Positions 1 through 64,000 of a DNA stretch of 64,000 nucleotides are shown here, piece by piece. Below the pieces are notes generated by a model. The model ran no database searches. It had not been told where the DNA came from and saw only the letters and a list, made by a program, of their open reading frames with translations. Every line of letters begins with the position of its first letter. The first letter of the stretch is position 1. Origin of the DNA: Prochlorococcus sp. AG-402-K04 (GTDB lineage Bacteria; Cyanobacteriota; Cyanobacteriia; PCC-6307; Cyanobiaceae); contig QCID01000006.1 of the NCBI GenBank assembly GCA_003216895.1, positions 1 through 64,000 of the forward strand, read 5' to 3'. The position numbers and the translations under genes were made by a program.

Positions 1-855
1 AGCCTTAAATCCTGCGATCGCTTGAGTATCAAATGCAGCGACATGATCCCTACCAAAACCTGCAACTGCGGTTGGATCAAATGCAGCGACATGATCACTA
101 CCAAAACCTGCAACTGCGGTTGGATCAAATGCAGCGACATGATCCCTACCAAAACCTGCAACTGCGGTTGGATCAAATGCAGCAAATTGATCTTTATCAA
201 GAGCTCTTACAGAAGAGGAATCTAATCTTGCAATATCATCCTCTCTAAAGCTATCTGGCCTAATCCCATCAATTAGCTCTGGCTCTGGAGCTGGTGGAGC
301 TGGAATATTTGGAGGGATAACTCCGCCGTTAGATGCTGCCATTGAATCGAGGGCTGCAGCCTCTTCTGCTTCTGCGAAAGCCATACCTTCTGCTGTTAAC
401 GCCCAATCAGCAACACTCATTCCTGCTGCTGCTGCTGCTGCCTCACCTGAACTCTCTCCTGGTTGAGGAGAGGGAGGAGAGTAAACATATCCACCTTCAC
501 CATCAACAGCCCAATTTTCTGGAGGCATTAAAGATCCGTCAGCACCACTATCCCAACTATCAATTTGAGCTTGACTAGCTTTTGTTCCATTAGCTACTCC
601 AGCAGGATCCGTCCCAGAACCATCATTAATAGGCTCATAAGTACCAGTAGCGGGGTTAAATCCAGGCCCTACATCGCCAATACCATTCAAAATCTGTCCA
701 TCAACAACTGGTTCAGGTGGTTTAGGGACAAAACCGGGTTCTTCTCCTGGCGGAGGTGCAAAATTATCAGTATTAGGTGGTGGTGGTATGAAATCTTCTG
801 GGGGAGCTGCAGGTGGCGGAGTGAAATCTGCTGGGGGATTAAAACTATCAGTCAT
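1..855 (-). CDS. Repeat-containing protein, N-terminal part (gene runs off window)
   Basis: The frame is open from an ATG at 855 to base 1, so at least 285 N-terminal residues are present and the C-terminus lies outside the window. The first 60 residues are rich in proline and acidic residues (runs such as APPEDFIPPPPNTDNF). A middle segment contains an alanine run. From about residue 210 it enters 16-residue repeats of type AAFDPTAVAGFGRDHV. There is no signal peptide or transmembrane segment. Repeats of this style occur in very large cyanobacterial surface or structural proteins, but the family cannot be named from this fragment. The start is supported by a stop-rich upstream region. Function unknown. 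Confidence 0.75.
   Translation of the reverse strand, partial: MTDSFNPPADFTPPPAAPPEDFIPPPPNTDNFAPPPGEEPGFVPKPPEPVVDGQILNGIGDVGPGFNPATGTYEPINDGSGTDPAGVANGTKASQAQIDSWDSGADGSLMPPENWAVDGEGGYVYSPPSPQPGESSGEAAAAAAGMSVADWALTAEGMAFAEAEEAAALDSMAASNGGVIPPNIPAPPAPEPELIDGIRPDSFREDDIARLDSSSVRALDKDQFAAFDPTAVAGFGRDHVAAFDPTAVAGFGSDHVAAFDPTAVAGFGRDHVAAFDTQAIAGFKA
28..219 (-). repeat. 48-base tandem repeat inside coding sequence
   Basis: Three nearly identical 48-base units (28-75, 76-123, 124-171) are followed by a diverged fourth unit. Units two and three differ by single bases. The unit length is a multiple of three, so copy-number change keeps the frame of the minus-strand gene; each unit encodes 16 residues. 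The near identity indicates recent duplication or ongoing homogenisation. Confidence 0.9.
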
Positions 856-1170
856 TATTAATATTTAAAAATTGAATAAAAAAAATAGCAGTTGTAGCCA
901 AAATATACAAACAAAGTACTAAATTGTTAAGAAAATATAAAGAGAAGTCAATCTGCTTGTGATATCGGCATCACTTATCAATAAATTCATTAGTGAGTGA
1001 GTGAACTTATCGGATAAGGAAAAATTATTCGTACAAATAGATTTACTAATTTCCTTTAACCAGATCTTGGTGAGTTTACCCATCCTACATATCCAATTTG
1101 GGCAAAATAAATATTAGACTAAATCGCCAATTTATTAGAACAAGTTATAACTGCAAAAGGGCTAAATAAA
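856..1170. other. Intergenic, divergent promoters expected
   Basis: About 315 AT-rich bases lie between two divergent genes. Promoters for both must lie here. No hairpin, RNA gene or recognisable operator was seen. Confidence 0.4.
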
Positions 1171-1647
1171 ATGTCAAAAAAAAAGCTGAGCTCAGAGCAA
1201 AGATTTATCAAAAATCTACTGATTGGATTTTTCATAGCATTATTTATTATTTTCGTAATAGCCATGATTGCGCTTTCCAAGACACTAATTAATTATCCAA
1301 ATGATCAAGAGTCCCCAAGCGTGATAATTAAAAGCTGCTATGACGGCGATACATGCACAACAATACAAGGAGAAAAGATCAGACTTGCATGTATTGATAC
1401 ACCTGAATTGAGAGGTGAAAAAGCTGATCCAATCAGAGCTAAAGCAGCAAAAGATTATCTCAATAATTTAGTTGCTGATTCAACAGTAACAATTAGGCGC
1501 ATCACTGAGGATAGATATGGAAGAACAATTGCTGAATTATCTAAAGGGCCTATCAATATTCAAGAACACCTAGTTAAAAAAGGGTATGCACGCATCTATG
1601 AAAGGTATGCAACTCAGTGTGAGTGGAGCAAATCTATCAAATTATAA
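1171..1647 (+). CDS. Membrane-anchored thermonuclease (SNase-like)
   Basis: 158 residues: an N-terminal transmembrane helix (about residues 18-40) followed by a staphylococcal-nuclease fold. The catalytic pattern is visible: DGDT near residue 59, IRLACIDTPE with the Arg and Glu of the active site, and DRYGR with the second Arg. It should hydrolyse phosphodiester bonds of DNA/RNA using calcium, outside or facing away from the cytoplasm. The SNase domain looks slightly short at its C-terminus, ending soon after the HLVKKGYARIY helix. Its stop codon directly abuts the stop of the convergent gene, with no spacer. Family assignment is firm; physiological role (nutrient scavenging or defence) is not shown. 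Confidence 0.88.
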   Translation: MSKKKLSSEQRFIKNLLIGFFIALFIIFVIAMIALSKTLINYPNDQESPSVIIKSCYDGDTCTTIQGEKIRLACIDTPELRGEKADPIRAKAAKDYLNNLVADSTVTIRRITEDRYGRTIAELSKGPINIQEHLVKKGYARIYERYATQCEWSKSIKL

Positions 1648-2217
1648 TCATACAAGATTTTTAACCTCTACAGCGTTTAGAAAAGCTTCATTTAATGGTT
1701 CTAAAGGGTTTCTAGTCCATTCAGACAACGCGCTTCTCATTCCACAAGATCCATTCCTATAGGCATCTGTCATCTCTAAGCCTGTTAATTCATGATTTCC
1801 CGAGAGGAGTTCAAAGACTAGTTCAGGTTGACTATCATAATTAGCAAGACAGGTAGATAATTCTGCAAAGGCATCTTTCAGAGAAAGTCCCTTTTCTTTC
1901 CTATGAGAATCAAACAATTCTTTAGCAATCTTTCCATAATTGCTTGCTCCACTATTAGAAAAAATAGTATTACATTGATTTAAATTACCTTTTTTGCCAG
2001 AACGGACATTATCTTTTAAATTAAGCAGCTCTTCTATTCTTAAGAGTCTCTGTTCAAGGAGATCAATATCACTGGTTCCTTTAATAGAACCTTGTTCTAA
2101 CAGCTCAGTAACAAACGCTGTTAGTGTTTTTCCACTCTTAATTGCCTTAGCCTTCAATTCAAGCAGGAGCTGCGGATCAATCTTAATGTTTAGCTGAGAC
2201 TTGTTTTCACCTTTCAT
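1648..2217 (-). CDS. Ribbon-helix-helix (CopG/Arc-type) domain protein
   Basis: 189 residues. Residues 7-45 read as a beta strand followed by two helices with alternating basic and hydrophobic residues (LNIKIDPQLLLELKAKAI), the usual pattern of ribbon-helix-helix DNA-binding proteins. The remaining 140 residues are unrecognised, without transmembrane helices, and contain NGSCGMRSALSEW. It converges tail-to-tail with the nuclease gene at zero spacing. It may be a repressor; an antitoxin role is possible, but no adjacent co-directional toxin is visible. Confidence 0.7.
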   Translation of the reverse strand: MKGENKSQLNIKIDPQLLLELKAKAIKSGKTLTAFVTELLEQGSIKGTSDIDLLEQRLLRIEELLNLKDNVRSGKKGNLNQCNTIFSNSGASNYGKIAKELFDSHRKEKGLSLKDAFAELSTCLANYDSQPELVFELLSGNHELTGLEMTDAYRNGSCGMRSALSEWTRNPLEPLNEAFLNAVEVKNLV

Positions 2218-2317
2218 ATTATTTTATATTTTCACTAGTATATCGATTCTCCAGGAGCAAGCCAAAACACTAAGAACTTATACAAATTGAACACTAAAGA
2301 ACAAAAGTCTCCTAAAC

Positions 2318-2352
2318 CAACTATTTGTCTCGTAAGACGAGACAAATAGTTG
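2318..2352. repeat. Perfect 16-bp inverted repeat with 3-base loop
   Basis: CAACTATTTGTCTCGT at 2318-2333 is followed by AAG and then its exact reverse complement at 2337-2352. There is no T-run, so it is not a classical intrinsic terminator. It lies in the gap upstream of the RHH gene and beside a ychF-end-like repeat. It could be a recombinase site, an operator or an RNA hairpin. Confidence 0.8.
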
Positions 2353-2364
2353 AACAGAACTTTA

Positions 2365-2500
2365 GTCTAACTATTAAAAGATGTTCTATTACTAAATTCC
2401 TTGACGTCGAGCAAAAACTCTATCACGTCCAGCAATACCAAGCGATTACAAGCAAAAATCGCGGTTAGACGTCAGTTAGAAGAGTAGAACGAAGTTAGAA
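2365..2500. repeat. Diverged copy of the ychF 3' end with flanking TTAGA repeats (copy C)
   Basis: Bases 2401-2430 match the last 30 bases around the ychF stop (6170-6199) at about 24 of 30 positions. A GTCTAA lies about 30 bases to the left (2365-2370), as at ychF itself. To the right come repeated TTAGA[CA] words (2465, 2477, 2495). Copies B and C also share sequence to the right of the core that ychF lacks. This layout resembles an attachment site of a tyrosine recombinase; that reading is inference. Confidence 0.5.
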
Positions 2501-2579
2501 CAACTGATTTAAAGTATCAGAATTGATCCATACTCAACCTCATGGAAAGGATGAGTTCTGCTCTTATCAATCATCATCT

Positions 2580-3326
2580 TTAATTCAGTCCAGTCATTTC
2601 AGTAAAGAGGGTTTTGTTATCAGCTGATTCGTCACTTCCAGCCTCTCCATCAATATCACTACCTATTTGTTGCCAAGTACCGCTGTTATTTTGATAAATG
2701 CGGACATGTCCACTGTCACTCGAAGTACCGTCATTGTATGGAGCACCAATGGCTACAACAGAGCCATCACCTGAAAGGCTGATTGAATATCCTGAGTTAT
2801 CATTTGCAGCTTCTCCATCAATATCACTACCTACTTGTTGCCATGGCAAAGAACCTTCCCATTAATCGATGAGTCGTTGATCAATAATTTCTGAAAGATA
2901 TTTTTTATTAGATAACGAATTTTGAACCCAAGCATGTTCTCGATTGATTTGTTCTTGGCTAGAGAAGACTTCAGCACCTGTCAGTTCTTCTAATTTGTCA
3001 ATCCATTGAGAATTCCCACCGACGTAGCAACTCCAAAGAACAATTCGTTTGAGATTCCAAGTCCCAAGTTCAACTGCATTTTTTTCTAATTCATTAGCAT
3101 CAACGAATTGACCACTAAGATGAATTCCTTCTTGGCTTCCATGTGCAACGAAATGAAGCTCTTCTACAAATTGATCTTCTTGTCTTTGTCGATCTAGAAC
3201 TTTGCTGATCAGCCTGATCGGACCATCAGCAATGACAAAACGAGTTAATTGATTATTGTTGCGTCCTGAACAACAATCTTTAGCGAGATCAAATATGGAT
3301 GATTTTTCAAGTGAAGAGAGTTGCAT
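2580..3326 (-). pseudogene. DUF4347 + FG-GAP-like repeat protein, broken by an in-frame stop
   Basis: Residues 1-154 (3326-2865) form a DUF4347-like domain: LHFVAHGSQEGIHLSG, then IVLWSCYVGGNSQWIDKLEELTGAEVFSS. A TAA at 2862-2864 interrupts the frame, but translation beyond it continues in the same frame with WEGSLPWQQVGSDIDGEA and a beta-propeller-like repeat (SGYSISLSGDGSVVAIGAP, then SGHVRIYQNNSGTWQQIGSD), ending at 2580. Intact relatives are long secreted or surface proteins with many such repeats. This copy has one nonsense mutation and only about one and a half repeats, so it looks like a decaying remnant. It lies between ychF-end copies C and B. Confidence 0.75.
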
Positions 3327-3478
3327 TCAATATTGCTTCTGCTTTCAAAAAAGAAAAAATCCAACACACAAGACTAACAATTAAATTCATATAGGTAAAT
3401 ATGGCCACTGATTTCCCCGTCTTAACGAGCTTTTACCAGTAAAAAATTAGAATAGCCATAAAAATCGCTGAAAACCCT

Positions 3479-3589
3479 TGGTACGACTAGATGCTTAGAC
3501 GTTGAATAAAACCCCTATACATCAAGCTATACCAGTCGATTACAGCGATAAAAACGTATTAGACCATTACAACAAAATGTTAGACCATT
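3479..3589. repeat. Diverged copy of the ychF 3' end with TTAGACCATT direct repeats (copy B)
   Basis: Bases around 3481-3526 align without gaps to 6155-6197, including the shared word TAGACGTTGAATAAAA, which at ychF covers the stop codon and last codons. To the right there are two identical TTAGACCATT words (3559-3568 and 3580-3589). Together with copy C and the native ychF end this gives three copies in 3.8 kb, with one gene or operon between each pair. Confidence 0.6.
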
Positions 3590-3659
3590 TTTGAGACACC
3601 TTGAGATTCCAATAAGTCTTTGAACTGAACTATCCTTAAAATTCTTTCGGAAAGAATGG

Positions 3660-4373
3660 TTACGCGAACCCTCGCCCTCTGGATTTAGTGACATCACCCA
3701 CCGTTAAGAAGTGAGTCTGATCACTGCCAACGTCATAAAGAGTGTAATGAGCCCCTGCTCCAATTCCTATCACTGCACGTTTAGGAAGAGTATGTTCCTG
3801 GTTTCGTTTTCCATTTAAATCTTTTACTTTTGAGTCAACTACAGCATCAGTCAACTCAAGATGAAATTGCTGTTTACTCCTAGCTGTGAATAATCTATTC
3901 ACATTAAGGCGGGTAATTCGATCAAGAAGAGTAAGTGGAGGTGTTTGCATTGTCAGAATGTCTCCTACATCTTTTGAGCTTCCATGAATCAAACCACAAT
4001 CAAGCTCTACAAATCCAAATTCTAGTGATGATATCCATCCCAAATAATATGGATCTACAGCATTCATAAGAGCAGTGACAGCATCGTCTCCTTTATTGAG
4101 TCGTAAAGCATCTGCCTTTCTCTCCCCACGGTAACCTGATTCTGCCAATAATTGTTCCTCCCACCAGCCATAGATACAGTGAGGTTTCAAATCACCACGA
4201 TGAGGATTTACTAATCTATTTAAAAGTGCATCACAATTCTTATCTGGTCCTACAACGTCCCCTAAAACAAAAAGAGTTATATCTCCACGAGTATTTTTTA
4301 AATCTTTTTGAATCAATTCATAGGTTTCAAGATCACCCATAAGACCACTTAAAAGAGCCCAACGTTCAATCAT
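3660..4373 (-). CDS. Degenerate metallophosphoesterase-like protein
   Basis: Paralogue-like partner of the upstream gene. It keeps GDVVG near residue 38 and a G-W-W-E-E motif where typical calcineurin-like enzymes have GNH[DE], plus LIHGSS. The GHTH metal-binding motif is absent: the corresponding region reads FTARSKQQF. The N-terminal D-x-H motif is also not recognisable (WALLSGLMGDL). The ATG at 4373 overlaps the upstream stop as ATGA, indicating translational coupling; a GTG at 4382 is the alternative start. With so many ligands missing it may be a non-catalytic partner of the upstream protein. Third gene of the operon behind the Fur/Zur-type site. Confidence 0.7.
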   Translation of the reverse strand: MIERWALLSGLMGDLETYELIQKDLKNTRGDITLFVLGDVVGPDKNCDALLNRLVNPHRGDLKPHCIYGWWEEQLLAESGYRGERKADALRLNKGDDAVTALMNAVDPYYLGWISSLEFGFVELDCGLIHGSSKDVGDILTMQTPPLTLLDRITRLNVNRLFTARSKQQFHLELTDAVVDSKVKDLNGKRNQEHTLPKRAVIGIGAGAHYTLYDVGSDQTHFLTVGDVTKSRGRGFA

Positions 4374-5185
4374 CGTTCGCACACGTGGCTAGCATCTTCA
4401 GCCAGTTCAGCAAATTCAAAACCGTTGCTCAAACGCCATGCAAAAACATGGGGTAGACCAGCCTCAATAATTGCCTCACATGTACGATCAATGTCGTAAG
4501 CAACTTCTCTAATCTCAACATCATTCTTTATATCGTCATGAATAACATAGGTAGCATTTACTCCTCCATGACGAGGTTCTCCGACAGATCCAGCATTTAC
4601 AATTCTTCTAATAGGTAAAGTCATTTTTATATCTTCTCTTTCACGATCTGAAGCATTTTTAATATTTACGCGAATTGATCCATTCCCTAATTCACGTACA
4701 TATGGGAGATGAGTATGACCGCAAAACAAAGTATCGGCTCCACTCATCTCAACTCGTTCTAAGGCTGCGAATGCATCCATATCTGGAAGCAGATACTCAT
4801 GCTGACTGTTGGGACTTCCATGTACGAATAACGATCTACCTCTTCTAATCGAGGTTGGGAGACTAGCTAGAAATTTTTTGTTTTCATCAGTCAACTTCTC
4901 CGTTGTCCATTGATGAGCCATATGCCCTCGCCTTTCTGCAAGCTGAGATGGATAGCTGCAATCACAAGCATCAAGACCATCAATTATGTCTTCATCCCAG
5001 CAACCCTGACAGGTTTCTATCTTCCTATCTCTAATAAGCTCAACAACCTCATTTGGCTGAGGACCATAGCCAACAAGATCGCCAAGACATGTAATGGTCT
5101 CAATTCCTTGCCGATCAATATCACCTAGCACAGCTTCCACTGCTGAGAGATTGGCATGTAAACAAGAAATTACTGCGTGTTTCAT
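4370..5185 (-). CDS. Metallophosphoesterase (calcineurin-like) with altered metal motifs
   Basis: 271 residues with the calcineurin-like order of motifs: ISCLHANL at residues 6-13, GDLVGYGP at 35-42, GCWDED at 61-66, HGSPN, and CGHTHLPY around residue 160. Two departures are visible. The Asp of the first D-x-H motif is Cys (residue 8), and GNHD is replaced by G-C-W-D. Such proteins normally hydrolyse phosphomono- or diesters with two metals; here a Cys ligand could favour zinc, which is inference. Five bases separate it from the P-loop gene upstream and an ATGA overlap joins it to the next gene, so the three are one operon. Confidence 0.8.
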   Translation of the reverse strand: MKHAVISCLHANLSAVEAVLGDIDRQGIETITCLGDLVGYGPQPNEVVELIRDRKIETCQGCWDEDIIDGLDACDCSYPSQLAERRGHMAHQWTTEKLTDENKKFLASLPTSIRRGRSLFVHGSPNSQHEYLLPDMDAFAALERVEMSGADTLFCGHTHLPYVRELGNGSIRVNIKNASDREREDIKMTLPIRRIVNAGSVGEPRHGGVNATYVIHDDIKNDVEIREVAYDIDRTCEAIIEAGLPHVFAWRLSNGFEFAELAEDASHVCER

Positions 5186-5189
5186 ATAG

Positions 5190-5978
5190 TCAAGTTGAAT
5201 AACTAGGCTGCATTTGTGTATCTCTAAGAGGGGATTGATGAAGCTTCAAAACTGAATCATTCAAGAGACAAAGCTGAATAGTTGATTCAATTCGTACGGA
5301 GTCAAGATTTTTGCCTTGAACAACAAGTTCAGATATTCTTGTAGGTCTACCACTAGGAGGTGAGACAGTATTAAGAGGTAAAAATTGCGAACCTTTTTGG
5401 CTAACAATCCAGTTAAAGAAGATAGATCTACCATCGGGGATATTCATCAAGGCTTTAGCTCTATAAACATCTCCATAAGCACCATTAACCAGCTCGAACC
5501 AAAAGGTATTCAGACTAGGTGGATCCCAAACATTCCGATGAAGCTTGAAGCGGCATGATTCAATTTGATTGAAATTTAATGTGTCATTAATGGGTAATTC
5601 CCTATCACGTCCAAAATGAAGGTATTTATCTGGTTCGAGGTTTAAAGTTGCAAGTTTTTTGATTACGCGAGGATCAATTCCAGCCAAACCAAGCTCTTTA
5701 GGAATTCGAAACTGAGGAAGCTCAATAAATGTCAAAGAATCATCTTGATGCGAAATAGAGTCTGAACTGGACCTTGATAAATCTATTAATTGAGGAATTT
5801 GATCTTTAAGAAAGGCATAGTCAATATCTGTAGAAGCTACTTGCTGTAGATCAATATCTCCGTAACCAGATAGACGCAAAAAGCAACAACGACCTTTGTG
5901 TGACTTGAGATTATTAAGAATCCAATTCGTTTTTCCACAGCCTGGCGATCCTGAAATCAGCCACGTATTGCTGCACAT
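5190..5978 (-). CDS. P-loop protein, possibly a divergent COG0523/CobW-like metal chaperone
   Basis: The ATG at 5978 (a GTG at 5987 is possible) places the Walker A motif GSPGCGKT near residue 9, as in COG0523 GTPases. About 180 residues in, WFELVNGAYGDVYRAKALMN recalls the CobW C-terminal domain, whose hallmark is a short strand ending in R-A-K-G. The usual C-x-C-C zinc motif is not evident. COG0523 proteins insert zinc or cobalt into targets and are commonly Zur-regulated. A Fur/Zur-type palindrome lies about 40 bases upstream. It is followed by two phosphoesterase-like genes that could be its clients. An unrelated P-loop ATPase is the alternative. Confidence 0.55.
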   Translation of the reverse strand: MCSNTWLISGSPGCGKTNWILNNLKSHKGRCCFLRLSGYGDIDLQQVASTDIDYAFLKDQIPQLIDLSRSSSDSISHQDDSLTFIELPQFRIPKELGLAGIDPRVIKKLATLNLEPDKYLHFGRDRELPINDTLNFNQIESCRFKLHRNVWDPPSLNTFWFELVNGAYGDVYRAKALMNIPDGRSIFFNWIVSQKGSQFLPLNTVSPPSGRPTRISELVVQGKNLDSVRIESTIQLCLLNDSVLKLHQSPLRDTQMQPSYST

Positions 5979-6018
5979 ACAGCACACAAATCAACGTATA
6001 AGAATATACACTGAATAT

Positions 6019-6040
6019 GAAAACGATAATCATTATTGTT
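6019..6040. promoter_or_regulatory. Fur/Zur-type operator upstream of the P-loop/phosphoesterase operon
   Basis: AACGATAATCATTATTGTT (6022-6040) is a near-perfect 19-base palindrome, with mismatches only at positions 4, 10 and 16. Shifted by three bases (6019-6037), it matches 16 of 19 positions of the classical Fur consensus, and it contains the GATAATnATTAT core of cyanobacterial Zur sites. It sits 41-59 bases before the start of the operon at 5978. Because the first gene resembles zinc chaperones, Zur is favoured over Fur; this choice is inference. Confidence 0.65.
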
Positions 6041-6104
6041 TTATTACCTAGATATTTGATTATTTAGGAACCCTGTCTCAAAAAACAACCTTTCCCGTCT
6101 CGAA

Positions 6105-6199
6105 AAGTTAGACTAAACGTTTAGGCCGAAACACAGTCTAACTTCTGAGAAGCCGTGGTATGACTAACTTTCTAGACGTTGAATAAAAACTCCATCACA
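6105..6199. repeat. Native ychF 3' end with flanking inverted repeat (copy A)
   Basis: AAGTTAGACT at 6105-6114 and its exact reverse complement at 6135-6144 flank the region just past the ychF stop, followed by the TAGACGTTGAATAAAA word that recurs at copy B and, diverged, at copy C. The stop codon and last codons of ychF are inside the repeated word. This is the pattern expected when an element uses a gene's 3' end as its attachment site and restores it. Confidence 0.5.
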
Positions 6200-7263
6200 T
6201 CCCCCTCATTTACTATATATTCTTTCCCCTCACTTCTTAGCCAACCTTTGTTTTTAGCTTCCGCTAGAGATCCTGCTTCAAGCAGTTTTTTGTATGAAAT
6301 TGTCTGAGCACGAATAAATCCCTTTTCAAAGTCTGAATGAATCACCCCAGCTGCTTGAGGAGCTGTCATCCCATCAGAAATGGTCCAGGCTTTAGTTTCT
6401 TTTTCTCCAGTTGTGAAATAAGTGCTTAAACCCAACAACCGGTATGTGGCTTTAATAAGACTAATTAAACCTCCTTCATCAACTCCTAAACCATTTAAAT
6501 AATCATCTCTTTCCTCGTCTCCCAGTTCAATTAACTCAGCCTCAACTTGAGCTGAAATCTTTACACATTCAGAACCTTCTTTTGTTGCAAGTGTATTTAC
6601 TTCTTCTGAAAAAGAATTACCCTTCTCAAGTTCATCTTCCCCAAGATTAGTTGCATAAATAACTGGTTTTTCCGTTAATAACCCAAGTGGTTTAATTAAT
6701 TTTTTTTCTTCATCAGTTAATGAAACACTCCTAACTGCATTTGCATTTTCTAGAGATTCGCTTAATTTTTGTAATACATCATCCTCTAACTTTGCTTCCT
6801 TATTAGTACTTATTTGTTTTTTTAATCTAGTTCTACGTTTTTCTATCTGGTTTAAATCGGACAATGCTAATTCTAAATTTATTATCTCAATGTCTCTTGA
6901 AGGATCTACTGATCCAGAAACATGAATAACATCATCATCGCTAAAACATCGAATAACATGAACTATTGCATCTACCTCCCTTATATTTGCTAAGAATTTG
7001 TTACCTAGTCCCTCCCCTTTACTTGCGCCCTTTACGAGACCAGCAATATCAACGAACTCCATTCTAGTTGGAATAATTTGCTTACTATTACTAAGATCAC
7101 CAAGCAAATTCAACCGTTGATCAGGGACTGAAACAGAGCCTACATTCGGTTCAATAGTACAAAAAGGAAAGTTTTCAGCTTGTGCTTGCGCATTCGCGAC
7201 AAGAGCATTAAACAATGTGGACTTTCCCACATTTGGGAGTCCGACAATTCCGGCCTTAAGCAT
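6172..7263 (-). CDS. ychF: Redox-regulated ATPase YchF (Obg-like)
   Basis: 363 residues, the usual length. The P-loop GLPNVGKST is at residues 8-16, followed by the switch region ENFPFCTIEPNVG, DIAGLVKGASKGEGLGN, a coiled-coil insertion (about residues 140-175) and a C-terminal TGS domain ending DVMEFLFNV. YchF is a universal cytosolic ATPase that binds ribosomes and acts in translation and stress responses. Short diverged copies of its 3' end occur at 2401 and 3497, so this gene's terminus appears to have served as an integration target. Confidence 0.97.
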   Translation of the reverse strand: MLKAGIVGLPNVGKSTLFNALVANAQAQAENFPFCTIEPNVGSVSVPDQRLNLLGDLSNSKQIIPTRMEFVDIAGLVKGASKGEGLGNKFLANIREVDAIVHVIRCFSDDDVIHVSGSVDPSRDIEIINLELALSDLNQIEKRRTRLKKQISTNKEAKLEDDVLQKLSESLENANAVRSVSLTDEEKKLIKPLGLLTEKPVIYATNLGEDELEKGNSFSEEVNTLATKEGSECVKISAQVEAELIELGDEERDDYLNGLGVDEGGLISLIKATYRLLGLSTYFTTGEKETKAWTISDGMTAPQAAGVIHSDFEKGFIRAQTISYKKLLEAGSLAEAKNKGWLRSEGKEYIVNEGDVMEFLFNV

Positions 7264-7429
7264 TTAAATGGGTCCTTGAAAGACGCCCGCTGATTAATTT
7301 GACTAAATTAAACCCAATAGTGCCCTTTAACAGCGAAAATATAGTTATAAATCTCCAAAGGAAAGTTTTTAAGCTTTTTCTTCACATCATTCAAACTTCT
7401 AAAACTCTTGAGAACTTGATTTTATTAAA

Positions 7430-8503
7430 ATGATTTGGAAAAACTTCAAAAAGAAAAAATTTTTAGGTCTCATTACACTTTCGGTCTTAAGTGTTGGTGT
7501 AATTAGCTTTAAACCTTCACAAGTAAATAGTTCAAATAAAGACATCACGGAATTTACAATTGCAGCTGAAAGTGGCAGCTTGCCTGGATTAATAACAGCA
7601 AGTGGAGAATTAAAAGCAAATAAAAGCGTCAATGTAAGTCCTAAAAGACAAGGCATACTTGATGAAATTTTTGTAGAGGAAGGAGATCAGGTAAAAAAAG
7701 GAGATCTAATTGCGAAAATGTATTTTGGAGACTTGCAATTTAGACTTGACGAAATAAAAGCTAATTATGAGACGCAAAAAGCGAGCTACCTTAGAAGGAA
7801 GGTACTATTTGATGTAGGCGCCATAAGTGCAGAAGAGTATGAAGAATATAAAAATAGATTTTTAAGAAGCGAAGCTCAACTCAAACAAATAGAAGTTGAA
7901 GAGAATGAGATAAACATAAGAGCACCATTTGCGGGAGTAATAATTAGCAGATACGCAGTTCCTGGGGCATTTGTAACTCCAACCACCTCCGCTTCATCAT
8001 CAAGAGAGGGTGGGGCCACAAGCTCATCCATAGTAAAACTTTCTCAAGGTCTTGAAATAGTTGCGAAAGTTCCTGAGAGTGATATTGGAAGAATAAAAAC
8101 AGGTCAAGAAGCAACTATTAGGGTAGATTCTTTTCCAGATAAGCGTTTTAAAGCCGTTGTTTCGAAAATCTCTCCCAGTGCAATCAAAAGCAACAATGTA
8201 ACTTCATTTGAAGTTACATTGTTGCTGGACAATAGGCCTGAAGATTTACGCCTAGGGATGACATCTGATATCAACTTTCAAACGGGCGCAACCAAAGTCA
8301 GCACACTTATTCCAACAGTAGCAATAGTTACGGAAAAAGGGCAAACGGGGGTTCTAATAGTCGGTAATAACAATCAACCAGAATTTAAAAAAGTTGAGTT
8401 AGGGACAAGTAGTGGAAGCAAGACTGCAATAATATCTGGATTAGAACCAGGAGAGAAAGTTTTTATTAATCTTCCTCCTTGGGCTAAAAAAAGAAAAAAT
8501 TAA
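7430..8503 (+). CDS. HlyD-family periplasmic adaptor (MacA/DevB-like)
   Basis: 357 residues: an N-terminal membrane anchor (about 13-25), a lipoyl-like half (SPKRQGILDEIFVEEGDQVKKGDLIAKM), a short alpha-helical hairpin (about 105-155), the second half (INIRAPFAGVIISRYAVPG), and a beta-barrel/membrane-proximal part. It would link an inner-membrane transporter to an outer-membrane channel for export. No ABC permease or ATPase is adjacent, so the partner must be encoded elsewhere. polA follows 26 bases downstream. Substrate unknown. Confidence 0.9.
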   Translation: MIWKNFKKKKFLGLITLSVLSVGVISFKPSQVNSSNKDITEFTIAAESGSLPGLITASGELKANKSVNVSPKRQGILDEIFVEEGDQVKKGDLIAKMYFGDLQFRLDEIKANYETQKASYLRRKVLFDVGAISAEEYEEYKNRFLRSEAQLKQIEVEENEINIRAPFAGVIISRYAVPGAFVTPTTSASSSREGGATSSSIVKLSQGLEIVAKVPESDIGRIKTGQEATIRVDSFPDKRFKAVVSKISPSAIKSNNVTSFEVTLLLDNRPEDLRLGMTSDINFQTGATKVSTLIPTVAIVTEKGQTGVLIVGNNNQPEFKKVELGTSSGSKTAIISGLEPGEKVFINLPPWAKKRKN

Positions 8504-8529
8504 TAAATTAATCCCACTCTGACTGATTC

Positions 8530-11490
8530 ATGAAAGAAATAAAAAAGCCTGTTTTATTATTAATTGATGGCCATTCCTTAGCTTTTAGAAGTTTTTATGC
8601 CTTTAGCAAGGGTGGGGAAGGAGGTCTTACGACAAAAGATGGATTTCCTACAAGTGTTACCTATGGTTTTCTAAAAAGCCTTTTAGATAATTGTAAATCT
8701 ATCGAACCTCAAGGAATAACAATTGCTTTTGATACCGCTGAGCCAACATTTCGCCACAAGGAAGACCCAAACTACAAAGCCAATCGAGATGTAGCACCAG
8801 ATGTATTTTTTCAAGATTTAGACCAGCTTGAAGAGATTCTCAAAGAAAGTCTGAACCTTTCCATCTGCAAAGCCCCTGGATATGAAGCGGATGATGTCTT
8901 AGGGACACTTGCTAATGATGCTGCTGAGAAGGGGTGGAGTGTCAGAATACTTTCTGGAGATAGAGACTTATTCCAATTAGTAGATGATGAAAGAGATATA
9001 GCAGTCTTGTATATGGGAGGAGGTCCTTACGCAAAAAGCGGAAATCCTAAACTGATTAATGAAGAGGGAGTAAGGGAGAAACTCGGAGTAAATCCAAATA
9101 AAGTTATTGATCTGAAAGCCTTAACTGGTGATAGTTCAGACAATATTCCAGGTGTCAAAGGAGTTGGACCTAAAACAGCAATAAATCTTTTAAACGAAAA
9201 CAATGATCTTGATGGAGTCTATAAATCACTCCAAGAGCTAGAGAAAGAAGGCGAAAAAGCTAAACGAGGAGCAATAAAAGGAGCAGTAAGATTAAAACTA
9301 AAAGCAGATAAAGATAATGCATATCTTTCAAGAAAACTTGCAGAAATATTAATTGAAATCCCTATAAATCCCAATATAAACCATAACTTAGAAGGTATAA
9401 ATGAATCAAAATTAGCTGAAAATCTTCAAAAACTTGAATTACATAGTTTATTAAAGCAAGTTACAACTTTTAAATCTATATTTTCTAAAGAAGGATTATC
9501 AAAAAAAGATGTTAACCCCTCATCAGAAGAAAATAAGATTGATTCTAATAAGATTAGAAATAGTGAACCAACTTCTCTTAATGAAGTAAAAGAGATTCCT
9601 AAGATAGAACCTAAGATAATAAACAATATAGAAGAACTTAATATTTTTGTTGAAAAGCTAATGAAATATACAGATAAGAAAGAGCCTGTAGCCATTGACA
9701 CCGAAACAACAAGCTTAAATCCTTTTAAAGCTGAACTTGTTGGCTTAGGTTTTTGTTTTGGTAAATCATTGAAAGATATAGTTTATATACCAATTGGACA
9801 TCAAAAGAAGGAAGGAGATTTAATAGAAACAAATCATATAAATCAACTTAAAATTGAAGATGTTATATATGAGCTTAAAAATTGGTTTACTAGCAAAGAG
9901 AATCCTAAAACCCTTCAGAATGCAAAATACGACAGATTGATTCTGTTAAGACATGGAGTCACATTAAATGGTGTCGTGATAGACACTATGCTTGCAGATT
10001 ATACATTTGATTCAACACTTAAACATAGTTTAGATGAAATTGCGTTTAGAGAGTTTGGATTTAAGCCCAATAGTTTTTCTGATATTGTCAAGAAAGGAGA
10101 GAACTTCTCATATGTCGATATTAAAACTGCAAGTATTTACTGCGGTATGGATGTTTATTTAACAAGAAAATTAGCAATTATTTTTTTAAAAAGATTAAAA
10201 AATAATAGTCCAAAACTAGCTAAATTACTTTTAGAAGTAGAACAACCACTGGAGGAAGTATTAGCTGAAATCGAGGCTACTGGAATAATTATCGACACGC
10301 CTTATTTAAAAGATTTATCATTAGAATTAACAAAAACTTTAAATACTATAGAGGACGAAGTTTATAAGGTTGCAGATGATGAGTTTAATCTTTCATCGCC
10401 TAAACAATTAGGTGAAATACTTTTTGAGAAACTTGATTTAGATAGGAAGAAATCAAGAAAAACGAAAACAGGGTGGAGTACAGATGCAGGTGTTTTAGAG
10501 AAGCTTGAACCAGACCATCCAATAATAAAAATGATCATTGAACATCGCACAATAAGTAAGTTACTTAATACTTATGTAGACGCATTGCCTCAACTTATTG
10601 AGGAAGAAACAGGAAGAGTACATACAGATTTCAATCAAGCCGTTACTGCTACTGGGAGATTAAGCAGCAGCAATCCCAATCTCCAAAATATCCCTATCAA
10701 AACTGAATTTAGTAGGAGAATAAGAAAAGCTTTTCTTCCCCAAAAAGATTGGAAACTATTGAGTGCAGATTATTCACAAATTGAGCTTCGAATACTTGCA
10801 CATCTTTCAGGTGAAGAAGTCCTGAAAAATGCTTACTTAAGAAACGAAGATGTCCACTCTTTAACAGCCAAAATATTATTTGAGAAAGATACTGTTAACG
10901 ATGACGAAAGAAGGGTAGGAAAAACAACTAACTTTGGAGTTATTTATGGCATGGGGCCTCAAAGGTTTGCAAGATCCACAGGAGTATCAATTATAGAAGC
11001 CAAATATTTTTTGAATAGATTCAAAGAAAGATATCAATCCGTTTTTAAATTTCTAGAATACCAAGAAAGACTAGTTCTGAGCAAAGGTTTTGTTGAGACA
11101 TTGCTTGGGAGAAGACGATATTTTCATTTCAATAGAAATGGGCTTGGAAGGCTTCTAGGCACTCCACCTGACGAAATTGATCTAACTACGGCCAGAAGAG
11201 CAGGGATGGAAGCACAACAATTGAGGGCGGCTGCAAATGCACCTATTCAAGGATCAAGTGCTGACATAATTAAGGTTGCAATGATTCAATTGCATTCTGC
11301 TTTGAGACAGAATGGATTAGCAGCCAAAATTCTTCTTCAAGTTCATGATGAACTCGTGCTAGAAGTTGATCCAAAAGATTTGGAAGAAACAAAACAACTT
11401 GTCCAAAACACTATGGAAAATGCTGTAAAACTTACCGTCCCTCTTATCGTTGAAACTGGTGTTGGAGTAAATTGGATGGAGGCAAAATAG
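8530..11490 (+). CDS. polA: DNA polymerase I
   Basis: 986 residues with all three domains. The 5' nuclease (1-300) shows YKANRD, GYEADDVLGTL and SGDRDLFQLV. The 3'-5' exonuclease retains its catalytic IDTETTSLNPF motif near residue 390. The polymerase domain has DYSQIELRILAHLSGE (about 746), the O-helix-type KTTNFGVIYGMGPQRFA and QVHDELVLEV (about 937). It fills gaps in replication and repair and removes RNA primers. A lysine- and serine-rich linker of about 50 residues joins the first two domains. It is followed by cysS after 43 bases. Confidence 0.98.
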   Translation: MKEIKKPVLLLIDGHSLAFRSFYAFSKGGEGGLTTKDGFPTSVTYGFLKSLLDNCKSIEPQGITIAFDTAEPTFRHKEDPNYKANRDVAPDVFFQDLDQLEEILKESLNLSICKAPGYEADDVLGTLANDAAEKGWSVRILSGDRDLFQLVDDERDIAVLYMGGGPYAKSGNPKLINEEGVREKLGVNPNKVIDLKALTGDSSDNIPGVKGVGPKTAINLLNENNDLDGVYKSLQELEKEGEKAKRGAIKGAVRLKLKADKDNAYLSRKLAEILIEIPINPNINHNLEGINESKLAENLQKLELHSLLKQVTTFKSIFSKEGLSKKDVNPSSEENKIDSNKIRNSEPTSLNEVKEIPKIEPKIINNIEELNIFVEKLMKYTDKKEPVAIDTETTSLNPFKAELVGLGFCFGKSLKDIVYIPIGHQKKEGDLIETNHINQLKIEDVIYELKNWFTSKENPKTLQNAKYDRLILLRHGVTLNGVVIDTMLADYTFDSTLKHSLDEIAFREFGFKPNSFSDIVKKGENFSYVDIKTASIYCGMDVYLTRKLAIIFLKRLKNNSPKLAKLLLEVEQPLEEVLAEIEATGIIIDTPYLKDLSLELTKTLNTIEDEVYKVADDEFNLSSPKQLGEILFEKLDLDRKKSRKTKTGWSTDAGVLEKLEPDHPIIKMIIEHRTISKLLNTYVDALPQLIEEETGRVHTDFNQAVTATGRLSSSNPNLQNIPIKTEFSRRIRKAFLPQKDWKLLSADYSQIELRILAHLSGEEVLKNAYLRNEDVHSLTAKILFEKDTVNDDERRVGKTTNFGVIYGMGPQRFARSTGVSIIEAKYFLNRFKERYQSVFKFLEYQERLVLSKGFVETLLGRRRYFHFNRNGLGRLLGTPPDEIDLTTARRAGMEAQQLRAAANAPIQGSSADIIKVAMIQLHSALRQNGLAAKILLQVHDELVLEVDPKDLEETKQLVQNTMENAVKLTVPLIVETGVGVNWMEAK

Positions 11491-11533
11491 TTGCTAACAA
11501 ATTCAATAATTTCTCACATTTTTATCTAAGAAA

Positions 11534-12988
11534 GTGTCCTTAAAATTCACAAACACCCTATCCAAAAAGAAAGAGGATTTTATTACTATTAATCCTAACC
11601 AAGTTAAAATTTATTGTTGTGGTGTAACTGTATACGATCTTTGTCATCTTGGTCATGCAAGAAGTTATCTTAATTGGGATGTATTAAGACGGTTTTTAAT
11701 CTGGAAAGGATTTGAAGTTAAATTTGTGCAAAATTTCACAGATATTGATGATAAAATTATTAATCGAGCAAAGGAAGAAGGATGTTCAACTGATGAATTA
11801 AGTGAAAGAAATATTGATGAATTTCATAAAGATATGGATACGCTTTCCATTCTTAGACCAAATAGCATGCCAAGAGCAACAAAATGCCTCCATCAAATTA
11901 TTAATTTCATACAAGAACTAGAACAAAAGAAAGTAGCTTACTCAAGAAATGGGGATGTATATTTTTCAGTAAATAAACATAAAAACTATGGAAAACTTAG
12001 TGGTAGAGAAATTGAGAATCAAATAGATAATGCAGCAGGACGTTTAAAAATTAATCAAGAAAAAAGTAAAAATAATTCACTTGATTTTGCTCTTTGGAAA
12101 AAGTCTAAATCAAATGAGGTTAGTTACTCTTCTCCTTGGGGTAATGGCAGACCAGGTTGGCATATTGAGTGTTCAGCAATGGTTAAACAAGAGTTAGGAG
12201 AAAGTATTGATATTCACCTTGGTGGATCAGACCTTATATTTCCTCATCATGAGAATGAAATAGCTCAATCTGAAGCCTGCAATGGGAAAGAGTTAGCGAA
12301 ATACTGGCTTCACAATGGAATGGTTAATGTTGGGGGTGAAAAGATGAGTAAATCATTAGGTAATTTTACAACCATTAGATCTTTATTAGAGCAAGGTATT
12401 TCACCTATGACTTTGAGGTTTTTTGTCTTACAAACTAACTATCGAAAGCCCCTAGATTTTACTGAAGAAGCACTCAAAGCCGCCTCAAAAGGATGGAGAA
12501 AGATAAATGTTTGCCTATCTTTTGGGAGAAAGTATTTCACAGAAGAGTTAGAAGAAACTATCAAAAACAAACTTGATAGAAATGATCAGAATTTCTCAAA
12601 AGCGACAAACTTATTTGAAAAATTTATGGATGACGATCTAAACACCTCAGGTGCTTTATCCGTACTATTTGAGTTATCTAATCCTATAAGAAAGCTAAAG
12701 AAATCTATAGAAAATAATGAACAAGTAAACAATCTTGAAAATTATTATCAAAAGTGGGAACTCCTCACTGAATTGTCATCAGTTTTAGGACTTCAAGAAG
12801 AGTTAATAAAAAATACAAATAAAATAGAAATAGATAAAGATCAAGTTAACTTTTTAATAGAAGAAAGGTCAAAAGCAAAAGCTGAAAAAGATTTTATAAA
12901 ATCAGACAAAATAAGAAACAAGCTCAAAGATATGGGTATTACTGTCGTTGACAAAAAAGACGGCCTTTCTGAGTGGTTCTTAAACTAA
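11534..12988 (+). CDS. cysS: Cysteinyl-tRNA synthetase
   Basis: 484 residues, GTG start. The class I signatures are LCHLGHAR (HIGH type) near residue 36 and [10 protein letters not shown] (KMSKS). Zinc ligands include CCGVTVYD and [13 protein letters not shown]. It charges tRNA-Cys with cysteine. The start is chosen because MSLKFTNTL aligns with the family N-terminus and no upstream in-frame ATG exists. It converges with the following transporter gene, separated by about 27 bases. Confidence 0.97.
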
Positions 12989-13015
12989 GGCATTAATTTA
13001 ATCAACAAGTTATTT

Positions 13016-14341
13016 TTAAGTTACTGCTGGTTTAACTAAATCAAAAACACTAACATATAATCCAACTCCAATTGCTATGGGAGAAACCCAACGAAGCATA
13101 AATTTCAAATAGCGCCTTACCCGTATTTTTGAGTTACAACCTGCAAGATCTTCGTCATATTTTCTTGTTGAAAACCATCCCATTAAGATACAAATCAAGA
13201 AGCCACCTAATTGAAGAAATAATTTTGTATATGTATCCATATCTTCAAGTATTTTGTCTGAAAGAGCAGCAGGAATACCTATTAAAAATATTAATGAGGT
13301 AGAAAAAATTACAGCTTGATTTCTATTCCAACCAAAACGATCAATTAAAGATGAAACAGGTACCTCAAGTAGAGAAACTGCCGAAGTTAAAGCAGCTATA
13401 AAAGCAAGACCAAAAAACAGAACTGCAACTATTTGGCCAGTTAAGCCTAGGGAGTTCAAACCAGTTGGTAATGATATAAATAATGTTTGAACAAAAGATT
13501 TTTGTATTTCACCTTGTCCCAAAAAGGTCATAACAATAGGGAAAGTTATCATCCCAGCCAAGATTCCTACAATTGTGTCCATCCCTGAAATAACTAAAGC
13601 CTCTTTAGGAAGTTGACTTTTTTTATTGGAATAAGATGCATATGCAACCATTATTCCTATACCAAGACTTAAAGAGAAAAATGCTTGTCCAAAGGCAAGT
13701 CGAATTGTCTTTGGATTGAATAGTTCATCTAAATTCCAATCAAGGAGAAACTCTTTATATCCAGCCCAAGCACCAGGCAAAGTAGCCGCCCAAATAGAAA
13801 GAATTACTATCAATCCAAAAAGCAAAGGCATACTCCATTTTGCAAGTTTCTCGATCCCCCCCCTCACACCAGCTGAAACAACAACCGCGGTTAGTACTAA
13901 ACTTAATAACTGTCCTAGAAATACACTACTCCCAGTACTTAATGAAGTTACAAAAGCGCCTGCTTCTTCTGGCTTAGGTAAACCCAAGAACAGCGAGTGG
14001 AAGAAGGTGTCTGCTGTCCATCCCATCACAACGGCATAAAAAGCCAATATTCCGCATGAGGCAATAACAAATATCCATCCCATAGGTTGCCATAATCTTC
14101 CTCCTATTTTTATTGGTGCTATCAAAGGGCTGCTTTCTGTACTTCTTCCTAAAACCATTTCCGCAACAAGAACAGGAAGGCAAACAACCAAAACCACTAA
14201 AACGTAAAGCAATAAAAAAGCAGCACCACCACCTTGGGAGGCAGTATATGGAAAGCCCCAAAGGTTACCTAATCCAACTGCACTTCCAGCAGCAGCAAGC
14301 ATAAATCCCAAACTTGAGCGCCATTGTTCTCTTGCTTCCAT
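13016..14341 (-). CDS. Sodium-dependent transporter, SNF/NSS family
   Basis: 441 residues, about 11-12 transmembrane segments. The first helix contains the signature AAGSAVGLGNLWGFPY (unwound sodium- and substrate-binding stretch), as in LeuT-type neurotransmitter:sodium symporters. The length suits bacterial members with 11-12 helices. It probably imports an amino acid or small amine by sodium symport. The substrate is not predictable. The gene is divergent from dxr, with about 90 bases between them. Confidence 0.94.
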   Translation of the reverse strand: MEAREQWRSSLGFMLAAAGSAVGLGNLWGFPYTASQGGGAAFLLLYVLVVLVVCLPVLVAEMVLGRSTESSPLIAPIKIGGRLWQPMGWIFVIASCGILAFYAVVMGWTADTFFHSLFLGLPKPEEAGAFVTSLSTGSSVFLGQLLSLVLTAVVVSAGVRGGIEKLAKWSMPLLFGLIVILSIWAATLPGAWAGYKEFLLDWNLDELFNPKTIRLAFGQAFFSLSLGIGIMVAYASYSNKKSQLPKEALVISGMDTIVGILAGMITFPIVMTFLGQGEIQKSFVQTLFISLPTGLNSLGLTGQIVAVLFFGLAFIAALTSAVSLLEVPVSSLIDRFGWNRNQAVIFSTSLIFLIGIPAALSDKILEDMDTYTKLFLQLGGFLICILMGWFSTRKYDEDLAGCNSKIRVRRYLKFMLRWVSPIAIGVGLYVSVFDLVKPAVT

Positions 14342-14432
14342 AAAAAAACTCTTAATAAATCCAGGTAAATCTGGGTAATCCTTATTTGTTTATACCTTCA
14401 AATGGGAGACTGGTCATACTTGCCTTCACAAT

Positions 14433-15671
14433 GTGAAAGCCATAAGCGTTTTAGGCTCAACAGGATCTATTGGAACTCAAACCCTTCAAATTGCAGAAGA
14501 GTTTCCTGATCAATTCAAAATTGTTGCACTAACAGCAGGAAAGAACCTTGATTTAGTAATCAAACAAATTGAAACTCATCAACCTGAAGTTGTTTCACTA
14601 GCAGATGAATCGCTTTTACCAGAACTTTCCAGGCGAATAAATAGTCTCACTGAAGATACAAAAATATTAAGAAAGCCCTTATTGATGGCTGGAGCCGAAG
14701 GACTTAATACTGCAGCGGCTTGGGAAAGTGCAGATCTTGTTGTAACTGGAATAGTTGGATGCGCTGGCCTCTTGCCAACACTTTCAGCTATTGAAGCAGG
14801 GAAGGACCTAGCTTTAGCAAATAAAGAAACTCTGATTGCAGCAGGACCAGTTGTCATTCCTGCTTTAAAAAAAAGTGGAAGTAGACTATTACCCGCAGAT
14901 TCTGAACACTCGGCGATATTTCAATGTCTCCAAGGAACCCCATGGGCTGACAATGCAAGGCTCTCAACTGGAGTCCCTACTCCTGGATTTAAATCCATAC
15001 AATTAACTGCATCAGGTGGAGCTTTTCGAGATTGGAAAGCAGAAGATTTAGTTAAAGCAACTGTCAAGGATGCAACTAGCCATCCTAATTGGAGTATGGG
15101 AAAGAAAATAACTGTTGATTCTGCAACCCTTATGAATAAGGGACTCGAAGTTATTGAAGCGCATTATCTTTTTGGTCTTTCATATGATCAAATCGAAATC
15201 ATTATTCATCCGCAAAGCATCATTCATTCGATGGTTGAATTGGATGATTCATCCGTTTTAGCTCAATTGGGTTGGCCGGATATGAAGCTCCCTATTTTGT
15301 ATTGTTTAAGTTGGCCTGCTCGGCTTAAAACGCCATGGCCAAAATTAAAACTTACTGAGGTTGGTAATTTAACTTTTAAGGAGCCAGATACTGACAAATA
15401 TCCATGCATGGAACTTGCTTACAGCGCAGGTAGACTAGGCGGCACAATGCCAGCTGTGCTTAATGCCGCTAATGAAAAAGCAGTAGAACTTTTTCTAGAA
15501 GAAAGGTTTAAATTTATCGATATTCCAAAAGTAATTGAAGCGGTGTGTGAGGGACATAAATGCGACCTTAATCTAAATCCTAGCCTCAATGAAATTCTTG
15601 AAATTGACAGCTGGGCAAGAAAAGAAGTTTTAGATTATTCAGAAAAAAATATTACAAAAATTGCAATTTAA
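14433..15671 (+). CDS. dxr: 1-deoxy-D-xylulose 5-phosphate reductoisomerase
   Basis: 412 residues, GTG start. It has the N-terminal NADPH fold ([13 protein letters not shown], then [11 protein letters not shown]), the catalytic metal site [13 protein letters not shown], and the substrate-binding [10 protein letters not shown] and [11 protein letters not shown] motifs. It converts DXP to MEP, the committed step of the plastid-type isoprenoid pathway that supplies carotenoids and the chlorophyll phytyl chain. It converges with the alpha/beta hydrolase gene with only two bases between stops. Confidence 0.98.
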
Positions 15672-15673
15672 GA

Positions 15674-16774
15674 TTAAATCATTTTCAAAGATAAAAACCA
15701 TTTAGAAACAACTTTATCTCCCCAGCATCCTTTAACTCCATGGAATCCATTGTGTCCGCCTTTCTCAGTAAAAATAAATTGATTAACTTTTTGATCATCA
15801 GAAAATTTCATTTTTTCCATTAGTTTTTCAGCGGCCCTAAAAGGAACCCAAGGATCATCTTTAGATTGAATAAATAATGTTTTAGGAAGCGATTTTTCAT
15901 TCTTAATAAGAGCATAAAAAGGAGACGCCTTAGCATAATATTCCTCAACATCTTTATATCCCCACCTTGGAGCAGTTATAAAATTATCAAAAGATCTAAT
16001 ATCGTTTATTTTTCTTTTTCTATCTTTTTTATTTATTACTAATGCATTCTTTTCTGTTTCTTCTATCCCAAAAGGATCTTCTAAAGTTTGCCTAATTAAA
16101 CGATTCAACAACCATTTTTGATAAATAAAATTTCTCGGTCTTTCAATACAAGAACTACATTCATGCAAATCCAAAGGGCTACTGATACATACCAATCCAT
16201 CCAATAAAGATTCATTACTCATGCAAGCATTTAAAAGAATAGTTCCACCCAAAGAGATGCCAGCACCAAAGAGAGGAGTATTTTTTCCACATTTATATTC
16301 ATGAGTTAATTGATATGAAATCTCTCTGGCACGCCTTAAGACAGGAATCAAATCACTATTGCACTCTGCAGCATAGGTACCATCGACATAATTTCTACAA
16401 GGATCTGAACCTCTCAAATTAAGTTTCAAAACAGCGAAATTTGACTGCACCAAAGTACTTGCCATGCGAGTTAAGCCTCTTCTACGAGAAGAGCCACCAA
16501 GTCCATGAAGAATTAGGACTAAACCATTAAGACTCGAATCAATTGGTGGTTTATCCAAGAAGGCAACTAATGATCCACCACCTGTTTTTCTACTTTTAAG
16601 AGGTGGTACCTTTATACGAATTTCAGATGAATTGGCATCAGGCAATTCATCTGAGGCGAAGGTATCTCTTAGTGTCTGAAGGTCAGGACCAATCCAGGGG
16701 ATACGCTCTTTAAAAGGGCTTATTCCTAAATCTGAAAGTAAATCTTCAATTTTAAAATTATGCTTTACTCCCAA
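15674..16774 (-). CDS. Alpha/beta hydrolase, YheT/EMB8 type
   Basis: 366 residues. The oxyanion region reads LILHGLGGSSRRRG, the nucleophile elbow GISLGG, and the acid/histidine parts SKDDPWVPF and TEKGGHNGF, the arrangement of COG0429 (YheT-like) hydrolases. It is predicted to be a cytosolic carboxylesterase of unknown substrate. No ATG exists near the N-terminus; a TTG at 16774 is used. The gene overlaps the end of pntB by 17 bases, so it may be co-transcribed with the transhydrogenase operon. Confidence 0.88.
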   Translation of the reverse strand: MGVKHNFKIEDLLSDLGISPFKERIPWIGPDLQTLRDTFASDELPDANSSEIRIKVPPLKSRKTGGGSLVAFLDKPPIDSSLNGLVLILHGLGGSSRRRGLTRMASTLVQSNFAVLKLNLRGSDPCRNYVDGTYAAECNSDLIPVLRRAREISYQLTHEYKCGKNTPLFGAGISLGGTILLNACMSNESLLDGLVCISSPLDLHECSSCIERPRNFIYQKWLLNRLIRQTLEDPFGIEETEKNALVINKKDRKRKINDIRSFDNFITAPRWGYKDVEEYYAKASPFYALIKNEKSLPKTLFIQSKDDPWVPFRAAEKLMEKMKFSDDQKVNQFIFTEKGGHNGFHGVKGCWGDKVVSKWFLSLKMI

Positions 16775-18197
16775 CTCCGAGCTCCTTTAATTCCAACAAA
16801 AGATCTCCAAGAACTTTTTTTGCATCTCCAAAGACCATAGAAGTATTTTGCAAATCAAAAAGATCATTTTTTATTCCTGAATATCCTGCACTCATTCCTC
16901 TCTTAACAACAAATACGGTTCTAGCTTCTTGAACATCTAAAACTGGCATTCCATACAAAGGTGAAGTCTGATCATTCTTGGCCTGAGGGTTAACCACATC
17001 ATTCGCTCCTAGAACCAATACAACATCAGTCGCTGGAAATTCAGGATTGATTACATCCATTTCTTTTAGTTGCTCATAAGGAACATCTGCTTCCGCCAAC
17101 AGAACGTTCATGTGACCAGGCATTCTTCCTGCAACAGGATGGATAGCATATGTCACTTCAATGTCGGCGTTTTCCAAAACTCTGGTGACCTCTCTTAGCG
17201 TGTGCTGAGCCTGAGCCACAGCGAGACCATAACCTGGAACAATTACAACTCTCTCTGCCGCCTCAAGAGTAAGCGCACATTCTTCTGGACTGCAACTAGT
17301 TATATTTGTATATTCCCCACCTCCACCTCCTGAAGCAACAGAACTAGCTCCAAGTGCACCACCAAATAATACAGAAACTAAAGATCTGTTCATGCCATCG
17401 CACATCACTTGAGTAAGTATCAATCCTGCGGCTCCAACCATTGCACCAGCTACAATCAAAAGTTGACTACCAACGACAAAGCCTGCCGCTGCTGCTGCAA
17501 CTCCTGAGTAGCTATTTAACAAAGATATAACTACTGGCATATCGGCTCCACCAATAGGCAGAGTCACACCAATACCCAACAAAGATGAAGCAACTACAAT
17601 AAGGAAAAGACCATTTTGTCCATCTATTGAAAGATATATCCCACCTATCAAAGCAATAACAGCACAAATAATATTAAAGAAATGCCTAGCTTTGCTTTGA
17701 GTCCAAGAAGGTGTAGACAACCAACCTTGAAGCTTGGCCATTGCAACAATTGATCCAGAGAATGTAATGGCTCCAACAAAGAGTGAAACGACTATTGAAA
17801 AATTTCTAATAAGTTCACCCACTACACCATCTGAACCGTCTGAAGATGGGAACAAAGCCACACCAAGTGCCACCAATAATGATGACATCCCTCCACAACC
17901 GTTAAACAAAGCCACTATCTCAGGCATCGCAGTCATGGGAACCCTTTTAGCAGTTAAGGCGCCTAAAAGGCCCCCGATTAAAGTTCCACAAATTATCCAA
18001 ATCCAAGAGTTAATAGAAATGCCAATGGTTCCTTGAGAGTTAAGCAACACTCCAAAAGCAGCCAATATCATTGCTATGGCAGCAAGCCTATTTGCCTCTC
18101 TTGCTGATCTAACTTTTGAAAGGCCTTTAATCCCTAAAGCAAGCAATAAAACTGCCAGTAGATCAATAGCAAACTTTAATGGAGCAATAAAAGTCAT
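16758..18197 (-). CDS. pntB: NAD(P) transhydrogenase subunit beta
   Basis: 479 residues: nine or so membrane segments in the first 270 residues with many Gly/Ala-rich helices (GGADMPVVISLLNSYSGVAA is the proton-channel signature), then the NADP(H)-binding domain III (VIVPGYGLAVAQAQH, HPVAGRMPGHMNVLLAEA, GANDVVNP). With PntA1 and PntA2 it couples hydride transfer between NADH and NADP to proton movement. Third gene of the operon pntA1-pntA2-pntB, 11 bases after pntA2. Confidence 0.97.
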   Translation of the reverse strand: MTFIAPLKFAIDLLAVLLLALGIKGLSKVRSAREANRLAAIAMILAAFGVLLNSQGTIGISINSWIWIICGTLIGGLLGALTAKRVPMTAMPEIVALFNGCGGMSSLLVALGVALFPSSDGSDGVVGELIRNFSIVVSLFVGAITFSGSIVAMAKLQGWLSTPSWTQSKARHFFNIICAVIALIGGIYLSIDGQNGLFLIVVASSLLGIGVTLPIGGADMPVVISLLNSYSGVAAAAAGFVVGSQLLIVAGAMVGAAGLILTQVMCDGMNRSLVSVLFGGALGASSVASGGGGGEYTNITSCSPEECALTLEAAERVVIVPGYGLAVAQAQHTLREVTRVLENADIEVTYAIHPVAGRMPGHMNVLLAEADVPYEQLKEMDVINPEFPATDVVLVLGANDVVNPQAKNDQTSPLYGMPVLDVQEARTVFVVKRGMSAGYSGIKNDLFDLQNTSMVFGDAKKVLGDLLLELKELGVGSKA

Positions 18198-18208
18198 AAG
18201 AGATAATC

Positions 18209-18502
18209 CTATTTACGAGTTTTTTTACGACTAAACATTGCAAGCATCCTGTCTGTAACCAGGAAACCGCCAATCACATTAAACAAAGCAAATCCAAGAG
18301 AGATTGATCCAATTATTAGTAAAGGTAAATTGTCTCCTGATTTTATTATTAATGTTAAAGCTGCAAGCATCGTGATGCCTGAAATTGCATTAGCCCCACT
18401 CATAAGTGGCGTATGCAAAGTTGGAGGGACCTTACCTATCAGCTCCAACCCCAGAAGGCTTCCGAGGAGAAGCACCCAAAGAGCTTCGCTAAAAAAACTC
18501 AT
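18209..18502 (-). CDS. pntA2: NAD(P) transhydrogenase subunit alpha, membrane part
   Basis: 97 residues, three transmembrane helices, matching the C-terminal membrane segment of E. coli PntA (VPPTLHTPLMSGANAISGI is the conserved loop). In cyanobacteria the alpha chain is split in two. Its ATG overlaps the pntA1 stop by four bases, which supports translational coupling. Confidence 0.95.
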   Translation of the reverse strand: MSFFSEALWVLLLGSLLGLELIGKVPPTLHTPLMSGANAISGITMLAALTLIIKSGDNLPLLIIGSISLGFALFNVIGGFLVTDRMLAMFSRKKTRK

Positions 18503-19644
18503 GACCTAGTTCCTCCATTCTCAATAATCTCTGATTTGAGTATTACTCCATCCTTACTAATCAAAGAACCAGAAATAAGCTCATCATCGTTATCAATTAA
18601 AAACTTACCCTCTTTAAACATTGGCAGAAGAAGAGACAATAAATTTCTCGAATATAAAGAACTGGCATGATTTGGTATTGAACAAGGCAGATTAGAAGCG
18701 CCAACAATTTTGACCCCTTTTCTAACAATAGTTTCTCCCGGTTTTGAACATGCACAATTACCACCACTAAGTACAGCAAGATCAACAACTACCGAACCAG
18801 GACGCATGTCATCCAACATTTTTTCATCAATAAGTTTGGGAGCTTTTTTACCTGGAACCTGAGCAGTACAAATTGCTACGTCAGCTTCAGATAATTGAAT
18901 TGCCAGTTCTTTTCTTTGTGCAATCAGAAATTCATCAGAAACCTGTTTTGCATATCCGCCTGACTCTGATGGCGTTTCATCAATCTTTGGAAGCTCAATG
19001 AATCTTGCTCCTAATGATTCAACTTGCTCCTTCACCGCCTCTCGAATATCGCTCACATAAACCACAGCACCAAGTCTTTTTGCCGTTGCAATAGCTTGCA
19101 GTCCTGCGACTCCAGCACCTAAAACAACAACTTTTGAAGGCTGAATAGTACCAGCAGCCGTCATTAACATTGGAAAATATCGATCAAGAGCACTTGCCGC
19201 TAAAAGTACAGATTTATATCCAGCTATATTTGCCTGCGAAGATAATGCATCTGATGATTGAGCTCGGCTAATTCTCGGAAGCAACTCTAAAGATAACGCA
19301 GAAATTTGATTGGATTTTAATATTTCGGCTAATAATTTATTTCCATAAGGATCCAATAAGCCAACAAGGAAAGAGCCAGATTTTAAATGTGAAAGAAATT
19401 TTTCTTCAGGAGGTTGAACGCAAAGAACAATATCAACTATTTTTTTTACCTCATTATTTTCCTTTTCAACTAATTCAGCCCCAGCCTCCTCATAAGAATT
19501 ATCTAGAAAGCCAGCAGCCTTTCCTGCACCTTTTTCAAAAAAAACTCTACAGCCCAACCCCAAAAACTTTTTAACAGTCTCGGGCGTAGCAGAAACACGT
19601 GTTTCCCCTAAAGCTGATTCGCAGGGAATTAAGAAACTAACCAA
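18499..19644 (-). CDS. pntA1: NAD(P) transhydrogenase subunit alpha, NAD-binding part
   Basis: 381 residues with the alanine-dehydrogenase/PntA fold: GETRVSATPETVKKF at the N-terminus, and the Rossmann VVLGAGVAGLQAIATAKRLG near residue 170. The start is uncertain. A TTG at 19644 is the first conventional codon, but a strong Shine-Dalgarno (AAGGAGG) lies about 15 bases upstream, too far. An in-frame ATT at 19653 has ideal spacing. First gene of the pnt operon, divergent from the gene at 19778. Confidence 0.95.
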   Translation of the reverse strand: MVSFLIPCESALGETRVSATPETVKKFLGLGCRVFFEKGAGKAAGFLDNSYEEAGAELVEKENNEVKKIVDIVLCVQPPEEKFLSHLKSGSFLVGLLDPYGNKLLAEILKSNQISALSLELLPRISRAQSSDALSSQANIAGYKSVLLAASALDRYFPMLMTAAGTIQPSKVVVLGAGVAGLQAIATAKRLGAVVYVSDIREAVKEQVESLGARFIELPKIDETPSESGGYAKQVSDEFLIAQRKELAIQLSEADVAICTAQVPGKKAPKLIDEKMLDDMRPGSVVVDLAVLSGGNCACSKPGETIVRKGVKIVGASNLPCSIPNHASSLYSRNLLSLLLPMFKEGKFLIDNDDELISGSLISKDGVILKSEIIENGGTRS

Positions 19645-19777
19645 AGTAAAAATTTTTATCCTCCTTCAGGTTAGGAGAGGAAAGGTTTGAATACCACCAT
19701 TTTTAGTTAAGAAAGGTTTTCCTAATAGTTTTCCTTGGCTATGAAGGAAATGAGAAAATGTTATCGATCAAGAAAAA

Positions 19778-20356
19778 ATGAGCCTCACCGCGATCGAATG
19801 TCCTGATGGTGTTTGTCATAGCCATCACGGTGGGCATGCTGTTCCAAGAACAGCCATGCAAAAAAATCTACAAAGTCATGGAAAAGAATGGTGTGAGCGA
19901 TTAGCTGAACGGATTTACGAAATGTCTGTAGATACTTTTTCTCAAACAGTAATGCCCAGTCTTCATTCTTCTGGATGGCAGAGGAAACATCTTGACTGGG
20001 AATTCAAACTTGCAAATAAAGAATCTGAACCAGACGAGGCTTTGGTTGAGGGTATCATCAACGCTACTGAAAGTTTCTTAAGAAGCAGTGAAGTTCATCG
20101 ATTATTTATTCAAGAACTTGTGCAAGGAACATTTGCCGAAGCAAAAGACAACAAGTTACCCTCTAAAGCCGCCAGGAAAGTAATAGAGAACGAAATAATA
20201 GTAATGATCGAAAGTAAAAAAGAAGAGTTAACAAATAAAATTGCAAAAGCATTAGAAGATGAAGCTAATGGCGATTTTGAATTGGCCAAAAATGCAGCGA
20301 TTGAGGGTATTAATGATGTTGAAAGACTCTTAATCAACCATACAGAAGCAGTTTAA
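19778..20356 (+). CDS. Conserved hypothetical protein, His-rich N-terminus
   Basis: 192 residues, soluble, with no signal peptide. The N-terminus carries CPDGVCHSHHGGHA, a Cys/His cluster that could bind metal. The rest is mostly helical (FLRSSEVHRLFIQELVQG, later a Lys/Glu-rich helix). It is divergent from pntA1. I do not recognise a family; it has the look of a core picocyanobacterial protein given its stable context. Confidence 0.75.
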   Translation: MSLTAIECPDGVCHSHHGGHAVPRTAMQKNLQSHGKEWCERLAERIYEMSVDTFSQTVMPSLHSSGWQRKHLDWEFKLANKESEPDEALVEGIINATESFLRSSEVHRLFIQELVQGTFAEAKDNKLPSKAARKVIENEIIVMIESKKEELTNKIAKALEDEANGDFELAKNAAIEGINDVERLLINHTEAV

Positions 20357-20565
20357 TTTATTAGTCAACAAGCGACTGAAGAATCATACTAAATTAACTA
20401 TCAATATCCGCATTATCTTAGAAGAACACTTAAAAACATCAAATATAAAGGAAATCTAAAATCTTAAGTGATAATTTCGTTTTCCAGACAAAACGCAAAT
20501 TTGTACCAAAAAACACAAGTTAAGCTCCCATCGCCATGTCATGGTGTGCTCGTTGGGGATTAATT

Positions 20566-20796
20566 ATGAATGCTTCTTACAACAAGAGAATAAGTATCGC
20601 AAGCTGTTGGGCAGCTAGCAGAATAGCTTTACTTGATAGCGTTGAAAGGTATGAAGATAGTTATGCTATTAGCCAAGAATTCTGTGAATGGATTACTTGT
20701 ATCAACACATATCCTGAGGGTTTAAAAGCATCAACTTTACAAGTTCCTAATTTTCAAAAAGAAAATTTTGACGCTGATGAACTTTTAGAGCTTTGA
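20566..20796 (+). CDS. Small protein, E-F-x-E-W-I family member
   Basis: 76 residues from the ATG at 20566, chosen because a GGGG lies upstream at suitable spacing and it aligns in length with two other members here; an ATG at 20536 adds ten residues. The core SYAISQEFCEWITCI matches LAIAQEYKEWINCI at 54778-54972 and VLYQEFKEWI at 58058-58258. It is soluble and helical with an acidic C-terminus. Function unknown. Confidence 0.65.
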   Translation: MNASYNKRISIASCWAASRIALLDSVERYEDSYAISQEFCEWITCINTYPEGLKASTLQVPNFQKENFDADELLEL

Positions 20797-20895
20797 TTTT
20801 CAATAAATTTGAGATTTAAAATCCATTTTTTATGCGTTAATTACACTTTCAAGGTTTTTTCTTATATCGTGTAAGTCAATATCATTTGGTGTGGC

Positions 20896-22272
20896 ATGCC
20901 AGCCGAGAGCAAAGAATTAAAAACTGAGAATTTAGTAATTGTAGGTTCAGGACCAGCTGGATATACAGCTGCCATTTATGCGGCAAGAGCGAATCTACAA
21001 CCTTTGCTCATTACTGGTTTTGAACAAGGAGGCATCCCTGGTGGTCAATTAATGACAACTACTTTTGTTGAGAACTTCCCAGGCTTCCCTAATGGAGTTC
21101 AGGGACCAGAATTGATGGATTTAATCAAAGAACAAGCAGTGAGATGGGGAACAAAGTTAATTGAAGAAGATGCAATCTCAATTGATCTAAGCAAAAGACC
21201 CTTTACTATTCTCACATCAACTCAAAAAATAAAATCAAACTCCTTAATAATCTCAACTGGAGCAAGCGCGAATCGACTGGGTCTTGAAAACGAGCAATCT
21301 TTTTGGAGTAAAGGTATTAGTGCCTGTGCAATCTGTGACGGGGCCACTCCTCAATTCAGAAATGAAGAACTTGCAGTAGTGGGAGGAGGAGACTCTGCTT
21401 GTGAAGAGGCTGAATATCTAACTAAATATGGAAGCCATGTACATTTGTTAGTTAGATCAAACAAGTTAAAAGCTTCTGCCGCGATGGCCGACCGAGTAGA
21501 AGCAAATTCCAACATTACTATTCATTGGGAGACTGAGCTTATAGATGTTTTAGGTAATGAATGGTTGGAAAAATTGAAAGTTAAACGGAAAAATACTAAT
21601 CAAGAAGATGAAATTTCAGCTAAAGGTCTTTTTTACGCAATTGGTCATACTCCTAACACTTCTTTATTCATTGATCAGTTAAATACAGACTCAAAAGGTT
21701 ACTTACAAACAGATCCTGGAAGACCAGAAACTTCTATGGAAGGTGTTTACGCAGCGGGAGATGTTGCCGATTCGGAATGGCGTCAAGGTATTACTGCGGC
21801 AGGCAGTGGCTGCAAAGCAGCACTAGCTGCTGAAAGATGGCTAACTAAAAACAACTTAGCAACTCTTATCAAACGAGATGAATTAGAGCCATCAAAGGCT
21901 GAGACAAAAAAAACTTTAGAAATTAGTAACGAGAAAAATTTCAACCCCGACAAGACATGGCAAAAGGGAAGTTACGCACTAAGAAAGTTATATCATGAGT
22001 CAGAAAAACCTCTTTTCGTAATATATACATCCAGCAGCTGTGGACCTTGTCACATACTTAAGCCTCAACTTCATAGAGTTCTTAACGAATCAAACGGAAA
22101 AGCTTTAGGTGTTGAGATTGATATTGAAATCGACGAAGACATTGCAAAGCAAGCTGAAGTTAGCGGAACTCCAACCGTGCATCTTTTTAAAAACAAGGAA
22201 TTAAAAAAACTTTGGACAGGTGTTAAAGCAAGAAGTGAATATAAATCTGCATTAGATTTACTAGTTGATTAG
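20896..22272 (+). CDS. trxB: NADPH thioredoxin reductase with C-terminal thioredoxin domain (NTRC-type)
   Basis: 458 residues. The reductase half (1-310) has the FAD motif [16 protein letters not shown], redox CAICDG near residue 150, NADPH-binding [13 protein letters not shown] and the C-terminal FAD contact GVYAAGDV. A thioredoxin domain follows, with active site [11 protein letters not shown] near residue 380 and cis-Pro SGTPTVH. Such fusions transfer electrons from NADPH to 2-Cys peroxiredoxins and support redox control in the dark. The domain order is that of plant NTRC. Confidence 0.96.
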
Positions 22273-22283
22273 ATATTAAAGAT

Positions 22284-22553
22284 CTACCTTTTTCTTGGAC
22301 CACCTGGTCTATTTCCACCTTGTCTTCCTCCACCAGGGCCTACGTTTCTTTCTCTATATGTAATTCGACCTCGTGTTAAATCATAAGGACTTATTTCAAC
22401 AAGAACTTTATCTCCTGCAAGCAATTTTATTCTAAATTTTGTTAATTTTCCTGCGGCTCTACACAAGCATTGATGTCCAGCGGGCTGTTCAAGAGTTACA
22501 AGATAAAATCCATTACCTTGCTCTTTTTCAATAACGCCGGATGTTTCAATCAT
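22284..22553 (-). CDS. infA: Translation initiation factor IF-1
   Basis: 89 residues. The S1/OB fold is visible (GVIEKEQGNGFYLVTLE, LAGDKVLVEISPYDLTRGRITYR) and is followed by a Gly/Arg-rich tail of about 20 residues beyond the usual end. It binds the ribosomal A site with IF-2 and IF-3 during initiation. It converges with trxB, with 11 bases between stops. The divergent IF-1 body, with extra Cys residues in CLCRAAG, is worth noting. Confidence 0.85.
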   Translation of the reverse strand: MIETSGVIEKEQGNGFYLVTLEQPAGHQCLCRAAGKLTKFRIKLLAGDKVLVEISPYDLTRGRITYRERNVGPGGGRQGGNRPGGPRKR

Positions 22554-22630
22554 GTGTTTTTTTTTGCAGCACTAATTAACTAAAATGATTGTATTCTAAA
22601 AAAGTCTTTAATTAACCAATAAATGTATAT

Positions 22631-22849
22631 TTAACTAAAAATGTCTTGTAACTCTCGAGCAGTTTGAAATTGTCCATAATAATAATTCGCGGAAGCTCTT
22701 AGACCTGCATCAGCTAAACCATCAAAAGCTTCAAATCCAATACTTTTCCATAATTCATTACCACATAACTTATCTAGTTCCGAAGAAGCTTCTTTAGTTA
22801 GATTTTCCAATCTTCTATTAAGATTCTTAATTTGACTAATAGACATCAC
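22631..22849 (-). CDS. Conserved hypothetical small protein
   Basis: 72 residues, helical and soluble. It begins MMSISQIKNLNRRLENLT and ends ARELQDIFS. There is no transmembrane segment or recognised motif. It lies between infA and ycf39 in the same orientation. Function unknown. Confidence 0.65.
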   Translation of the reverse strand: MMSISQIKNLNRRLENLTKEASSELDKLCGNELWKSIGFEAFDGLADAGLRASANYYYGQFQTARELQDIFS

Positions 22850-22898
22850 AAAAGAAAGTTTTTCTAATAGTACATATTAACTATATTTGTGCAATAGT

Positions 22899-23873
22899 TT
22901 AAATAGGGAATTTCTTTTTTTCTTCAATATCCAGATCAACTCCAATATCTTTAAGCCTTTTCAAGATTACTCCGTAATACTCTTTTATATAGCCCTCCAT
23001 TGTTGTTGAATCAGCTTGATTCAAACCAAAAGCATTATAAGTATCCTCCATAGGAGCATCCAACTTTCCACCACTTCCGCTCAATTCAGAAAAGGATAGT
23101 CTCTCGGCAACGTTTAATGTTGATTCGAAAAAAGATACGACTGATTGAGCAATAGAAATTATTGTTGGAGAAACTTTTAATACTCTTGCTTTTTTTTCGC
23201 TGAACTTTTCACATAAACTAACTAATTCTTTAGCACTCCATGCTTTTGGACCGACTATTGGAAATCTTCGTTTGATGGTTTGAGGCCTTTCTAAAGCTGC
23301 AACGGCAAATCGAGCTATATCCTGCGTATTCATGTATGCAATTTCAGTAGGATTGCCACTGATCCAGACTGGCTCATTATTTAATATGGGAATAGCGAAT
23401 TGACCAATAACCCCTTGCATGAAAGCAACACCTTGCAAAATGGTGTAGTCCAAAGATGAACTAGCCAATAATTCTTCAGTACAGTATTTAATATCCATTA
23501 ATGGGATTTTTCTATACATTTCAGCTCCCAATAAAGATAGAAAAACTACTCTTTTTACTTTTTTTTCTTCACAGGCATTATATAAATTTAATTTTCCATC
23601 CCAATCTATTTCGTAAACGCTGCGTGGATCATCAGGCCGGCTAGTAGCCGCATCAATAACAGCATCAACGCCATCAAGAGCATACTCAATATCTTCTTTG
23701 TTTATTAAATTGCCACGAGTTAATTCGCAACCCCACTCTTGAAGGAATGAAGCTGCTTTTGGTTTCCTAACCATGCAGCGAACTTTGTGTCCTGCATCTA
23801 TGGCATTTTTGGCTATTTGGCGCCCAAGTGTTCCTGTGCCACCAATCACCAGAACTTGCATAGTCGAATTCAT
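22899..23873 (-). CDS. ycf39: NAD(P)-dependent epimerase-like protein Ycf39
   Basis: 324 residues, an atypical short-chain dehydrogenase (NmrA-like). The N-terminus VLVIGGTGTLGRQIAKNA gives the nucleotide-binding loop, followed by AVIDAATSRPDD and VVFLSLLGAE. Ycf39 with Hlips delivers chlorophyll during photosystem II D1 assembly in cyanobacteria. The start may be the ATG at 23873 or the fifth codon (23861). The neighbour petM lies immediately upstream on the same strand. Confidence 0.92.
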   Translation of the reverse strand: MNSTMQVLVIGGTGTLGRQIAKNAIDAGHKVRCMVRKPKAASFLQEWGCELTRGNLINKEDIEYALDGVDAVIDAATSRPDDPRSVYEIDWDGKLNLYNACEEKKVKRVVFLSLLGAEMYRKIPLMDIKYCTEELLASSSLDYTILQGVAFMQGVIGQFAIPILNNEPVWISGNPTEIAYMNTQDIARFAVAALERPQTIKRRFPIVGPKAWSAKELVSLCEKFSEKKARVLKVSPTIISIAQSVVSFFESTLNVAERLSFSELSGSGGKLDAPMEDTYNAFGLNQADSTTMEGYIKEYYGVILKRLKDIGVDLDIEEKKKFPI

Positions 23874-23916
23874 TACAAGAGTGGAGCCTAAATGGGCAAA
23901 CTATGGATTGTGGAAA

Positions 23917-24015
23917 TTAATCACCTTGAAGTTTCAAAAGAAGTACTCCTCCTAAAAGCCCAATGGGAATTAAAACCCAAAAGACCGCAGCGATTCCAAA
24001 AATTTCTGATGCCAT
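23917..24015 (-). CDS. petM: Cytochrome b6f complex subunit PetM
   Basis: 32 residues: [19 protein letters not shown] then [13 protein letters not shown], the characteristic PetM sequence with a single transmembrane helix. It is a peripheral small subunit of the cytochrome b6f complex in the thylakoid membrane. It lies 43 bases upstream of ycf39 in the same orientation. Confidence 0.95.
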
Positions 24016-24156
24016 TCAGATAATTTAACTCATTTACTATTAAAACCTAAAGCCCTGACATTCAGATAAAAATCAAAACTCATAGGTGAATTTTTAAAAT
24101 AAAATTAAAATGAGATAAACATTCCAAATAAGAAGTTGGAATTTATTTTTGATGAA

Positions 24157-25128
24157 ATGCAGTCTAAGATTCAAAATAAAGATTTTTTCACTGGAACCTC
24201 AAATTGGGGTGAATCTAAGAATTGGTTCTACAAAGATCTAAAAGTTCATTTCAGAGTGACAGGAGAGGAATCAAACACTCCAATTGTTCTAATCCATGGC
24301 TTTGGAGCGAGCTGTGATCATTGGAGAAATAATGCAGAAGTGTTCGCATCTGCAGGTTTTAGAATTTATGGAATAGATTTAATAGGGTTTGGGAAATCAG
24401 AACAAGATCTTAAAGGAAAAAAAATCTATTTAAATAATCAATTTTGGGCCAATCAATTAGCTTCTTTTATTGATGAAATAGTAAACATCGAACGAAATGA
24501 AAAGGTTATATTGATTGGAAATTCTTTAGGAGCTTTAACATCAATAACTACTCTTTTGCAAAGACCAGAGTTAATAAAAACTATAATTGCGGCCCCACTA
24601 CCAGAGCCAGTTTCAGTTAATCCAATTAAAATAGTTCTCCCTAATTGGATTAGAAGCATTAATAGTTTTCTAATAAAAGTTTTTTTTAATCTGCTTCCTT
24701 TAAAACCTTTAATAAATTTAATTTCAAGGACAGAACTAATTACTTTTGCTCTTCAAAGTGCTTATTTTAGCTCAATTTCAAATGACAAATTATTAAAAAG
24801 AATAGTTACAGTTCCTGCCAGAAGGTCCAATGCTTCAAAAGCTCTTAGATCTATGTGCGTTGGAATGAGTACAAGAGCAAATTATGCAAAAGGTCCGTCA
24901 ATTTTAGAAAAAATTAAAAACCTTCCAAATCGTCCACCAATTTTGTTGATTTGGGGGAATCAAGATAAATTGATACCTATATTTTTGGCAAAAAAACTTA
25001 TAAAGCTCCATCCTTGGCTTAAATTAAGTGTTATCGATAATGCAGGTCATTGTCTACATGATGAATTACCAAATCATTTCAATCAAATTGTTCTGAAATG
25101 GCTAGAGAACTTAAAAACTTCTAAGTAA
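24157..25128 (+). CDS. Alpha/beta hydrolase
   Basis: About 323 residues from the ATG at 24157 (a TTG at 24136 is possible). The triad is visible: oxyanion [10 protein letters not shown], nucleophile GNSLGA, acid in WGNQDKLIP and histidine in NAGHCLHDE. It is predicted to be a cytosolic esterase or lipase-like enzyme. It overlaps in arrangement with plastid pheophytinase-like hydrolases, but no substrate can be assigned. ilvH starts 5 bases downstream, suggesting co-transcription. Confidence 0.88.
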
Positions 25129-25133
25129 CAAAT

Positions 25134-25643
25134 ATGAAGCACACTCTTTCAGTTTTAGTTGAAGATGAATCTGGAGCATTAAGCAGGATTGCAGGCCTTT
25201 TTGCACGAAGAGGATTTAATATTGATAGCTTGGCTGTTGGCCCTGCAGAAGCCAAGGGAATATCTAGATTAACGATGGTTGTTGAAGGGGACGAATCAAC
25301 TCTGCAACAAATGACGAAACAATTGAACAAATTAATAAATGTCTTAGAAGTTCTAGATTTAACAACTTTGCCCGCTGTAGAAAGAGAGTTGATGCTCTTG
25401 AAAGTCTCAGCATCCTCTGAAAACAGAGGGAAAATCTTAGATCTCGTTCAAGTCTTTAGAGCAAAAGTTGTAGACGTATCTGACAATGCACTGACACTTG
25501 AGGTTGTTGGAGACCCCGGAAAACTTGTTGCCCTAGAGAACTTATTGAAACCTTATGGAATTTTAGAAATTGCCAGAACAGGAAAAGTTGCTCTTAAGAG
25601 AGCATCAGGAGTTAATACTGAAATGTTAAAAGCAACAAGGTGA
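25134..25643 (+). CDS. ilvH: Acetolactate synthase small (regulatory) subunit
   Basis: 169 residues. The N-terminal ACT domain is [19 protein letters not shown] and [15 protein letters not shown]; the C-terminal domain contains LMLLKVSA. It activates the catalytic subunit and confers feedback inhibition by valine in branched-chain amino acid synthesis. Length is as expected. Converges with the cyclophilin gene. Confidence 0.97.
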
Positions 25644-25652
25644 TATTTTTCT

Positions 25653-26369
25653 TCAAAAATCGACTCTTTTTGCTTCAATTATAAAATCTTCTTCTTGAAT
25701 TAAATCAACTATATTCATACCACTAATCACTTTTCCAAAAACAGCATATCTACCATCAAGCTCTGGTAAAGGTTTTAGTAATATATGAAACTGCGAGCTT
25801 GCTGAATTCAATGCTTTAGATCTATCCATCGATAAATATGATCTTTTATGCTTGAGTTCAATTTTATTTATTTGATTAGAAATATCTATTTCTTTACCAT
25901 ATATTGGTAATTTTTTAGTTTTTAATTTTATTTCCAAGGGAATATATCGTCTTTTTCCTGTATTTTCATCTATAAATTTGTTTTCACTATCTTTTAAAAT
26001 ATTCTCCCCTCCTCTAATTATAAAAGGGTAAGGTTCCTTTATTACTCTATTGAAAATTGTTTTATTATATGCACCTTTTTCGACAAAATCAATAAAATTA
26101 CCAACAGTTATTGGTGCTGATTTACCATAAAGCTCTAATTTTATATTCCCTCTATTGGTAATCAATAAAACATATTCATTTGACAAAACACAAGGTAAAG
26201 CAGTAGAAGAACATATATCTAATTTTTCATTTTTTTTTGAAGATGAACATCCTGATATCAAAATTAAATTGATAAACAGAAGCGTATAAACTGGTCTAAA
26301 AAATCTATAAATTAAAGTTGAATTATTTAATACTCCGTTAATAGTATTGTTCTTTTTAAATTCCTTCAA
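25653..26369 (-). CDS. Cyclophilin-type peptidyl-prolyl isomerase, lipoprotein
   Basis: 238 residues. A hydrophobic stretch ends in a lipobox (LILISGC near residue 42), so it is probably anchored in a membrane facing the periplasm or lumen. The cyclophilin fold follows: [49 protein letters not shown]. The usual catalytic Arg/Phe (FHR) region reads [17 protein letters not shown]. The start is a TTG overlapping the end of ycf4 by 14 bases; no ATG is available. Confidence 0.88.
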
Positions 26370-26931
26370 GGTTAACCTCTAAAAATCTCGCAATTTCAGC
26401 ACCTTCATTCTCTAAATCCAATAATGGTTTAGGAGATCCGACTCTAGATATTGGCAAATCCTTCCTACCTTTAATCCTCAAAGATACTCTTCTAAGTGGA
26501 TTAAAGCCTTCTCTTACCTCTAATTTCACAGCTTTAATCTCATCAATGGGTATTTCTATTTCTATATCCTTTAATAATCCTCTCCTAGACAAAGATAAAA
26601 CTCCTTTATTTTTGTCAAATCTATTAACACCAGAACCATAATCGATACTTATAAGCCTCCAAAAATAAATAGCTAATAAGAAAGCAGCAACACCGTATAG
26701 CCCCATAACCAAGCCTTGAGGAACAAAAATCAAAGTTGATGGATTTCCCAATGGCAAGAAGTCCCTTCCAAAATAACTTGAAAATGAAGCCAACAAAAAT
26801 CCAACCCCGCCAATACTGAGCATTGAAGCTACTAAATAGTTCGAAACCTTACGCGAACCTTTAATTTTCTGTTCTAGTACTAAATCAGATAGATCTTTTT
26901 CTGATTGACTTAACTCGGTTTCAGTTGACAT
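26356..26931 (-). CDS. ycf4: Photosystem I assembly protein Ycf4
   Basis: 191 residues from the ATG at 26931, preferred because it gives the family length and follows an AAGAG; the frame extends upstream to 27006. Two membrane helices near the N-terminus ([35 protein letters not shown]) are followed by a soluble domain with [17 protein letters not shown]. Ycf4 is a thylakoid assembly factor for photosystem I. The gene overlaps the cyclophilin gene downstream. Confidence 0.94.
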
Positions 26932-27130
26932 AAGCTCTTGGAATTGGGAATACATCCCTTTCAAAACATTATAGAGACTAAGTTTTTGACAATTACTACA
27001 TATCAATAAAAAACTTTCATATTATCTCATTTCAATACAAGGGATTTCATCAAGTTAAAGATTTACCCACAAACCCCGTCATCGTTGTTAAAGTCTCCGA
27101 CGTATACAAAAGCTCAGCAACGCTCCTCCC

Positions 27131-28207
27131 ATGACGATCGCTGTTGGAAGCGCAACAGAACGAGGTTGGTTTGACAACCTGGATGACTGGTTAAAGCGCG
27201 ACCGATTCGTATTTGTTGGTTGGTCTGGACTACTTCTCTTCCCTACAGCTTTCTTAGCTATTGGTGGATGGTTTACAGGTACAACCTTCGTTTCTTCCTG
27301 GTACACCCATGGTGTAGCCAGTTCTTATCTTGAGGGATGTAATTTCCTCACTGCTGCTGTTAGTACTCCTGGCGATGCCATGGGTCACAGTCTTCTTTTC
27401 CTTTGGGGACCAGAAGCTCAAGGCGATTTAACACGTTGGTTCCAACTTGGTGGCCTATGGAATTTCGTTGCTCTTCACGGCGCATTTAGTCTTATAGGCT
27501 TCATGCTTCGTCAGTTCGAAATTGCAAGATTAGTTGGTATCCGTCCTTATAACGCACTTGCTTTCTCAGCAGTTATTGCAGTATTTACTGCTTGCTTCCT
27601 TATCTATCCCTTAGGTCAGCACAGTTGGTTCTTCGCTCCTTCTTTTGGAGTTGCAGCAATATTCCGATTCATTCTTTTTATTCAAGGATTCCACAACATT
27701 ACGCTTAACCCATTCCACATGATGGGAGTAGCAGGAATTCTTGGAGGTGCTCTACTTTGCGCTATTCATGGTGCAACTGTTCAGAACACTCTTTATGAAG
27801 ATTCAAGTATTTATTCTGACGGTAAAAATCAGAGTACTACTTTCAGAGGTTTTGACCCAGTTCAAGAAGAAGAGACTTACTCATTTATTACTGCAAACCG
27901 TTTCTGGAGTCAGATTTTCGGTATTGCATTCTCAAATAAGCGTTTCCTTCACTTCTTGATGCTCTTCGTGCCTGTAACAGGTATGTGGGCTGCATCAATT
28001 GGAATTGTTGGATTAGCTCTAAACCTTCGTGCTTACGATTTTGTTAGCCAAGAAATCAGAGCTGCTGAAGATCCTGAATTCGAAACTTTCTATACCAAAA
28101 ACATCCTTCTTAATGAAGGTATGCGTGCATGGATGTCTTCTGTAGACCAGCCACACGAAAACTTTGTATTCCCTGAGGAGGTACTCCCACGTGGAAACGC
28201 CCTTTAA
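27131..28207 (+). CDS. psbD: Photosystem II reaction center protein D2
   Basis: 358 residues, full length, with the conserved start [20 protein letters not shown], five membrane helices, and the His ligands in the region GQHSWFFAP and [16 protein letters not shown]2 binds the plastoquinone QA and half of the photosystem II cofactors. It is co-transcribed with psbC, whose start lies inside its last codons. Confidence 0.99.
28176..28182 (+). promoter_or_regulatory. Strong ribosome binding site deciding the psbC GTG start
   Basis: AGGAGGT, a full anti-16S match, lies inside psbD, eight bases before the GTG at 28191. It rules out the ATG at 28164 as the start, because that codon lies upstream of it. 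Confidence 0.85.
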
Positions 28208-29573
28208 TAGTTTACTCAAAGCCCCTAATCAAAGTCTTGAGGAGACTGGTTACGCCTGGTATGTAGGAAATGCAAGGCTAATCAATCTTTCTGGAAGATT
28301 ATTAGGTGCTCACATTGCTCACGCAGGACTAATTGTGTTCTGGGCTGGTGCGATGATGCTTTTCGAAGTAAGTCACTTCACCATGGATAAACCCATGTGG
28401 GAACAGGGCTTAATTTGTATGCCTCACGTAGCCATGTTTGGATACGGCATTGGTCCTGGAGGAGAAGTAACAGATGTTTGGCCATTCTTCATTGCAGGTG
28501 TTATTCACCTAGTTGCTTCTGGAATCCTTGGCTTTGGAGGTGTTTTTCACTCCCTAGCTGGTCCTGAAAAGCTAGAAGAAGATTTCCCATTCTTCTCAAC
28601 CGATTGGAGAGACAAAAATCAAATGACCAATATTCTTGGTTTTCATTTGGTTGTTCTAGGAGTTGGTGCTCTTTTATGGTCCATCAATTGGATGTACATA
28701 GGCGGTGCATACGACACTTGGGCTCCTGGTGGTGGAGAAGTTAGATTGATCAACCCAACACTCGATCCAAGAATTATTTTTGGATATCTACTATCAACCC
28801 CTTGGGGAGGTGGTGGCTGGATGGTTGGTGTTAACTCAATGGAAGATATTGTCGGAGGACATGTTTACCTGGGTGTGATTGAAATAATTGGTGGTCTTTT
28901 CCATATCTTCACTAAGCCATATGGATGGGCAAGAAGAGCCTTTATCTGGAATGGAGAAGGACTTCTGAGTTATGCGTTAGGTGGAATTTGTGTTGCTAGT
29001 TTTGTAGCTTCATGTTTCATCTGGTTCAATAACACTGCTTATCCATCTGAGTTCTACGGTCCAACAAACGCTGAAGCCTCTCAGGCCCAAAGTTTTACAT
29101 TCCTAGTTCGTGACCAACGAATTGGAGCAAATGTAGGTTCAACAATGGGTCCAACTGGTTTAGGTAAGTACCTAATGCGTTCTCCTACTGGTGAAATCAT
29201 CTTTGGTGGAGAAACTATGCGTTTTTGGGATTTCCGAGGACCATGGCTTGAGCCACTTAGAGGACCAAATGGTCTTAGCCTTGAGAAGATTCAAAATGAT
29301 ATTCAGCCTTGGCAGGTACGCCGCGCTGCTGAATACATGACTCATGCTCCTAATGCTTCTATCAACTCAGTTGGTGGAATCATTACCGAACCTAATGCAG
29401 TTAACTTTGTTAATCTGCGTCAATGGCTTGCAGGTGCTCAGTTCTTCCTTGGTTGGTTTACTTTTGTAGGTCATCTTTGGCATGCTGGTCGTGCAAGAGC
29501 CGCTGCAGCTGGATTTGAGAAAGGTATCAGTCGTTCACAAGAGCCTGCTCTTTCAATGCCTGATCTAGATTAG
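28191..29573 (+). CDS. psbC: Photosystem II chlorophyll-binding protein CP43
   Basis: 460 residues from GTG 28191: [20 protein letters not shown] is the usual mature-like start. Six helices, the large lumenal loop with [20 protein letters not shown] (which supplies ligands to the Mn cluster) and the C-terminal [18 protein letters not shown] are all present. It overlaps psbD by 17 bases. A strong terminator follows 17 bases after the stop. Confidence 0.99.
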
Positions 29574-29590
29574 ATCCCTAAATAAAAAAA

Positions 29591-29616
29591 GCCCTCTTAT
29601 AAGAGGGCTTTTTTTT
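29591..29616 (+). terminator. Intrinsic terminator after psbDC
   Basis: GCCCTCTTATAAGAGGGC, a perfect 18-base palindrome, is followed by eight T residues. Confidence 0.92.
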
Positions 29617-29645
29617 ATGCTCAAAAATATTGATCTTATTAAAGT

Positions 29646-30281
29646 TTATCTATTTAAAAGCAACTCCGATAAACCGGATTTTTCTAAATTGGTTTTTAAC
29701 CAAGGCAGGCTAAGTCCAATAACATTACTAAAACATCCATCTATTTTTTTTATAAATAGCCCTCCATTTCCTTCAATCGCAAATCCGCCTGCACAATTAT
29801 ATGGTTCTGAAATTGAGGCATATTTTTTGATCTCAGTACTAGATAGAGACATAAATTCTATTTTTGTGCTCACTACCCCTTCACAAATTTTATCTGGATA
29901 AATAATTTCCTTATCGTATTTTGAATTATCTATAGAAATTAAATAATGACCAGTATGCAAAAATCCTGATCTGCCAGACATCCTTTGCCACCTAGATATC
30001 AATTGATCTTTATTAATGGGCTTTCCAAATATTTCCCCATCAAACTCAAATAAAGAATCACAAGCTAATAAAGCTTTAAAAGTATTTAACCTCTGATTTG
30101 CTTTGATCAATTTTTTCCAAGAACTTTCAGCTTTTCGCTTGGCTAATAATTTGACCTTGAGGCATGGATCTAATTCTTTAACCTTCGTCTCATCAAAATC
30201 ACTTACAATGACTTTGTATCTTAAAGCTATTTGATCAAGTAATTTTTGACGTGCTTTGGATGCAGAAGCAAGCACAAACAT
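29646..30281 (-). CDS. Maf-like nucleotide pyrophosphatase
   Basis: 211 residues. The N-terminal ASASKARQKLLDQI corresponds to the Maf S-x-S-P-R-R-x-x-L motif, here with K-A-R rather than P-R-R, and LLACDSLFEFDGEIFGKP is the catalytic loop. Maf proteins hydrolyse nucleoside triphosphates, often modified ones, to monophosphates. Convergent with psbC. The sequence is somewhat divergent from canonical Maf. Confidence 0.88.
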   Translation of the reverse strand: MFVLASASKARQKLLDQIALRYKVIVSDFDETKVKELDPCLKVKLLAKRKAESSWKKLIKANQRLNTFKALLACDSLFEFDGEIFGKPINKDQLISRWQRMSGRSGFLHTGHYLISIDNSKYDKEIIYPDKICEGVVSTKIEFMSLSSTEIKKYASISEPYNCAGGFAIEGNGGLFIKKIDGCFSNVIGLSLPWLKTNLEKSGLSELLLNR

Positions 30282-30296
30282 AGAAAACTAAATTTT

Positions 30297-30332
30297 TTAA
30301 TAGGTAAAGTCAATTTTGATCTTACCTATTAA
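30297..30332. repeat. 11-bp inverted repeat in the maf/30353 divergent promoter
   Basis: TTAATAGGTAA (30297-30307) and TTACCTATTAA (30322-30332) are exact reverse complements separated by 14 bases. The pair lies centrally between two divergent genes, consistent with an operator or a hairpin. Confidence 0.6.
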
Positions 30333-30352
30333 GAATAAAACCATTTAATTAA

Positions 30353-30727
30353 ATGTTACTGATTGATCAAAAAATCTTTAGAAGAGCAAAGAAAGGGATG
30401 AGGAATTGTCCATTCAACTTATTTCTTTTTCAAAGTCTTCTAGAAAGTAGCCTAAGTGCTGATGATGTAATTTTAGATAAATCAAGATATTTAAATCAAG
30501 AATCTATGTTTATCAATAATTCTTCATTAATAGAAAATGAATTTCTTAAATTAATAAAAATAGGGGTATTACGAAGAGAGGTTGATGGGCAAGGTCTCAC
30601 TTCAAAAGTTCGTATGACTCCAATAGGAAGACAAGTTCTGGAAAAAAATTCAGATTTATTGAATAAAAAGTCAACGCTAATTAAGAAATTAATGTCATGT
30701 CTAAAATTTAAATTTTACCCAAGATGA
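30353..30727 (+). CDS. Conserved hypothetical protein upstream of cobQ
   Basis: 124 residues, soluble, basic. The middle part, EFLKLIKIGVLRREVDGQGL then SKVRMTPIGRQVLEK, has the helix-strand-strand look of a winged-helix domain, but this is weak. Its stop overlaps the cobQ start by four bases, so the two are translationally coupled. Function unknown; a cobalamin-linked role is suggested only by position. Confidence 0.75.
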   Translation: MLLIDQKIFRRAKKGMRNCPFNLFLFQSLLESSLSADDVILDKSRYLNQESMFINNSSLIENEFLKLIKIGVLRREVDGQGLTSKVRMTPIGRQVLEKNSDLLNKKSTLIKKLMSCLKFKFYPR

Positions 30728-32235
30728 ATATTGAATTTAAGAATACTCCCATAATGGTTTTAGGGACCTCAAGTGGAGCAGGGAAATCTCTTATAGCTAC
30801 AGCTATTTGTAGATATTTAAAAAGGAAAGGAGAAAAGCCAATTCCTTTTAAGGGACAAAACATGAGCAATAACGCCTGGGTTGATAAGCAAGGAAGAGAA
30901 ATGGCATATTCTCAAGCTCTTCAAGCTTGGTCTGCAGGCTTAGAACCAAGCGCAGAAATGAATCCTGTCCTTTTAAAACCTAAGGGGGATTGCACCAGTG
31001 AAGTAATTCATCTTGGCAAGAGTGTAGGGTCTAGCAAAGCAATAACTTATTACGAAGATTGGTTTGATTCAGGGTGGGAAGCTATTAAAAAGGGACTAAA
31101 AATATTATTAAAAAGTGATAAAGAAGGAAGACTTGTTCTTGAAGGCGCTGGTAGTCCTGTGGAAGTGAACTTACAGCATAAAGATCTTACAAATTTGAAA
31201 TTAGCAAAATTTCTAAGAGCAAATTGTATTTTAGTAGCAGATATTGAAAGAGGTGGTGTTTTCGCTCAAATAATAGGAACCATTGCATTAATGAAACCTG
31301 AAGAAAAGAGATTAATTAAGGGAATAATTATTAATAGATTCAGAGGAGATAAGGCATTATTTGAAACAGGCAAAACATGGATAGAAAAGGAAACAGGTAT
31401 TCCCATTTTAGGGATATTACCTTGGCTAAATGAGATCTTTCCACCTGAAGATTCCCTAGATTTACTTGAAAGAAAACAAACAAATCAAAGAGCAGAATTA
31501 GAAATAGGAATAATAAAACTACCTCGAATTAGTAATTTTTCTGATCTGGACCCTTTCTTTCGCGAATCAAGCATTCAAATGAGATGGATCGAACCTAGTG
31601 AAGATCTGGGTAAACCTGATGTATTAATAATTCCTGGAAGCAAGCAAACAATTAAAGATTTAGAAAGTCTCAATCAAACTGGTATGAGTAATCAAATTAT
31701 AAATTATTCCAAAAATGGTGGGACTGTTTTTGGAATATGCGGAGGGCTACAAATGCTAGGGAAATCATTAGAAGACCCGAATAAAAAAGAAAGTATTAAT
31801 GATCTAAGTAACTTTTCACACAAAGGAATGAACCTTCTTCCTATAAAAACAACCTTTGGAGAAGTTAAGCGCAACTCACAAAGGGAAGAGATCGTTTCAT
31901 GGCCTAAGAACAAGATCGTAAAGGGGTTTGAGATGCATTATGGAAAAAGTGATTTAATCGACAAAAAAAATTCAGATATTATTTCTTTATTTAAAAACTC
32001 TTCATTAGGATGGGTAATTGAAAAAGAAGATAAAAGCTTTGTAGGAGGCACCTATCTTCATGGTATTTTTGAAAATGATCAATGGAGACGGCAATGGATA
32101 AATAAAATAAGACAAAACAAAGGACTAAATGAATTAAACATTAAAGAAGAAAATAATAGTGATTATAGAGAGAGCTTATTAGACTTACTAACAGACTCAT
32201 TCGCAAAAAATATCAATTTAGAAAAGGTACTTTAG
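30724..32235 (+). CDS. cobQ: Cobyric acid synthase
   Basis: 503 residues. The ATP-dependent amidoligase domain starts with MVLGTSSGAGKSLIATAICR, followed by FKGQNMSNNAWV. The glutaminase domain has the nucleophile motif VFGICGGLQMLG near residue 340 and the catalytic His in GGTYLHGIFEN. It amidates four carboxylates of adenosylcobyrinic acid diamide in (pseudo)cobalamin synthesis. Followed 12 bases later by a small ferredoxin gene. Confidence 0.97.
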   Translation: MNIEFKNTPIMVLGTSSGAGKSLIATAICRYLKRKGEKPIPFKGQNMSNNAWVDKQGREMAYSQALQAWSAGLEPSAEMNPVLLKPKGDCTSEVIHLGKSVGSSKAITYYEDWFDSGWEAIKKGLKILLKSDKEGRLVLEGAGSPVEVNLQHKDLTNLKLAKFLRANCILVADIERGGVFAQIIGTIALMKPEEKRLIKGIIINRFRGDKALFETGKTWIEKETGIPILGILPWLNEIFPPEDSLDLLERKQTNQRAELEIGIIKLPRISNFSDLDPFFRESSIQMRWIEPSEDLGKPDVLIIPGSKQTIKDLESLNQTGMSNQIINYSKNGGTVFGICGGLQMLGKSLEDPNKKESINDLSNFSHKGMNLLPIKTTFGEVKRNSQREEIVSWPKNKIVKGFEMHYGKSDLIDKKNSDIISLFKNSSLGWVIEKEDKSFVGGTYLHGIFENDQWRRQWINKIRQNKGLNELNIKEENNSDYRESLLDLLTDSFAKNINLEKVL

Positions 32236-32247
32236 AAAATTTATAAA

Positions 32248-32481
32248 ATGAAAAAAGTAAGAATAAATTGGCCTAACAAAAAATCAACCAATTGTTCTCC
32301 TGGAGAGGAATGGTTAAAAGCTGCTTATGATGCCAATGTTGAAATTCCTACTGGATGCCTAGTAGGAAGCTGTGGGGCATGCGAAATAGAAGTTAATGGA
32401 GAAGTCATACGCGCATGTATTGATAAAGTTCCAGACAAAAAGGAACTAAAAGTTGAATTCTTTAGTGATCCTTATTGGTAA
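32248..32481 (+). CDS. Small [2Fe-2S] ferredoxin
   Basis: 77 residues. The cluster ligands appear as C-x4-C-x2-C in TGCLVGSCGACEIEVNG, with a fourth Cys in VIRACID. It is shorter and more divergent than photosynthetic PetF. Its position directly after cobQ suggests it supplies electrons to a cobalamin step, which is inference. Confidence 0.92.
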   Translation: MKKVRINWPNKKSTNCSPGEEWLKAAYDANVEIPTGCLVGSCGACEIEVNGEVIRACIDKVPDKKELKVEFFSDPYW

Positions 32482-32518
32482 AAAGATACAAATATAAATA
32501 TATCTTCTTACGGCAAAT

Positions 32519-33160
32519 TCAATAATATTTCTCCGCCCTTCTAATAGCTTTAATAGAAGCTTTATAATCTCCAACCTTATACTTTGACTCACTTAAAAGT
32601 TCTAATTTTTTTATCACTTCTTCTTTTCTTTTATTACTAATTACTTTTTTATAATCTGCGATTAAATCATATCTGCTTTTTTCAACTTTTGAAACTTTAA
32701 TCAATAGTTTGTACTTGGGTTCTAGGTCTTTATCAGACAGAGAGCATAATACAATATTTTTATAATCTATTTGAATATTATTTAATTTTGAGGATTTATC
32801 AGATTCTAATAATCTAATCATTTTGGCTTTCCTTTTATCCTCTATCGCCCCTTGATAGTCTCCATTTTTATACTTATTATTACTTCTAGCACTAAATGCT
32901 ATATCTTTAGACCTTAAATTTAAAATTTCTAATTCTGTTTCTAAAGAAATTGCTTTTGAGAAGTATTCTATAGCAGAGGAGTTATCTCTCAATTTATCAT
33001 TCAAAAAGCCACAAGTTAAATATGCCAATGCTATGTCATCTAGGCTTTTTAAATAATCAATATTCTTTTTAATAGACTTAAGAGCGCCCTCATAGTCATA
33101 TAAATCAACAAAAGAACTTGCTTCATCATAAAAGGATGAAGGCTCATCAAAACTTTTCAT
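32519..33160 (-). CDS. TPR-like repeat protein
   Basis: 213 residues with degenerate tetratricopeptide-type helices: DYEGALKSIKKNID, NSSAIEYFSKAISLE, NGDYQGAIEDKRKAKMI and a final VGDYKASIKAIRRAEKYY. No signal peptide. Probably a protein-protein interaction scaffold. It marks the left edge of the island that ends at tRNA-Ser. Confidence 0.75.
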   Translation of the reverse strand: MKSFDEPSSFYDEASSFVDLYDYEGALKSIKKNIDYLKSLDDIALAYLTCGFLNDKLRDNSSAIEYFSKAISLETELEILNLRSKDIAFSARSNNKYKNGDYQGAIEDKRKAKMIRLLESDKSSKLNNIQIDYKNIVLCSLSDKDLEPKYKLLIKVSKVEKSRYDLIADYKKVISNKRKEEVIKKLELLSESKYKVGDYKASIKAIRRAEKYY

Positions 33161-33295
33161 ATTATTTTATTCTCTTTTTCATTGTAAGCATGATGAAAGA
33201 ATTTGTTTAAAAGAATTCAAAAAATATTTACGAGAAAATAAACTTTATAAAAACCGAGGAAAAGTTGCTTTTCCAATAAGAACCTTATATCTTTC

Positions 33296-33325
33296 AATGG
33301 CACTAAAATGAATATGCCATTGTCC
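33296..33325. repeat. Arm-like remnant (ATGGCACTAAAA type)
   Basis: The word TGGCACTAAAA recurs in the arm repeats of the site at 40043-40091, and a second, diverged ATGCCAT follows 8 bases later. An AlpA-type gene fossil begins about 40 bases to the right, the same order as at 43.4 and 45.9 kb. Confidence 0.4.
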
Positions 33326-33363
33326 TGATTGGAGAACTAACTCTAAATAGATAAAGCAGGGAA

Positions 33364-33417
33364 TCACTTCACTCCTTTATCTATTTGTTCTTGCATCAAT
33401 TTCTTTAGATCTAACTC
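33364..33417 (-). pseudogene. AlpA-type excisionase fossil (C-terminal codons)
   Basis: The minus strand reads LELDLKKLMQEQIDKGVK then stop, matching the tails at 43511 and 45983 (E-S-D-V-Q-K-W-M-x-E-Q-I). Here the key Trp is Leu. Only the last 18 codons are recognisable. A 9-bp inverted repeat TAGATAAAG / CTTTATCTA (33348-33383) overlaps the end and may have been the terminator. Confidence 0.45.
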
Positions 33418-33699
33418 TAACAAGAAAATAGATTTTAACTGATAAAGATTTGTTTAGAGAATGAAGCATGATTTATCTTGTTATAGATAATTGATATATA
33501 TAACTAATCTTTCAATGACTTTTGAACACTAAGGGAACTTTCTCTGATATAGATTTTATGAATGCTCCAAAGAGAAACAATGCCCCCTATGGCAAATCTT
33601 TATCATTTTATAAAAATACTAATTATAATAATAGAGGTTAAGTTATCCAAAAATTATTCTTAATGGTTGAGATCAGATTATTTAAAATCCAAATATGTT

Positions 33700-34134
33700 A
33701 TGAAAATGATTGAACCGTACTTAAATTTAATTAAAAAGATTCAAAGATTTAGTTTTTTCCTTCCTGCTTTAATTACAATTTATCTATGGGCAAAAGGAAA
33801 GAATGAATTCCTAATTGGTTTCCCAGCTCCATGTCCTTTCAAATCTATAATAGGTATTCCTGGCCCAACTTGTTTCCTTACAAGGGCAACGAGTGCAGCA
33901 CTTCAATTGCAACTAATAGACTCTATAAATTTACATTTATTTGGTCCATTAGTTGCAATTGGTCTTATGGTTTGGTCAGTAATAGCTATAAAAGATAAAA
34001 ATATATTCCCATTTGAAATAAGTTTAAAATTTACAGCATTTACAACAACAATTCTTTTGGCATATTGGTTTTTCAGGATAACTATGACATATGCATTTAA
34101 TTTTAATATGTTTCAAGAATCATTAATGTCCTAA
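33700..34134 (+). CDS. DUF2752 membrane protein
   Basis: About 144 residues from the ATG at 33700 (a TTG at 33667 gives 155). Three transmembrane helices. The DUF2752 hallmark CPFKSIIGIPGPTCFLTRA is present, though the usual C-P-x-C-G-x-T-R pattern is altered (G-P-T-C-F-L-T-R). Function of the family unknown. It converges with the next gene, overlapping by four bases. Confidence 0.8.
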   Translation: MKMIEPYLNLIKKIQRFSFFLPALITIYLWAKGKNEFLIGFPAPCPFKSIIGIPGPTCFLTRATSAALQLQLIDSINLHLFGPLVAIGLMVWSVIAIKDKNIFPFEISLKFTAFTTTILLAYWFFRITMTYAFNFNMFQESLMS

Positions 34135-34826
34135 TTATTAGAGTATTTAATTACTCCTACATGAGAAGCATAATTAAAAACATAGAAGTATGCCATTGGG
34201 ACAAAAATTAATCCACCAATACCGCAGGTTAATATTGTACATATTCCAGTAACAAGTCCAACTAAAATACTAACCCCAAAGAAACCACCAGCTTTGCCTG
34301 AGTTGAAGACTGAACTCCATGAATTCTTAAAAGATTCTAAAACAGTAAGATTAGTAGTAAAGATTTTTTGAACATAAACAGGTGTAATTAGAGCAAGGAT
34401 AATTCCAGGGACTATACAAAATAAATATCCAAGAAGCACAGCGATAGACCAAAATGCCCCAGCAAGAATATATCTCCAAAAACGACTCTTAAGTATATTA
34501 AGAAGTTGCTTAAATGAAACAACTTCTCCTGTTGAGTAATAAATGGGAACAATGGCTATAAGAAGGACTCCAAATAAATTGTTAAGGATGGAAAAAGGAG
34601 AAGAAAGAATCCATCCCAAAATGGTAGCAAAATAAATAGACCCCTCACTGTAATCTCCGATTGCAGGAATAACTAAGTTGCAAACAAGACTAATAACATA
34701 GGCAATCAAAAACAAAACGACCGATGTTAAATATAAAAGTGCAAATGTGCCGAGGTGAGATTTAAAAGACCTCCATGAATCTCCAACTGTTGGAGCCTTG
34801 TAGGCAAGAGCTAGTTCGTTCCCCAT
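34131..34826 (-). CDS. Polytopic membrane protein, DUF975/YciC-like
   Basis: 231 residues, about five to six membrane segments. The stretch LFCIVPGIILALITPVYV is the typical helix-turn of glycerophosphodiester-phosphodiesterase-like membrane domains and DUF975/YciC proteins. The C-terminal half CTILTCGIGGLIFVPMAYF matches the neighbour at 35819 (ASVITCGLGSFVAIPLGAF), so the two are paralogues. Function unknown. Confidence 0.75.
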   Translation of the reverse strand: MGNELALAYKAPTVGDSWRSFKSHLGTFALLYLTSVVLFLIAYVISLVCNLVIPAIGDYSEGSIYFATILGWILSSPFSILNNLFGVLLIAIVPIYYSTGEVVSFKQLLNILKSRFWRYILAGAFWSIAVLLGYLFCIVPGIILALITPVYVQKIFTTNLTVLESFKNSWSSVFNSGKAGGFFGVSILVGLVTGICTILTCGIGGLIFVPMAYFYVFNYASHVGVIKYSNN

Positions 34827-35339
34827 TAAAAAAATAAATGATCTTAATTCTAATCAATATAGTTTGTATATACTTACAATTTTTTGAAGATCTTCTCTTA
34901 TTTTAATAATTAAATTTTGGATAACGGAAGCAATGGATTTAAGCAACTCCATAAATAATTGATAAACCTAGCAATATCAAGGAAAATTTTGCTATTGGAG
35001 ATCTAGAACCAAATCTTGAAAATCAAAATTGCTTGTAATAGATGATCATTCTTAAACTACCAAGATTTAAAACCTATGAATTTAAAATTATCATTTCAAA
35101 AGTTTTAGCTATTCACAAGGTCCAAAACTAGTGAATGTAACTTGGACTTAGTTCTTTGATATCAGTGATAAAAAAGTACTAGGAGGTTTATTGCAAATTA
35201 TTTGTTCAAGGTCAACCACACTTTTAGCATTCATTGTAAATTTTATACAATGAAGCATATTAAATACAACAAGCTGAGGTCTTAGATTTTTCAATAGTAA
35301 TTAAGTTAATTAAAAATAAATTCTTAATAAAAAACTTTC
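34827..35339. other. Gene-free AT-rich stretch in the island
   Basis: About 510 bases without a convincing gene, hairpin or repeat. Promoters for the gene at 34826 are expected on its left edge. Confidence 0.4.
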
Positions 35340-35735
35340 TTAATCTCTTAATTGGCAAAATATCCTATATGCAGAAGAAGCATTTTTCCCCTTGGTCGCT
35401 TCCATTATTAAAAACAAATCTATAAACCACCATAAGCCACAGCCCCCAAAAGAAAACAACTTTAACAAACCTAATACCGTATCTCCTATTACAAAACGAT
35501 CTATACCCATACCTCCTAAAAAAATAGAGATAAGTAAAATAGTTGTCGGATCTTTAGCCTCTTGTTCACATGCCATCAAAAAAGATGCTCTTTCATCCTT
35601 AGGTAGTTTTTTAGCGAGAATCAATGAACCTGCACGCTTTAATTCATATTCTCCAATAATGTCTACTCCAGATTCAGTAATTGGAACCGGCTCAGGAATT
35701 TGATCTGAATTGTTCATTTGATCAGAATTAGTCAT
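35340..35735 (-). CDS. TM2 domain protein
   Basis: 131 residues. A polar N-terminal 65 residues is followed by two helices with the TM2 pattern (LLISIFLGGMGIDRFVIGD, then LKLFSFGGCGLWWFIDLFLI). TM2 proteins are small membrane proteins of unknown biochemical role. It lies between two paralogous DUF975-like genes on the same strand. Confidence 0.88.
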   Translation of the reverse strand: MTNSDQMNNSDQIPEPVPITESGVDIIGEYELKRAGSLILAKKLPKDERASFLMACEQEAKDPTTILLISIFLGGMGIDRFVIGDTVLGLLKLFSFGGCGLWWFIDLFLIMEATKGKNASSAYRIFCQLRD

Positions 35736-35818
35736 TTTAAATAGCTGATTAGTTTTTTTCTGTATAGATGTAGATAAATAAATAAATCAAGAAATTAGAA
35801 AATAATACGAAAATTATA

Positions 35819-36400
35819 TTAACTAGAGGGAAGAATATTATTCGGCTTATTACCAAGATTGTTTTGACTCATATATCCATAAATACTAAAAGCACCTAAA
35901 GGTATAGCAACAAATGATCCTAGGCCACAAGTAATTACTGAAGCCAATGAAACTAATGCCCCAATAATAATTTGAATCAAAACGAATACCCACATTCTTT
36001 TTGTTTTAAGACCACCGAAAAACTCTTTAATTCCTCCCTTGACACATTCAACACCTGATTTATCAGTATTTACTATCCTTGAAATAATTAATGGTGTAGC
36101 AAAGCTAAGTAACATCCCAGGAACCAGAAGAAGCAAAAATCCAATAGACATAACAACAGCTTGCAATACTCCAGCGATCAAAATTCTTGAGAAGTTTTCA
36201 CCTAAGAAACCAAGAGCATCTTTAAGAGTTAGAGCCTTTCCTTCTCTGTAATAAATACATGGTATGTAGTAAACCATAACTACAAGTAATGGACTTGCTA
36301 TAGCACCCCAAGGGAATGCCAAAAGACAAAAAGCAAAGGGTACCACCCATTGTTTTTTGTAATCTGACCAAGATCTATTTAGATTTATAGCTGACAACAT
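35819..36400 (-). CDS. Polytopic membrane protein, paralogue of 34131-34826
   Basis: 193 residues, four to five membrane segments. It shares LLLLVPGMLLSFATPLII and VITCGLGSFVAIPLGAFSIYGY with the neighbour two genes downstream. Same strand and close to the TM2 gene, so the three may act together in the membrane. Function unknown. Confidence 0.72.
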   Translation of the reverse strand: MLSAINLNRSWSDYKKQWVVPFAFCLLAFPWGAIASPLLVVMVYYIPCIYYREGKALTLKDALGFLGENFSRILIAGVLQAVVMSIGFLLLLVPGMLLSFATPLIISRIVNTDKSGVECVKGGIKEFFGGLKTKRMWVFVLIQIIIGALVSLASVITCGLGSFVAIPLGAFSIYGYMSQNNLGNKPNNILPSS

Positions 36401-36737
36401 TTTTGGTAGAATTTATATTAATTATCCTTATCATAAGTTAAAAAAAGTAATTCGCCTAATAATTCATCAGATACTGATAGATTTGTAAAAATAGTACAAG
36501 AAAATCCATTGATTTATAAAGAAGAATAAAAAGTTTCTTATTTTTTGGTTAAGAACATAAATATTTACACCATTTGGAATGTATTACGTTTTTCAGAACT
36601 ATCACTATATAGTTTCAATAACGATCAAGGTACCCTACTATTATTTCTTAAAAGATAAATAAGGATCTCCTTAATTAAATACCGTAAAAAAAGAATAAGA
36701 AATTTTAATTTCCCAAATACTTCTAAATCAAAAGGAA
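36401..36737. other. Gene-free AT-rich stretch in the island
   Basis: About 340 bases without a recognisable gene or RNA. Confidence 0.4.
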
Positions 36738-36989
36738 TCAATATGGGCATTCTATCTTGATTTCTTTTCGGTATTTCTTCACATAACCCTCTTTATATGA
36801 ATCCCCTTCGATATATTCCTCCCAATAAACTTTCTTCCAACAAGTCACATGTTTATTCTTAGCATTAGCAGGAAAATCATATTTATCAGGTGAAACTGCT
36901 TCTAAAAACTCTTGCCAAGTTAAAGAATAGACTGGCGAATGGAATAAAAAAAAAGCTATTGCTAAAAGAAAATTTCTATTTAGTCTCAT
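36738..36989 (-). CDS. Small secreted protein
   Basis: 83 residues. A signal peptide (NFLLAIAFFLFHSPVYSLT) is predicted to be cleaved near residue 23. The mature part is polar, with two Cys (VTCWKKVYW; IKIECPY) that could form a disulfide. Unknown family, typical of the island's cargo. Confidence 0.6.
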   Translation of the reverse strand: MRLNRNFLLAIAFFLFHSPVYSLTWQEFLEAVSPDKYDFPANAKNKHVTCWKKVYWEEYIEGDSYKEGYVKKYRKEIKIECPY

Positions 36990-37023
36990 CTTATTAAATA
37001 ATTATTTGAAACTCTTTAATTTT

Positions 37024-37305
37024 TTATATCCAGGTTATCAACCAATTCAAATTTGCAAAAAACAATGCTGACGAAATTGCTAATAAAAGAAATTTCTTTA
37101 ATTTCTTTTCTACTTTATTTGTAAAACAATTAATTATTGCTAAAATAGTGGCTACCAGCAAAAGCAAAACTTGTATTACCGAAATTGATATAGACACAAT
37201 ATCTGGAAAAAAATAACCTGTAGAATTGCCAATTATGTAAACAATTCCATCAATAAAATTAATTAAAGTGGAAAAGAGAATCAGAAAAAGTGAAGCAATA
37301 TCCAT
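37024..37305 (-). CDS. Small membrane protein, paralogue of 44352-44639
   Basis: 93 residues from the ATG at 37305. Three hydrophobic segments. The C-terminal half (TILAIINCFTNKVEKKLKKF then LLLAISSALFFANLNWLI) matches NIFSLINIFSNKTSKVFNKL / LLLAVPFAFLLVNIKWLI of the gene at 44352. Function unknown. Confidence 0.65.
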   Translation of the reverse strand: MDIASLFLILFSTLINFIDGIVYIIGNSTGYFFPDIVSISISVIQVLLLLVATILAIINCFTNKVEKKLKKFLLLAISSALFFANLNWLITWI

Positions 37306-37314
37306 TTTAATCAA

Positions 37315-37692
37315 GAAATCAATCCTAATTCTAACAAATTAAGCAGCATAAATAAAAATTTGAAACAGAGAGCTAGTTGTTCTTTTAGAACGACATGTCA
37401 TGACATAGCACTAAATTTAAATCGTTTATGCATGGTTCCAAAGGACCCGTCCCCGAATCAAATGTTTTTTCTTAGGAAGGTATAAAAGTTTCCTTGAAAT
37501 ATTTTCTGATACTTAAAGTGCTTAAATTCAATATTTTACATAATATTTTTTACCATCTATCTCTTGGATTGATAACCTAGTAAGAAATATCAATCCAAAA
37601 ATTAGTCCTATGTAAGAAATTAAATTAATAAATTTTATTAGATTAAAAATTTAATACAGAAATCAAGTAGGCTTAAAGAAATAAATAAAACC
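37315..37692. other. Gene-free stretch with palindromes
   Basis: It contains GTTCTTTTAGAAC (around 37379-37391) and, immediately after, the perfect 12-base palindrome ATGTCATGACAT (37395-37406), followed by TAGCAC. No gene is evident. Adjacent palindromes in an island gap may be a recombinase or regulator site; this is weak. Confidence 0.4.
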
Positions 37693-37983
37693 ATGGAAAA
37701 TATTCTTTTCTTTTTAATATTTAGTGGTATATGGGCAGTTGCAGATGCTATTGTTGCTCCGCCTATTTCCAAATTACTTGGAATAAAACTAGAAGTTTCC
37801 GAATGTATAGTTGGAAGCATGCTTGGAGCGATAGGAGGTTTCTTTTTTGGTCCTATCATTGCTTTTAGTATTGAGCAAAAAGCTTCAAGCTGGATAGCAA
37901 CAATATGTCTAATAATTTTTAGTTTTATTTTTCATATAATCTCCACCATTTTATTTAGTATAATCTCTGCTATTAGTTATTAG
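37693..37983 (+). CDS. Small membrane protein
   Basis: 96 residues, three hydrophobic segments with a glycine-rich loop (GSMLGAIGGFFFGPIIAF). No recognised family. Confidence 0.6.
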   Translation: MENILFFLIFSGIWAVADAIVAPPISKLLGIKLEVSECIVGSMLGAIGGFFFGPIIAFSIEQKASSWIATICLIIFSFIFHIISTILFSIISAISY

Positions 37984-38120
37984 TAAAATCCCAATAGATA
38001 GTTAGATTATGAATCAATGGTTTTAAAAATATAATAATAAAATAAACAATCAATAATGATACTTTATTTGAATTAATTTGATCAATTATTAATTTAGAAA
38101 AAGTAATGTATTTATTTCAA

Positions 38121-38456
38121 TCATGGTGCAAAAGAAATTGCTTCTAGAAGTTGAACAAAGAATCCAGAGATACATATGGTCCCTAAGAAAAGCAAAAGAA
38201 ATCGATTTAATTTCTTAGATTCTCCCAGGGAGAAACTAACGGGAGCGATAATATATGAAATCAAACTCAAAATAGCTCCTAGTCCATAAAAAGCAGATTG
38301 AAACAAAGCAGAAACACACCAAACGATATAATCGAAACCATCAATTGGTCCAAAGAGAAAATTAGAGAAACTAACTAAACCTCTTATATTTATAGAAATA
38401 AATATACAAGTTAAAATTAAAAAAACAATATATCTTTTACATCCGATAATTACCAT
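38121..38456 (-). CDS. Membrane protein of unknown function
   Basis: 111 residues, three transmembrane segments. The start lies three bases from the stop of the SHOCT-domain gene, so the two are probably one operon. No family recognised. Confidence 0.6.
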   Translation of the reverse strand: MVIIGCKRYIVFLILTCIFISINIRGLVSFSNFLFGPIDGFDYIVWCVSALFQSAFYGLGAILSLISYIIAPVSFSLGESKKLNRFLLLFLGTICISGFFVQLLEAISFAP

Positions 38457-38459
38457 TTA

Positions 38460-39230
38460 TTAGAAATTTTGAGTTGTTCTTGAAAGGATCTTAGCTTTCA
38501 TTTCTTGGAATTCAACATCACTTAAGACTCCTTGATCAAGAAGTTCTTTTAATTTCAACAATTCATCAGCAATATCAATTGTTGACTTTGAGATGTCGTT
38601 ATTTTCAATTAATGTTTGACTAGAACCTGATGACAAAGGGGATTGCCCAATCATAATACCTCCAGCTTGAGCTCGTTTCTCTTCCATCTCTCTAATCCGT
38701 CTCTTCTCTTCCCATGCCTGCTCTTCTTGCTGAGCATGCTTATATGATTTAGAAGCAATTTCAAGATCAGGGAAAACTTCTATCCGCATCCAATTTCCTT
38801 TAAAAGTTAATGTAGAACCACAAATAGAAGGCAAGACATTTTCAGAAACCTGCGCATCTTTTAGATCTTTCCATTGAAAATCCCTCATTTGAAACCCACC
38901 TAATAATCCTCTATTTAATCGAATTATTCTTGAATTAGTAACGGCGAATACCTGCCTTCTACTGAATAATGCAAAAGGTCTTTTATCAATTCCTTTTTCA
39001 ATTATTGCCTCATCTTTCATAAGGGTGTCATATAATTTTGTATATGCTTTTTTCAACCTATCTTCTGAATTAATAAAAACCAAATAATAATACAGGCAGA
39101 TAGAAATAAGAAAAATAAAAAATCCTAAAGTTGCAACACCGATATATCCTACTTGCCATAATAAAATAATAATAATAAGGATACCCAACCAAGAGCTTAT
39201 CAACTTAAAAATATTAAAAATCCCAGTCAT
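38460..39230 (-). CDS. Membrane protein with PH-like and SHOCT domains
   Basis: 256 residues. Two N-terminal helices (about residues 10-55), a bacterial PH-like domain (RRQVFAVTNSRIIRLNRG, then LTFKGNWMRIEVF), a charged helical linker, and a C-terminal SHOCT motif (ELLKLKELLDQGVLSDVEF then EMKAKIL). SHOCT is a short helical module often seen at the ends of membrane-associated proteins. Upstream partner of the gene at 38121. Confidence 0.82.
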   Translation of the reverse strand: MTGIFNIFKLISSWLGILIIIILLWQVGYIGVATLGFFIFLISICLYYYLVFINSEDRLKKAYTKLYDTLMKDEAIIEKGIDKRPFALFSRRQVFAVTNSRIIRLNRGLLGGFQMRDFQWKDLKDAQVSENVLPSICGSTLTFKGNWMRIEVFPDLEIASKSYKHAQQEEQAWEEKRRIREMEEKRAQAGGIMIGQSPLSSGSSQTLIENNDISKSTIDIADELLKLKELLDQGVLSDVEFQEMKAKILSRTTQNF

Positions 39231-39464
39231 CTTTCCTCCGATTTATTTTTCGTTCTATTTAGGATAGCTACTCCTTCTATCTAAATTTTATTACTTTGAA
39301 AATTGTCATTTTTAAAGTAAAGAACGCCTATTTGAATCTTTTCAAAACTTCATCGGCCAATCAGCATCATATTTTACTTTCAAAAGTTTAGATTTTTCTT
39401 TCGAGATTAATCATTTTTGCTCTAGAGACATCCTGAGATGGGTATAGACAAAAGTAAAAAACGT

Positions 39465-39565
39465 AAAGAGAGTTGTCGTTTTTTCACTCAGGAGGGACGG
39501 TGAGGGAACAAAGAGGAACGATAATTAGAAATCGGTTCAAAATCCAACAACATCTCCAACAACAT
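39465..39565 (+). repeat. Att-like module repeat a
   Basis: Weak tRNA-end core (AAAGAGAGTTG, 7 of 11), 66 bases, then ATCCAACAACAT (39542) and CTCCAACAACAT (39554). Its interior (ACGGTGAGGGAACAAAGAGG and following bases) matches repeat e, which confirms it as a member of the family despite the poor core. Confidence 0.6.
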
Positions 39566-39704
39566 CTCAAGATCTAACGATTAAAAAACTACTCGCAAAA
39601 ATGATAGAAAATAATACTTCTAAAGAAAAGTGAATTCAAAAACTTATGGCATGTCGTTAAGTTAAATTAGAATCAAGTTAAAAGAGCCTCTTATTTGGAT
39701 TTAC

Positions 39705-40025
39705 ATGAGAATCCAAACTTTTACAAAAATTGCATGTTTTGCCACTTTCATGAGTTGCAATTTTCAATGGAGTAATGCAAATCCTATTATTGACAAAGTA
39801 GAGGGGCTTCGTAATACACCAGGCTATTATTTAAATCAGCCACAAAATGGTGGAACGACAACACTTAAGGAAAAGTGCGAAGCTATTGATTATTTTCAAA
39901 GAATTAATGATTGGGGAGGAGTTATGAAAATTTCCTTTCAAATAGGATTTGAACACCCTACTGACTACCTCAAAGTTGATGAAGCTTGTGCAAAAGTTGG
40001 TGTAAATACCTCAGTGGATTTTTAG
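39705..40025 (+). CDS. Small secreted protein
   Basis: 106 residues with a signal peptide ending near NFQWSNANP. The mature part contains two Cys (LKEKCEAIDYF; DEACAKVG) and is soluble. No recognised family. Sole gene of the module between repeats a and b. Confidence 0.6.
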   Translation: MRIQTFTKIACFATFMSCNFQWSNANPIIDKVEGLRNTPGYYLNQPQNGGTTTLKEKCEAIDYFQRINDWGGVMKISFQIGFEHPTDYLKVDEACAKVGVNTSVDF

Positions 40026-40042
40026 TTTTTGATAAACCTTTG

Positions 40043-40091
40043 CAGAGAGGGTGTAAGTCCAACTGACACCTCATGGCACTATGTGGCACTA
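40043..40091 (+). repeat. Att-like module repeat b (divergent arms)
   Basis: Core CAGAGAGGGTG (10 of 11 to the tRNA-Ser end) is followed by TGTAAGTCC and then a different arm pair, GGCACTA twice (40075 and 40085). This shows that the core is conserved while arms can be replaced. Confidence 0.6.
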
Positions 40092-40346
40092 AAAGGTCAT
40101 TTCATTTTTTTCATGTAAACCTTTAAAGAGATAATTCATAATTATTCATTTCCGACTCATCCTCAATAAAGGTAAATCCAAAAAGACTTAAAAAGTTTAT
40201 TTTTAGATTCATTTTGTTTTTTGACTTCTGCTCTAATAAATTACATAGGTGGAGCATAAAATAATATATTGTTAAAAAATACTTATTCCTCGCAACCCTT
40301 TAACCTCAATAACTTATGCTCCATAAGCATTAATTACTAGTATAAA

Positions 40347-40667
40347 ATGATAAATAGAATATTATTAAGTTGTATTCTTTTGCCTATTCTACTTACAGGT
40401 TGTTCATCAAATGATGAAGTAAAAGGAATCAAACCTGAATCAGGTGATGTAATAAAAGACCTTGGACCGAATGCTTATATGGGGAATGGTTCACAAGTCA
40501 ATTGCACTAAACAAACTATAAAAAATACCGAAGTCATTAATCAATTTCTAAATATTGATGATTACATTAAAGAGGTCATAAATCAATCTCCAGATGCTAA
40601 GGGTTGGGAATCAACGCTGGAATACGCGATTGAACTGATTTTTGATATGTATTGTTTAGATGAATAA
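40347..40667 (+). CDS. Small lipoprotein
   Basis: 106 residues. The lipobox LLTGC at residues 15-19 follows a short hydrophobic helix, so it should be a lipid-anchored envelope protein. The mature part is acidic with two further Cys. No recognised family. Sole gene between repeats b and c. Confidence 0.65.
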   Translation: MINRILLSCILLPILLTGCSSNDEVKGIKPESGDVIKDLGPNAYMGNGSQVNCTKQTIKNTEVINQFLNIDDYIKEVINQSPDAKGWESTLEYAIELIFDMYCLDE

Positions 40668-40744
40668 TGCCTTATCAAATAAGAATTTAAAAATATAGAG
40701 GAGAAAATTCCAGATAATATCTACTGTTTAGAGACATTTTGGTA

Positions 40745-40849
40745 CTGAGAAGGTGTCAGTCGCTTTAGATCCTTTTAGGACTTGTGGGGACAGGAGAGGA
40801 AAGGTTTCTGAAATTGGATGGCAATATCACCCAGCACATCCACCAGCAC
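40745..40849 (+). repeat. Att-like module repeat c
   Basis: Core CTGAGAAGGTG (9 of 11), 70 bases with GTGGGGACAGGAGAGGA, then ATCACCCAGCAC (40826) and ATCCACCAGCAC (40838). Total 105 bases. It is close to identical to repeat i, and the homology extends about 25 bases left of the core. Confidence 0.8.
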
Positions 40850-40869
40850 ATTTTTTGAAAAAGAATCTA

Positions 40870-41180
40870 GATATTTTTTATCATTCAGAGAATATTATCT
40901 TTTCTCTCTTTCTTGGGCGTGTAAACCAAAAGAATTCCAACACTAAACCGACGAATGGAATCAACCATAAAAATATATTTTACTAAGGTTTTTTCAATAT
41001 CTCTTAAACGCCTAATTCATATAGCAATACGTAGGGAAATCCCCCAAAAGAAATAGATTAGTGAAAGGGCACCAACAAGAAGAGATATAAATAAAATCAA
41101 ATCCCCAAAAATTCACTTCGACTCGTTTTACCAGAGAAATCAAAAGATATTCTCCAAGCAGAAAAATAAGACTTGATCAT
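40870..41180 (-). pseudogene. DUF805 membrane protein, multiply broken
   Basis: The minus strand from the ATG at 41180 reads MIKSYFSAWRISFDFSGKTS then RSEFLG, the DUF805 N-terminus, and hits TGA. In other frames the family continues: LILFISLLVGALSLIYFFWG, IRRLRDIEKT (the R-R-L-x-D-I motif), and LWLIPFVGLVLEFFWF. At least two frameshifts or nonsense changes are needed, so it is a decayed gene. Confidence 0.75.
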
Positions 41181-41360
41181 TAAATATCCTTTCTCATTCT
41201 GCCCCACACAAAAAAAACATACAACGCTCCTATGCCATTACTTATACCGAATTTTAAAAAAATATTTTAATTTCTTAAGTTTGAAGATCCCATATGAAAT
41301 TCTTAAAGGAAGAGTTAATATATTATTTTAAAATTGTTAATTATTATTTCCTCACAGAAA

Positions 41361-41687
41361 ATGAACTCTAGAACTTATCTTATTTACTTAAATCTTATCA
41401 TTTCATCAATTTTTTTATTTCCTATTTCAACCCAAGCAAAACCTAAGAATATTACAGAGGGATTATACTTCGGTATGGGTTATGGCGTAAGTTCTACACT
41501 TTGTGATTTAACGATTAATGGTGTTTTAACTGAATCTATGGGTAATGAATTTATATATAATTATTTCCAACCAGGACTCACAAATGGAGATTACAATCTT
41601 CTTGGACAAACGAAAGATGGTTTTAATGCTGCAGTAGATGTTATAAACGATCAAGATGGTGAAAATTGCAAATTAAAAGTTTATTAA
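41361..41687 (+). CDS. Small secreted protein, family shared with 42053
   Basis: 108 residues from the ATG at 41361 (a TTG at 41334 is possible). The signal peptide ends near PISTQAKP. The mature segment LYFGMGYGVSSTLCDL resembles YYYGFFIGSLSETCIL in the next module's gene, with a conserved Cys. Function unknown. Confidence 0.62.
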   Translation: MNSRTYLIYLNLIISSIFLFPISTQAKPKNITEGLYFGMGYGVSSTLCDLTINGVLTESMGNEFIYNYFQPGLTNGDYNLLGQTKDGFNAAVDVINDQDGENCKLKVY

Positions 41688-41861
41688 AAACTAACTTTTA
41701 ATCAATCGTATAGAAATACAGAATTTTTAATAATATTTGTACAATCATTTTAAGGGGTTTCTTAGAATAAAAAATAGGAACTCGAGCGAGAGATGCAGAA
41801 TTCAGGCGAAATTCTGCACGAATATAGACGCCTTGAGTCGCCTACAGTCAAAAATCAGGAG

Positions 41862-41993
41862 CAAAGAGGGAGACAGAGTAAGTCGCTTTAGGTGGTTTTA
41901 GGAATTGTGGGGACATGAGAGGACAGGTTTCTGGTATCAGGTAGCAATATCCACCAGCACATTTTTGATAAAAAATCGCTCATCCACCCACAT
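41862..41993 (+). repeat. Att-like module repeat d (decayed)
   Basis: Core CAAAGAGGGAG (8 of 11), then GTCGCTTTAGG and GTGGGGACATGAGAGGACAG shared with c, g and i, then one ATCCACCAGCAC (41949) and, 21 bases further on, ATCCACCCACAT (41982). Confidence 0.6.
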
Positions 41994-42052
41994 AATTCAA
42001 AGTAAAATAGTAACTAAAATTTATGTAAAATAAATAAAATATTGATTTAATT

Positions 42053-42352
42053 ATGAAAAAGAAGATTGGAATAACTTTTTTTGCACTTTGTATTTTCTCA
42101 ATGCCAAGTCAAGTATTTGCTGAATTTAACTTAGACAATAAAAGTTATTATTATGGTTTTTTTATTGGAAGTTTATCCGAAACTTGTATCCTTTACCAAT
42201 TTGGCAACCTAAGTGGAGAGGATTTAAGAGAAACTTATCAATCAATTTTTTCTAGTCTTAGAAAAAGAGATAAGAAAGTGGAAAAATTGGTTTTTAAATT
42301 TGCCAACGATAAGAAATTCTATTGTAAAGATTTTGTCCCTTTCAATTATTAG
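42053..42352 (+). CDS. Small secreted protein, family shared with 41361
   Basis: 99 residues with a signal peptide (GITFFALCIFSMPSQVFAE). The mature part has YYYGFFIGSLSETCILYQFG, similar to the gene at 41361, and a second Cys in KFYCKDF. Sole gene between repeats d and e. Confidence 0.62.
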   Translation: MKKKIGITFFALCIFSMPSQVFAEFNLDNKSYYYGFFIGSLSETCILYQFGNLSGEDLRETYQSIFSSLRKRDKKVEKLVFKFANDKKFYCKDFVPFNY

Positions 42353-42427
42353 ATTTACCTTTTTCGAAAGTCAAACTCATTCCTTAAGCACTTACTAAAT
42401 CTATTATAAAATCCGCCGTAAGAAAAA

Positions 42428-42532
42428 CTGAGAGAGTGGTAGTCGATTTGCGTTTAGGAGGGACGGTGAGGGAACAAAGAGGAACAATAATTCCAAATCA
42501 GGTAAAAAATCCAACAACATATCCAACAACAT
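42428..42532 (+). repeat. Att-like module repeat e
   Basis: Core CTGAGAGAGTG (9 of 11), exactly 70 bases, then ATCCAACAACAT twice in tandem (42509 and 42521). Total 105 bases. Interior close to repeat a; the core flank GGTAGTCGATTT matches repeat f. Confidence 0.75.
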
Positions 42533-42602
42533 TTTCCTTCTCCCGTTAATAAGGTCTTTTTCTATTAGAGTAGAAAGATCTCATATCAATTGATCTCGGC
42601 AT

Positions 42603-42647
42603 ATCCCACAACATTTTGAGTTCTCGCACTCAAAAATCCCCCCGCAC
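42603..42647 (+). repeat. Isolated arm-type repeats
   Basis: ATCCCACAACAT (42603) and ATCCCCCCGCAC (42636) fit the ATCCnnnnCA[CT] pattern, separated by TTTGAGTTCTCGCACTCAA. The same separator and a similar first word recur at 44115, so these are two copies of one arm region. Confidence 0.55.
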
Positions 42648-42702
42648 AAATCGCTCTCCAATAAGAAATTTCGGGTAAAATTAAAGACAAAAGGAATCCT
42701 AT

Positions 42703-43227
42703 ATGAATAAGAATAAAATTCTATTCATCGTCGCTTTAATAACATCCCCTTTGATATCAAGTTGTTCCCTATTGATGGATTTGCCAACCAAGTTAATAGA
42801 TAACTATAACTCAACTAAAGCATGTAGACTTAAACCTATCAGCAATGAGAATCCTACTAAATCTCAACTAGAGACTCTAATAAATACTTATTTAAGTTGC
42901 AAGTCAGCATTCCTTGCTGGAAAAGAAAATACTGACTTTTCAAATATTTTATCCTCAAGTCTTACAAATAGTCTATCAAAAGAGCGCCAAAAAGATATTT
43001 CAAGAGGCAATGTGCAACTGGTAAATGTACTTATAAGTTCCCTTAAAGTTCAGTCTCGAACAAATAAGAGAATTGTTCTAAATGTTATTTTGAACTATCA
43101 AAGTAAAAGGATTAGTTCTTCTGGTGAGATTTTAACAGAAACGGTTATGCCTTCTTTAAAAGTGAAGTATGTCCTTGAACGCAATAAAGATATTTGGCAG
43201 ATAGTTGATTACTTAAGTGCAAATTGA
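42703..43227 (+). CDS. Lipoprotein
   Basis: 174 residues. Lipobox LISSC near residue 21. The C-terminal half (SSLKVQSRTNKRIVLNVILN then YQSKRISSSGE) alternates strands and ends KDIWQIVDYLSAN, the outline of a cystatin-like domain such as the ARC6 IMS domain; that similarity is weak. Located in the module after repeat e. Confidence 0.6.
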   Translation: MNKNKILFIVALITSPLISSCSLLMDLPTKLIDNYNSTKACRLKPISNENPTKSQLETLINTYLSCKSAFLAGKENTDFSNILSSSLTNSLSKERQKDISRGNVQLVNVLISSLKVQSRTNKRIVLNVILNYQSKRISSSGEILTETVMPSLKVKYVLERNKDIWQIVDYLSAN

Positions 43228-43236
43228 GGGATGAAT

Positions 43237-43329
43237 TTATAAATATTGAAACCCCTTCTTACCCATCATTTGAGTTCTGTCTTGTTTTGTTATCAACTTC
43301 TCGTCATCTGCAAGTTTGAATCTTGCCAT
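43237..43329 (-). CDS. Possible 30-residue peptide or gene remnant
   Basis: ATG at 43329 opens a frame of 30 codons (MARFKLADDEKLITKQDRTQ and a basic end). It may be a real micro-protein or the surviving start of a deleted gene. Nothing else supports it. Confidence 0.25.
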   Translation of the reverse strand: MARFKLADDEKLITKQDRTQMMGKKGFQYL

Positions 43330-43408
43330 GTTTTTGCTGTATAAATGCAATTAAATTCTATTTGGAAAATAATAAAATAATTACTTATTGTTTTTTTCAC
43401 ACTTATAA

Positions 43409-43454
43409 ATTCCCTAGCACATTTTATTTCTTTCCCTAGCACAATCCCTACCAC
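43409..43454 (+). repeat. Arm-type repeats, CCCTAGCAC variety
   Basis: ATTCCCTAGCAC (43409), TTTCCCTAGCAC (43431) and ATCCCTACCAC (43444) form a further variant of the arm set. An AlpA-type fossil begins about 57 bases to the right. Confidence 0.5.
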
Positions 43455-43497
43455 GTTTTTTAGACGCACTTGACTGCATAGATAATTGATTAGTCAT

Positions 43498-43521
43498 AAA
43501 AAAGTAGGGTTTAACTCCTAC
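43498..43521 (-). terminator. Intrinsic terminator at the AlpA fossil end
   Basis: On the minus strand GTAGG and CCTAC flank an 8-base loop and are followed by a T-run. The hairpin overlaps the stop codon of the fossil gene. Confidence 0.55.
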
Positions 43522-43570
43522 CCTTATCTATTTGTTCTTGCATCCATTTCTGTACATCTGATTTCTACAA
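43511..43570 (-). pseudogene. AlpA-type excisionase fossil
   Basis: The minus strand reads K-S-D-V-Q-K-W-M-Q-E-Q-I-D-K-G-R-S then stop, the same tail as the fossil at 45983. A one-base slip brings the preceding L-F-V-E into register; in the present frame it is preceded by a stop. Only the C-terminus survives. Confidence 0.55.
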
Positions 43571-43642
43571 ATAATTGAATAGAATGAGTTTAGTCTTATT
43601 TAATTGCACATACTTCATGCCAAACTTATAGCTATTAAATTT

Positions 43643-44035
43643 TCACTCAGATCGTAAATAAACACCATGACGTGAGGAAGACCAATAAGTAAGAATAGCA
43701 GTATTGATAAATAACCCGACAATCCCAAAGGCTACTTCTTCGAAATTAGAGGTAAACAAGTCTTCAATTATGCATATAAATTCTACAAGAAGCGAAAAAC
43801 AAAGAGTGCATCTAACTACCCATAAACCAAGAATCTTTTTATATAAGAGTTGAATACATCCAAATATAGCGATTAAAAATACCGGTATAGAAACAAACAA
43901 TAAACCAGTTTCTATAGGACCTAATTCTTCAGGGGCAAGAAAGAAAATTGGTGGTATAACAGCTAAGCAAAAAGCTTCAGTAGCAATTCCTAGAATTACC
44001 ATAAGTTTAAAACCAGTTGGTTTAGCAATAGTCAT
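43643..44035 (-). CDS. Membrane protein of unknown function
   Basis: 130 residues from the ATG at 44035 (a TTG at 44047 is also possible). Four transmembrane segments. No recognised family. It follows the fossil AlpA end and is read toward it. Confidence 0.6.
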   Translation of the reverse strand: MTIAKPTGFKLMVILGIATEAFCLAVIPPIFFLAPEELGPIETGLLFVSIPVFLIAIFGCIQLLYKKILGLWVVRCTLCFSLLVEFICIIEDLFTSNFEEVAFGIVGLFINTAILTYWSSSRHGVYLRSE

Positions 44036-44084
44036 TAAAACATCCAAGAGAAGTAAGATTTTAATTTAGTTCTAACGCTCGAAT

Positions 44085-44160
44085 ATGACTACCAGAGAGT
44101 GGCATTTTCTCAATATCGCACAACATTTTGAGTTCTCGTACTCAACCCCCCACACATTTT
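44085..44160 (+). repeat. Decayed att/arm remnant
   Basis: CAGAGAGTGG resembles the core. ATCGCACAACAT (44115) and the following TTTGAGTTCTCGTACTCAA match 42603-42635 closely. It indicates a duplicated arm region flanking the genes at 42703 and 43643. Confidence 0.45.
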
Positions 44161-44351
44161 TTTTCCTTTAAAAATAATTAGAAAAAGTTTCAGGGATCAT
44201 TGGAGATTTTTTTCTTTGTCATAACAACTAAACAAAAAATTATAGTTAATGATAAAAAATTTTTTAAAATGAAGTAATTCAAATGTCCGAAAAAGTATCC
44301 TTCCCGATTATATTTTCTTTGTTTTTTAATTAAAAACTACTTAAATTTCTA

Positions 44352-44639
44352 CTATAAAACTGCTCTTATATATCCTATTAACCATTTTATATTAACTAAA
44401 AGGAATGCGAAGGGAACTGCTAAGAGGAGTAATTTATTAAAAACTTTTGATGTTTTGTTAGAAAAAATATTTATTAAGGAGAAAATATTTGCCAGAAATA
44501 AAATTAATATTTGAGTGATAACAATTGAAATCCCAATCCAATAAGAAATTGAATTTAAGTTAATAAATAGATTAATAATATTTGAGATTAAATGTATTAA
44601 TGCATAAAAGAAAAGAAATAAAAGAGCAGGAGTTTCCAT
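44352..44639 (-). CDS. Small membrane protein, paralogue of 37024-37305
   Basis: 95 residues from the ATG at 44639, three hydrophobic segments. The C-terminal half parallels the gene at 37024 (shared N-x-x-x-N-I-F-S-N-K and L-L-L-A-V pattern). Unknown function. Two copies in one island suggest gene exchange between modules. Confidence 0.65.
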   Translation of the reverse strand: METPALLFLFFYALIHLISNIINLFINLNSISYWIGISIVITQILILFLANIFSLINIFSNKTSKVFNKLLLLAVPFAFLLVNIKWLIGYIRAVL

Positions 44640-44728
44640 ATTGACGATCAATTTAAATAATTTTAACCCATAGAACCAAAATCTCTCTTGTTTTATCTTC
44701 CATAAGGGTATCTATTAGAATGTCATAA

Positions 44729-44821
44729 CTGAGAGGGTGGTAGTCGATTTAAGTGATTTTAGGAATCGTGAGGACTCCATAGGAGATAGTTGTCGAAATC
44801 GGTCGAGAAATCCACCAACAC
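44729..44821 (+). repeat. Att-like module repeat f (empty module)
   Basis: Core CTGAGAGGGTG (10 of 11), exactly 70 bases, then one ATCCACCAACAC (44810). The 134-base direct repeat starts there and leads straight to core g. No gene lies between f and g, so this looks like a module that lost its cargo by recombination between its two arm sets. Confidence 0.7.
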
Positions 44822-44943
44822 AATCTTCAGACTTAGAAAGATTTGCAGGATCTATAGCGATCAAATATTCCTGAGAACAACTACTAGAACTAGACTTCTG
44901 TAAGTCTATGGATCCGCAGGAATTACAAAATACGGAGAGGGTG
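44810..44943. repeat. 134-base direct repeat, left copy (att-like)
   Basis: It differs from 47622-47755 at seven positions with no gaps; the last 72 bases are identical. It comprises one arm word, the sequence normally downstream of tRNA-Ser including the small hairpin TAGACTTCTGTAAGTCTA, and the 11-base tRNA end CGGAGAGGGTG. The two copies bracket 2.8 kb. Confidence 0.9.
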
Positions 44944-45036
44944 TCAGTCGCCTTAGGTGCTTTTAGGACTTGTGGGGACAGGAGAGGACAGGTTTCTGAA
45001 ATCGATTACAAAATCCACCCACACATCCACCCACAC
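44933..45036 (+). repeat. Att-like module repeat g
   Basis: Core CGGAGAGGGTG identical to the tRNA-Ser end, 69 bases with TGTGGGGACAGGAGAGGACA, then ATCCACCCACAC twice in tandem (45013 and 45025). Confidence 0.85.
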
Positions 45037-45119
45037 AATTCTCTAATAGATTTATGAACCCCTTTAAAAATCTTCAAAAAGTTGTGTTTTATAGTCGATC
45101 TATTCTAGATTTTATAATT

Positions 45120-45590
45120 CTAATTTTCAACAGATTGAATATGCACAACATCCTTCATGCAACTGAAAGTCCTAATTAAAAGAATTAAGTCTAAAGAAAT
45201 ACTTCCTATTAAATTGCTCATATCAGAATAAATACCACCATCGAAAAATAAACTATGAACAATTTCATATGGAATTACAAAAAAGAAAAGATATCTTATC
45301 GCAATAATAACTTCAAGACTTACTATCCTTTCTAAAAAATTCTTTCCATTTTTGCCTTCATTTGCGATATAACATAAAAATATAGTCAAGAAATAAAGTA
45401 TGTTTTCAAATCCCCAAGCAATCCATTTGTAATTTTCCTCTTGATAGTAATCAAACAATTTAATTTCTTGAGGCGAAGAAATTAATGCAAAAATAATCCC
45501 AATCAAAAAATAATAAATCAATAAGTCTCTTTGATTTATTTTGCTATTAGCAAGATCATTTTTAAGTTTCTGGATATTCCACAAATTCAT
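45120..45590 (-). CDS. Membrane protein of unknown function
   Basis: 156 residues, about four transmembrane helices (LIYYFLIGIIFALIS; YFLTIFLCYIA). No recognised family. Only gene of the module between repeats g and h. Confidence 0.6.
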   Translation of the reverse strand: MNLWNIQKLKNDLANSKINQRDLLIYYFLIGIIFALISSPQEIKLFDYYQEENYKWIAWGFENILYFLTIFLCYIANEGKNGKNFLERIVSLEVIIAIRYLFFFVIPYEIVHSLFFDGGIYSDMSNLIGSISLDLILLIRTFSCMKDVVHIQSVEN

Positions 45591-45804
45591 AATTAAAAAA
45601 AATTTATAATTACACTATAGGTAGCAGTTCTTCATAAAATTGGATTTAAATATTTTTTTTAATACACTAATTTTCTTTAAGTGATTTTCATTTAAATTCA
45701 TATAAACTTCGTGGGAAAAATATTTCTAGATCGATATAAAATCTAAAAAACTATATTTTTGAGACGACTTGGGTATGCATGGGATTACCTGGGAATACAA
45801 AATG

Positions 45805-45909
45805 CGGAGAGGGTGAGATTGTAACTGGTGTTGAAAGATTAGTTATGGGAACCAATGGGACGATACTTTTGGAATCACCCAATAAATCCCACATCACATC
45901 CCACATCAC
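45805..45909 (+). repeat. Att-like module repeat h
   Basis: Core CGGAGAGGGTG identical to the tRNA, with the left flank ATACAAAATG close to the tRNA's own flank and the right flank AGATTG resembling the T-arm. Then 70 bases and ATCCCACATCAC twice (45886 and 45898). Total 105 bases. Confidence 0.8.
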
Positions 45910-45982
45910 CAAAAACCTTGAAAATTCGTCTTTTTTAGAGAATTCAAAGCGTTTTTCAACGCTGTCTCAGAGGCAAATGGTC

Positions 45983-46087
45983 CTAAGCGTTTTTTTCTAT
46001 TTGTTCAGACATCCATTTTTGAACATCACTTTCTAAGCAAACAACAATTGCTGGGGCAATTTCAATTTGTTTTGGATAGAAACCTTT
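45983..46087 (-). pseudogene. AlpA-type excisionase fossil (best preserved)
   Basis: The minus strand reads KGFYPKQIEIAPAIVVCLES then D-V-Q-K-W-M-S-E-Q-I-E-K-N-A and stop. This matches the second half of AlpA/phage excisionase proteins (G-x-F-P-K-P-I-x-L ... W-x-E-S-D-V-x-x-W). The N-terminal half is missing: a stop lies just upstream of the lysine. AlpA-type proteins control integrase direction in P4-like elements. Confidence 0.65.
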
Positions 46088-46107
46088 TTAAGTATGGGAG
46101 GTAAGTT

Positions 46108-46278
46108 ATGAAAATAATTCTTGAATGGGAAGATCAGTTCTCTCATTGGAAGAGATACACCCTGATGAACCATCAACCATCTGCTGTTAGATCAGCAAAG
46201 AGAAGAGCAACTTCTACTGGTAAAAGGCATAGGTTGGTTGATGAATCAGGAAGATTATTAGATCTAATTGATCCATAG
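46108..46278 (+). CDS. Small basic protein, phage/island type
   Basis: 56 residues: MKIILEWEDQFSHWKRYTLM, then a basic helix (AVRSAKRRATSTGKRHRLVD) and ESGRLLDLIDP. The ribosome site GGGAGGT at 46096-46102 is strong. Proteins of this pattern occur in picocyanobacteria, to my recollection, without known function. It is followed after two bases by the gene at 46281, so the two form an operon. Confidence 0.75.
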   Translation: MKIILEWEDQFSHWKRYTLMNHQPSAVRSAKRRATSTGKRHRLVDESGRLLDLIDP

Positions 46279-46280
46279 TT

Positions 46281-46655
46281 ATGAGAAATATATTTTTAAT
46301 CGCAACCACCCTTCTCTTTTGTGGTGATAATGCTTTTGCTTTTTATAGATCAATTCCTTGTGCTCTTTCATATAAGAATTACAGGCAATATTTAATTAAA
46401 ACAGGGGCAACACCTATCAAGTGTGAGGGAGAAACTTATTACTGGGATGAATTATGTAAAAGCGGATGGGATTCACTTGATCTAGATCAACCATATGCTG
46501 CTTGGGATATAAAAGGGGTTTCAGGACTACAACCTGTTAGATATATTTTTCCAGTAAGGCATCCATTTAGTTCTCATAGAACGGATAAGTTTTCAAAGGG
46601 GAAGTTTAAAAATCTTTTATGTGTGAAGGCAGAATATCTTTATGATGAGCGCTGA
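46281..46655 (+). CDS. Small secreted protein
   Basis: 124 residues. The signal peptide ends near CGDNAFAF. The mature part has several Cys (RSIPCALSY, IKCEGETYYWDELCKSGW, LLCVKAEY), suggesting disulfides in an exported protein. No recognised family. Cargo of module 1. Confidence 0.65.
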   Translation: MRNIFLIATTLLFCGDNAFAFYRSIPCALSYKNYRQYLIKTGATPIKCEGETYYWDELCKSGWDSLDLDQPYAAWDIKGVSGLQPVRYIFPVRHPFSSHRTDKFSKGKFKNLLCVKAEYLYDER

Positions 46656-46668
46656 TTAATAGAACTCA

Positions 46669-46713
46669 ATCCCACATCACAGACAATACATCCCACATCA
46701 CATCCCACATCAC
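46669..46713 (+). repeat. Right arms of module 1
   Basis: ATCCCACATCAC at 46669, 46690 and 46702, identical to the left arms at 45886 and 45898. They end 87 bases before the next core. Confidence 0.85.
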
Positions 46714-46800
46714 CAAAAATCAGAAATTGTTTTTTTAGAGAATTAAAAAATAGAAAGAGATAATTTAAATCTATATCTACTTTTTAGAGATAATTTGGTA

Positions 46801-46905
46801 CGGAGAGGGTGTCAGTCGTTTTAGGTACTTTTGGGACTTGTGGGGACAGGAGAGGACAGGTTTCTGAAATTGGATGGCAATATCCACCAGCACATCCACC
46901 AGCAC
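46801..46905 (+). repeat. Att-like module repeat i
   Basis: Core CGGAGAGGGTG identical to the tRNA, exactly 70 bases with TGTGGGGACAGGAGAGGACA, then ATCCACCAGCAC twice (46882 and 46894). Total 105 bases. Confidence 0.85.
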
Positions 46906-46965
46906 ATTTTTAGTCACTACATGATAAATAATTACTCTATTAGAAAAATCTATACTTAGACTTAT

Positions 46966-47490
46966 TTACTGAAAAAGACAGTATTTTTCCAAATTACTCT
47001 CAACAAGGTTTTTAACAGTAACGTGAAGATATTTTGTACCTTTTAATGCAATATTAAGGTCAGGACAGAAATCATTTTTTAATTTTCCCCTTTGAATTTT
47101 GACATCGGCAAGTATTGCCATTCTTGTAAAATATCTTTCTTTAGATTTATCGGTTAATCTTGGTTTAGGAAGATATCTCAACGAATTCTCAAGGTCAGAT
47201 TGAATTTGACTACCAATTTCTGGAACCAGAAGATTACCTTTATTCATTCTTAGAAATGCTACTCCTCGTGCATAATAACCTTGATGATGTTTAGGGTTTT
47301 CTTCAATAAGAAAATTACATGCTCTATAAACTTTTGACCATTCTTTCTCAAAATAACTTGCATAATCGAAACTATCCTTACATTCTGACCAATAGTAATT
47401 TTCTAATTTAGTGTTTTTTTGGTTGCTACAAGATTGACCGAAAAATACGCTAAAGAAAATAATTATCCCTAATAAAAATCTATTTCTCAT
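46966..47490 (-). CDS. Lipoprotein with TPR-like middle
   Basis: 174 residues. Lipobox FGQSC near residue 21. The middle (YRACNFLIEENPKHHQGYYA then RGVAFLRMNKGN) has the spacing of a tetratricopeptide unit. Cys pairs (ECKDSF, RACNFL, DFCPD, KYCLF) may be disulfide-linked. Sole gene of module 2. Confidence 0.65.
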   Translation of the reverse strand: MRNRFLLGIIIFFSVFFGQSCSNQKNTKLENYYWSECKDSFDYASYFEKEWSKVYRACNFLIEENPKHHQGYYARGVAFLRMNKGNLLVPEIGSQIQSDLENSLRYLPKPRLTDKSKERYFTRMAILADVKIQRGKLKNDFCPDLNIALKGTKYLHVTVKNLVESNLEKYCLFQ

Positions 47491-47569
47491 TTAATCTATT
47501 TAATAAGCAATTACTCTTTCAATATAATCTTAATCATTAATCTCCAGTATTAGAAAAGCATTAGAAGAA

Positions 47570-47633
47570 ATCCACCAGCACCGAAATATCCACCAGCACG
47601 TCAACTAATATCACCCAGCACATCCACCAGCAC
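47570..47633 (+). repeat. Right arms of module 2
   Basis: ATCCACCAGCAC at 47570, 47588 and 47622 and ATCACCCAGCAC at 47610. The last two are in tandem and identical to the arm pair of repeat c (40826-40849). Confidence 0.85.
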
Positions 47634-47755
47634 AATCTTCAGACATAGAAAGATTTGCAAGATCTCTAGCGATCAATAATTCCTGAAAACAACTACTAGA
47701 ACTAGACTTCTGTAAGTCTATGGATCCGCAGGAATTACAAAATACGGAGAGGGTG
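47622..47755. repeat. 134-base direct repeat, right copy
   Basis: Partner of 44810-44943. Here the core is the real 3' end of tRNA-Ser. Confidence 0.9.
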
Positions 47756-47831
47756 GGATTCGAACCCACGGATAGTTTTAGCTATCAAACGATTTCGAGT
47801 CGTTCGCTTTCGACCACTCAGCCACCTCTCC
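47745..47831 (-). tRNA. tRNA-Ser (CGA)
   Basis: 87 bases on the minus strand. The acceptor stem pairs GGAGAGG with CCTCTCC; the discriminator is G. The anticodon loop CTCGAAA is closed by AACGA/TCGTT, giving anticodon CGA (serine, UCG). A long variable arm (GATAGCTAAAACTATC) and the T-arm GTTCGAATC are present. CCA is not encoded. Its 3' end is the sequence repeated throughout the island. Confidence 0.95.
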
Positions 47832-47904
47832 CTAAAAAAAGTTTAAAGCAAACTCCTATTTTCTATTAGAAATAAAGATAATTAAAAATTTAATTCTTAA
47901 TTAT

Positions 47905-48954
47905 TTAATCCCATCCTGCCTTTCTCATAAGATCGATTGCTTTTTTATTATTTGAACCTAATTGATCAATGGTCACATTATCTGGAGTAAATTCTCCAAA
48001 TTGTTTAACTTCTTTCGTTGTATTAAAACCAACCAAGGGATGTTCAAATGTTGGGGCAGCTAAACCCATGCTCCCAGTTGGAGAAGCTAAATACTCTAAA
48101 AGCTGAATAGCTTCCTCTTTATTCTCAGCATATTTAGCTATTCCACCTGCACTTACATTTACATGGGCAGGATTAGGAGTAAGAACCTTTACTTTTGCTG
48201 CCAACCTTTTGTCTTTACTCCCATTTACACCAGCAAGCATTCTTGAGACATAGTAATGATTTACAATACCCACTCCACATTTACCCTGTGCAACAGCTCT
48301 AATAACACCTATATCTCCAGGAAAAAAAGGTTGATCAATGTTTGAAATCAAACCTTTAAGCCATTCTTTAGTTTTGGCTTCTCCTTTATTGACTAGTTGA
48401 TTAGCTACTAAAGATTGGTTGTATGGACTATTTCTTTTCCTTACACAAACAAGGCCATCTAATGAAGGATTTGCAAGATCTGAATAATCTTTAATTGAAT
48501 TTATATCTACTAATTTAGGATTGGCGACCATCACTCTAACCCTTCTTGTTAGGGCATACCATCTTGCTTGAGGATCACGATATTCTATTGGAACATTTTT
48601 ATCTAATTCAGAAGATCTATACGACTGAAGAAGTCCACTTTTTGCAGCATTGCTAATTCGAGCCGCATCAACAAGGAGTATTACATCGGCTTTAGAATTA
48701 GCTCCTTCCCTTTTCAATCTTTCAACTAAAGAAATACCTGTAGCCTCAATTAATCGAATTTTTATTCCTGTCTCCTCTGCAAATTCCTTATATATCTGTT
48801 TATCGGTATTGTAATGCCTGCCTGAATAAACCCTTACTTCTCTTTCGGTGTCTTTTGAGACTTCTCCATCGGAATCTTTTACTCGGTTCAAGCTACAAGA
48901 AACTAATAGGGAACTTGCTATAACAGAAGTAAAAAGACGCTTAATCAATTTCAT
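47905..48954 (-). CDS. Iron(III) ABC transporter substrate-binding protein (FutA/IdiA type)
   Basis: 349 residues from the ATG at 48954, which places a lipoprotein signal (SSLLVSC) at the right distance; the frame extends to 48999. The domain order is that of ferric-binding proteins, with VRVYSGRHYNTDKQIYKEF at the start, RRVRVMVANPKL in the middle and the iron-binding tyrosines in VNHYYVSRMLAG. It delivers ferric iron to the inner-membrane permease. Divergent from the dioxygenase gene. Confidence 0.93.
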   Translation of the reverse strand: MKLIKRLFTSVIASSLLVSCSLNRVKDSDGEVSKDTEREVRVYSGRHYNTDKQIYKEFAEETGIKIRLIEATGISLVERLKREGANSKADVILLVDAARISNAAKSGLLQSYRSSELDKNVPIEYRDPQARWYALTRRVRVMVANPKLVDINSIKDYSDLANPSLDGLVCVRKRNSPYNQSLVANQLVNKGEAKTKEWLKGLISNIDQPFFPGDIGVIRAVAQGKCGVGIVNHYYVSRMLAGVNGSKDKRLAAKVKVLTPNPAHVNVSAGGIAKYAENKEEAIQLLEYLASPTGSMGLAAPTFEHPLVGFNTTKEVKQFGEFTPDNVTIDQLGSNNKKAIDLMRKAGWD

Positions 48955-49101
48955 TAATCTATCTAGGGAAGGGATTAATATCTTTAATAGACTAGACAAG
49001 AAGACACAGCTAAATATAGCTTCGCAACTTTGATACGTATTTAAGTATAAATTGATATCCTATTTATGCTTTAAGATAGTAATTAAGTTTAGATAGTAAA
49101 A

Positions 49102-49767
49102 ATGGAATATTTAACCAATTCGTTAATCAATCAATTAGAAGCTCTTCAAATAGTTAATAAACTCAAAGCAGAGAAATCATTATGGCAAGATGGCAAAAAA
49201 ACTGCAGGAAGGCATGCTGCAGAAATCAAATCTAATCTTCAATTAGATAAAAATTCAGAATTATCAATAGAGCTTAGAGATATTATTGTTAATAAAATAA
49301 TTTCAAATCCCCTTATAAAAAGTTTTACATTACCTAGTCTTATCCATGGAGTCATGTTTACTCAATCCCTAACTGGAGATGGCTATGGCTCACATATTGA
49401 TAATCCTTATATGACTACAGGAAGAAGTGATCTATCTTTTACATTATTTTTAAACGCACCAGAAGATTATGAAGGTGGTGAGTTATGTATTCAGACGATC
49501 AATAAAACTGAAAAAATTAAACTATCTGCTGGAGAAATCATAATTTATCCCAGCACAAAACTACATTCTGTTGCTGAAGTCAAAGATGGTGAACGTCATG
49601 TATGTGTAGGCTGGATTCAAAGCTATGTACAAAATAATGAAGATAGAAATTTCTTATTCGGACTTGATGCTGGAGCAAAAGGACTACTTTCAAAACATGG
49701 AAGGTCTGATGAACTGGATTTAATTTTCCAGGCATACAGCAATCTTCTTAGAAGGCTAGGAGATTAA
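49102..49767 (+). CDS. Fe(II)/2-oxoglutarate dioxygenase, PiuC/PKHD type
   Basis: 221 residues, the family length. The facial triad is visible in GSHIDNPYM (H-x-D) and LHSVAEV (His), and the 2-oxoglutarate Arg in ERHVCVGW. PKHD-type hydroxylases of the PiuC group are often linked to iron uptake, which fits the divergent iron-binding protein gene. No clear Fur box was seen between them. Confidence 0.92.
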   Translation: MEYLTNSLINQLEALQIVNKLKAEKSLWQDGKKTAGRHAAEIKSNLQLDKNSELSIELRDIIVNKIISNPLIKSFTLPSLIHGVMFTQSLTGDGYGSHIDNPYMTTGRSDLSFTLFLNAPEDYEGGELCIQTINKTEKIKLSAGEIIIYPSTKLHSVAEVKDGERHVCVGWIQSYVQNNEDRNFLFGLDAGAKGLLSKHGRSDELDLIFQAYSNLLRRLGD

Positions 49768-49853
49768 ATCGATCACTTTATACAGTAAGAGGTAAAAAAA
49801 GAACTTTCATTAGAAGGTTTCACCCACCAAAATAGATATAAATAAAAATTGGC

Positions 49854-50099
49854 ATGCAAAGTAAAACACCTATTGGAATATTCCTTGCTGCAGCAGCTGC
49901 TTTAGCAACTAACGCAATTATTCCTGACAATTCAATGGCTGGAGAAAAACATGAAGACATGGGTGGTTTAAAGGAATGGACTACAGATCAAGAAATAGAC
50001 GAGGATGGAAAGCTTGACGAAGCTGCTCAAAAAGCTGCTGACAAAGCAAAAAAAGCGGATGTATGTATTCCTATTGGTGAGGGTGAGAACTGCTGGTAA
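49854..50099 (+). CDS. Small exported protein
   Basis: 81 residues. A signal peptide (IGIFLAAAAALATNA) is likely. The mature part is acidic and helical (DGKLDEAAQKAADKAKKAD) and ends CIPIGEGENCW with two Cys. Its own terminator follows. No recognised family. Confidence 0.7.
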   Translation: MQSKTPIGIFLAAAAALATNAIIPDNSMAGEKHEDMGGLKEWTTDQEIDEDGKLDEAAQKAADKAKKADVCIPIGEGENCW

Positions 50100-50123
50100 A
50101 AAATTTTTCTATTAAAAAAAGCA

Positions 50124-50147
50124 AAAAGCCCCTTAATAGGGGCTTTT
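50124..50147 (+). terminator. Intrinsic terminator of the 49854 gene
   Basis: AAAAGCCCC and GGGGCTTTT enclose a six-base loop; the T-run follows on the plus strand and an A-run on the other, so it may work both ways. Confidence 0.85.
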
Positions 50148-50160
50148 ATAATGCAAAAAA

Positions 50161-50189
50161 AAAACGCTCCCTTTTTAGAGGAGCGTTTT
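50161..50189 (-). terminator. Intrinsic terminator of the porin gene
   Basis: AAAACGCTCC and GGAGCGTTTT form a 10-bp stem with a nine-base loop; a T-run follows on the minus strand. Confidence 0.88.
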
Positions 50190-50209
50190 TAAATTACTAA
50201 TTATTCTAA

Positions 50210-51457
50210 TTAGAATCTGAATTCAGTTAGAAGAACTGCTCCAGTTACGTCTTTACCCTCAGCCTCGACATCTGTACTACCAAATATGGCAGGTGTAACT
50301 GTTACGCCATCATTAACTTTGAAGGAGTAATAAGCCTCCCAAACAGAGTTGTCTTCTGATGGATCAGAACCACCGCCAACGATATTTGTAGCACTAACTC
50401 TTGAACCAAGAGCAAGTCCTGCTCTATTTCCATCAATGAATAGGTCCTTCCAATTAAGGCCAACCATCCAACCTGACGCCTCATCTGCATAACCAGTTCC
50501 AGCATCATCGATACTAGAAGTGTCATAACCAAGCTGAACAGAAGGAAGTGCTCCTGCACTGTCAGGTCTCCAATATGCTCTCAAACCAATAGCCGTTTCA
50601 GAACTTCCTGAAGCTCTTGACTTACCTTTTGCTGTTGTGAAATAGCTATCAGACCAGCCATTATCTTTGAAAGCAACAGCTCCAGATACTTGCCATTGTG
50701 GTGTGCCGTATTCAAGCTTCGTCAAGAAAGCCGACTTAGCATCATCTCCAAATAGACCTTGGCCTTCTTCAGACTTAGCTCCACCTTGACTTGTATATGC
50801 TGCACTTAGTGCCCATCTACCATCAGAAGGGTCCTCAGTTTGCTGTGTCCATGCAGCACCAAAACCAGCTTTAGTGCTTGAACCATAAACTGTTCCATTT
50901 CCACCAAGACTAAATTGCTTAGTTATTGGCTTATAGATGGAAGGAGAACTTGCAAGCATGTAGTAGTTCTCAATTTTCGGTCCAACCCAAACATTTAGGC
51001 TATCGCCAACTGGGAATCGATACCAAATCTTGTCAACTTTTAAAGCATCTGATGTGTTCTTACCAGCTGAAAGATAAGTACCTTGACCTTTGTCTACAAA
51101 ATGATCAGAGACATTACCAGCCTTAAGCCTTATGTATAGATCGTCTCCTTGAGTGAAACTAGTAGACATGTTCAACTGATACATATATTCCATAGTGATG
51201 GAATCAGTATCTGTTTCATTATCATCATCAACATAACCAGTGATGAAAGCCGCCTTGCCGCTCATCTTTGTAGATGAAGAGAACTGACCAGCCATCACTT
51301 CGCCAAGTTTAGCTTCTACTCCATCAACACGAGCCTGAATGACTTCAGAACTTAAATCTGATTCGTTAGATACAGGAGAAATGTCGGCATTCGCAGCTAA
51401 TGGTGCCATTAGGCCCAAAGCAGCAGGAGCAACCAGCAAACGCTGAAAAAGCTTCAT
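50210..51457 (-). CDS. Picocyanobacterial outer-membrane porin
   Basis: 415 residues from the ATG at 51457, preceded by GAGGAC; the frame extends upstream to 51523, but the signal peptide (KLFQRLLVAPAALGLMAPLA then AANA) starts here. After a short N-terminal helix (VIQARVDGVEAKLGEVMAG), alternating strands typical of a beta-barrel end in the C-terminal LLTEFRF. The N-terminal SLH domain of Som-type porins is not apparent. It forms channels for small solutes. Confidence 0.88.
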   Translation of the reverse strand: MKLFQRLLVAPAALGLMAPLAANADISPVSNESDLSSEVIQARVDGVEAKLGEVMAGQFSSSTKMSGKAAFITGYVDDDNETDTDSITMEYMYQLNMSTSFTQGDDLYIRLKAGNVSDHFVDKGQGTYLSAGKNTSDALKVDKIWYRFPVGDSLNVWVGPKIENYYMLASSPSIYKPITKQFSLGGNGTVYGSSTKAGFGAAWTQQTEDPSDGRWALSAAYTSQGGAKSEEGQGLFGDDAKSAFLTKLEYGTPQWQVSGAVAFKDNGWSDSYFTTAKGKSRASGSSETAIGLRAYWRPDSAGALPSVQLGYDTSSIDDAGTGYADEASGWMVGLNWKDLFIDGNRAGLALGSRVSATNIVGGGSDPSEDNSVWEAYYSFKVNDGVTVTPAIFGSTDVEAEGKDVTGAVLLTEFRF

Positions 51458-51610
51458 TGTGTCCTCACACAAATATGTCGATAGAATAATAGTGTATTCA
51501 TTTAGACATTTCACAGTATTCATTCCTGAAAGTATCTTTTTATACTTCGCTTGATAATATTAGATATATTTATTGCCAGAGAACAAAGAATTATTACTTG
51601 ACGTTAAAAA

Positions 51611-52480
51611 CTAATTTGAACAAAGAGGGAAGCCGAGGACTTCTCTTTCCTCTAACCAAACTTCAGCTACTTTACGAGCCAAGGATCGAATTCTTGCAAT
51701 AATTTTGGTTCTTTCGGTAACAGATATAACTCCTCTTGCCTCTAACAAGTTAAATGTGTGGCTACATTTTAGAACATAATCAAGGCATGGAGCAGGGATT
51801 TTCTTAGCGATTAATTGCTGTGCTTCCTCCTCATAGATTTCAAAAAGTTTCCTTAAATTTTCCGAGTTAGATTCTTCAAAATTATATTTACATTGACCTT
51901 TTTCAAAAGGAAGCCAGATATCACCATATTTATTATTTTTGTTCCAAGAAAGATCCCAAATACTTTCAACATTTTGCAAATACATTGCCAATCTCTCTAG
52001 GCCATAAGTGATCTCAATCGAGACAGGCTTGCAATCAAGACCTCCACATTGCTGAAAATAAGTAAATTGAGTAACTTCCATACCATCAAGCCAAACTTCC
52101 CACCCAACTCCCCAGGCGCCAAGGGTTGGAGACTCCCAATTGTCTTCAACGAACCTAATATCGTGATCTTTAGCAGAAATCCCCAAGGCTTCAAGAGAAG
52201 ACAAATAAATTTCTTGTATACCATCTAAAGAGGGCTTGATAAGAACTTGATATTGAAAATAATGTTGTGCTCTATTTGGATTGTCTCCATACCTCCCATC
52301 AGTTGGTCGTCGACAGGGCTCTGGGTAGGCCACAGCCCAAGGTTCTGGACCTATCGCTCTTAAAAAAGAATGAGGGCTCATTGTCCCTGCGCCCTTCTCT
52401 AAATCATATGGCTGAAGCAGCAAACAACCTTTCTCGCTCCAGAAATTATTGAGATTAGAAATTATGTCCTGGAAATACAT
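51611..52480 (-). CDS. glyQ: Glycyl-tRNA synthetase alpha subunit
   Basis: 289 residues from the ATG at 52480, which aligns with family starts ([20 protein letters not shown]). The class II motifs [19 protein letters not shown] and [11 protein letters not shown] are conserved. The beta subunit is not nearby. The longer frame to 52552 adds an unsupported N-terminus. Confidence 0.97.
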
Positions 52481-53005
52481 TAGTGTTGATATAACTGAAT
52501 TAGAGGTGATTGACTTAACCTGGCGGGGTTTAAGATCAAGAAGTAGGTCCAATACCTCTCGCTTTTAAATAGCCTACCGAGAAAACTAATTAAATTCTAA
52601 ATCAACTAGTGATCATTTAAAGCTGAGTATCCAGATAAGGACAAAGAGGAAAATATATGAGTATTTATACTTAGCTAACAAGAAGCACGTGCCTGCAAAA
52701 AAAATACATATTAATAGGAATAGTAAACAATAGACAATATTAAAATTAGCTAAATTCCAAAGATAAATTAGCTATAAAGTAGTTTGTAGTTAATTTATTT
52801 ACCAAATAAAAAATTATACAAATAAAATACGTTCTTAATGAATACTTTTGATTTTAATTAGTATAATATTTAGTCCATATACACTATCAAGCAATTCTTA
52901 TTCGCAATAATACTTAATAATAAAAATCCATAATATATAGTACACCTGTATCCATTGTTCCGATTCGTCACAAGTCCTATATTAAGCAAGTAGTTAGCTA
53001 GAACT
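52481..53005. other. Gene-free stretch
   Basis: About 525 bases between the divergent glyQ and the 53006 operon. The left part carries the glyQ promoter; the rest is AT-rich. No RNA gene or hairpin was recognised. Confidence 0.4.
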
Positions 53006-53626
53006 ATGGAAACTTCACCCACCGAGGTGGTCGACTTAGCAAGTATTCCGCTCAGCAGCGAAGTAACGAAGGGGCTCGTGCCAGCCCAGGTGGAGTATGT
53101 CAAAGAATCGGTCATTGAAATAAACGAGGAACTGAGCTGCGTTGGGCAGTCGCTCAGGGCTGTTGCGGCCAACCTCTCAGACATAAAGAGCAACATCAAG
53201 CCTGGGAACTGGAGAGCCTTTTTGAAGTCTGGATCAATTAATTGCTCAGAAAGATTTGCTATTGACCTTGTGAGTGCATACACCAACTGGCTTGGCGGTT
53301 CCGATATAGAAGACAATCTAATTGCATCATTGACCCCTAGATCATTAGCCCTAATGGGAAGCAAAGGGGTAACCGACAAGGAGCGGCAAAAGGTATTCGA
53401 AGCTGTTGGGAACGGCGAAAGAATAACAGAAGCGACTGTAAGAGGCTTAGTCAAAGGGAACAAAAAAAAGACGAATAAATCCACCCAAAGAACTGAAAGC
53501 GAAAAGATCAAATCCCTAAAAGAGAAAGTCGAGACTTATAAAAAAATAATTAGCAACCTTCGGGATGAAAACAAGAAGCTTAGCAAATTACTATCTAATA
53601 GAGAAAAAATTGAATCACTTGTCTAA
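53006..53626 (+). CDS. Coiled-coil protein with DUF3102-like N-terminal half
   Basis: 206 residues. Residues 45-95 (LRAVAANLSDIKSNIKPGNW, RAFLKSGSINCSERFAIDLV) resemble DUF3102-type phage/plasmid proteins, in which a G-x-W motif precedes a helix-turn-helix-like stretch. A basic linker leads to a C-terminal coiled coil (LKEKVETYKKIISNLRDENK). The first 200 bases are near half G+C, far above the neighbours, suggesting recent acquisition. First gene of an operon of five. A DNA-binding role is plausible only. Confidence 0.7.
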   Translation: METSPTEVVDLASIPLSSEVTKGLVPAQVEYVKESVIEINEELSCVGQSLRAVAANLSDIKSNIKPGNWRAFLKSGSINCSERFAIDLVSAYTNWLGGSDIEDNLIASLTPRSLALMGSKGVTDKERQKVFEAVGNGERITEATVRGLVKGNKKKTNKSTQRTESEKIKSLKEKVETYKKIISNLRDENKKLSKLLSNREKIESLV

Positions 53627-53664
53627 TAAACAGTCCTTGAAATTTCTCACTACTATTATTTAAA

Positions 53665-53841
53665 ATGAAATCCTCAAAATTAAGCTCTAGAGTATCGGAA
53701 CTACAGAAATTTATACCTGAGAATATCAACAGGATAGAGCAGGGAATCACGGGTAGACTGCTAGAAAAATACAAATACAAACATATTTGCAATATAGAGA
53801 GTCCTTTAGATAGTAAAAAACAAATAAATAGAGAGGGTTAA
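53665..53841 (+). CDS. Small protein, second gene of the 53-kb operon
   Basis: 58 residues, basic: MKSSKLSSRVSELQKFIPEN, then INRIEQGITGRLLEKYKYKH. No recognised family. Spaced 38 bases after the preceding gene and 4 before the next. Confidence 0.55.
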   Translation: MKSSKLSSRVSELQKFIPENINRIEQGITGRLLEKYKYKHICNIESPLDSKKQINREG

Positions 53842-53845
53842 GATC

Positions 53846-54007
53846 ATGAATAAGTATTCAAAGTCTAGCAATAGATGCATACATTTATACAATCCTAAAA
53901 AAGAAGGGATAGGGTCTTATGATGTTCACTATATAAATGCTTACAAAAAAGAAATAGGCCCAAAAACTAACCTAGTCAAAAACGATAGAGAGAGGTACGC
54001 AGCATGA
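53846..54007 (+). CDS. Small protein, third gene of the 53-kb operon
   Basis: 53 residues, basic and polar (CIHLYNPKKEGIGSYDVHYI). Its stop overlaps the next ATG as ATGA, which supports real translation of both. Confidence 0.55.
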   Translation: MNKYSKSSNRCIHLYNPKKEGIGSYDVHYINAYKKEIGPKTNLVKNDRERYAA

Positions 54008-54324
54008 TTCCATTCATTAGAAGTATATCTGAGTTAATGGCAATTACAGAGTCAAGAATGAGCGAAAAGAATCACACTCATAACTATGAGAGCTACATTT
54101 CGATAATGGATAGTGGTCAAAGTAAAAGATATGCAAGATCTATAGAGAAAAAAGAAATCAATCTACCTGATATACCTAAAACAATAAGGCGTAGGTGGAT
54201 ACAAAACAAAAAATATATATCAAGATTTATTGATGAATTAGACTATAATAATCAAATCCAAACATCCTATGAGCTAACCTTATTAGAAAGACAAAGCAAA
54301 AGCAATCAACAGGATGTTGCCTAA
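54004..54324 (+). CDS. Small protein, fourth gene of the 53-kb operon
   Basis: 106 residues, soluble, charged, helical (RWIQNKKYISRFIDELDYN). An ATGA overlap with the gene before and a two-base gap to the gene after indicate tight coupling. Family unknown. Confidence 0.65.
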   Translation: MIPFIRSISELMAITESRMSEKNHTHNYESYISIMDSGQSKRYARSIEKKEINLPDIPKTIRRRWIQNKKYISRFIDELDYNNQIQTSYELTLLERQSKSNQQDVA

Positions 54325-54326
54325 TC

Positions 54327-54668
54327 ATGAAGAAAACTGATATAAATCAAGGCTTAGAATATTTATCTGCGACCATGATTCTCTCATATTTTTTTGTTCA
54401 TAGTATTTTCCTTGTTCTGATTGGAATTACATTTTCAATTTACTTAATTAATATTAATTTTATTAATAGCATTATTAGAGCTACAAATAAGAATTTAGTT
54501 CTTAAAAACTCTGCACTTGAGTTTTATAAAAATAATAAGATAAAAAAATCTAATTCTATTAATATAGAATCAAAAAAAGTTGATAAAAAGCTAACATTAG
54601 TTGAAAGCGTAGAAGAATTAGGATTTATTCCTTCTATAGATGAAGATAAAGAAAGCAGTGCTGCATAA
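54327..54668 (+). CDS. Small membrane protein, fifth gene of the 53-kb operon
   Basis: 113 residues: one long or two short transmembrane segments (residues 15-45) and a Lys/Glu-rich cytoplasmic tail ending in ELGFIPSIDEDKESSAA. It would anchor any complex formed by the operon to the membrane. Family unknown. Confidence 0.65.
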   Translation: MKKTDINQGLEYLSATMILSYFFVHSIFLVLIGITFSIYLININFINSIIRATNKNLVLKNSALEFYKNNKIKKSNSINIESKKVDKKLTLVESVEELGFIPSIDEDKESSAA

Positions 54669-54777
54669 TTTAATCTGTAGCCATAGATATTGTTATTAAA
54701 TTTCAATTATTATAGAGCCTATTATCTCTTTACAAATTAAATAATAAAGGTTAGCCTGGTATACATGCAATCAGTAA

Positions 54778-54972
54778 ATGCAAGAAGATCAAAAAGTGAT
54801 AGAAGATATATTAGTAAAAGGTTTATCTCATATCTTAAAAAGAACAGTAGTGGTAAGTCCAGGTGATCAATTAGCTATTGCTCAAGAGTATAAAGAGTGG
54901 ATAAATTGTATATCTTCAAGCGATTTTTCAGAACAAGAGATATTAGTTATAGATAAATTTACGTTTACCTAA
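54778..54972 (+). CDS. Small protein, E-Y-x-E-W-I family member
   Basis: 64 residues: LAIAQEYKEWINCISSSDFS matches the member at 20566 (SYAISQEFCEWITCI) and the one at 58058. Soluble and helical. The copy here lies in accessory DNA whereas the 20.6-kb copy is in core context. Function unknown. Confidence 0.6.
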   Translation: MQEDQKVIEDILVKGLSHILKRTVVVSPGDQLAIAQEYKEWINCISSSDFSEQEILVIDKFTFT

Positions 54973-55435
54973 TCTGATATATAATTTTTTTAAACCATAG
55001 ATAATAAGTAATTTCGAATAAATCATTATATATATTGAATAATACATAATATAAAAAGAATTAATTCGGATTATAAACTAAATAGTAAAATCATAATATG
55101 CATATAGTCCATACTCAAAAAATTTCTTAAAACAAAAATTTTTCTTAGAATTTAATCAATATTCAATATTTTGGATAGGCAAAAAATAACTTAATAGTAA
55201 ATTATAAAATATTTAATAAATTTTTTCCATTTAAGATTATTATTTATTGATATCTTATATTAAAAATGATAAATAATATTCTAATTTGTTTATTATTAGT
55301 TTATATTATTTAATTAATTTTACATATTAAAAGTAATTTATACTACTTGCCAAAGAAATATGAAATTGACTTATTTGTAATACTGATGTACTATAGAGAG
55401 GTGCTACGAGCTTATCGAAGAATCTCAATTTTCTT
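54973..55435. other. Gene-free, extremely AT-rich stretch
   Basis: About 460 bases, very rich in A and T (runs of TATTAAT words). No gene or hairpin is evident. Confidence 0.4.
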
Positions 55436-55739
55436 ATGCCCACCCTAACAAAATCATTTAATTTACAAAGTATGGTAAATGAAGCGGCAAACAGAGGCAG
55501 GGGGTTCTTTCGCATACTTAATCAACAAATCAATGGCGTATCTAATGGAATCCTCAAGTACTTCAAGCTGGAAATCAACAACGAGTCTAAAGCTTTCAAG
55601 CGAACCAGGAATAGGCAGAGAAGCTCTCATAACAAGCTCCACAAGAGAGTTAGTTGAATTGTATTGGACAAATCGAAAGCGGTTTTCAGGTGCTTACATA
55701 GGATTCCCATCCAAAACAAGTAGGGACCAGGAAAAATAA
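55436..55739 (+). pseudogene. Unknown gene split by a +1 shift at a G5 run
   Basis: From the ATG at 55436 the frame encodes MPTLTKSFNLQSMVNEAANR, then meets GGGGG at 55500-55504. Removing one G joins it to the next frame: FAYLINKSMAYLMES, SSWKSTTSLKLSSEPGIGRE, ELVELYWTNRKRFSGAYIGF, ending at 55739, a coherent product of about 100 residues. Either half alone is unconvincing. It may be a mutated gene, a sequencing error or a slippage site. No family recognised. Confidence 0.6.
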
Positions 55740-55833
55740 AGACTTAACTTGAAATTTCTTTTTGTATTTTTCCTCTTAACTAGAGAATAAATTTTTCAGC
55801 CTATTTAAATAAAAATAAAATAATAAATTATGG

Positions 55834-56052
55834 TTATTCTTTATCATTAATTACTTGATATGAATTCGGAGCAAGTATTAAAAATAATATCCACCAAACA
55901 AAAACAAAAACGCCTATAACTGAAGAGAAAATTATGTTATTAAATAGTTTCCAGCTAAAAATAAGAACTAAAACTCCAAAGCTAATAATTGACCAAGGTT
56001 GACACCAGTAAGGCTTTGAATCCCAAAAACTTTTTTTTGAATTTGTATCCAT
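55834..56052 (-). CDS. Small membrane protein, possibly DUF6737
   Basis: 72 residues from the ATG at 56052 (the frame extends to 56085). SKPYWCQPWSIISFGVLVLI is the conserved K-P-x-W-C-Q-P-W-S-I pattern of a cyanobacterial small membrane family, followed by a second helix and LAPNSYQ. The family name is from memory. Function unknown. Confidence 0.7.
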   Translation of the reverse strand: MDTNSKKSFWDSKPYWCQPWSIISFGVLVLIFSWKLFNNIIFSSVIGVFVFVWWILFLILAPNSYQVINDKE

Positions 56053-56096
56053 TAAAGAAACTTGAGAAATGATTAAAGCTATCAAATCCTAACCTC

Positions 56097-56456
56097 TCAC
56101 TCAGGCTTATCTTCTTCAATAGGTTGATCCTCTTCAACAGGCTTTTCTTCTTCGACAGGCTTTTCTTCTTCGATAGGCTTTTCTTCTTCAACAGGCTTTT
56201 CTTCTTCGACAGGCTTTTCTTCTTCGATAGGTTTAATTTCAACTATGTTGTCACTTGACTCAGAGGTCTCACTATTAGTAAAAATTTGAGAAACTTCCTC
56301 AACTGAATCAGAATCAGAATTCTTAAGTAAAAACTTCAAAACATATCCAAGAGAGACAAACAAAGCTATTGGGAGGACAAGTCCTAAAAGCAATTTGTAG
56401 AGAATTATTCCTATTCCAAGGACAGCAATAGAAATAAGAATGTTCTTCCTGTTCAT
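56097..56456 (-). CDS. Membrane-anchored protein with tandem EEEKPV tail
   Basis: 119 residues. Two hydrophobic segments (residues 5-45) are followed by a Ser/Glu linker and about eight tandem six-residue units E-E-E-K-P-[VI], ending EEDKPE. The tail is acidic and extended, likely a flexible cytoplasmic or periplasmic spacer. Function unknown. Confidence 0.7.
   Translation of the reverse strand: MNRKNILISIAVLGIGIILYKLLLGLVLPIALFVSLGYVLKFLLKNSDSDSVEEVSQIFTNSETSESSDNIVEIKPIEEEKPVEEEKPVEEEKPIEEEKPVEEEKPVEEDQPIEEDKPE
56101..56232 (-). repeat. 18-base tandem repeat encoding EEEKP[VI]
   Basis: Seven or more 18-base units of type TTCTTCTTCGACAGGCTT (plus-strand reading), with alternating GACAGG, GATAGG and AACAGG variants. 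The length is a multiple of three, so unit gain or loss keeps the frame. Confidence 0.9.
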
Positions 56457-56571
56457 ATGAGCAAAATGAATAGATTCTAAATCTAAGCTATTTCAAAGTT
56501 ATTTAGATGGCATAGCTTCAACACGATGTCTAATTAAATAATCTAAATTGTAATTATTAACGTTAAAGTCA

Positions 56572-56997
56572 ATGCTCATCAAAGAGAAAGAATTAAAAAA
56601 ATTCTTTAATTTATCTTATGGAGAGAAAGCTCCATCAAGGGAAGAATGGGAATCTTTGTACAATCAAAACGTTAAATTCATAGACCCTACTCAAGAAAAA
56701 ATTGGAATTGATTCATATATCAAAGCTCAAGATGGATTAATCAAAAGATGTGATGATATTTATTTAGAATCAAATTCAATTGCTATTAATAAGAATATTG
56801 CTTTTGTTGAATGGAGAATGGGTTTAAAAATAAAAGGTATCGAATTTATATATGATGGGACAACCCGATTAATATTTGATGAAGAAGGAAAGGTGAAAGA
56901 ACATAGAGACTATTTTGATTTTTGTTCAGGAACTTTTGGTAATATTCCAGTTATAGGAGCATTTTTCAGATGGTTATACTCAAGATTTGTTGACTAA
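56572..56997 (+). CDS. SnoaL/NTF2-like protein
   Basis: 141 residues with the NTF2-like outline: an N-terminal helix, LYNQNVKFIDPTQEKIGIDS, then VEWRMGLKIKGIEFIYDGTT and VKEHRDYFDFCSG. Family members include small-molecule isomerases and carotenoid-binding modules. The residues alone do not specify a ligand. Confidence 0.85.
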   Translation: MLIKEKELKKFFNLSYGEKAPSREEWESLYNQNVKFIDPTQEKIGIDSYIKAQDGLIKRCDDIYLESNSIAINKNIAFVEWRMGLKIKGIEFIYDGTTRLIFDEEGKVKEHRDYFDFCSGTFGNIPVIGAFFRWLYSRFVD

Positions 56998-57282
56998 TAT
57001 ATTTTATAATTTTTAAAATTTTATAGAGAAATTTCAAATCATTTAACTACCTTTGATTATCTATAAAAAGAGGTTTATTTATTCGCTAAAAATAAGTTAA
57101 GAATTTAGATTTTTTTAATTTCATTTAAGAATTTTTAAGACCAAAAAAGAACTAGTAAATTCACCTAATCGCAACACAATAAAATAATATTTGATTTTTT
57201 TCCAATTTCTAGTTATTTATTTGGTTTAATACGTAATTAAAATATTTATTAGCTATAACATAAGAGGTGCTGGAGGAATCAA

Positions 57283-57636
57283 ATGGGAACATTAGTTGAA
57301 TTAATCAAGGAAACCTATGACCATGAAGCATGCTTAGAGATTGCGAGTAGTGGTTGTTCCGATGGTGCATGTACAAGACATAACTATCAAGCTGACACTC
57401 TCTTGCTCTACATGAGTTACTCAGATGAGATCATCCAATACACTTCAGAGAGACTTGGATTCTCTTTTCTTTCTAATCTTGCAAGAGATTTAGGATCACC
57501 ACTAAAAGACAATAAAGATCAAGATAGCTCATGGAAAGAAGTAGTATCGGCTTGTCCAAATAAGGATGACTATAAACATGCTCTTGTATGGAAATTCATA
57601 GAATTAGTCGCCAAAGAGAAAAGTTTGGAAAACTAA
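57283..57636 (+). CDS. Hypothetical protein with Cys-rich start
   Basis: 117 residues, soluble, with ACLEIASSGCSDGACTRHNY near the N-terminus (C-x8-C-x4-C and a His), which could bind metal. A ribosome site GGAGG precedes the ATG. No recognised family. Confidence 0.7.
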   Translation: MGTLVELIKETYDHEACLEIASSGCSDGACTRHNYQADTLLLYMSYSDEIIQYTSERLGFSFLSNLARDLGSPLKDNKDQDSSWKEVVSACPNKDDYKHALVWKFIELVAKEKSLEN

Positions 57637-57706
57637 TAATTCAATATGAAAATTAATTGGGAATAAATTCTTTAGTACTTCAGTCTTTATCCTAAAGATG
57701 ATTTGA

Positions 57707-57874
57707 TTAAAAAAAAAGATCAAATACTGAACTTATCCAACGAGGTTGAAAAATAAAATAAATTACACCAAAGAATAATATTGAACCTATTATTCCATAA
57801 ATCTGAACCTCTAGTTCTTCCCAAATCTCTTCAATCCAAATAAGCAAAGATTTATTTTCACCTTTTCTTTCCAT
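57707..57874 (-). CDS. Small single-helix membrane protein
   Basis: 55 residues: a charged N-terminus MERKGENKSLLIWIEEIWEE then one transmembrane helix (VQIYGIIGSILFFGVIYFIF). It resembles in size other single-helix proteins of photosynthetic membranes, but no family can be named. Confidence 0.6.
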   Translation of the reverse strand: MERKGENKSLLIWIEEIWEELEVQIYGIIGSILFFGVIYFIFQPRWISSVFDLFF

Positions 57875-58057
57875 GGAAATATAGATTTATAAAAAGTACT
57901 ATAAACGAATAATAACAAGTTTGAAATGATATTTATAAAAACACCTTAGATTTATCGACATTTATATTCGATAGATAAATTGAATATAAAATTATGGTCA
58001 AAAAGACTCGTCAGGTAAGATTTTTAATTAAATTATTTAAATAATTTCCAAAAAAAA

Positions 58058-58258
58058 TTGAAGAAAAACCCTTCTATTGAAGAAATAATTTCAGTCACAC
58101 TGAGCTGTACATTAATTAGAATGACTGAAATAAACAGAAGAGATAGATCCGTTCTTTATCAAGAATTTAAAGAATGGATTGAAAATTCTGGAAAAAATGA
58201 AGAGCAACAAGAAATTTTATGCTTGAGGTACTTAAAAAATGATAAGACGATTAATTAG
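58058..58258 (+). CDS. Small protein, E-F-x-E-W-I family member
   Basis: 66 residues from a TTG start (the next ATG at 58121 would remove the conserved front). VLYQEFKEWIENSGKNEEQQ matches the members at 20566 and 54778. Soluble and acidic. Function unknown. Confidence 0.55.
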   Translation: MKKNPSIEEIISVTLSCTLIRMTEINRRDRSVLYQEFKEWIENSGKNEEQQEILCLRYLKNDKTIN

Positions 58259-58355
58259 ATTAACTTATAATTATTATCTGATTTTCTTGAAAAAAAAGAA
58301 TTTTGAAAACCTCATTAATATACGAAAAACGCTAAGATAAAGTAAATCTAAAGAA

Positions 58356-58631
58356 ATGTTCACTTCTTTATTTTCTCTGCTTTTCTCAACTTTACTCTGG
58401 GTTCAAGTGCCTCAGTGGAGTGATAATTGGTCAAAATGTGCTGTGGATGTACCCGACACTGCTTGTCATTGGTACATAGTTTCTCCCGACAATACTTTCG
58501 GTAAAGGATTCGATTGGGCTACAGCGCCTTGGTTTAATGCAAACGGTTTGAATGATGTTGCAAAAATTTCATCTGAAACAGTTGTAGAAAAACTGCAAGA
58601 AAAAGAAATTGATAGAAAATTAATATCTTGA
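58356..58631 (+). CDS. Small exported protein
   Basis: 91 residues. A hydrophobic start (LFSLLFSTLLWVQVPQW) could be a signal peptide or anchor. Two Cys (SKCAVDVPDTACHWY) are close enough for a disulfide. No recognised family. Confidence 0.65.
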   Translation: MFTSLFSLLFSTLLWVQVPQWSDNWSKCAVDVPDTACHWYIVSPDNTFGKGFDWATAPWFNANGLNDVAKISSETVVEKLQEKEIDRKLIS

Positions 58632-58685
58632 GTATTTACAAGGCAACTACTTAAAAAAACGAAATTAATTTTCAATCACAAATAA

Positions 58686-59141
58686 TTAATTTCTAATTTC
58701 ACCTAATACTCTAAGCGCTTCATTTACGTGAGCAGGCCCATTTAAAAGGTCATTAAAAATATGCCTAATAATACCTTTTGAATCAACAATATAAGTTACA
58801 CGGCCATCAAGCAATCCAAGAACTTTAGGGACACCAAAAGCTTTTCTCAAAGAATTATCCGTATCACACAATAGAGGAAACGGTAGTTTATTTTTGTCTG
58901 CAAAAGATCTATGGCTTGCTTCATCGTCACCACTTACCCCCCAAACTTCTGCACCAAATAGTTTAAAAAGATCGTATTTATCTCTAAATCCGCAATTTTC
59001 TGCTGTACAACCTGGGGTATCATCTTTTGGATAAAAAAATAAAACTAAGGGCCTACCTTTAGCTTGCTTATTAGTCCTAGAAACTCCTAGTTGATCAGAG
59101 AGAGAGAAATCAGGTATTTGATCACCTAACTTTAGAGGCAT
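58686..59141 (-). CDS. bcp: Peroxiredoxin, Bcp/PrxQ type
   Basis: 151 residues. The peroxidatic and resolving cysteines are in DDTPGCTAENCGFRD (C-x4-C), the PrxQ arrangement, and the thioredoxin fold is intact (RPLVLFFYPKDDTPGC; VWGVSGDDEASH). It reduces hydroperoxides with electrons from thioredoxin. Confidence 0.96.
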   Translation of the reverse strand: MPLKLGDQIPDFSLSDQLGVSRTNKQAKGRPLVLFFYPKDDTPGCTAENCGFRDKYDLFKLFGAEVWGVSGDDEASHRSFADKNKLPFPLLCDTDNSLRKAFGVPKVLGLLDGRVTYIVDSKGIIRHIFNDLLNGPAHVNEALRVLGEIRN

Positions 59142-59339
59142 TTTTATCCTATAATTACACTAATTTATTATATAAAAAATTAAGGCATGTTGGAGGTAAA
59201 AAGAGTTAATAACATAGTATTGACTATTTAATTTATAAATCAGCTGCTAGCAACTGTGATTTATAAATTATAGATTTATTAAGCTAAAATAATAAGTTTT
59301 TCAAATTTTAGTATAATGTTAATAATTTAATAAAATACA

Positions 59340-61679
59340 TTGAGTGGTTTCGGTATAAAGAAAAAAGAGAATAAAAGCTCTTCCAAAAAACTTCAAAAGC
59401 TTTCAGAAAAGGATCTGAAAGCAAAATCAATCAATAATCATATTCAAGGTAATTTAGATGAAGCAGAAAAAGGTTATATAGCCTTTTTAAAAAATGGTTA
59501 TTCTGATGCTGATGTAATTTCAAATTATGCACTAATATGTGAAGAAAAAGAAGAACATAATAAAGCGATAAAACTATATGAAAAATGTTCAAAAATTTTT
59601 CCAGAGCATATTTATTCGAAATTAAATTTATCTTTTTTATATTATAAATTACATAACCTAGAAAAAGCGGAAAAAATTGTTAATGAAGCCATTAGATTAA
59701 AACCAAGTCTACCTAATGGATATTGTATTAAAGGGTTAATTTTAAAAAATTTAAATAAATATAATGAGTCAAAATTATCACTTCAAAAAGCAATCGAAAT
59801 AGATAAGAATTATTTTGATGCGTATATCAATCTAGGATTATTATATAAAGATTTTACTAAATATAATGAAGCAGAAGAATATTATTTAAAAGCTTTAGAA
59901 ATAAATAATAAATCTGCTATCGCTCATTTGAATCTAGGTGCATGCTATAAGGAAAAACAAGAGATAGAAAAGGCAATATTACATACAGAGATGGCAATAG
60001 ATCTAGATAATAAATTAGAAAACTGTTATTTAAATCTAGCTACATTATATAACCAAATAGGTGATTATAAAAAATCACTCATTATTATAAAAAAAGAACT
60101 TTTGTTTAATAATAATAGTGGATTAAGTTATCAACTCATATGTGAATTAATTAAAAAGGGAGAATTATTAGATGGATCACAGAAAGACAATAGAGAATTA
60201 CTTAAACATATATTAAATAGAAAAGATATTTCTCATAGAGAACTATTTGGGAATATAAATAGCTTGATCTCCAAAGAAATATTAGAAAAATTATCTATTA
60301 TAGAATCCGAATTGTATGAAAATAATGAATTTAATATTATTATTAAAGATAAGGAATTAGTAAAAGCACTTTCACTAATGATATTTAGCTCTCCATTATG
60401 GGAAAAGGTTTTAAGAAATATACGCAAAAATATCCTTATAAACTATTCAGAACAAGAGAAGATAAGTAATAGTATTTTTAACTTTGTGATAGGTCTTGGG
60501 TCACAATGTTTCTTAAATGAGTATGTCTATTACATATCTACAGAAGAAAAGAATAAACTAAAAGAACTCAAGAAAACAATCAAAAATAATAAAAATCAAG
60601 ACTATAAATTAGCAATTATCTCCTGCTACCAATCACTATCCTCAATAAATAATAAAATAGTTGATTTGAATACTTATTCATCAAATAATAAAGAATTTAA
60701 TGATCTACTTAATTTACAATTTAAAGAGCTAAATGATGAAACAAAAATTTCCATAGGAATTAAAAAGATAGGAAATATAAAAGATTCTATATCTAAGGAA
60801 GTGAAAAATCAGTATGAATTAAACCCATATCCTAGATGGAGATATAATTCATATGCAAAAGATAACAAATTAAACTTTTTATCAGTTATTAATTCTGAAA
60901 TTTATCCGAATACAATAAAGTCTAATTCAGCTCAATTAGATAATAAAAAAATAAATATACTGATAGCTGGTTGTGGAACGGGGATTCAAATACTTGAAGC
61001 ATCTCGATATAGTAATTCTAAAATAACAGCAATCGATTTAAGTAATTCAAGTATCTCATATGCAAAGAGAAAAGTTGATGAATATGGATTGAAAAATGTC
61101 AATTTTATAGAAATGGATTTACTTGAATTGACATCACTAAATCAAAGATTTGATTTAATAGAATGTTCAGGTGTTCTTCACCATATGAATGATCCTACTA
61201 AAGGGTTATCAAATCTATTTAATGTATTAGAAACAAAAGGTTTTTTAAAGTTAGGTTTTTACAGCAAGTATGCACGAAAAGAAATACTAAAAGCGAGATA
61301 TCTAATCAAAGAAAAAGGTATTAAACCAGATGTCGATGGAATAAGAAGCTTCCGAAATGACGTTCTTAATGGAGAGATAAAACAGTTAAATCAAATAACT
61401 AATTGGTCAGATTTCTACTCAACCTCAATGTGTAGAGATCTTTGCTTTCATAGTCACGAAAACTGTTACTCGTTAATTGAAATTAAAAATATGCTAAAAG
61501 TATCTAATCTTGAATTCCTAGGTTTTACTCTTTCAAAAGAGATAAAAGACAAATATCAAATAGATAATAAAGATATATACTCATTAAAAGATTTAGAATT
61601 ATGGGATAAATTTGAAAAATCAAATCCTAATTCTTTTAGAGAAATGTATCAATTCTGGGTTAGGAAATCAATTAAATAG
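59340..61679 (+). CDS. TPR-methyltransferase fusion protein
   Basis: 779 residues, TTG start (no ATG nearby). Residues 20-260 carry about six tetratricopeptide repeats (IRLKPSLPNGYCIKGLILKN, YFDAYINLGLLYKDFTKYNE, AIAHLNLGACYKEKQEIEKA). A divergent middle of about 230 residues leads to NQYELNPYPRWRYNSY and a class I S-adenosylmethionine methyltransferase (NILIAGCGTGIQILEASRYS near residue 542, ITAIDLSNSSISYAKRK, ECSGVLHHMNDP). This domain order occurs in Prochlorococcus TPR proteins. It probably methylates a protein or surface glycan; the target is unknown. Confidence 0.88.
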   Translation: MSGFGIKKKENKSSSKKLQKLSEKDLKAKSINNHIQGNLDEAEKGYIAFLKNGYSDADVISNYALICEEKEEHNKAIKLYEKCSKIFPEHIYSKLNLSFLYYKLHNLEKAEKIVNEAIRLKPSLPNGYCIKGLILKNLNKYNESKLSLQKAIEIDKNYFDAYINLGLLYKDFTKYNEAEEYYLKALEINNKSAIAHLNLGACYKEKQEIEKAILHTEMAIDLDNKLENCYLNLATLYNQIGDYKKSLIIIKKELLFNNNSGLSYQLICELIKKGELLDGSQKDNRELLKHILNRKDISHRELFGNINSLISKEILEKLSIIESELYENNEFNIIIKDKELVKALSLMIFSSPLWEKVLRNIRKNILINYSEQEKISNSIFNFVIGLGSQCFLNEYVYYISTEEKNKLKELKKTIKNNKNQDYKLAIISCYQSLSSINNKIVDLNTYSSNNKEFNDLLNLQFKELNDETKISIGIKKIGNIKDSISKEVKNQYELNPYPRWRYNSYAKDNKLNFLSVINSEIYPNTIKSNSAQLDNKKINILIAGCGTGIQILEASRYSNSKITAIDLSNSSISYAKRKVDEYGLKNVNFIEMDLLELTSLNQRFDLIECSGVLHHMNDPTKGLSNLFNVLETKGFLKLGFYSKYARKEILKARYLIKEKGIKPDVDGIRSFRNDVLNGEIKQLNQITNWSDFYSTSMCRDLCFHSHENCYSLIEIKNMLKVSNLEFLGFTLSKEIKDKYQIDNKDIYSLKDLELWDKFEKSNPNSFREMYQFWVRKSIK

Positions 61680-61835
61680 TTGTTCTTCCAATCCTGGAAT
61701 AAACATTTTACATAGGGTGAAAATAAATAATATTGCTAGAACATTACCTAGCATTGCTATTGCGAAGCGAATTCTAAGATCCTTAGCAAATGGTAATAGG
61801 TTTTCCCAAAGTTGTAATAATGGTCCGCCTGCCAT
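61668..61835 (-). CDS. Small single-helix membrane protein
   Basis: 55 residues: MAGGPLLQLWENLLPFAKDL then a transmembrane segment (IAMLGNVLAILFIFTLCKMF). The gene overlaps the 3' end of the convergent fusion gene by 12 bases. The size and helix suggest a small photosynthetic or respiratory complex subunit, but no family can be named. Confidence 0.6.
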   Translation of the reverse strand: MAGGPLLQLWENLLPFAKDLRIRFAIAMLGNVLAILFIFTLCKMFIPGLEEQLFN

Positions 61836-61933
61836 TGGATATTAATGCTTAGTTACGTATAGCTTACATTGGGAGTAACTTGTTGGCTACATAAAAACCG
61901 AGATTTAAAGTAAAAAGATTCTATTAATATCTT

Positions 61934-62200
61934 CTACTGTAATTTGCTTCTCATAAAAAATAGAAGTATCAACCCTATCAATATTAGCGCTACAGGATAA
62001 AGAAATACAAATAATATATCTGTTAATTTTTCTGGTCTATTCACAATAAATAAACCTACTGTAAAAATTATTATTGGCAAAAGAATTAGTGATTTTATTA
62101 ATAGGCCTTCATTCCATTTTTTAATCACATTCTCTTCATCTAATAAAGTTTCCAATTTATCCTTTAAAACTTCATCATTAAAATCAGACTGATCACTCAT
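61934..62200 (-). CDS. Small membrane protein
   Basis: 88 residues: an acidic N-terminus (FNDEVLKDKLETLLDEENVI) and two transmembrane helices. No recognised family. Confidence 0.65.
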   Translation of the reverse strand: MSDQSDFNDEVLKDKLETLLDEENVIKKWNEGLLIKSLILLPIIIFTVGLFIVNRPEKLTDILFVFLYPVALILIGLILLFFMRSKLQ

Positions 62201-62286
62201 AAGATTTTGATATTACTAATGCAAGATGGAACTATATAATAATTTATTATATAGTTCTGATCTATATCTATTTTGATAAAAGAAGA

Positions 62287-62562
62287 ATGAGTCACTTTAA
62301 TTATATAGATTTATTTGGTTTTTTAGCTGCTTTACTAACTACCATAGCCTTTTTACCCCAGTTATATAAGACATGGAAAACAAAATCAGCTGATGATGTT
62401 TCATTGGTTATGTTGATTCTATTCATAACAGGTCTTATTTGTTGGATTGTTTACGGTTTAAAAATCCATTCAATTCCTATTCTATTTGCTAATATCGTTA
62501 CCTTTATTTTTAATTTTTCGATTTTAATTTTAAAGCTTACTTATAGAAATAATACTCAATAG
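62287..62562 (+). CDS. SemiSWEET sugar transporter
   Basis: 91 residues, three transmembrane helices: LFGFLAALLTTIAFLPQLYK contains the P-Q motif of the PQ-loop/MtN3 fold, then WKTKSADDVSLVMLIL and a third helix. SemiSWEETs dimerise to make a small bidirectional sugar pore. Confidence 0.92.
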   Translation: MSHFNYIDLFGFLAALLTTIAFLPQLYKTWKTKSADDVSLVMLILFITGLICWIVYGLKIHSIPILFANIVTFIFNFSILILKLTYRNNTQ

Positions 62563-62642
62563 AAAAATTCTTTTATATATATTAAATTATTTTTCTTCAG
62601 CTCATTTAGAAGCTATAGTCAAGGGAGAATTATTTTAATTAA

Positions 62643-62804
62643 ATGTCAGGAGAAGAGCTACAACTAATTGGCAGATCTTTAGCTCTGCATCCTCCCGTAA
62701 TGATAATCACACTTGGTTTATTTATGTACATTAGAGGTAAAGCGATTGCAACAAGTAACCCAACTAAAAAAGTTACACCATTTTTTCCTTTTAGAAACGT
62801 TTAA
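62643..62804 (+). CDS. Small single-helix membrane protein
   Basis: 53 residues: MSGEELQLIGRSLALHPPVM, a helix (IITLGLFMYIRG), and a polar tail. A TCAGGAG string overlaps the start. No recognised family. Confidence 0.55.
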   Translation: MSGEELQLIGRSLALHPPVMIITLGLFMYIRGKAIATSNPTKKVTPFFPFRNV

Positions 62805-62863
62805 AATATAATTAATTATTTTAATTATTCAAACTTTCACGGAGAAAATTATTTATTTAGCAA

Positions 62864-63385
62864 TCAACCAAAAGGATTAGTTCCTTTAAGTGGACCTACA
62901 AATAGAAATTCCATAACAGCTCCTGTTATGGCGACTGGGAAAACCCAGATAGACATAAATCTAATACCCATAAATTTCATTCCACCTTTACCTGAAAATG
63001 CGTCTTTAGTCATTGTGTAGACGGTTTCAGTATCACTAACTGTGTATGAATTCTCTCCAGGACTAGTGTAAGGCTGGGCAAAATTCAAATTATTAATTAA
63101 ATTTCTGACTTTGTTATGGAGAACTATTGGCCAAACCCATAAGAAAAATATACGACTAGCAAATGCAAAAGTATCTGATTGAGGAATTCCTAATTGCTGA
63201 TTTGCTTTATCTTTCGGGAAAGCAGCCTCGATAATCTCTGAAATCTGATTTTGATCTGTAAGGAATACCTCTTTTGTATTAATAACGTTTGCTCGATTAA
63301 CGGAAGAAACAATTTCTGTTTCAGTATTTTCTAAAACAGCCGTAGAGCTATTATTTTCAATGAGATTTGATTCTTGACTTTCCAT
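62864..63385 (-). CDS. Membrane protein with acidic N-terminal region
   Basis: 173 residues. About 75 polar residues are followed by FAFASRIFFLWVWPIVLHNK, a polar loop, and a second helix (FMGIRFMSIWVFPVAITGAV) ending in FVGPLKGTNPFG. Two membrane helices with Trp/Pro pairs. It follows the PsbF-like gene on the same strand, beyond a terminator. Unknown family. Confidence 0.65.
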   Translation of the reverse strand: MESQESNLIENNSSTAVLENTETEIVSSVNRANVINTKEVFLTDQNQISEIIEAAFPKDKANQQLGIPQSDTFAFASRIFFLWVWPIVLHNKVRNLINNLNFAQPYTSPGENSYTVSDTETVYTMTKDAFSGKGGMKFMGIRFMSIWVFPVAITGAVMEFLFVGPLKGTNPFG

Positions 63386-63495
63386 AACAAACTTTTTTCT
63401 AGCAAGATTATAAGCCTTCTTGGTTATTTTTGATTAAAGAAATATATAATTTAAAAATATTCAATAGAAATTTTAATTATATATTTTTTCTCAAT

Positions 63496-63529
63496 AAAAA
63501 AAGGCTTACCTGATGACAAACCTTTTTTT
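63496..63529 (-). terminator. Intrinsic terminator of the PsbF-like gene
   Basis: AAAAAAAGG and CCTTTTTTT form the stem around a 16-base loop; on the minus strand the stem ends in a T-run. Confidence 0.75.
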
Positions 63530-63549
63530 TATTATTTTTATTTTTTTAG

Positions 63550-63843
63550 TTATGCGTTTATTACACCGCGGCGAATAAATTGCATTGCAAAAATCGCACC
63601 AAGGAAAAACACTGTTGGGATACCCAATGCATTAACCGCCAAAGTTCTAACGGTGAAAACTGGATAGCCACCGGATGGTCTTCCTTTATCAGCAACAATT
63701 GCAGTATCTTCCCAAACTTGTTCGTTTTTAATAGTTGGGCCATTATCCCAGACAAATACTCCCCACCTACGCAACCAATAATCAGCAAAGGCAAGAGTAA
63801 AAATAACTGGGGAAAGGACCAGCAATAATTTAAGTGTGTTCAT
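63550..63843 (-). CDS. Cytochrome b559 beta-like protein without the heme histidine
   Basis: 97 residues from the ATG at 63843 (a TTG at 63888 adds 15). The last 40 residues, [18 protein letters not shown] then [16 protein letters not shown], follow PsbF (typically YPIFTVRWLAIHALAVPT). The heme-ligating His is Asn here, and the protein has an additional N-terminal helix ([20 protein letters not shown]) absent from true PsbF. It is therefore not the normal cytochrome b559 beta subunit. It may be a PSII-associated paralogue. Confidence 0.7.
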
Positions 63844-64000
63844 CCATCTAGGATATTTATGTGACAAATCCTGGCATATGAGAGCCAAAAAGGCTGATCA
63901 AGAACAAGACCCTAAGGATTCTGTAACAAATTAATCCAATTTCAGAAGCTTTAAAGACTCCTTTGTGCCTCTAGCTTTACTTCTGATAAAGTAGCTTTAT

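What the first reader, a model, noticed from the sequence alone, without database searches (positions are those of the whole stretch)
39465..47831. Array of miniature att-bounded modules at tRNA-Ser, organised like a cassette array
Nine head-to-tail repeats (a to i), all in one orientation, each join an 11-base tRNA-Ser 3'-end core to a pair of 12-base direct repeats, with most modules holding one to three small genes. Three cores (44933, 45805, 46801) are identical to the tRNA end and two more differ at one base. The gap from core to first arm is 70 bases in c, e, f, h and i (69 in g). Core to end of arms is 105 bases in c, e, h and i. Arm sequences differ between modules but share the form ATCCnnnnCA[CT]. 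Tyrosine recombinases use a core at a tRNA end and arm sites at fixed spacing, so these look like att sites of non-autonomous elements mobilised in trans. Tycheposons, described in Prochlorococcus, are the known comparison, but units this small with one gene each resemble integron cassettes more.
Basis: partly seen in the sequence, partly recalled or inferred. Interest (0 to 1): 0.93.

Follow-up and report, generated by a model that had tools for sequence, protein, structure and literature searches.

The report
Miniature tRNA-anchored gene cassettes in Prochlorococcus
Next to one tRNA gene, ocean cyanobacteria collect tiny DNA cassettes (often under 1.5 kb, usually one or two genes) that carry both ends of an integrating element but no recombinase, and single cassettes have moved between distantly related lineages, probably using integrases supplied by other elements.

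Summary
The array is real, and it is a recombination-site array. A profile trained only on sites outside the window recovers exactly the nine reported repeats (E 3.5e-5 to 1.6e-22) and nothing else beyond the tRNA end.

Modules h and i carry the same 12-mer arms at BOTH ends: two P' arms 81 bp after the core, three P arms about 85-175 bp before the next core. Each is a split attP with no integrase.

Full-size versions exist. P4-type integrases sit at the same tRNA-Ser(cga) in Prochlorococcus AG-439-L12, with module h's arm type and cargo, and in marine Synechococcus, with matching geometry.

Across 30 Prochlorococcus genomes the site is empty in nine and differently filled in most others. Single modules recur with edges at the core: h in two species with different neighbours, and a 1.5-kb ion-channel cassette 96% identical between genera whose adjacent host DNA is 65-68% identical.

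In the window only h and i are complete; the others are one-sided, chimeric, or (f) a cargo-less 204-bp remnant. Mobilisation in trans is inferred, not shown. Kind: a miniature variant of CIME- or tycheposon-like tRNA elements, working like cassettes but not an integron.

The parts
33245..47744 (.). whole inserted region between the conserved flank and tRNA-Ser
   Evidence: the flank of empty-site genomes aligns up to about 14.5 kb left of the tRNA and resumes at the tRNA
47745..47831 (-). tRNA-Ser(cga), target gene; its 3' end 47745-47755 is the core
   Evidence: ARAGORN
39465..40042 (+). module a: decayed core, P' arms 39542 and 39554, one small gene 39705-40025
   Evidence: profile hit E=1.4e-12
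40043..40744 (+). module b: core with one mismatch, no arms, one lipoprotein-like gene 40347-40667
   Evidence: profile hit E=3.5e-5
40745..41867 (+). module c: core with two mismatches, P' arms 40826-40849, one gene 41364-41687
   Evidence: profile hit E=1.4e-18
41868..42427 (+). module d: decayed core, one arm at 41949, one gene 42053-42352
   Evidence: profile hit E=1.2e-9
42428..44728 (+). module e: core with two mismatches, P' arms 42509-42532, three genes (42703-43227 +, 43643-44047 -, 44352-44651 -)
   Evidence: profile hit E=7.8e-22
44729..44932 (+). module f: 204 bp, no gene, one arm at 44810 shared by the P' and P ends (cargo-less remnant)
   Evidence: profile hit E=3.7e-16; its P end is 93% identical to that of module i
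44933..45804 (+). module g: exact core, P' arms 45013 and 45025; P end of another type (chimeric); membrane-protein gene 45120-45590 (-)
45805..46800 (+). module h, complete: exact core, P' arms 45886 and 45898, P arms 46669, 46690 and 46702, two genes
   Evidence: P and P' arms match; the same module in G008 with different neighbours; integrase-bearing relative in G040
46801..47744 (+). module i, complete: exact core, P' arms 46882 and 46894, P arms 47570, 47588 and 47610-47633, one lipoprotein-like gene 46966-47490 (-)
46108..46278 (+). h ORF1, 56 aa, also present in the G008 and G040 elements
   Evidence: homology
46281..46655 (+). h ORF2, 124 aa, exported-protein-like; homologues in G008 and (as a remnant) in G040
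   Evidence: gene family 2
45986..46087 (-). possible remnant of an AlpA-type (excisionase-like) gene in module h
   Evidence: Pfam PF05930 E=0.012, below the curated cut-off

Best explanation
The modules are miniature, integrase-less integrative elements of a tRNA-Ser(cga)-specific family, added one after another at the tRNA 3' end. The family's full-size members encode a P4-type tyrosine integrase. Their attP consists of an 11-bp core matching the tRNA 3' end, two P' arm sites starting about 81 bp after the core, and three or four P arm sites roughly 85-200 bp before it. The mini-elements keep both attP halves but carry one to three cargo genes instead of an integrase. When an integrase that reads the same 12-bp arms is present, brought in by another element, it can excise the module as a circle and insert it at the tRNA or at any core in the array. 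The core rebuilds the tRNA end each time, so modules pile up head to tail. Modules then decay: arms are lost, modules fuse, and recombination between identical P and P' arms removes the cargo, leaving a remnant of about 204 bp. Shown by sequence: anatomy, empty versus filled sites, core-to-core boundaries, integrase-bearing relatives with matching arms, and transfer of single modules between lineages. Inferred: action in trans, the circular intermediate, and the route between cells.
For: Nine sites recovered by an independent profile. P and P' arms match within a module better than between modules, p=5e-5. 52 of 73 cores have a tandem arm pair at fixed distance against 3.3% of random positions. 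Nine empty sites; in several filled sites the flank runs to the end of the 11-bp core. Integrase-bearing relative of module h in AG-439-L12 with the same arm type and cargo. Synechococcus integrases at the same tRNA with the same geometry. Module h shared with G008 core to core, with different neighbours, 91% identical against 86% for the flank. Ion-channel module 96% identical core to core against 65-68% for adjacent chromosomal DNA. Homology endpoints at cores 72 against 6.8 expected. A 99% complete genome with an intact module has only a weakly matching ~390-aa recombinase.
Against: No excision, circle or integrase activity was observed. Only h and i of the window's modules have both arm sets; 23 of 37 modules tested show no convincing P/P' match. 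No integrase was found for the TTCCCTAGCAC arm type. Many genomes are incomplete, so a helper integrase could have been missed. Transfer in larger blocks is not excluded.
Confidence: 0.75

Rival explanations
1. Relics only: each module is the in-place remnant of a full-size integrase element that landed, then lost its integrase and most genes. The modules never moved as miniatures (tandem accretion and decay, CIME-like).
For: Most window modules are one-sided or chimeric; remnants of excisionase-like genes; the G040 element shows h cargo together with an integrase; accretion and decay is the usual route described for such tandems (PMC5704250).
Against: The 1.5-kb ion-channel module is 96% identical core to core in distinct genera with different neighbours while adjacent DNA is 65-68% identical, so it moved already miniaturised. 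Module h is shared in its mini form by two species with different neighbours.
Confidence: 0.13
2. Modules travel inside larger blocks (whole arrays or chromosomal segments), and homologous recombination between similar att ends shuffles them; integrase is not needed for their present movement.
For: P' regions of one type are similar over about 94 bp, and cargo genes are shared between different arm types.
Against: Module boundaries fall at an 11-bp core with unrelated sequence outside, and the flanking DNA is not co-transferred in the ion-channel case.
Confidence: 0.09
3. The ~390-aa tyrosine recombinase found in most Prochlorococcus genomes acts as the resident helper, integron-style.
For: It is present in most module-bearing genomes that lack an integrase of the P0001 kind.
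Against: Modules in one genome carry several unrelated arm types, and integrase-bearing relatives encode their own integrase next to the matching arms. The ~390-aa proteins match PF00589 only weakly. No domain scan or DNA-binding test of them was made here.
Confidence: 0.02

Closest known systems
Tycheposons (Hackl et al. 2023, Cell; known here only through citing papers such as PMC10872708)
   Same: Prochlorococcus; integration at tRNA genes; tyrosine recombinase family; cargo genes; variable between strains
   Different: Described as 4-200 kb and carrying a tyrosine recombinase; these modules are mostly 0.2-1.5 kb, carry one to three genes and no recombinase, and stand in arrays. The primary paper could not be read, so earlier cataloguing is not excluded.
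CIMEs (cis-mobilizable elements) and tandem accretion, as in Streptococcus (PMC5704250)
   Same: No integration or transfer genes, att site at each end, tandem arrays at the target gene's end
   Different: CIMEs are decayed ICEs or IMEs moved in cis with a neighbouring element; here the units are far smaller, with one to three genes, and single units recur across genera with differing neighbours
Dehalococcoides ssrA genomic islands (PMC3146451)
   Same: Tandem islands bounded by repeats of an RNA gene's 3' end; about half lack the integration module
   Different: Large islands, a serine (Ccr-like) recombinase and tmRNA target; no paired-arm architecture reported there
Additive island at tRNA-Lys in Methylopumilus (PMC10872708, fGI-2)
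   Same: Repeats of a tRNA end bounding variable units, some as small as 330 bp
   Different: A 20-base repeat is reported; no arm sites, integrase pairing or single-unit transfer are described in the text read
Integron gene cassettes
   Same: Small units with one or a few genes, in one orientation in an array, exchanged singly, recombinase supplied separately
   Different: Sites are a tRNA-end core with direct-repeat arms on both sides; no integrase lies beside the array; the target is a tRNA gene

Membership tests
Tycheposon | Integration at a tRNA gene in Prochlorococcus | tested here: met
   Core identical to the tRNA-Ser(cga) 3' end; empty and filled sites
Tycheposon | Element carries a tyrosine recombinase | tested here: not met
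   The only tyrosine recombinase hit in the window's genome is on another contig; the integrase-bearing relative is G040
Tycheposon | Size 4-200 kb (as stated in PMC10872708) | tested here: not met
   Window modules g, h and i are 872-996 bp; median over 70 modules 1.28 kb
CIME | No integration or transfer genes, att sites kept at both ends | tested here: met
   Met for h and i; the other window modules keep only one arm set
CIME | Moved in cis together with an adjacent integrative element | not testable with these tools
   No functional assay; different neighbours of shared modules argue against it as the only route
CIME | Derived from an ICE or IME | tested here: inconclusive
   An integrase-bearing relative was found; conjugation or mobilisation genes were not searched for specifically
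Integron cassette | IntI-type integrase next to the array | tested here: not met
   One PF00589 hit in the genome, on another contig; genome 73.6% complete
Integron cassette | attC site folding as a single-strand hairpin | not tested
   The sites were analysed as core plus direct-repeat arms; single-strand folding was not run
P4-type tRNA integrase element (attP architecture) | Core at a tRNA 3' end with arm sites on both sides matching those of a cognate Arm-DNA-bind integrase | tested here: met
   h arms match those of the G040 integrase element; Synechococcus elements share the geometry
Phage satellite (PICI/PICMI) | Packaging by a helper phage | not testable with these tools
   No match in the phage collection and none credible in viral contigs; packaging itself was not tested

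The most novel reading that the evidence does not exclude
Marine picocyanobacteria share a pool of miniature cassettes at tRNA-Ser(cga), mostly one or two genes each, that is functionally integron-like but evolved from tRNA-targeting integrative elements. The 12-bp arm sequence acts as an address that decides which visiting integrase can move a cassette, and resident genomes keep no integrase of their own.
Probability: 0.5. Interest if true: 0.86.

Novelty: new variant of a known kind. Interest (0 to 1): 0.74.

Why it matters
It gives a concrete unit and mechanism for how streamlined ocean cyanobacteria gain and lose single genes (ion channels, sulfotransferases, small secreted or membrane proteins, restriction systems in larger units) at one spot. 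It makes testable whether integrase-less cassettes can be moved by another element's integrase, and whether arm sequences set the specificity. The array also records past integrations in each genome, and the site signature (core, about 70 bp, paired 12-mers) can be used to find cassettes elsewhere.

Tried and rejected
Simple tandem duplication: rejected, since modules differ in arm type, cargo and neighbours and the boundaries are site-specific. Phage origin: no match to the 321-bp att query in 50,697 phage records; in viral contigs no relative of the integrase, the channel gene or two of the site patterns, and the single hit of a third pattern was a chance match in a GC-rich contig. Defence: PADLOC gave nothing for the seven window proteins tested. 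Pfam gave only an ARC6-like domain, TM2 and SHOCT/PH for island proteins of the window. Cognate integrase for the TTCCCTAGCAC arm type: not found in 300 genomes. The primary tycheposon paper is not in the library.
Full report
OBSERVATION. The window lies in a Prochlorococcus draft genome (1.38 Mb, 73.6% complete; a genus-mate, G040, is the record Prochlorococcus AG-439-L12). tRNA-Ser(cga) is at 47745-47831 (-). Exact copies of its 3' end, CGGAGAGGGTG, stand at 44933, 45805 and 46801, with one-mismatch copies at 40043 and 44729; six hits including the tRNA against 0.12 expected. Paired 12-mers are equally above chance (10 against 0.17). A profile of the core-to-arms region trained only on other genomes finds exactly the nine repeats a-i in the window, and nine genomes with an empty site give only the tRNA core. 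The stated spacings are right. The arm form is ATCCnnnnnCA[CT]. Three modules (b, d, f) lack a full arm pair, and the core of a is decayed.

Modules h and i have the same arm sequence at both ends: ATCCCACATCAC at 45886 and 45898 and again at 46669, 46690 and 46702; ATCCACCAGCAC at 46882 and 46894 and again at 47570, 47588 and 47622. This is the layout of an integrated element whose attP was split: P' arms after one core, P arms before the next. Over 37 modules from many genomes, P and P' arms match within a module better than between modules (p=5e-5); 14 of the 37 match at 10 or more of 11 bases. Complete mini-modules without an integrase include h and i here, h in G008, and single modules in G016, G024, G029 and AG-409-L14. 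In the window, modules b, c, d, e and g have no matching P arms.

GEOMETRY. Of 73 non-tRNA cores collected from picocyanobacterial genomes, 52 have two arms 11-12 bp apart downstream, against 3.3% of random positions. The first arm starts mainly at 77-85 or 68-71 bp from the core start. The two registers are about one helical turn apart, as expected if integrase must bridge core and arms on one face of the DNA (inference).

EMPTY AND FILLED SITES. The tRNA-Ser locus was fetched from 30 Prochlorococcus genomes including the window's own. In nine the conserved flank runs straight into the tRNA. In most others 0.24 to 14.5 kb is inserted, and in several filled sites the flank homology runs to the end of the 11-bp core and resumes at or within a few bases of the core before the tRNA; a few contigs are too short to tell. 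In the window the inserted region is 14.5 kb, from about 33245. Its left 6 kb carries small genes but no detectable site.

FULL-SIZE RELATIVES. AG-439-L12 (G040) has a 3.66-kb element at this tRNA: a slightly degenerate core, arms ATCCCACAGCAC/ATCCCACATCAC at +81, the first gene of module h, a sulfotransferase, a remnant of h's second gene, and a 427-aa integrase with Arm-DNA-bind_3, central and catalytic domains, then matching P arms and the tRNA. It is the integrase-bearing relative of module h. Homologues in marine Synechococcus-like genomes (about 40-46% identity for the closest) sit directly at tRNA-Ser(cga), with multiple P arms, mostly four, between int and tRNA. Five fetched elements of 8.8-13.3 kb have an exact distal core with P' arms of the same type. 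Arm types seen there (ATCCAACAACAC, ATCCACCAACAC, TTCCACCCACAC, ATCCCACAACAC) resemble types in the Prochlorococcus modules.

SINGLE-MODULE MOBILITY. Module h occurs in the window and in G008 with different neighbours on both sides, with homology ending at the cores. It is 91.2% identical over its larger part, against 85.9% for the adjacent chromosome. A 1.5-kb module with an ion-channel gene (Ion_trans) is 96.1% identical core to core between AG-409-L14 and G066, while the adjacent chromosomal DNA is only 68% and 65% identical; G041 holds it next to yet another neighbour. The same ends enclose other cargo in G061, G095 and G097, and an extra gene in G046. Across all island pairs, 72 of 252 homology endpoints lie within 20 bp of a core, against 6.8 expected. 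A family-wide pattern scan hits 77 of 400 genomes in 27 of 59 genera, though a number of these are chance matches at the tRNA itself. Larger modules carry a type I restriction system (G211) and a helicase (AG-409-L14).

MECHANISM. Best reading: non-autonomous elements of a tRNA-Ser-specific integrase family, moved when a matching integrase arrives with another element. Shown: anatomy, boundaries, matching arms, integrase-bearing relatives, transfer of single modules. Inferred: trans action, circular intermediate, route between cells. Support for trans action: G066, 99% complete, holds the intact ion-channel module, but its only tyrosine recombinase hit is the weakly matching ~390-aa type found in most genomes. 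The TTCCCTAGCAC arm pair occurs, in the genomes searched, only at these modules where their surroundings were read, and none was seen next to an integrase. AlpA-family genes or remnants, excision factors for such integrases by established knowledge, remain in some modules (the one in h is weak, E=0.012). Decay is visible too: the 204-bp module f equals P' end (81) + one arm (12) + P end (111), as expected from recombination between identical arms that deletes the cargo; gene-less modules of 193-241 bp occur in several genomes.

KNOWN KINDS. CIMEs lack integration and transfer genes but keep attL and attR and accrete in tandem (PMC5704250). Dehalococcoides has tandem ssrA islands, about half without an integration module (PMC3146451). 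Methylopumilus has tRNA-Lys repeat islands from 330 bp up (PMC10872708). Tycheposons are the Prochlorococcus precedent, described as 4-200 kb with a tyrosine recombinase (PMC10872708); the primary paper could not be read, so earlier cataloguing of such units is not excluded. Hence: a new variant of a known kind, working like a cassette system without being an integron.

Noticed in passing
window 33245-39464: The left 6 kb of the inserted region holds small membrane-protein genes (TM2, SHOCT/PH domains, a paralogue pair with module e) but no detectable core or arms; either old decayed modules or another route of insertion.
   Followed up: partly
window 42703-43227: The first gene of module e matches the ARC6-like IMS domain (E=1.8e-11): a lipoprotein-like relative of a cyanobacterial division-protein domain as mobile cargo.
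   Followed up: no
L074 17975-18712; L087 15909-16697; also the G013, G022 and G024 islands: Sulfotransferase-like genes recur as cargo in modules of different arm types, suggesting cell-surface modification as a favoured cargo.
   Followed up: partly
L186 6549-14126 (G211): A 7.6-kb core-bounded module carries a complete type I restriction-modification set (R, M and S subunits).
   Followed up: partly
L182 (G118, 7.2-kb contig): Six exact cores on one short contig, with five modules between them of 0.24-4.2 kb: a denser array than the window's.
   Followed up: partly
L045 1438-2598 and counterparts in most Prochlorococcus genomes searched: A ~390-aa tyrosine recombinase found in most genomes of the group; its role was not examined.
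   Followed up: no
window 56137-56210: Short tandem repeats with an 18-bp period (AGGCTTTTCTTCTTCG-like), far from the array.
   Followed up: no
L127 1-300 and the G005 island: Near-identical tandem repeats of about 99-102 bp inside TPR-like protein genes within or beside module arrays.
   Followed up: no
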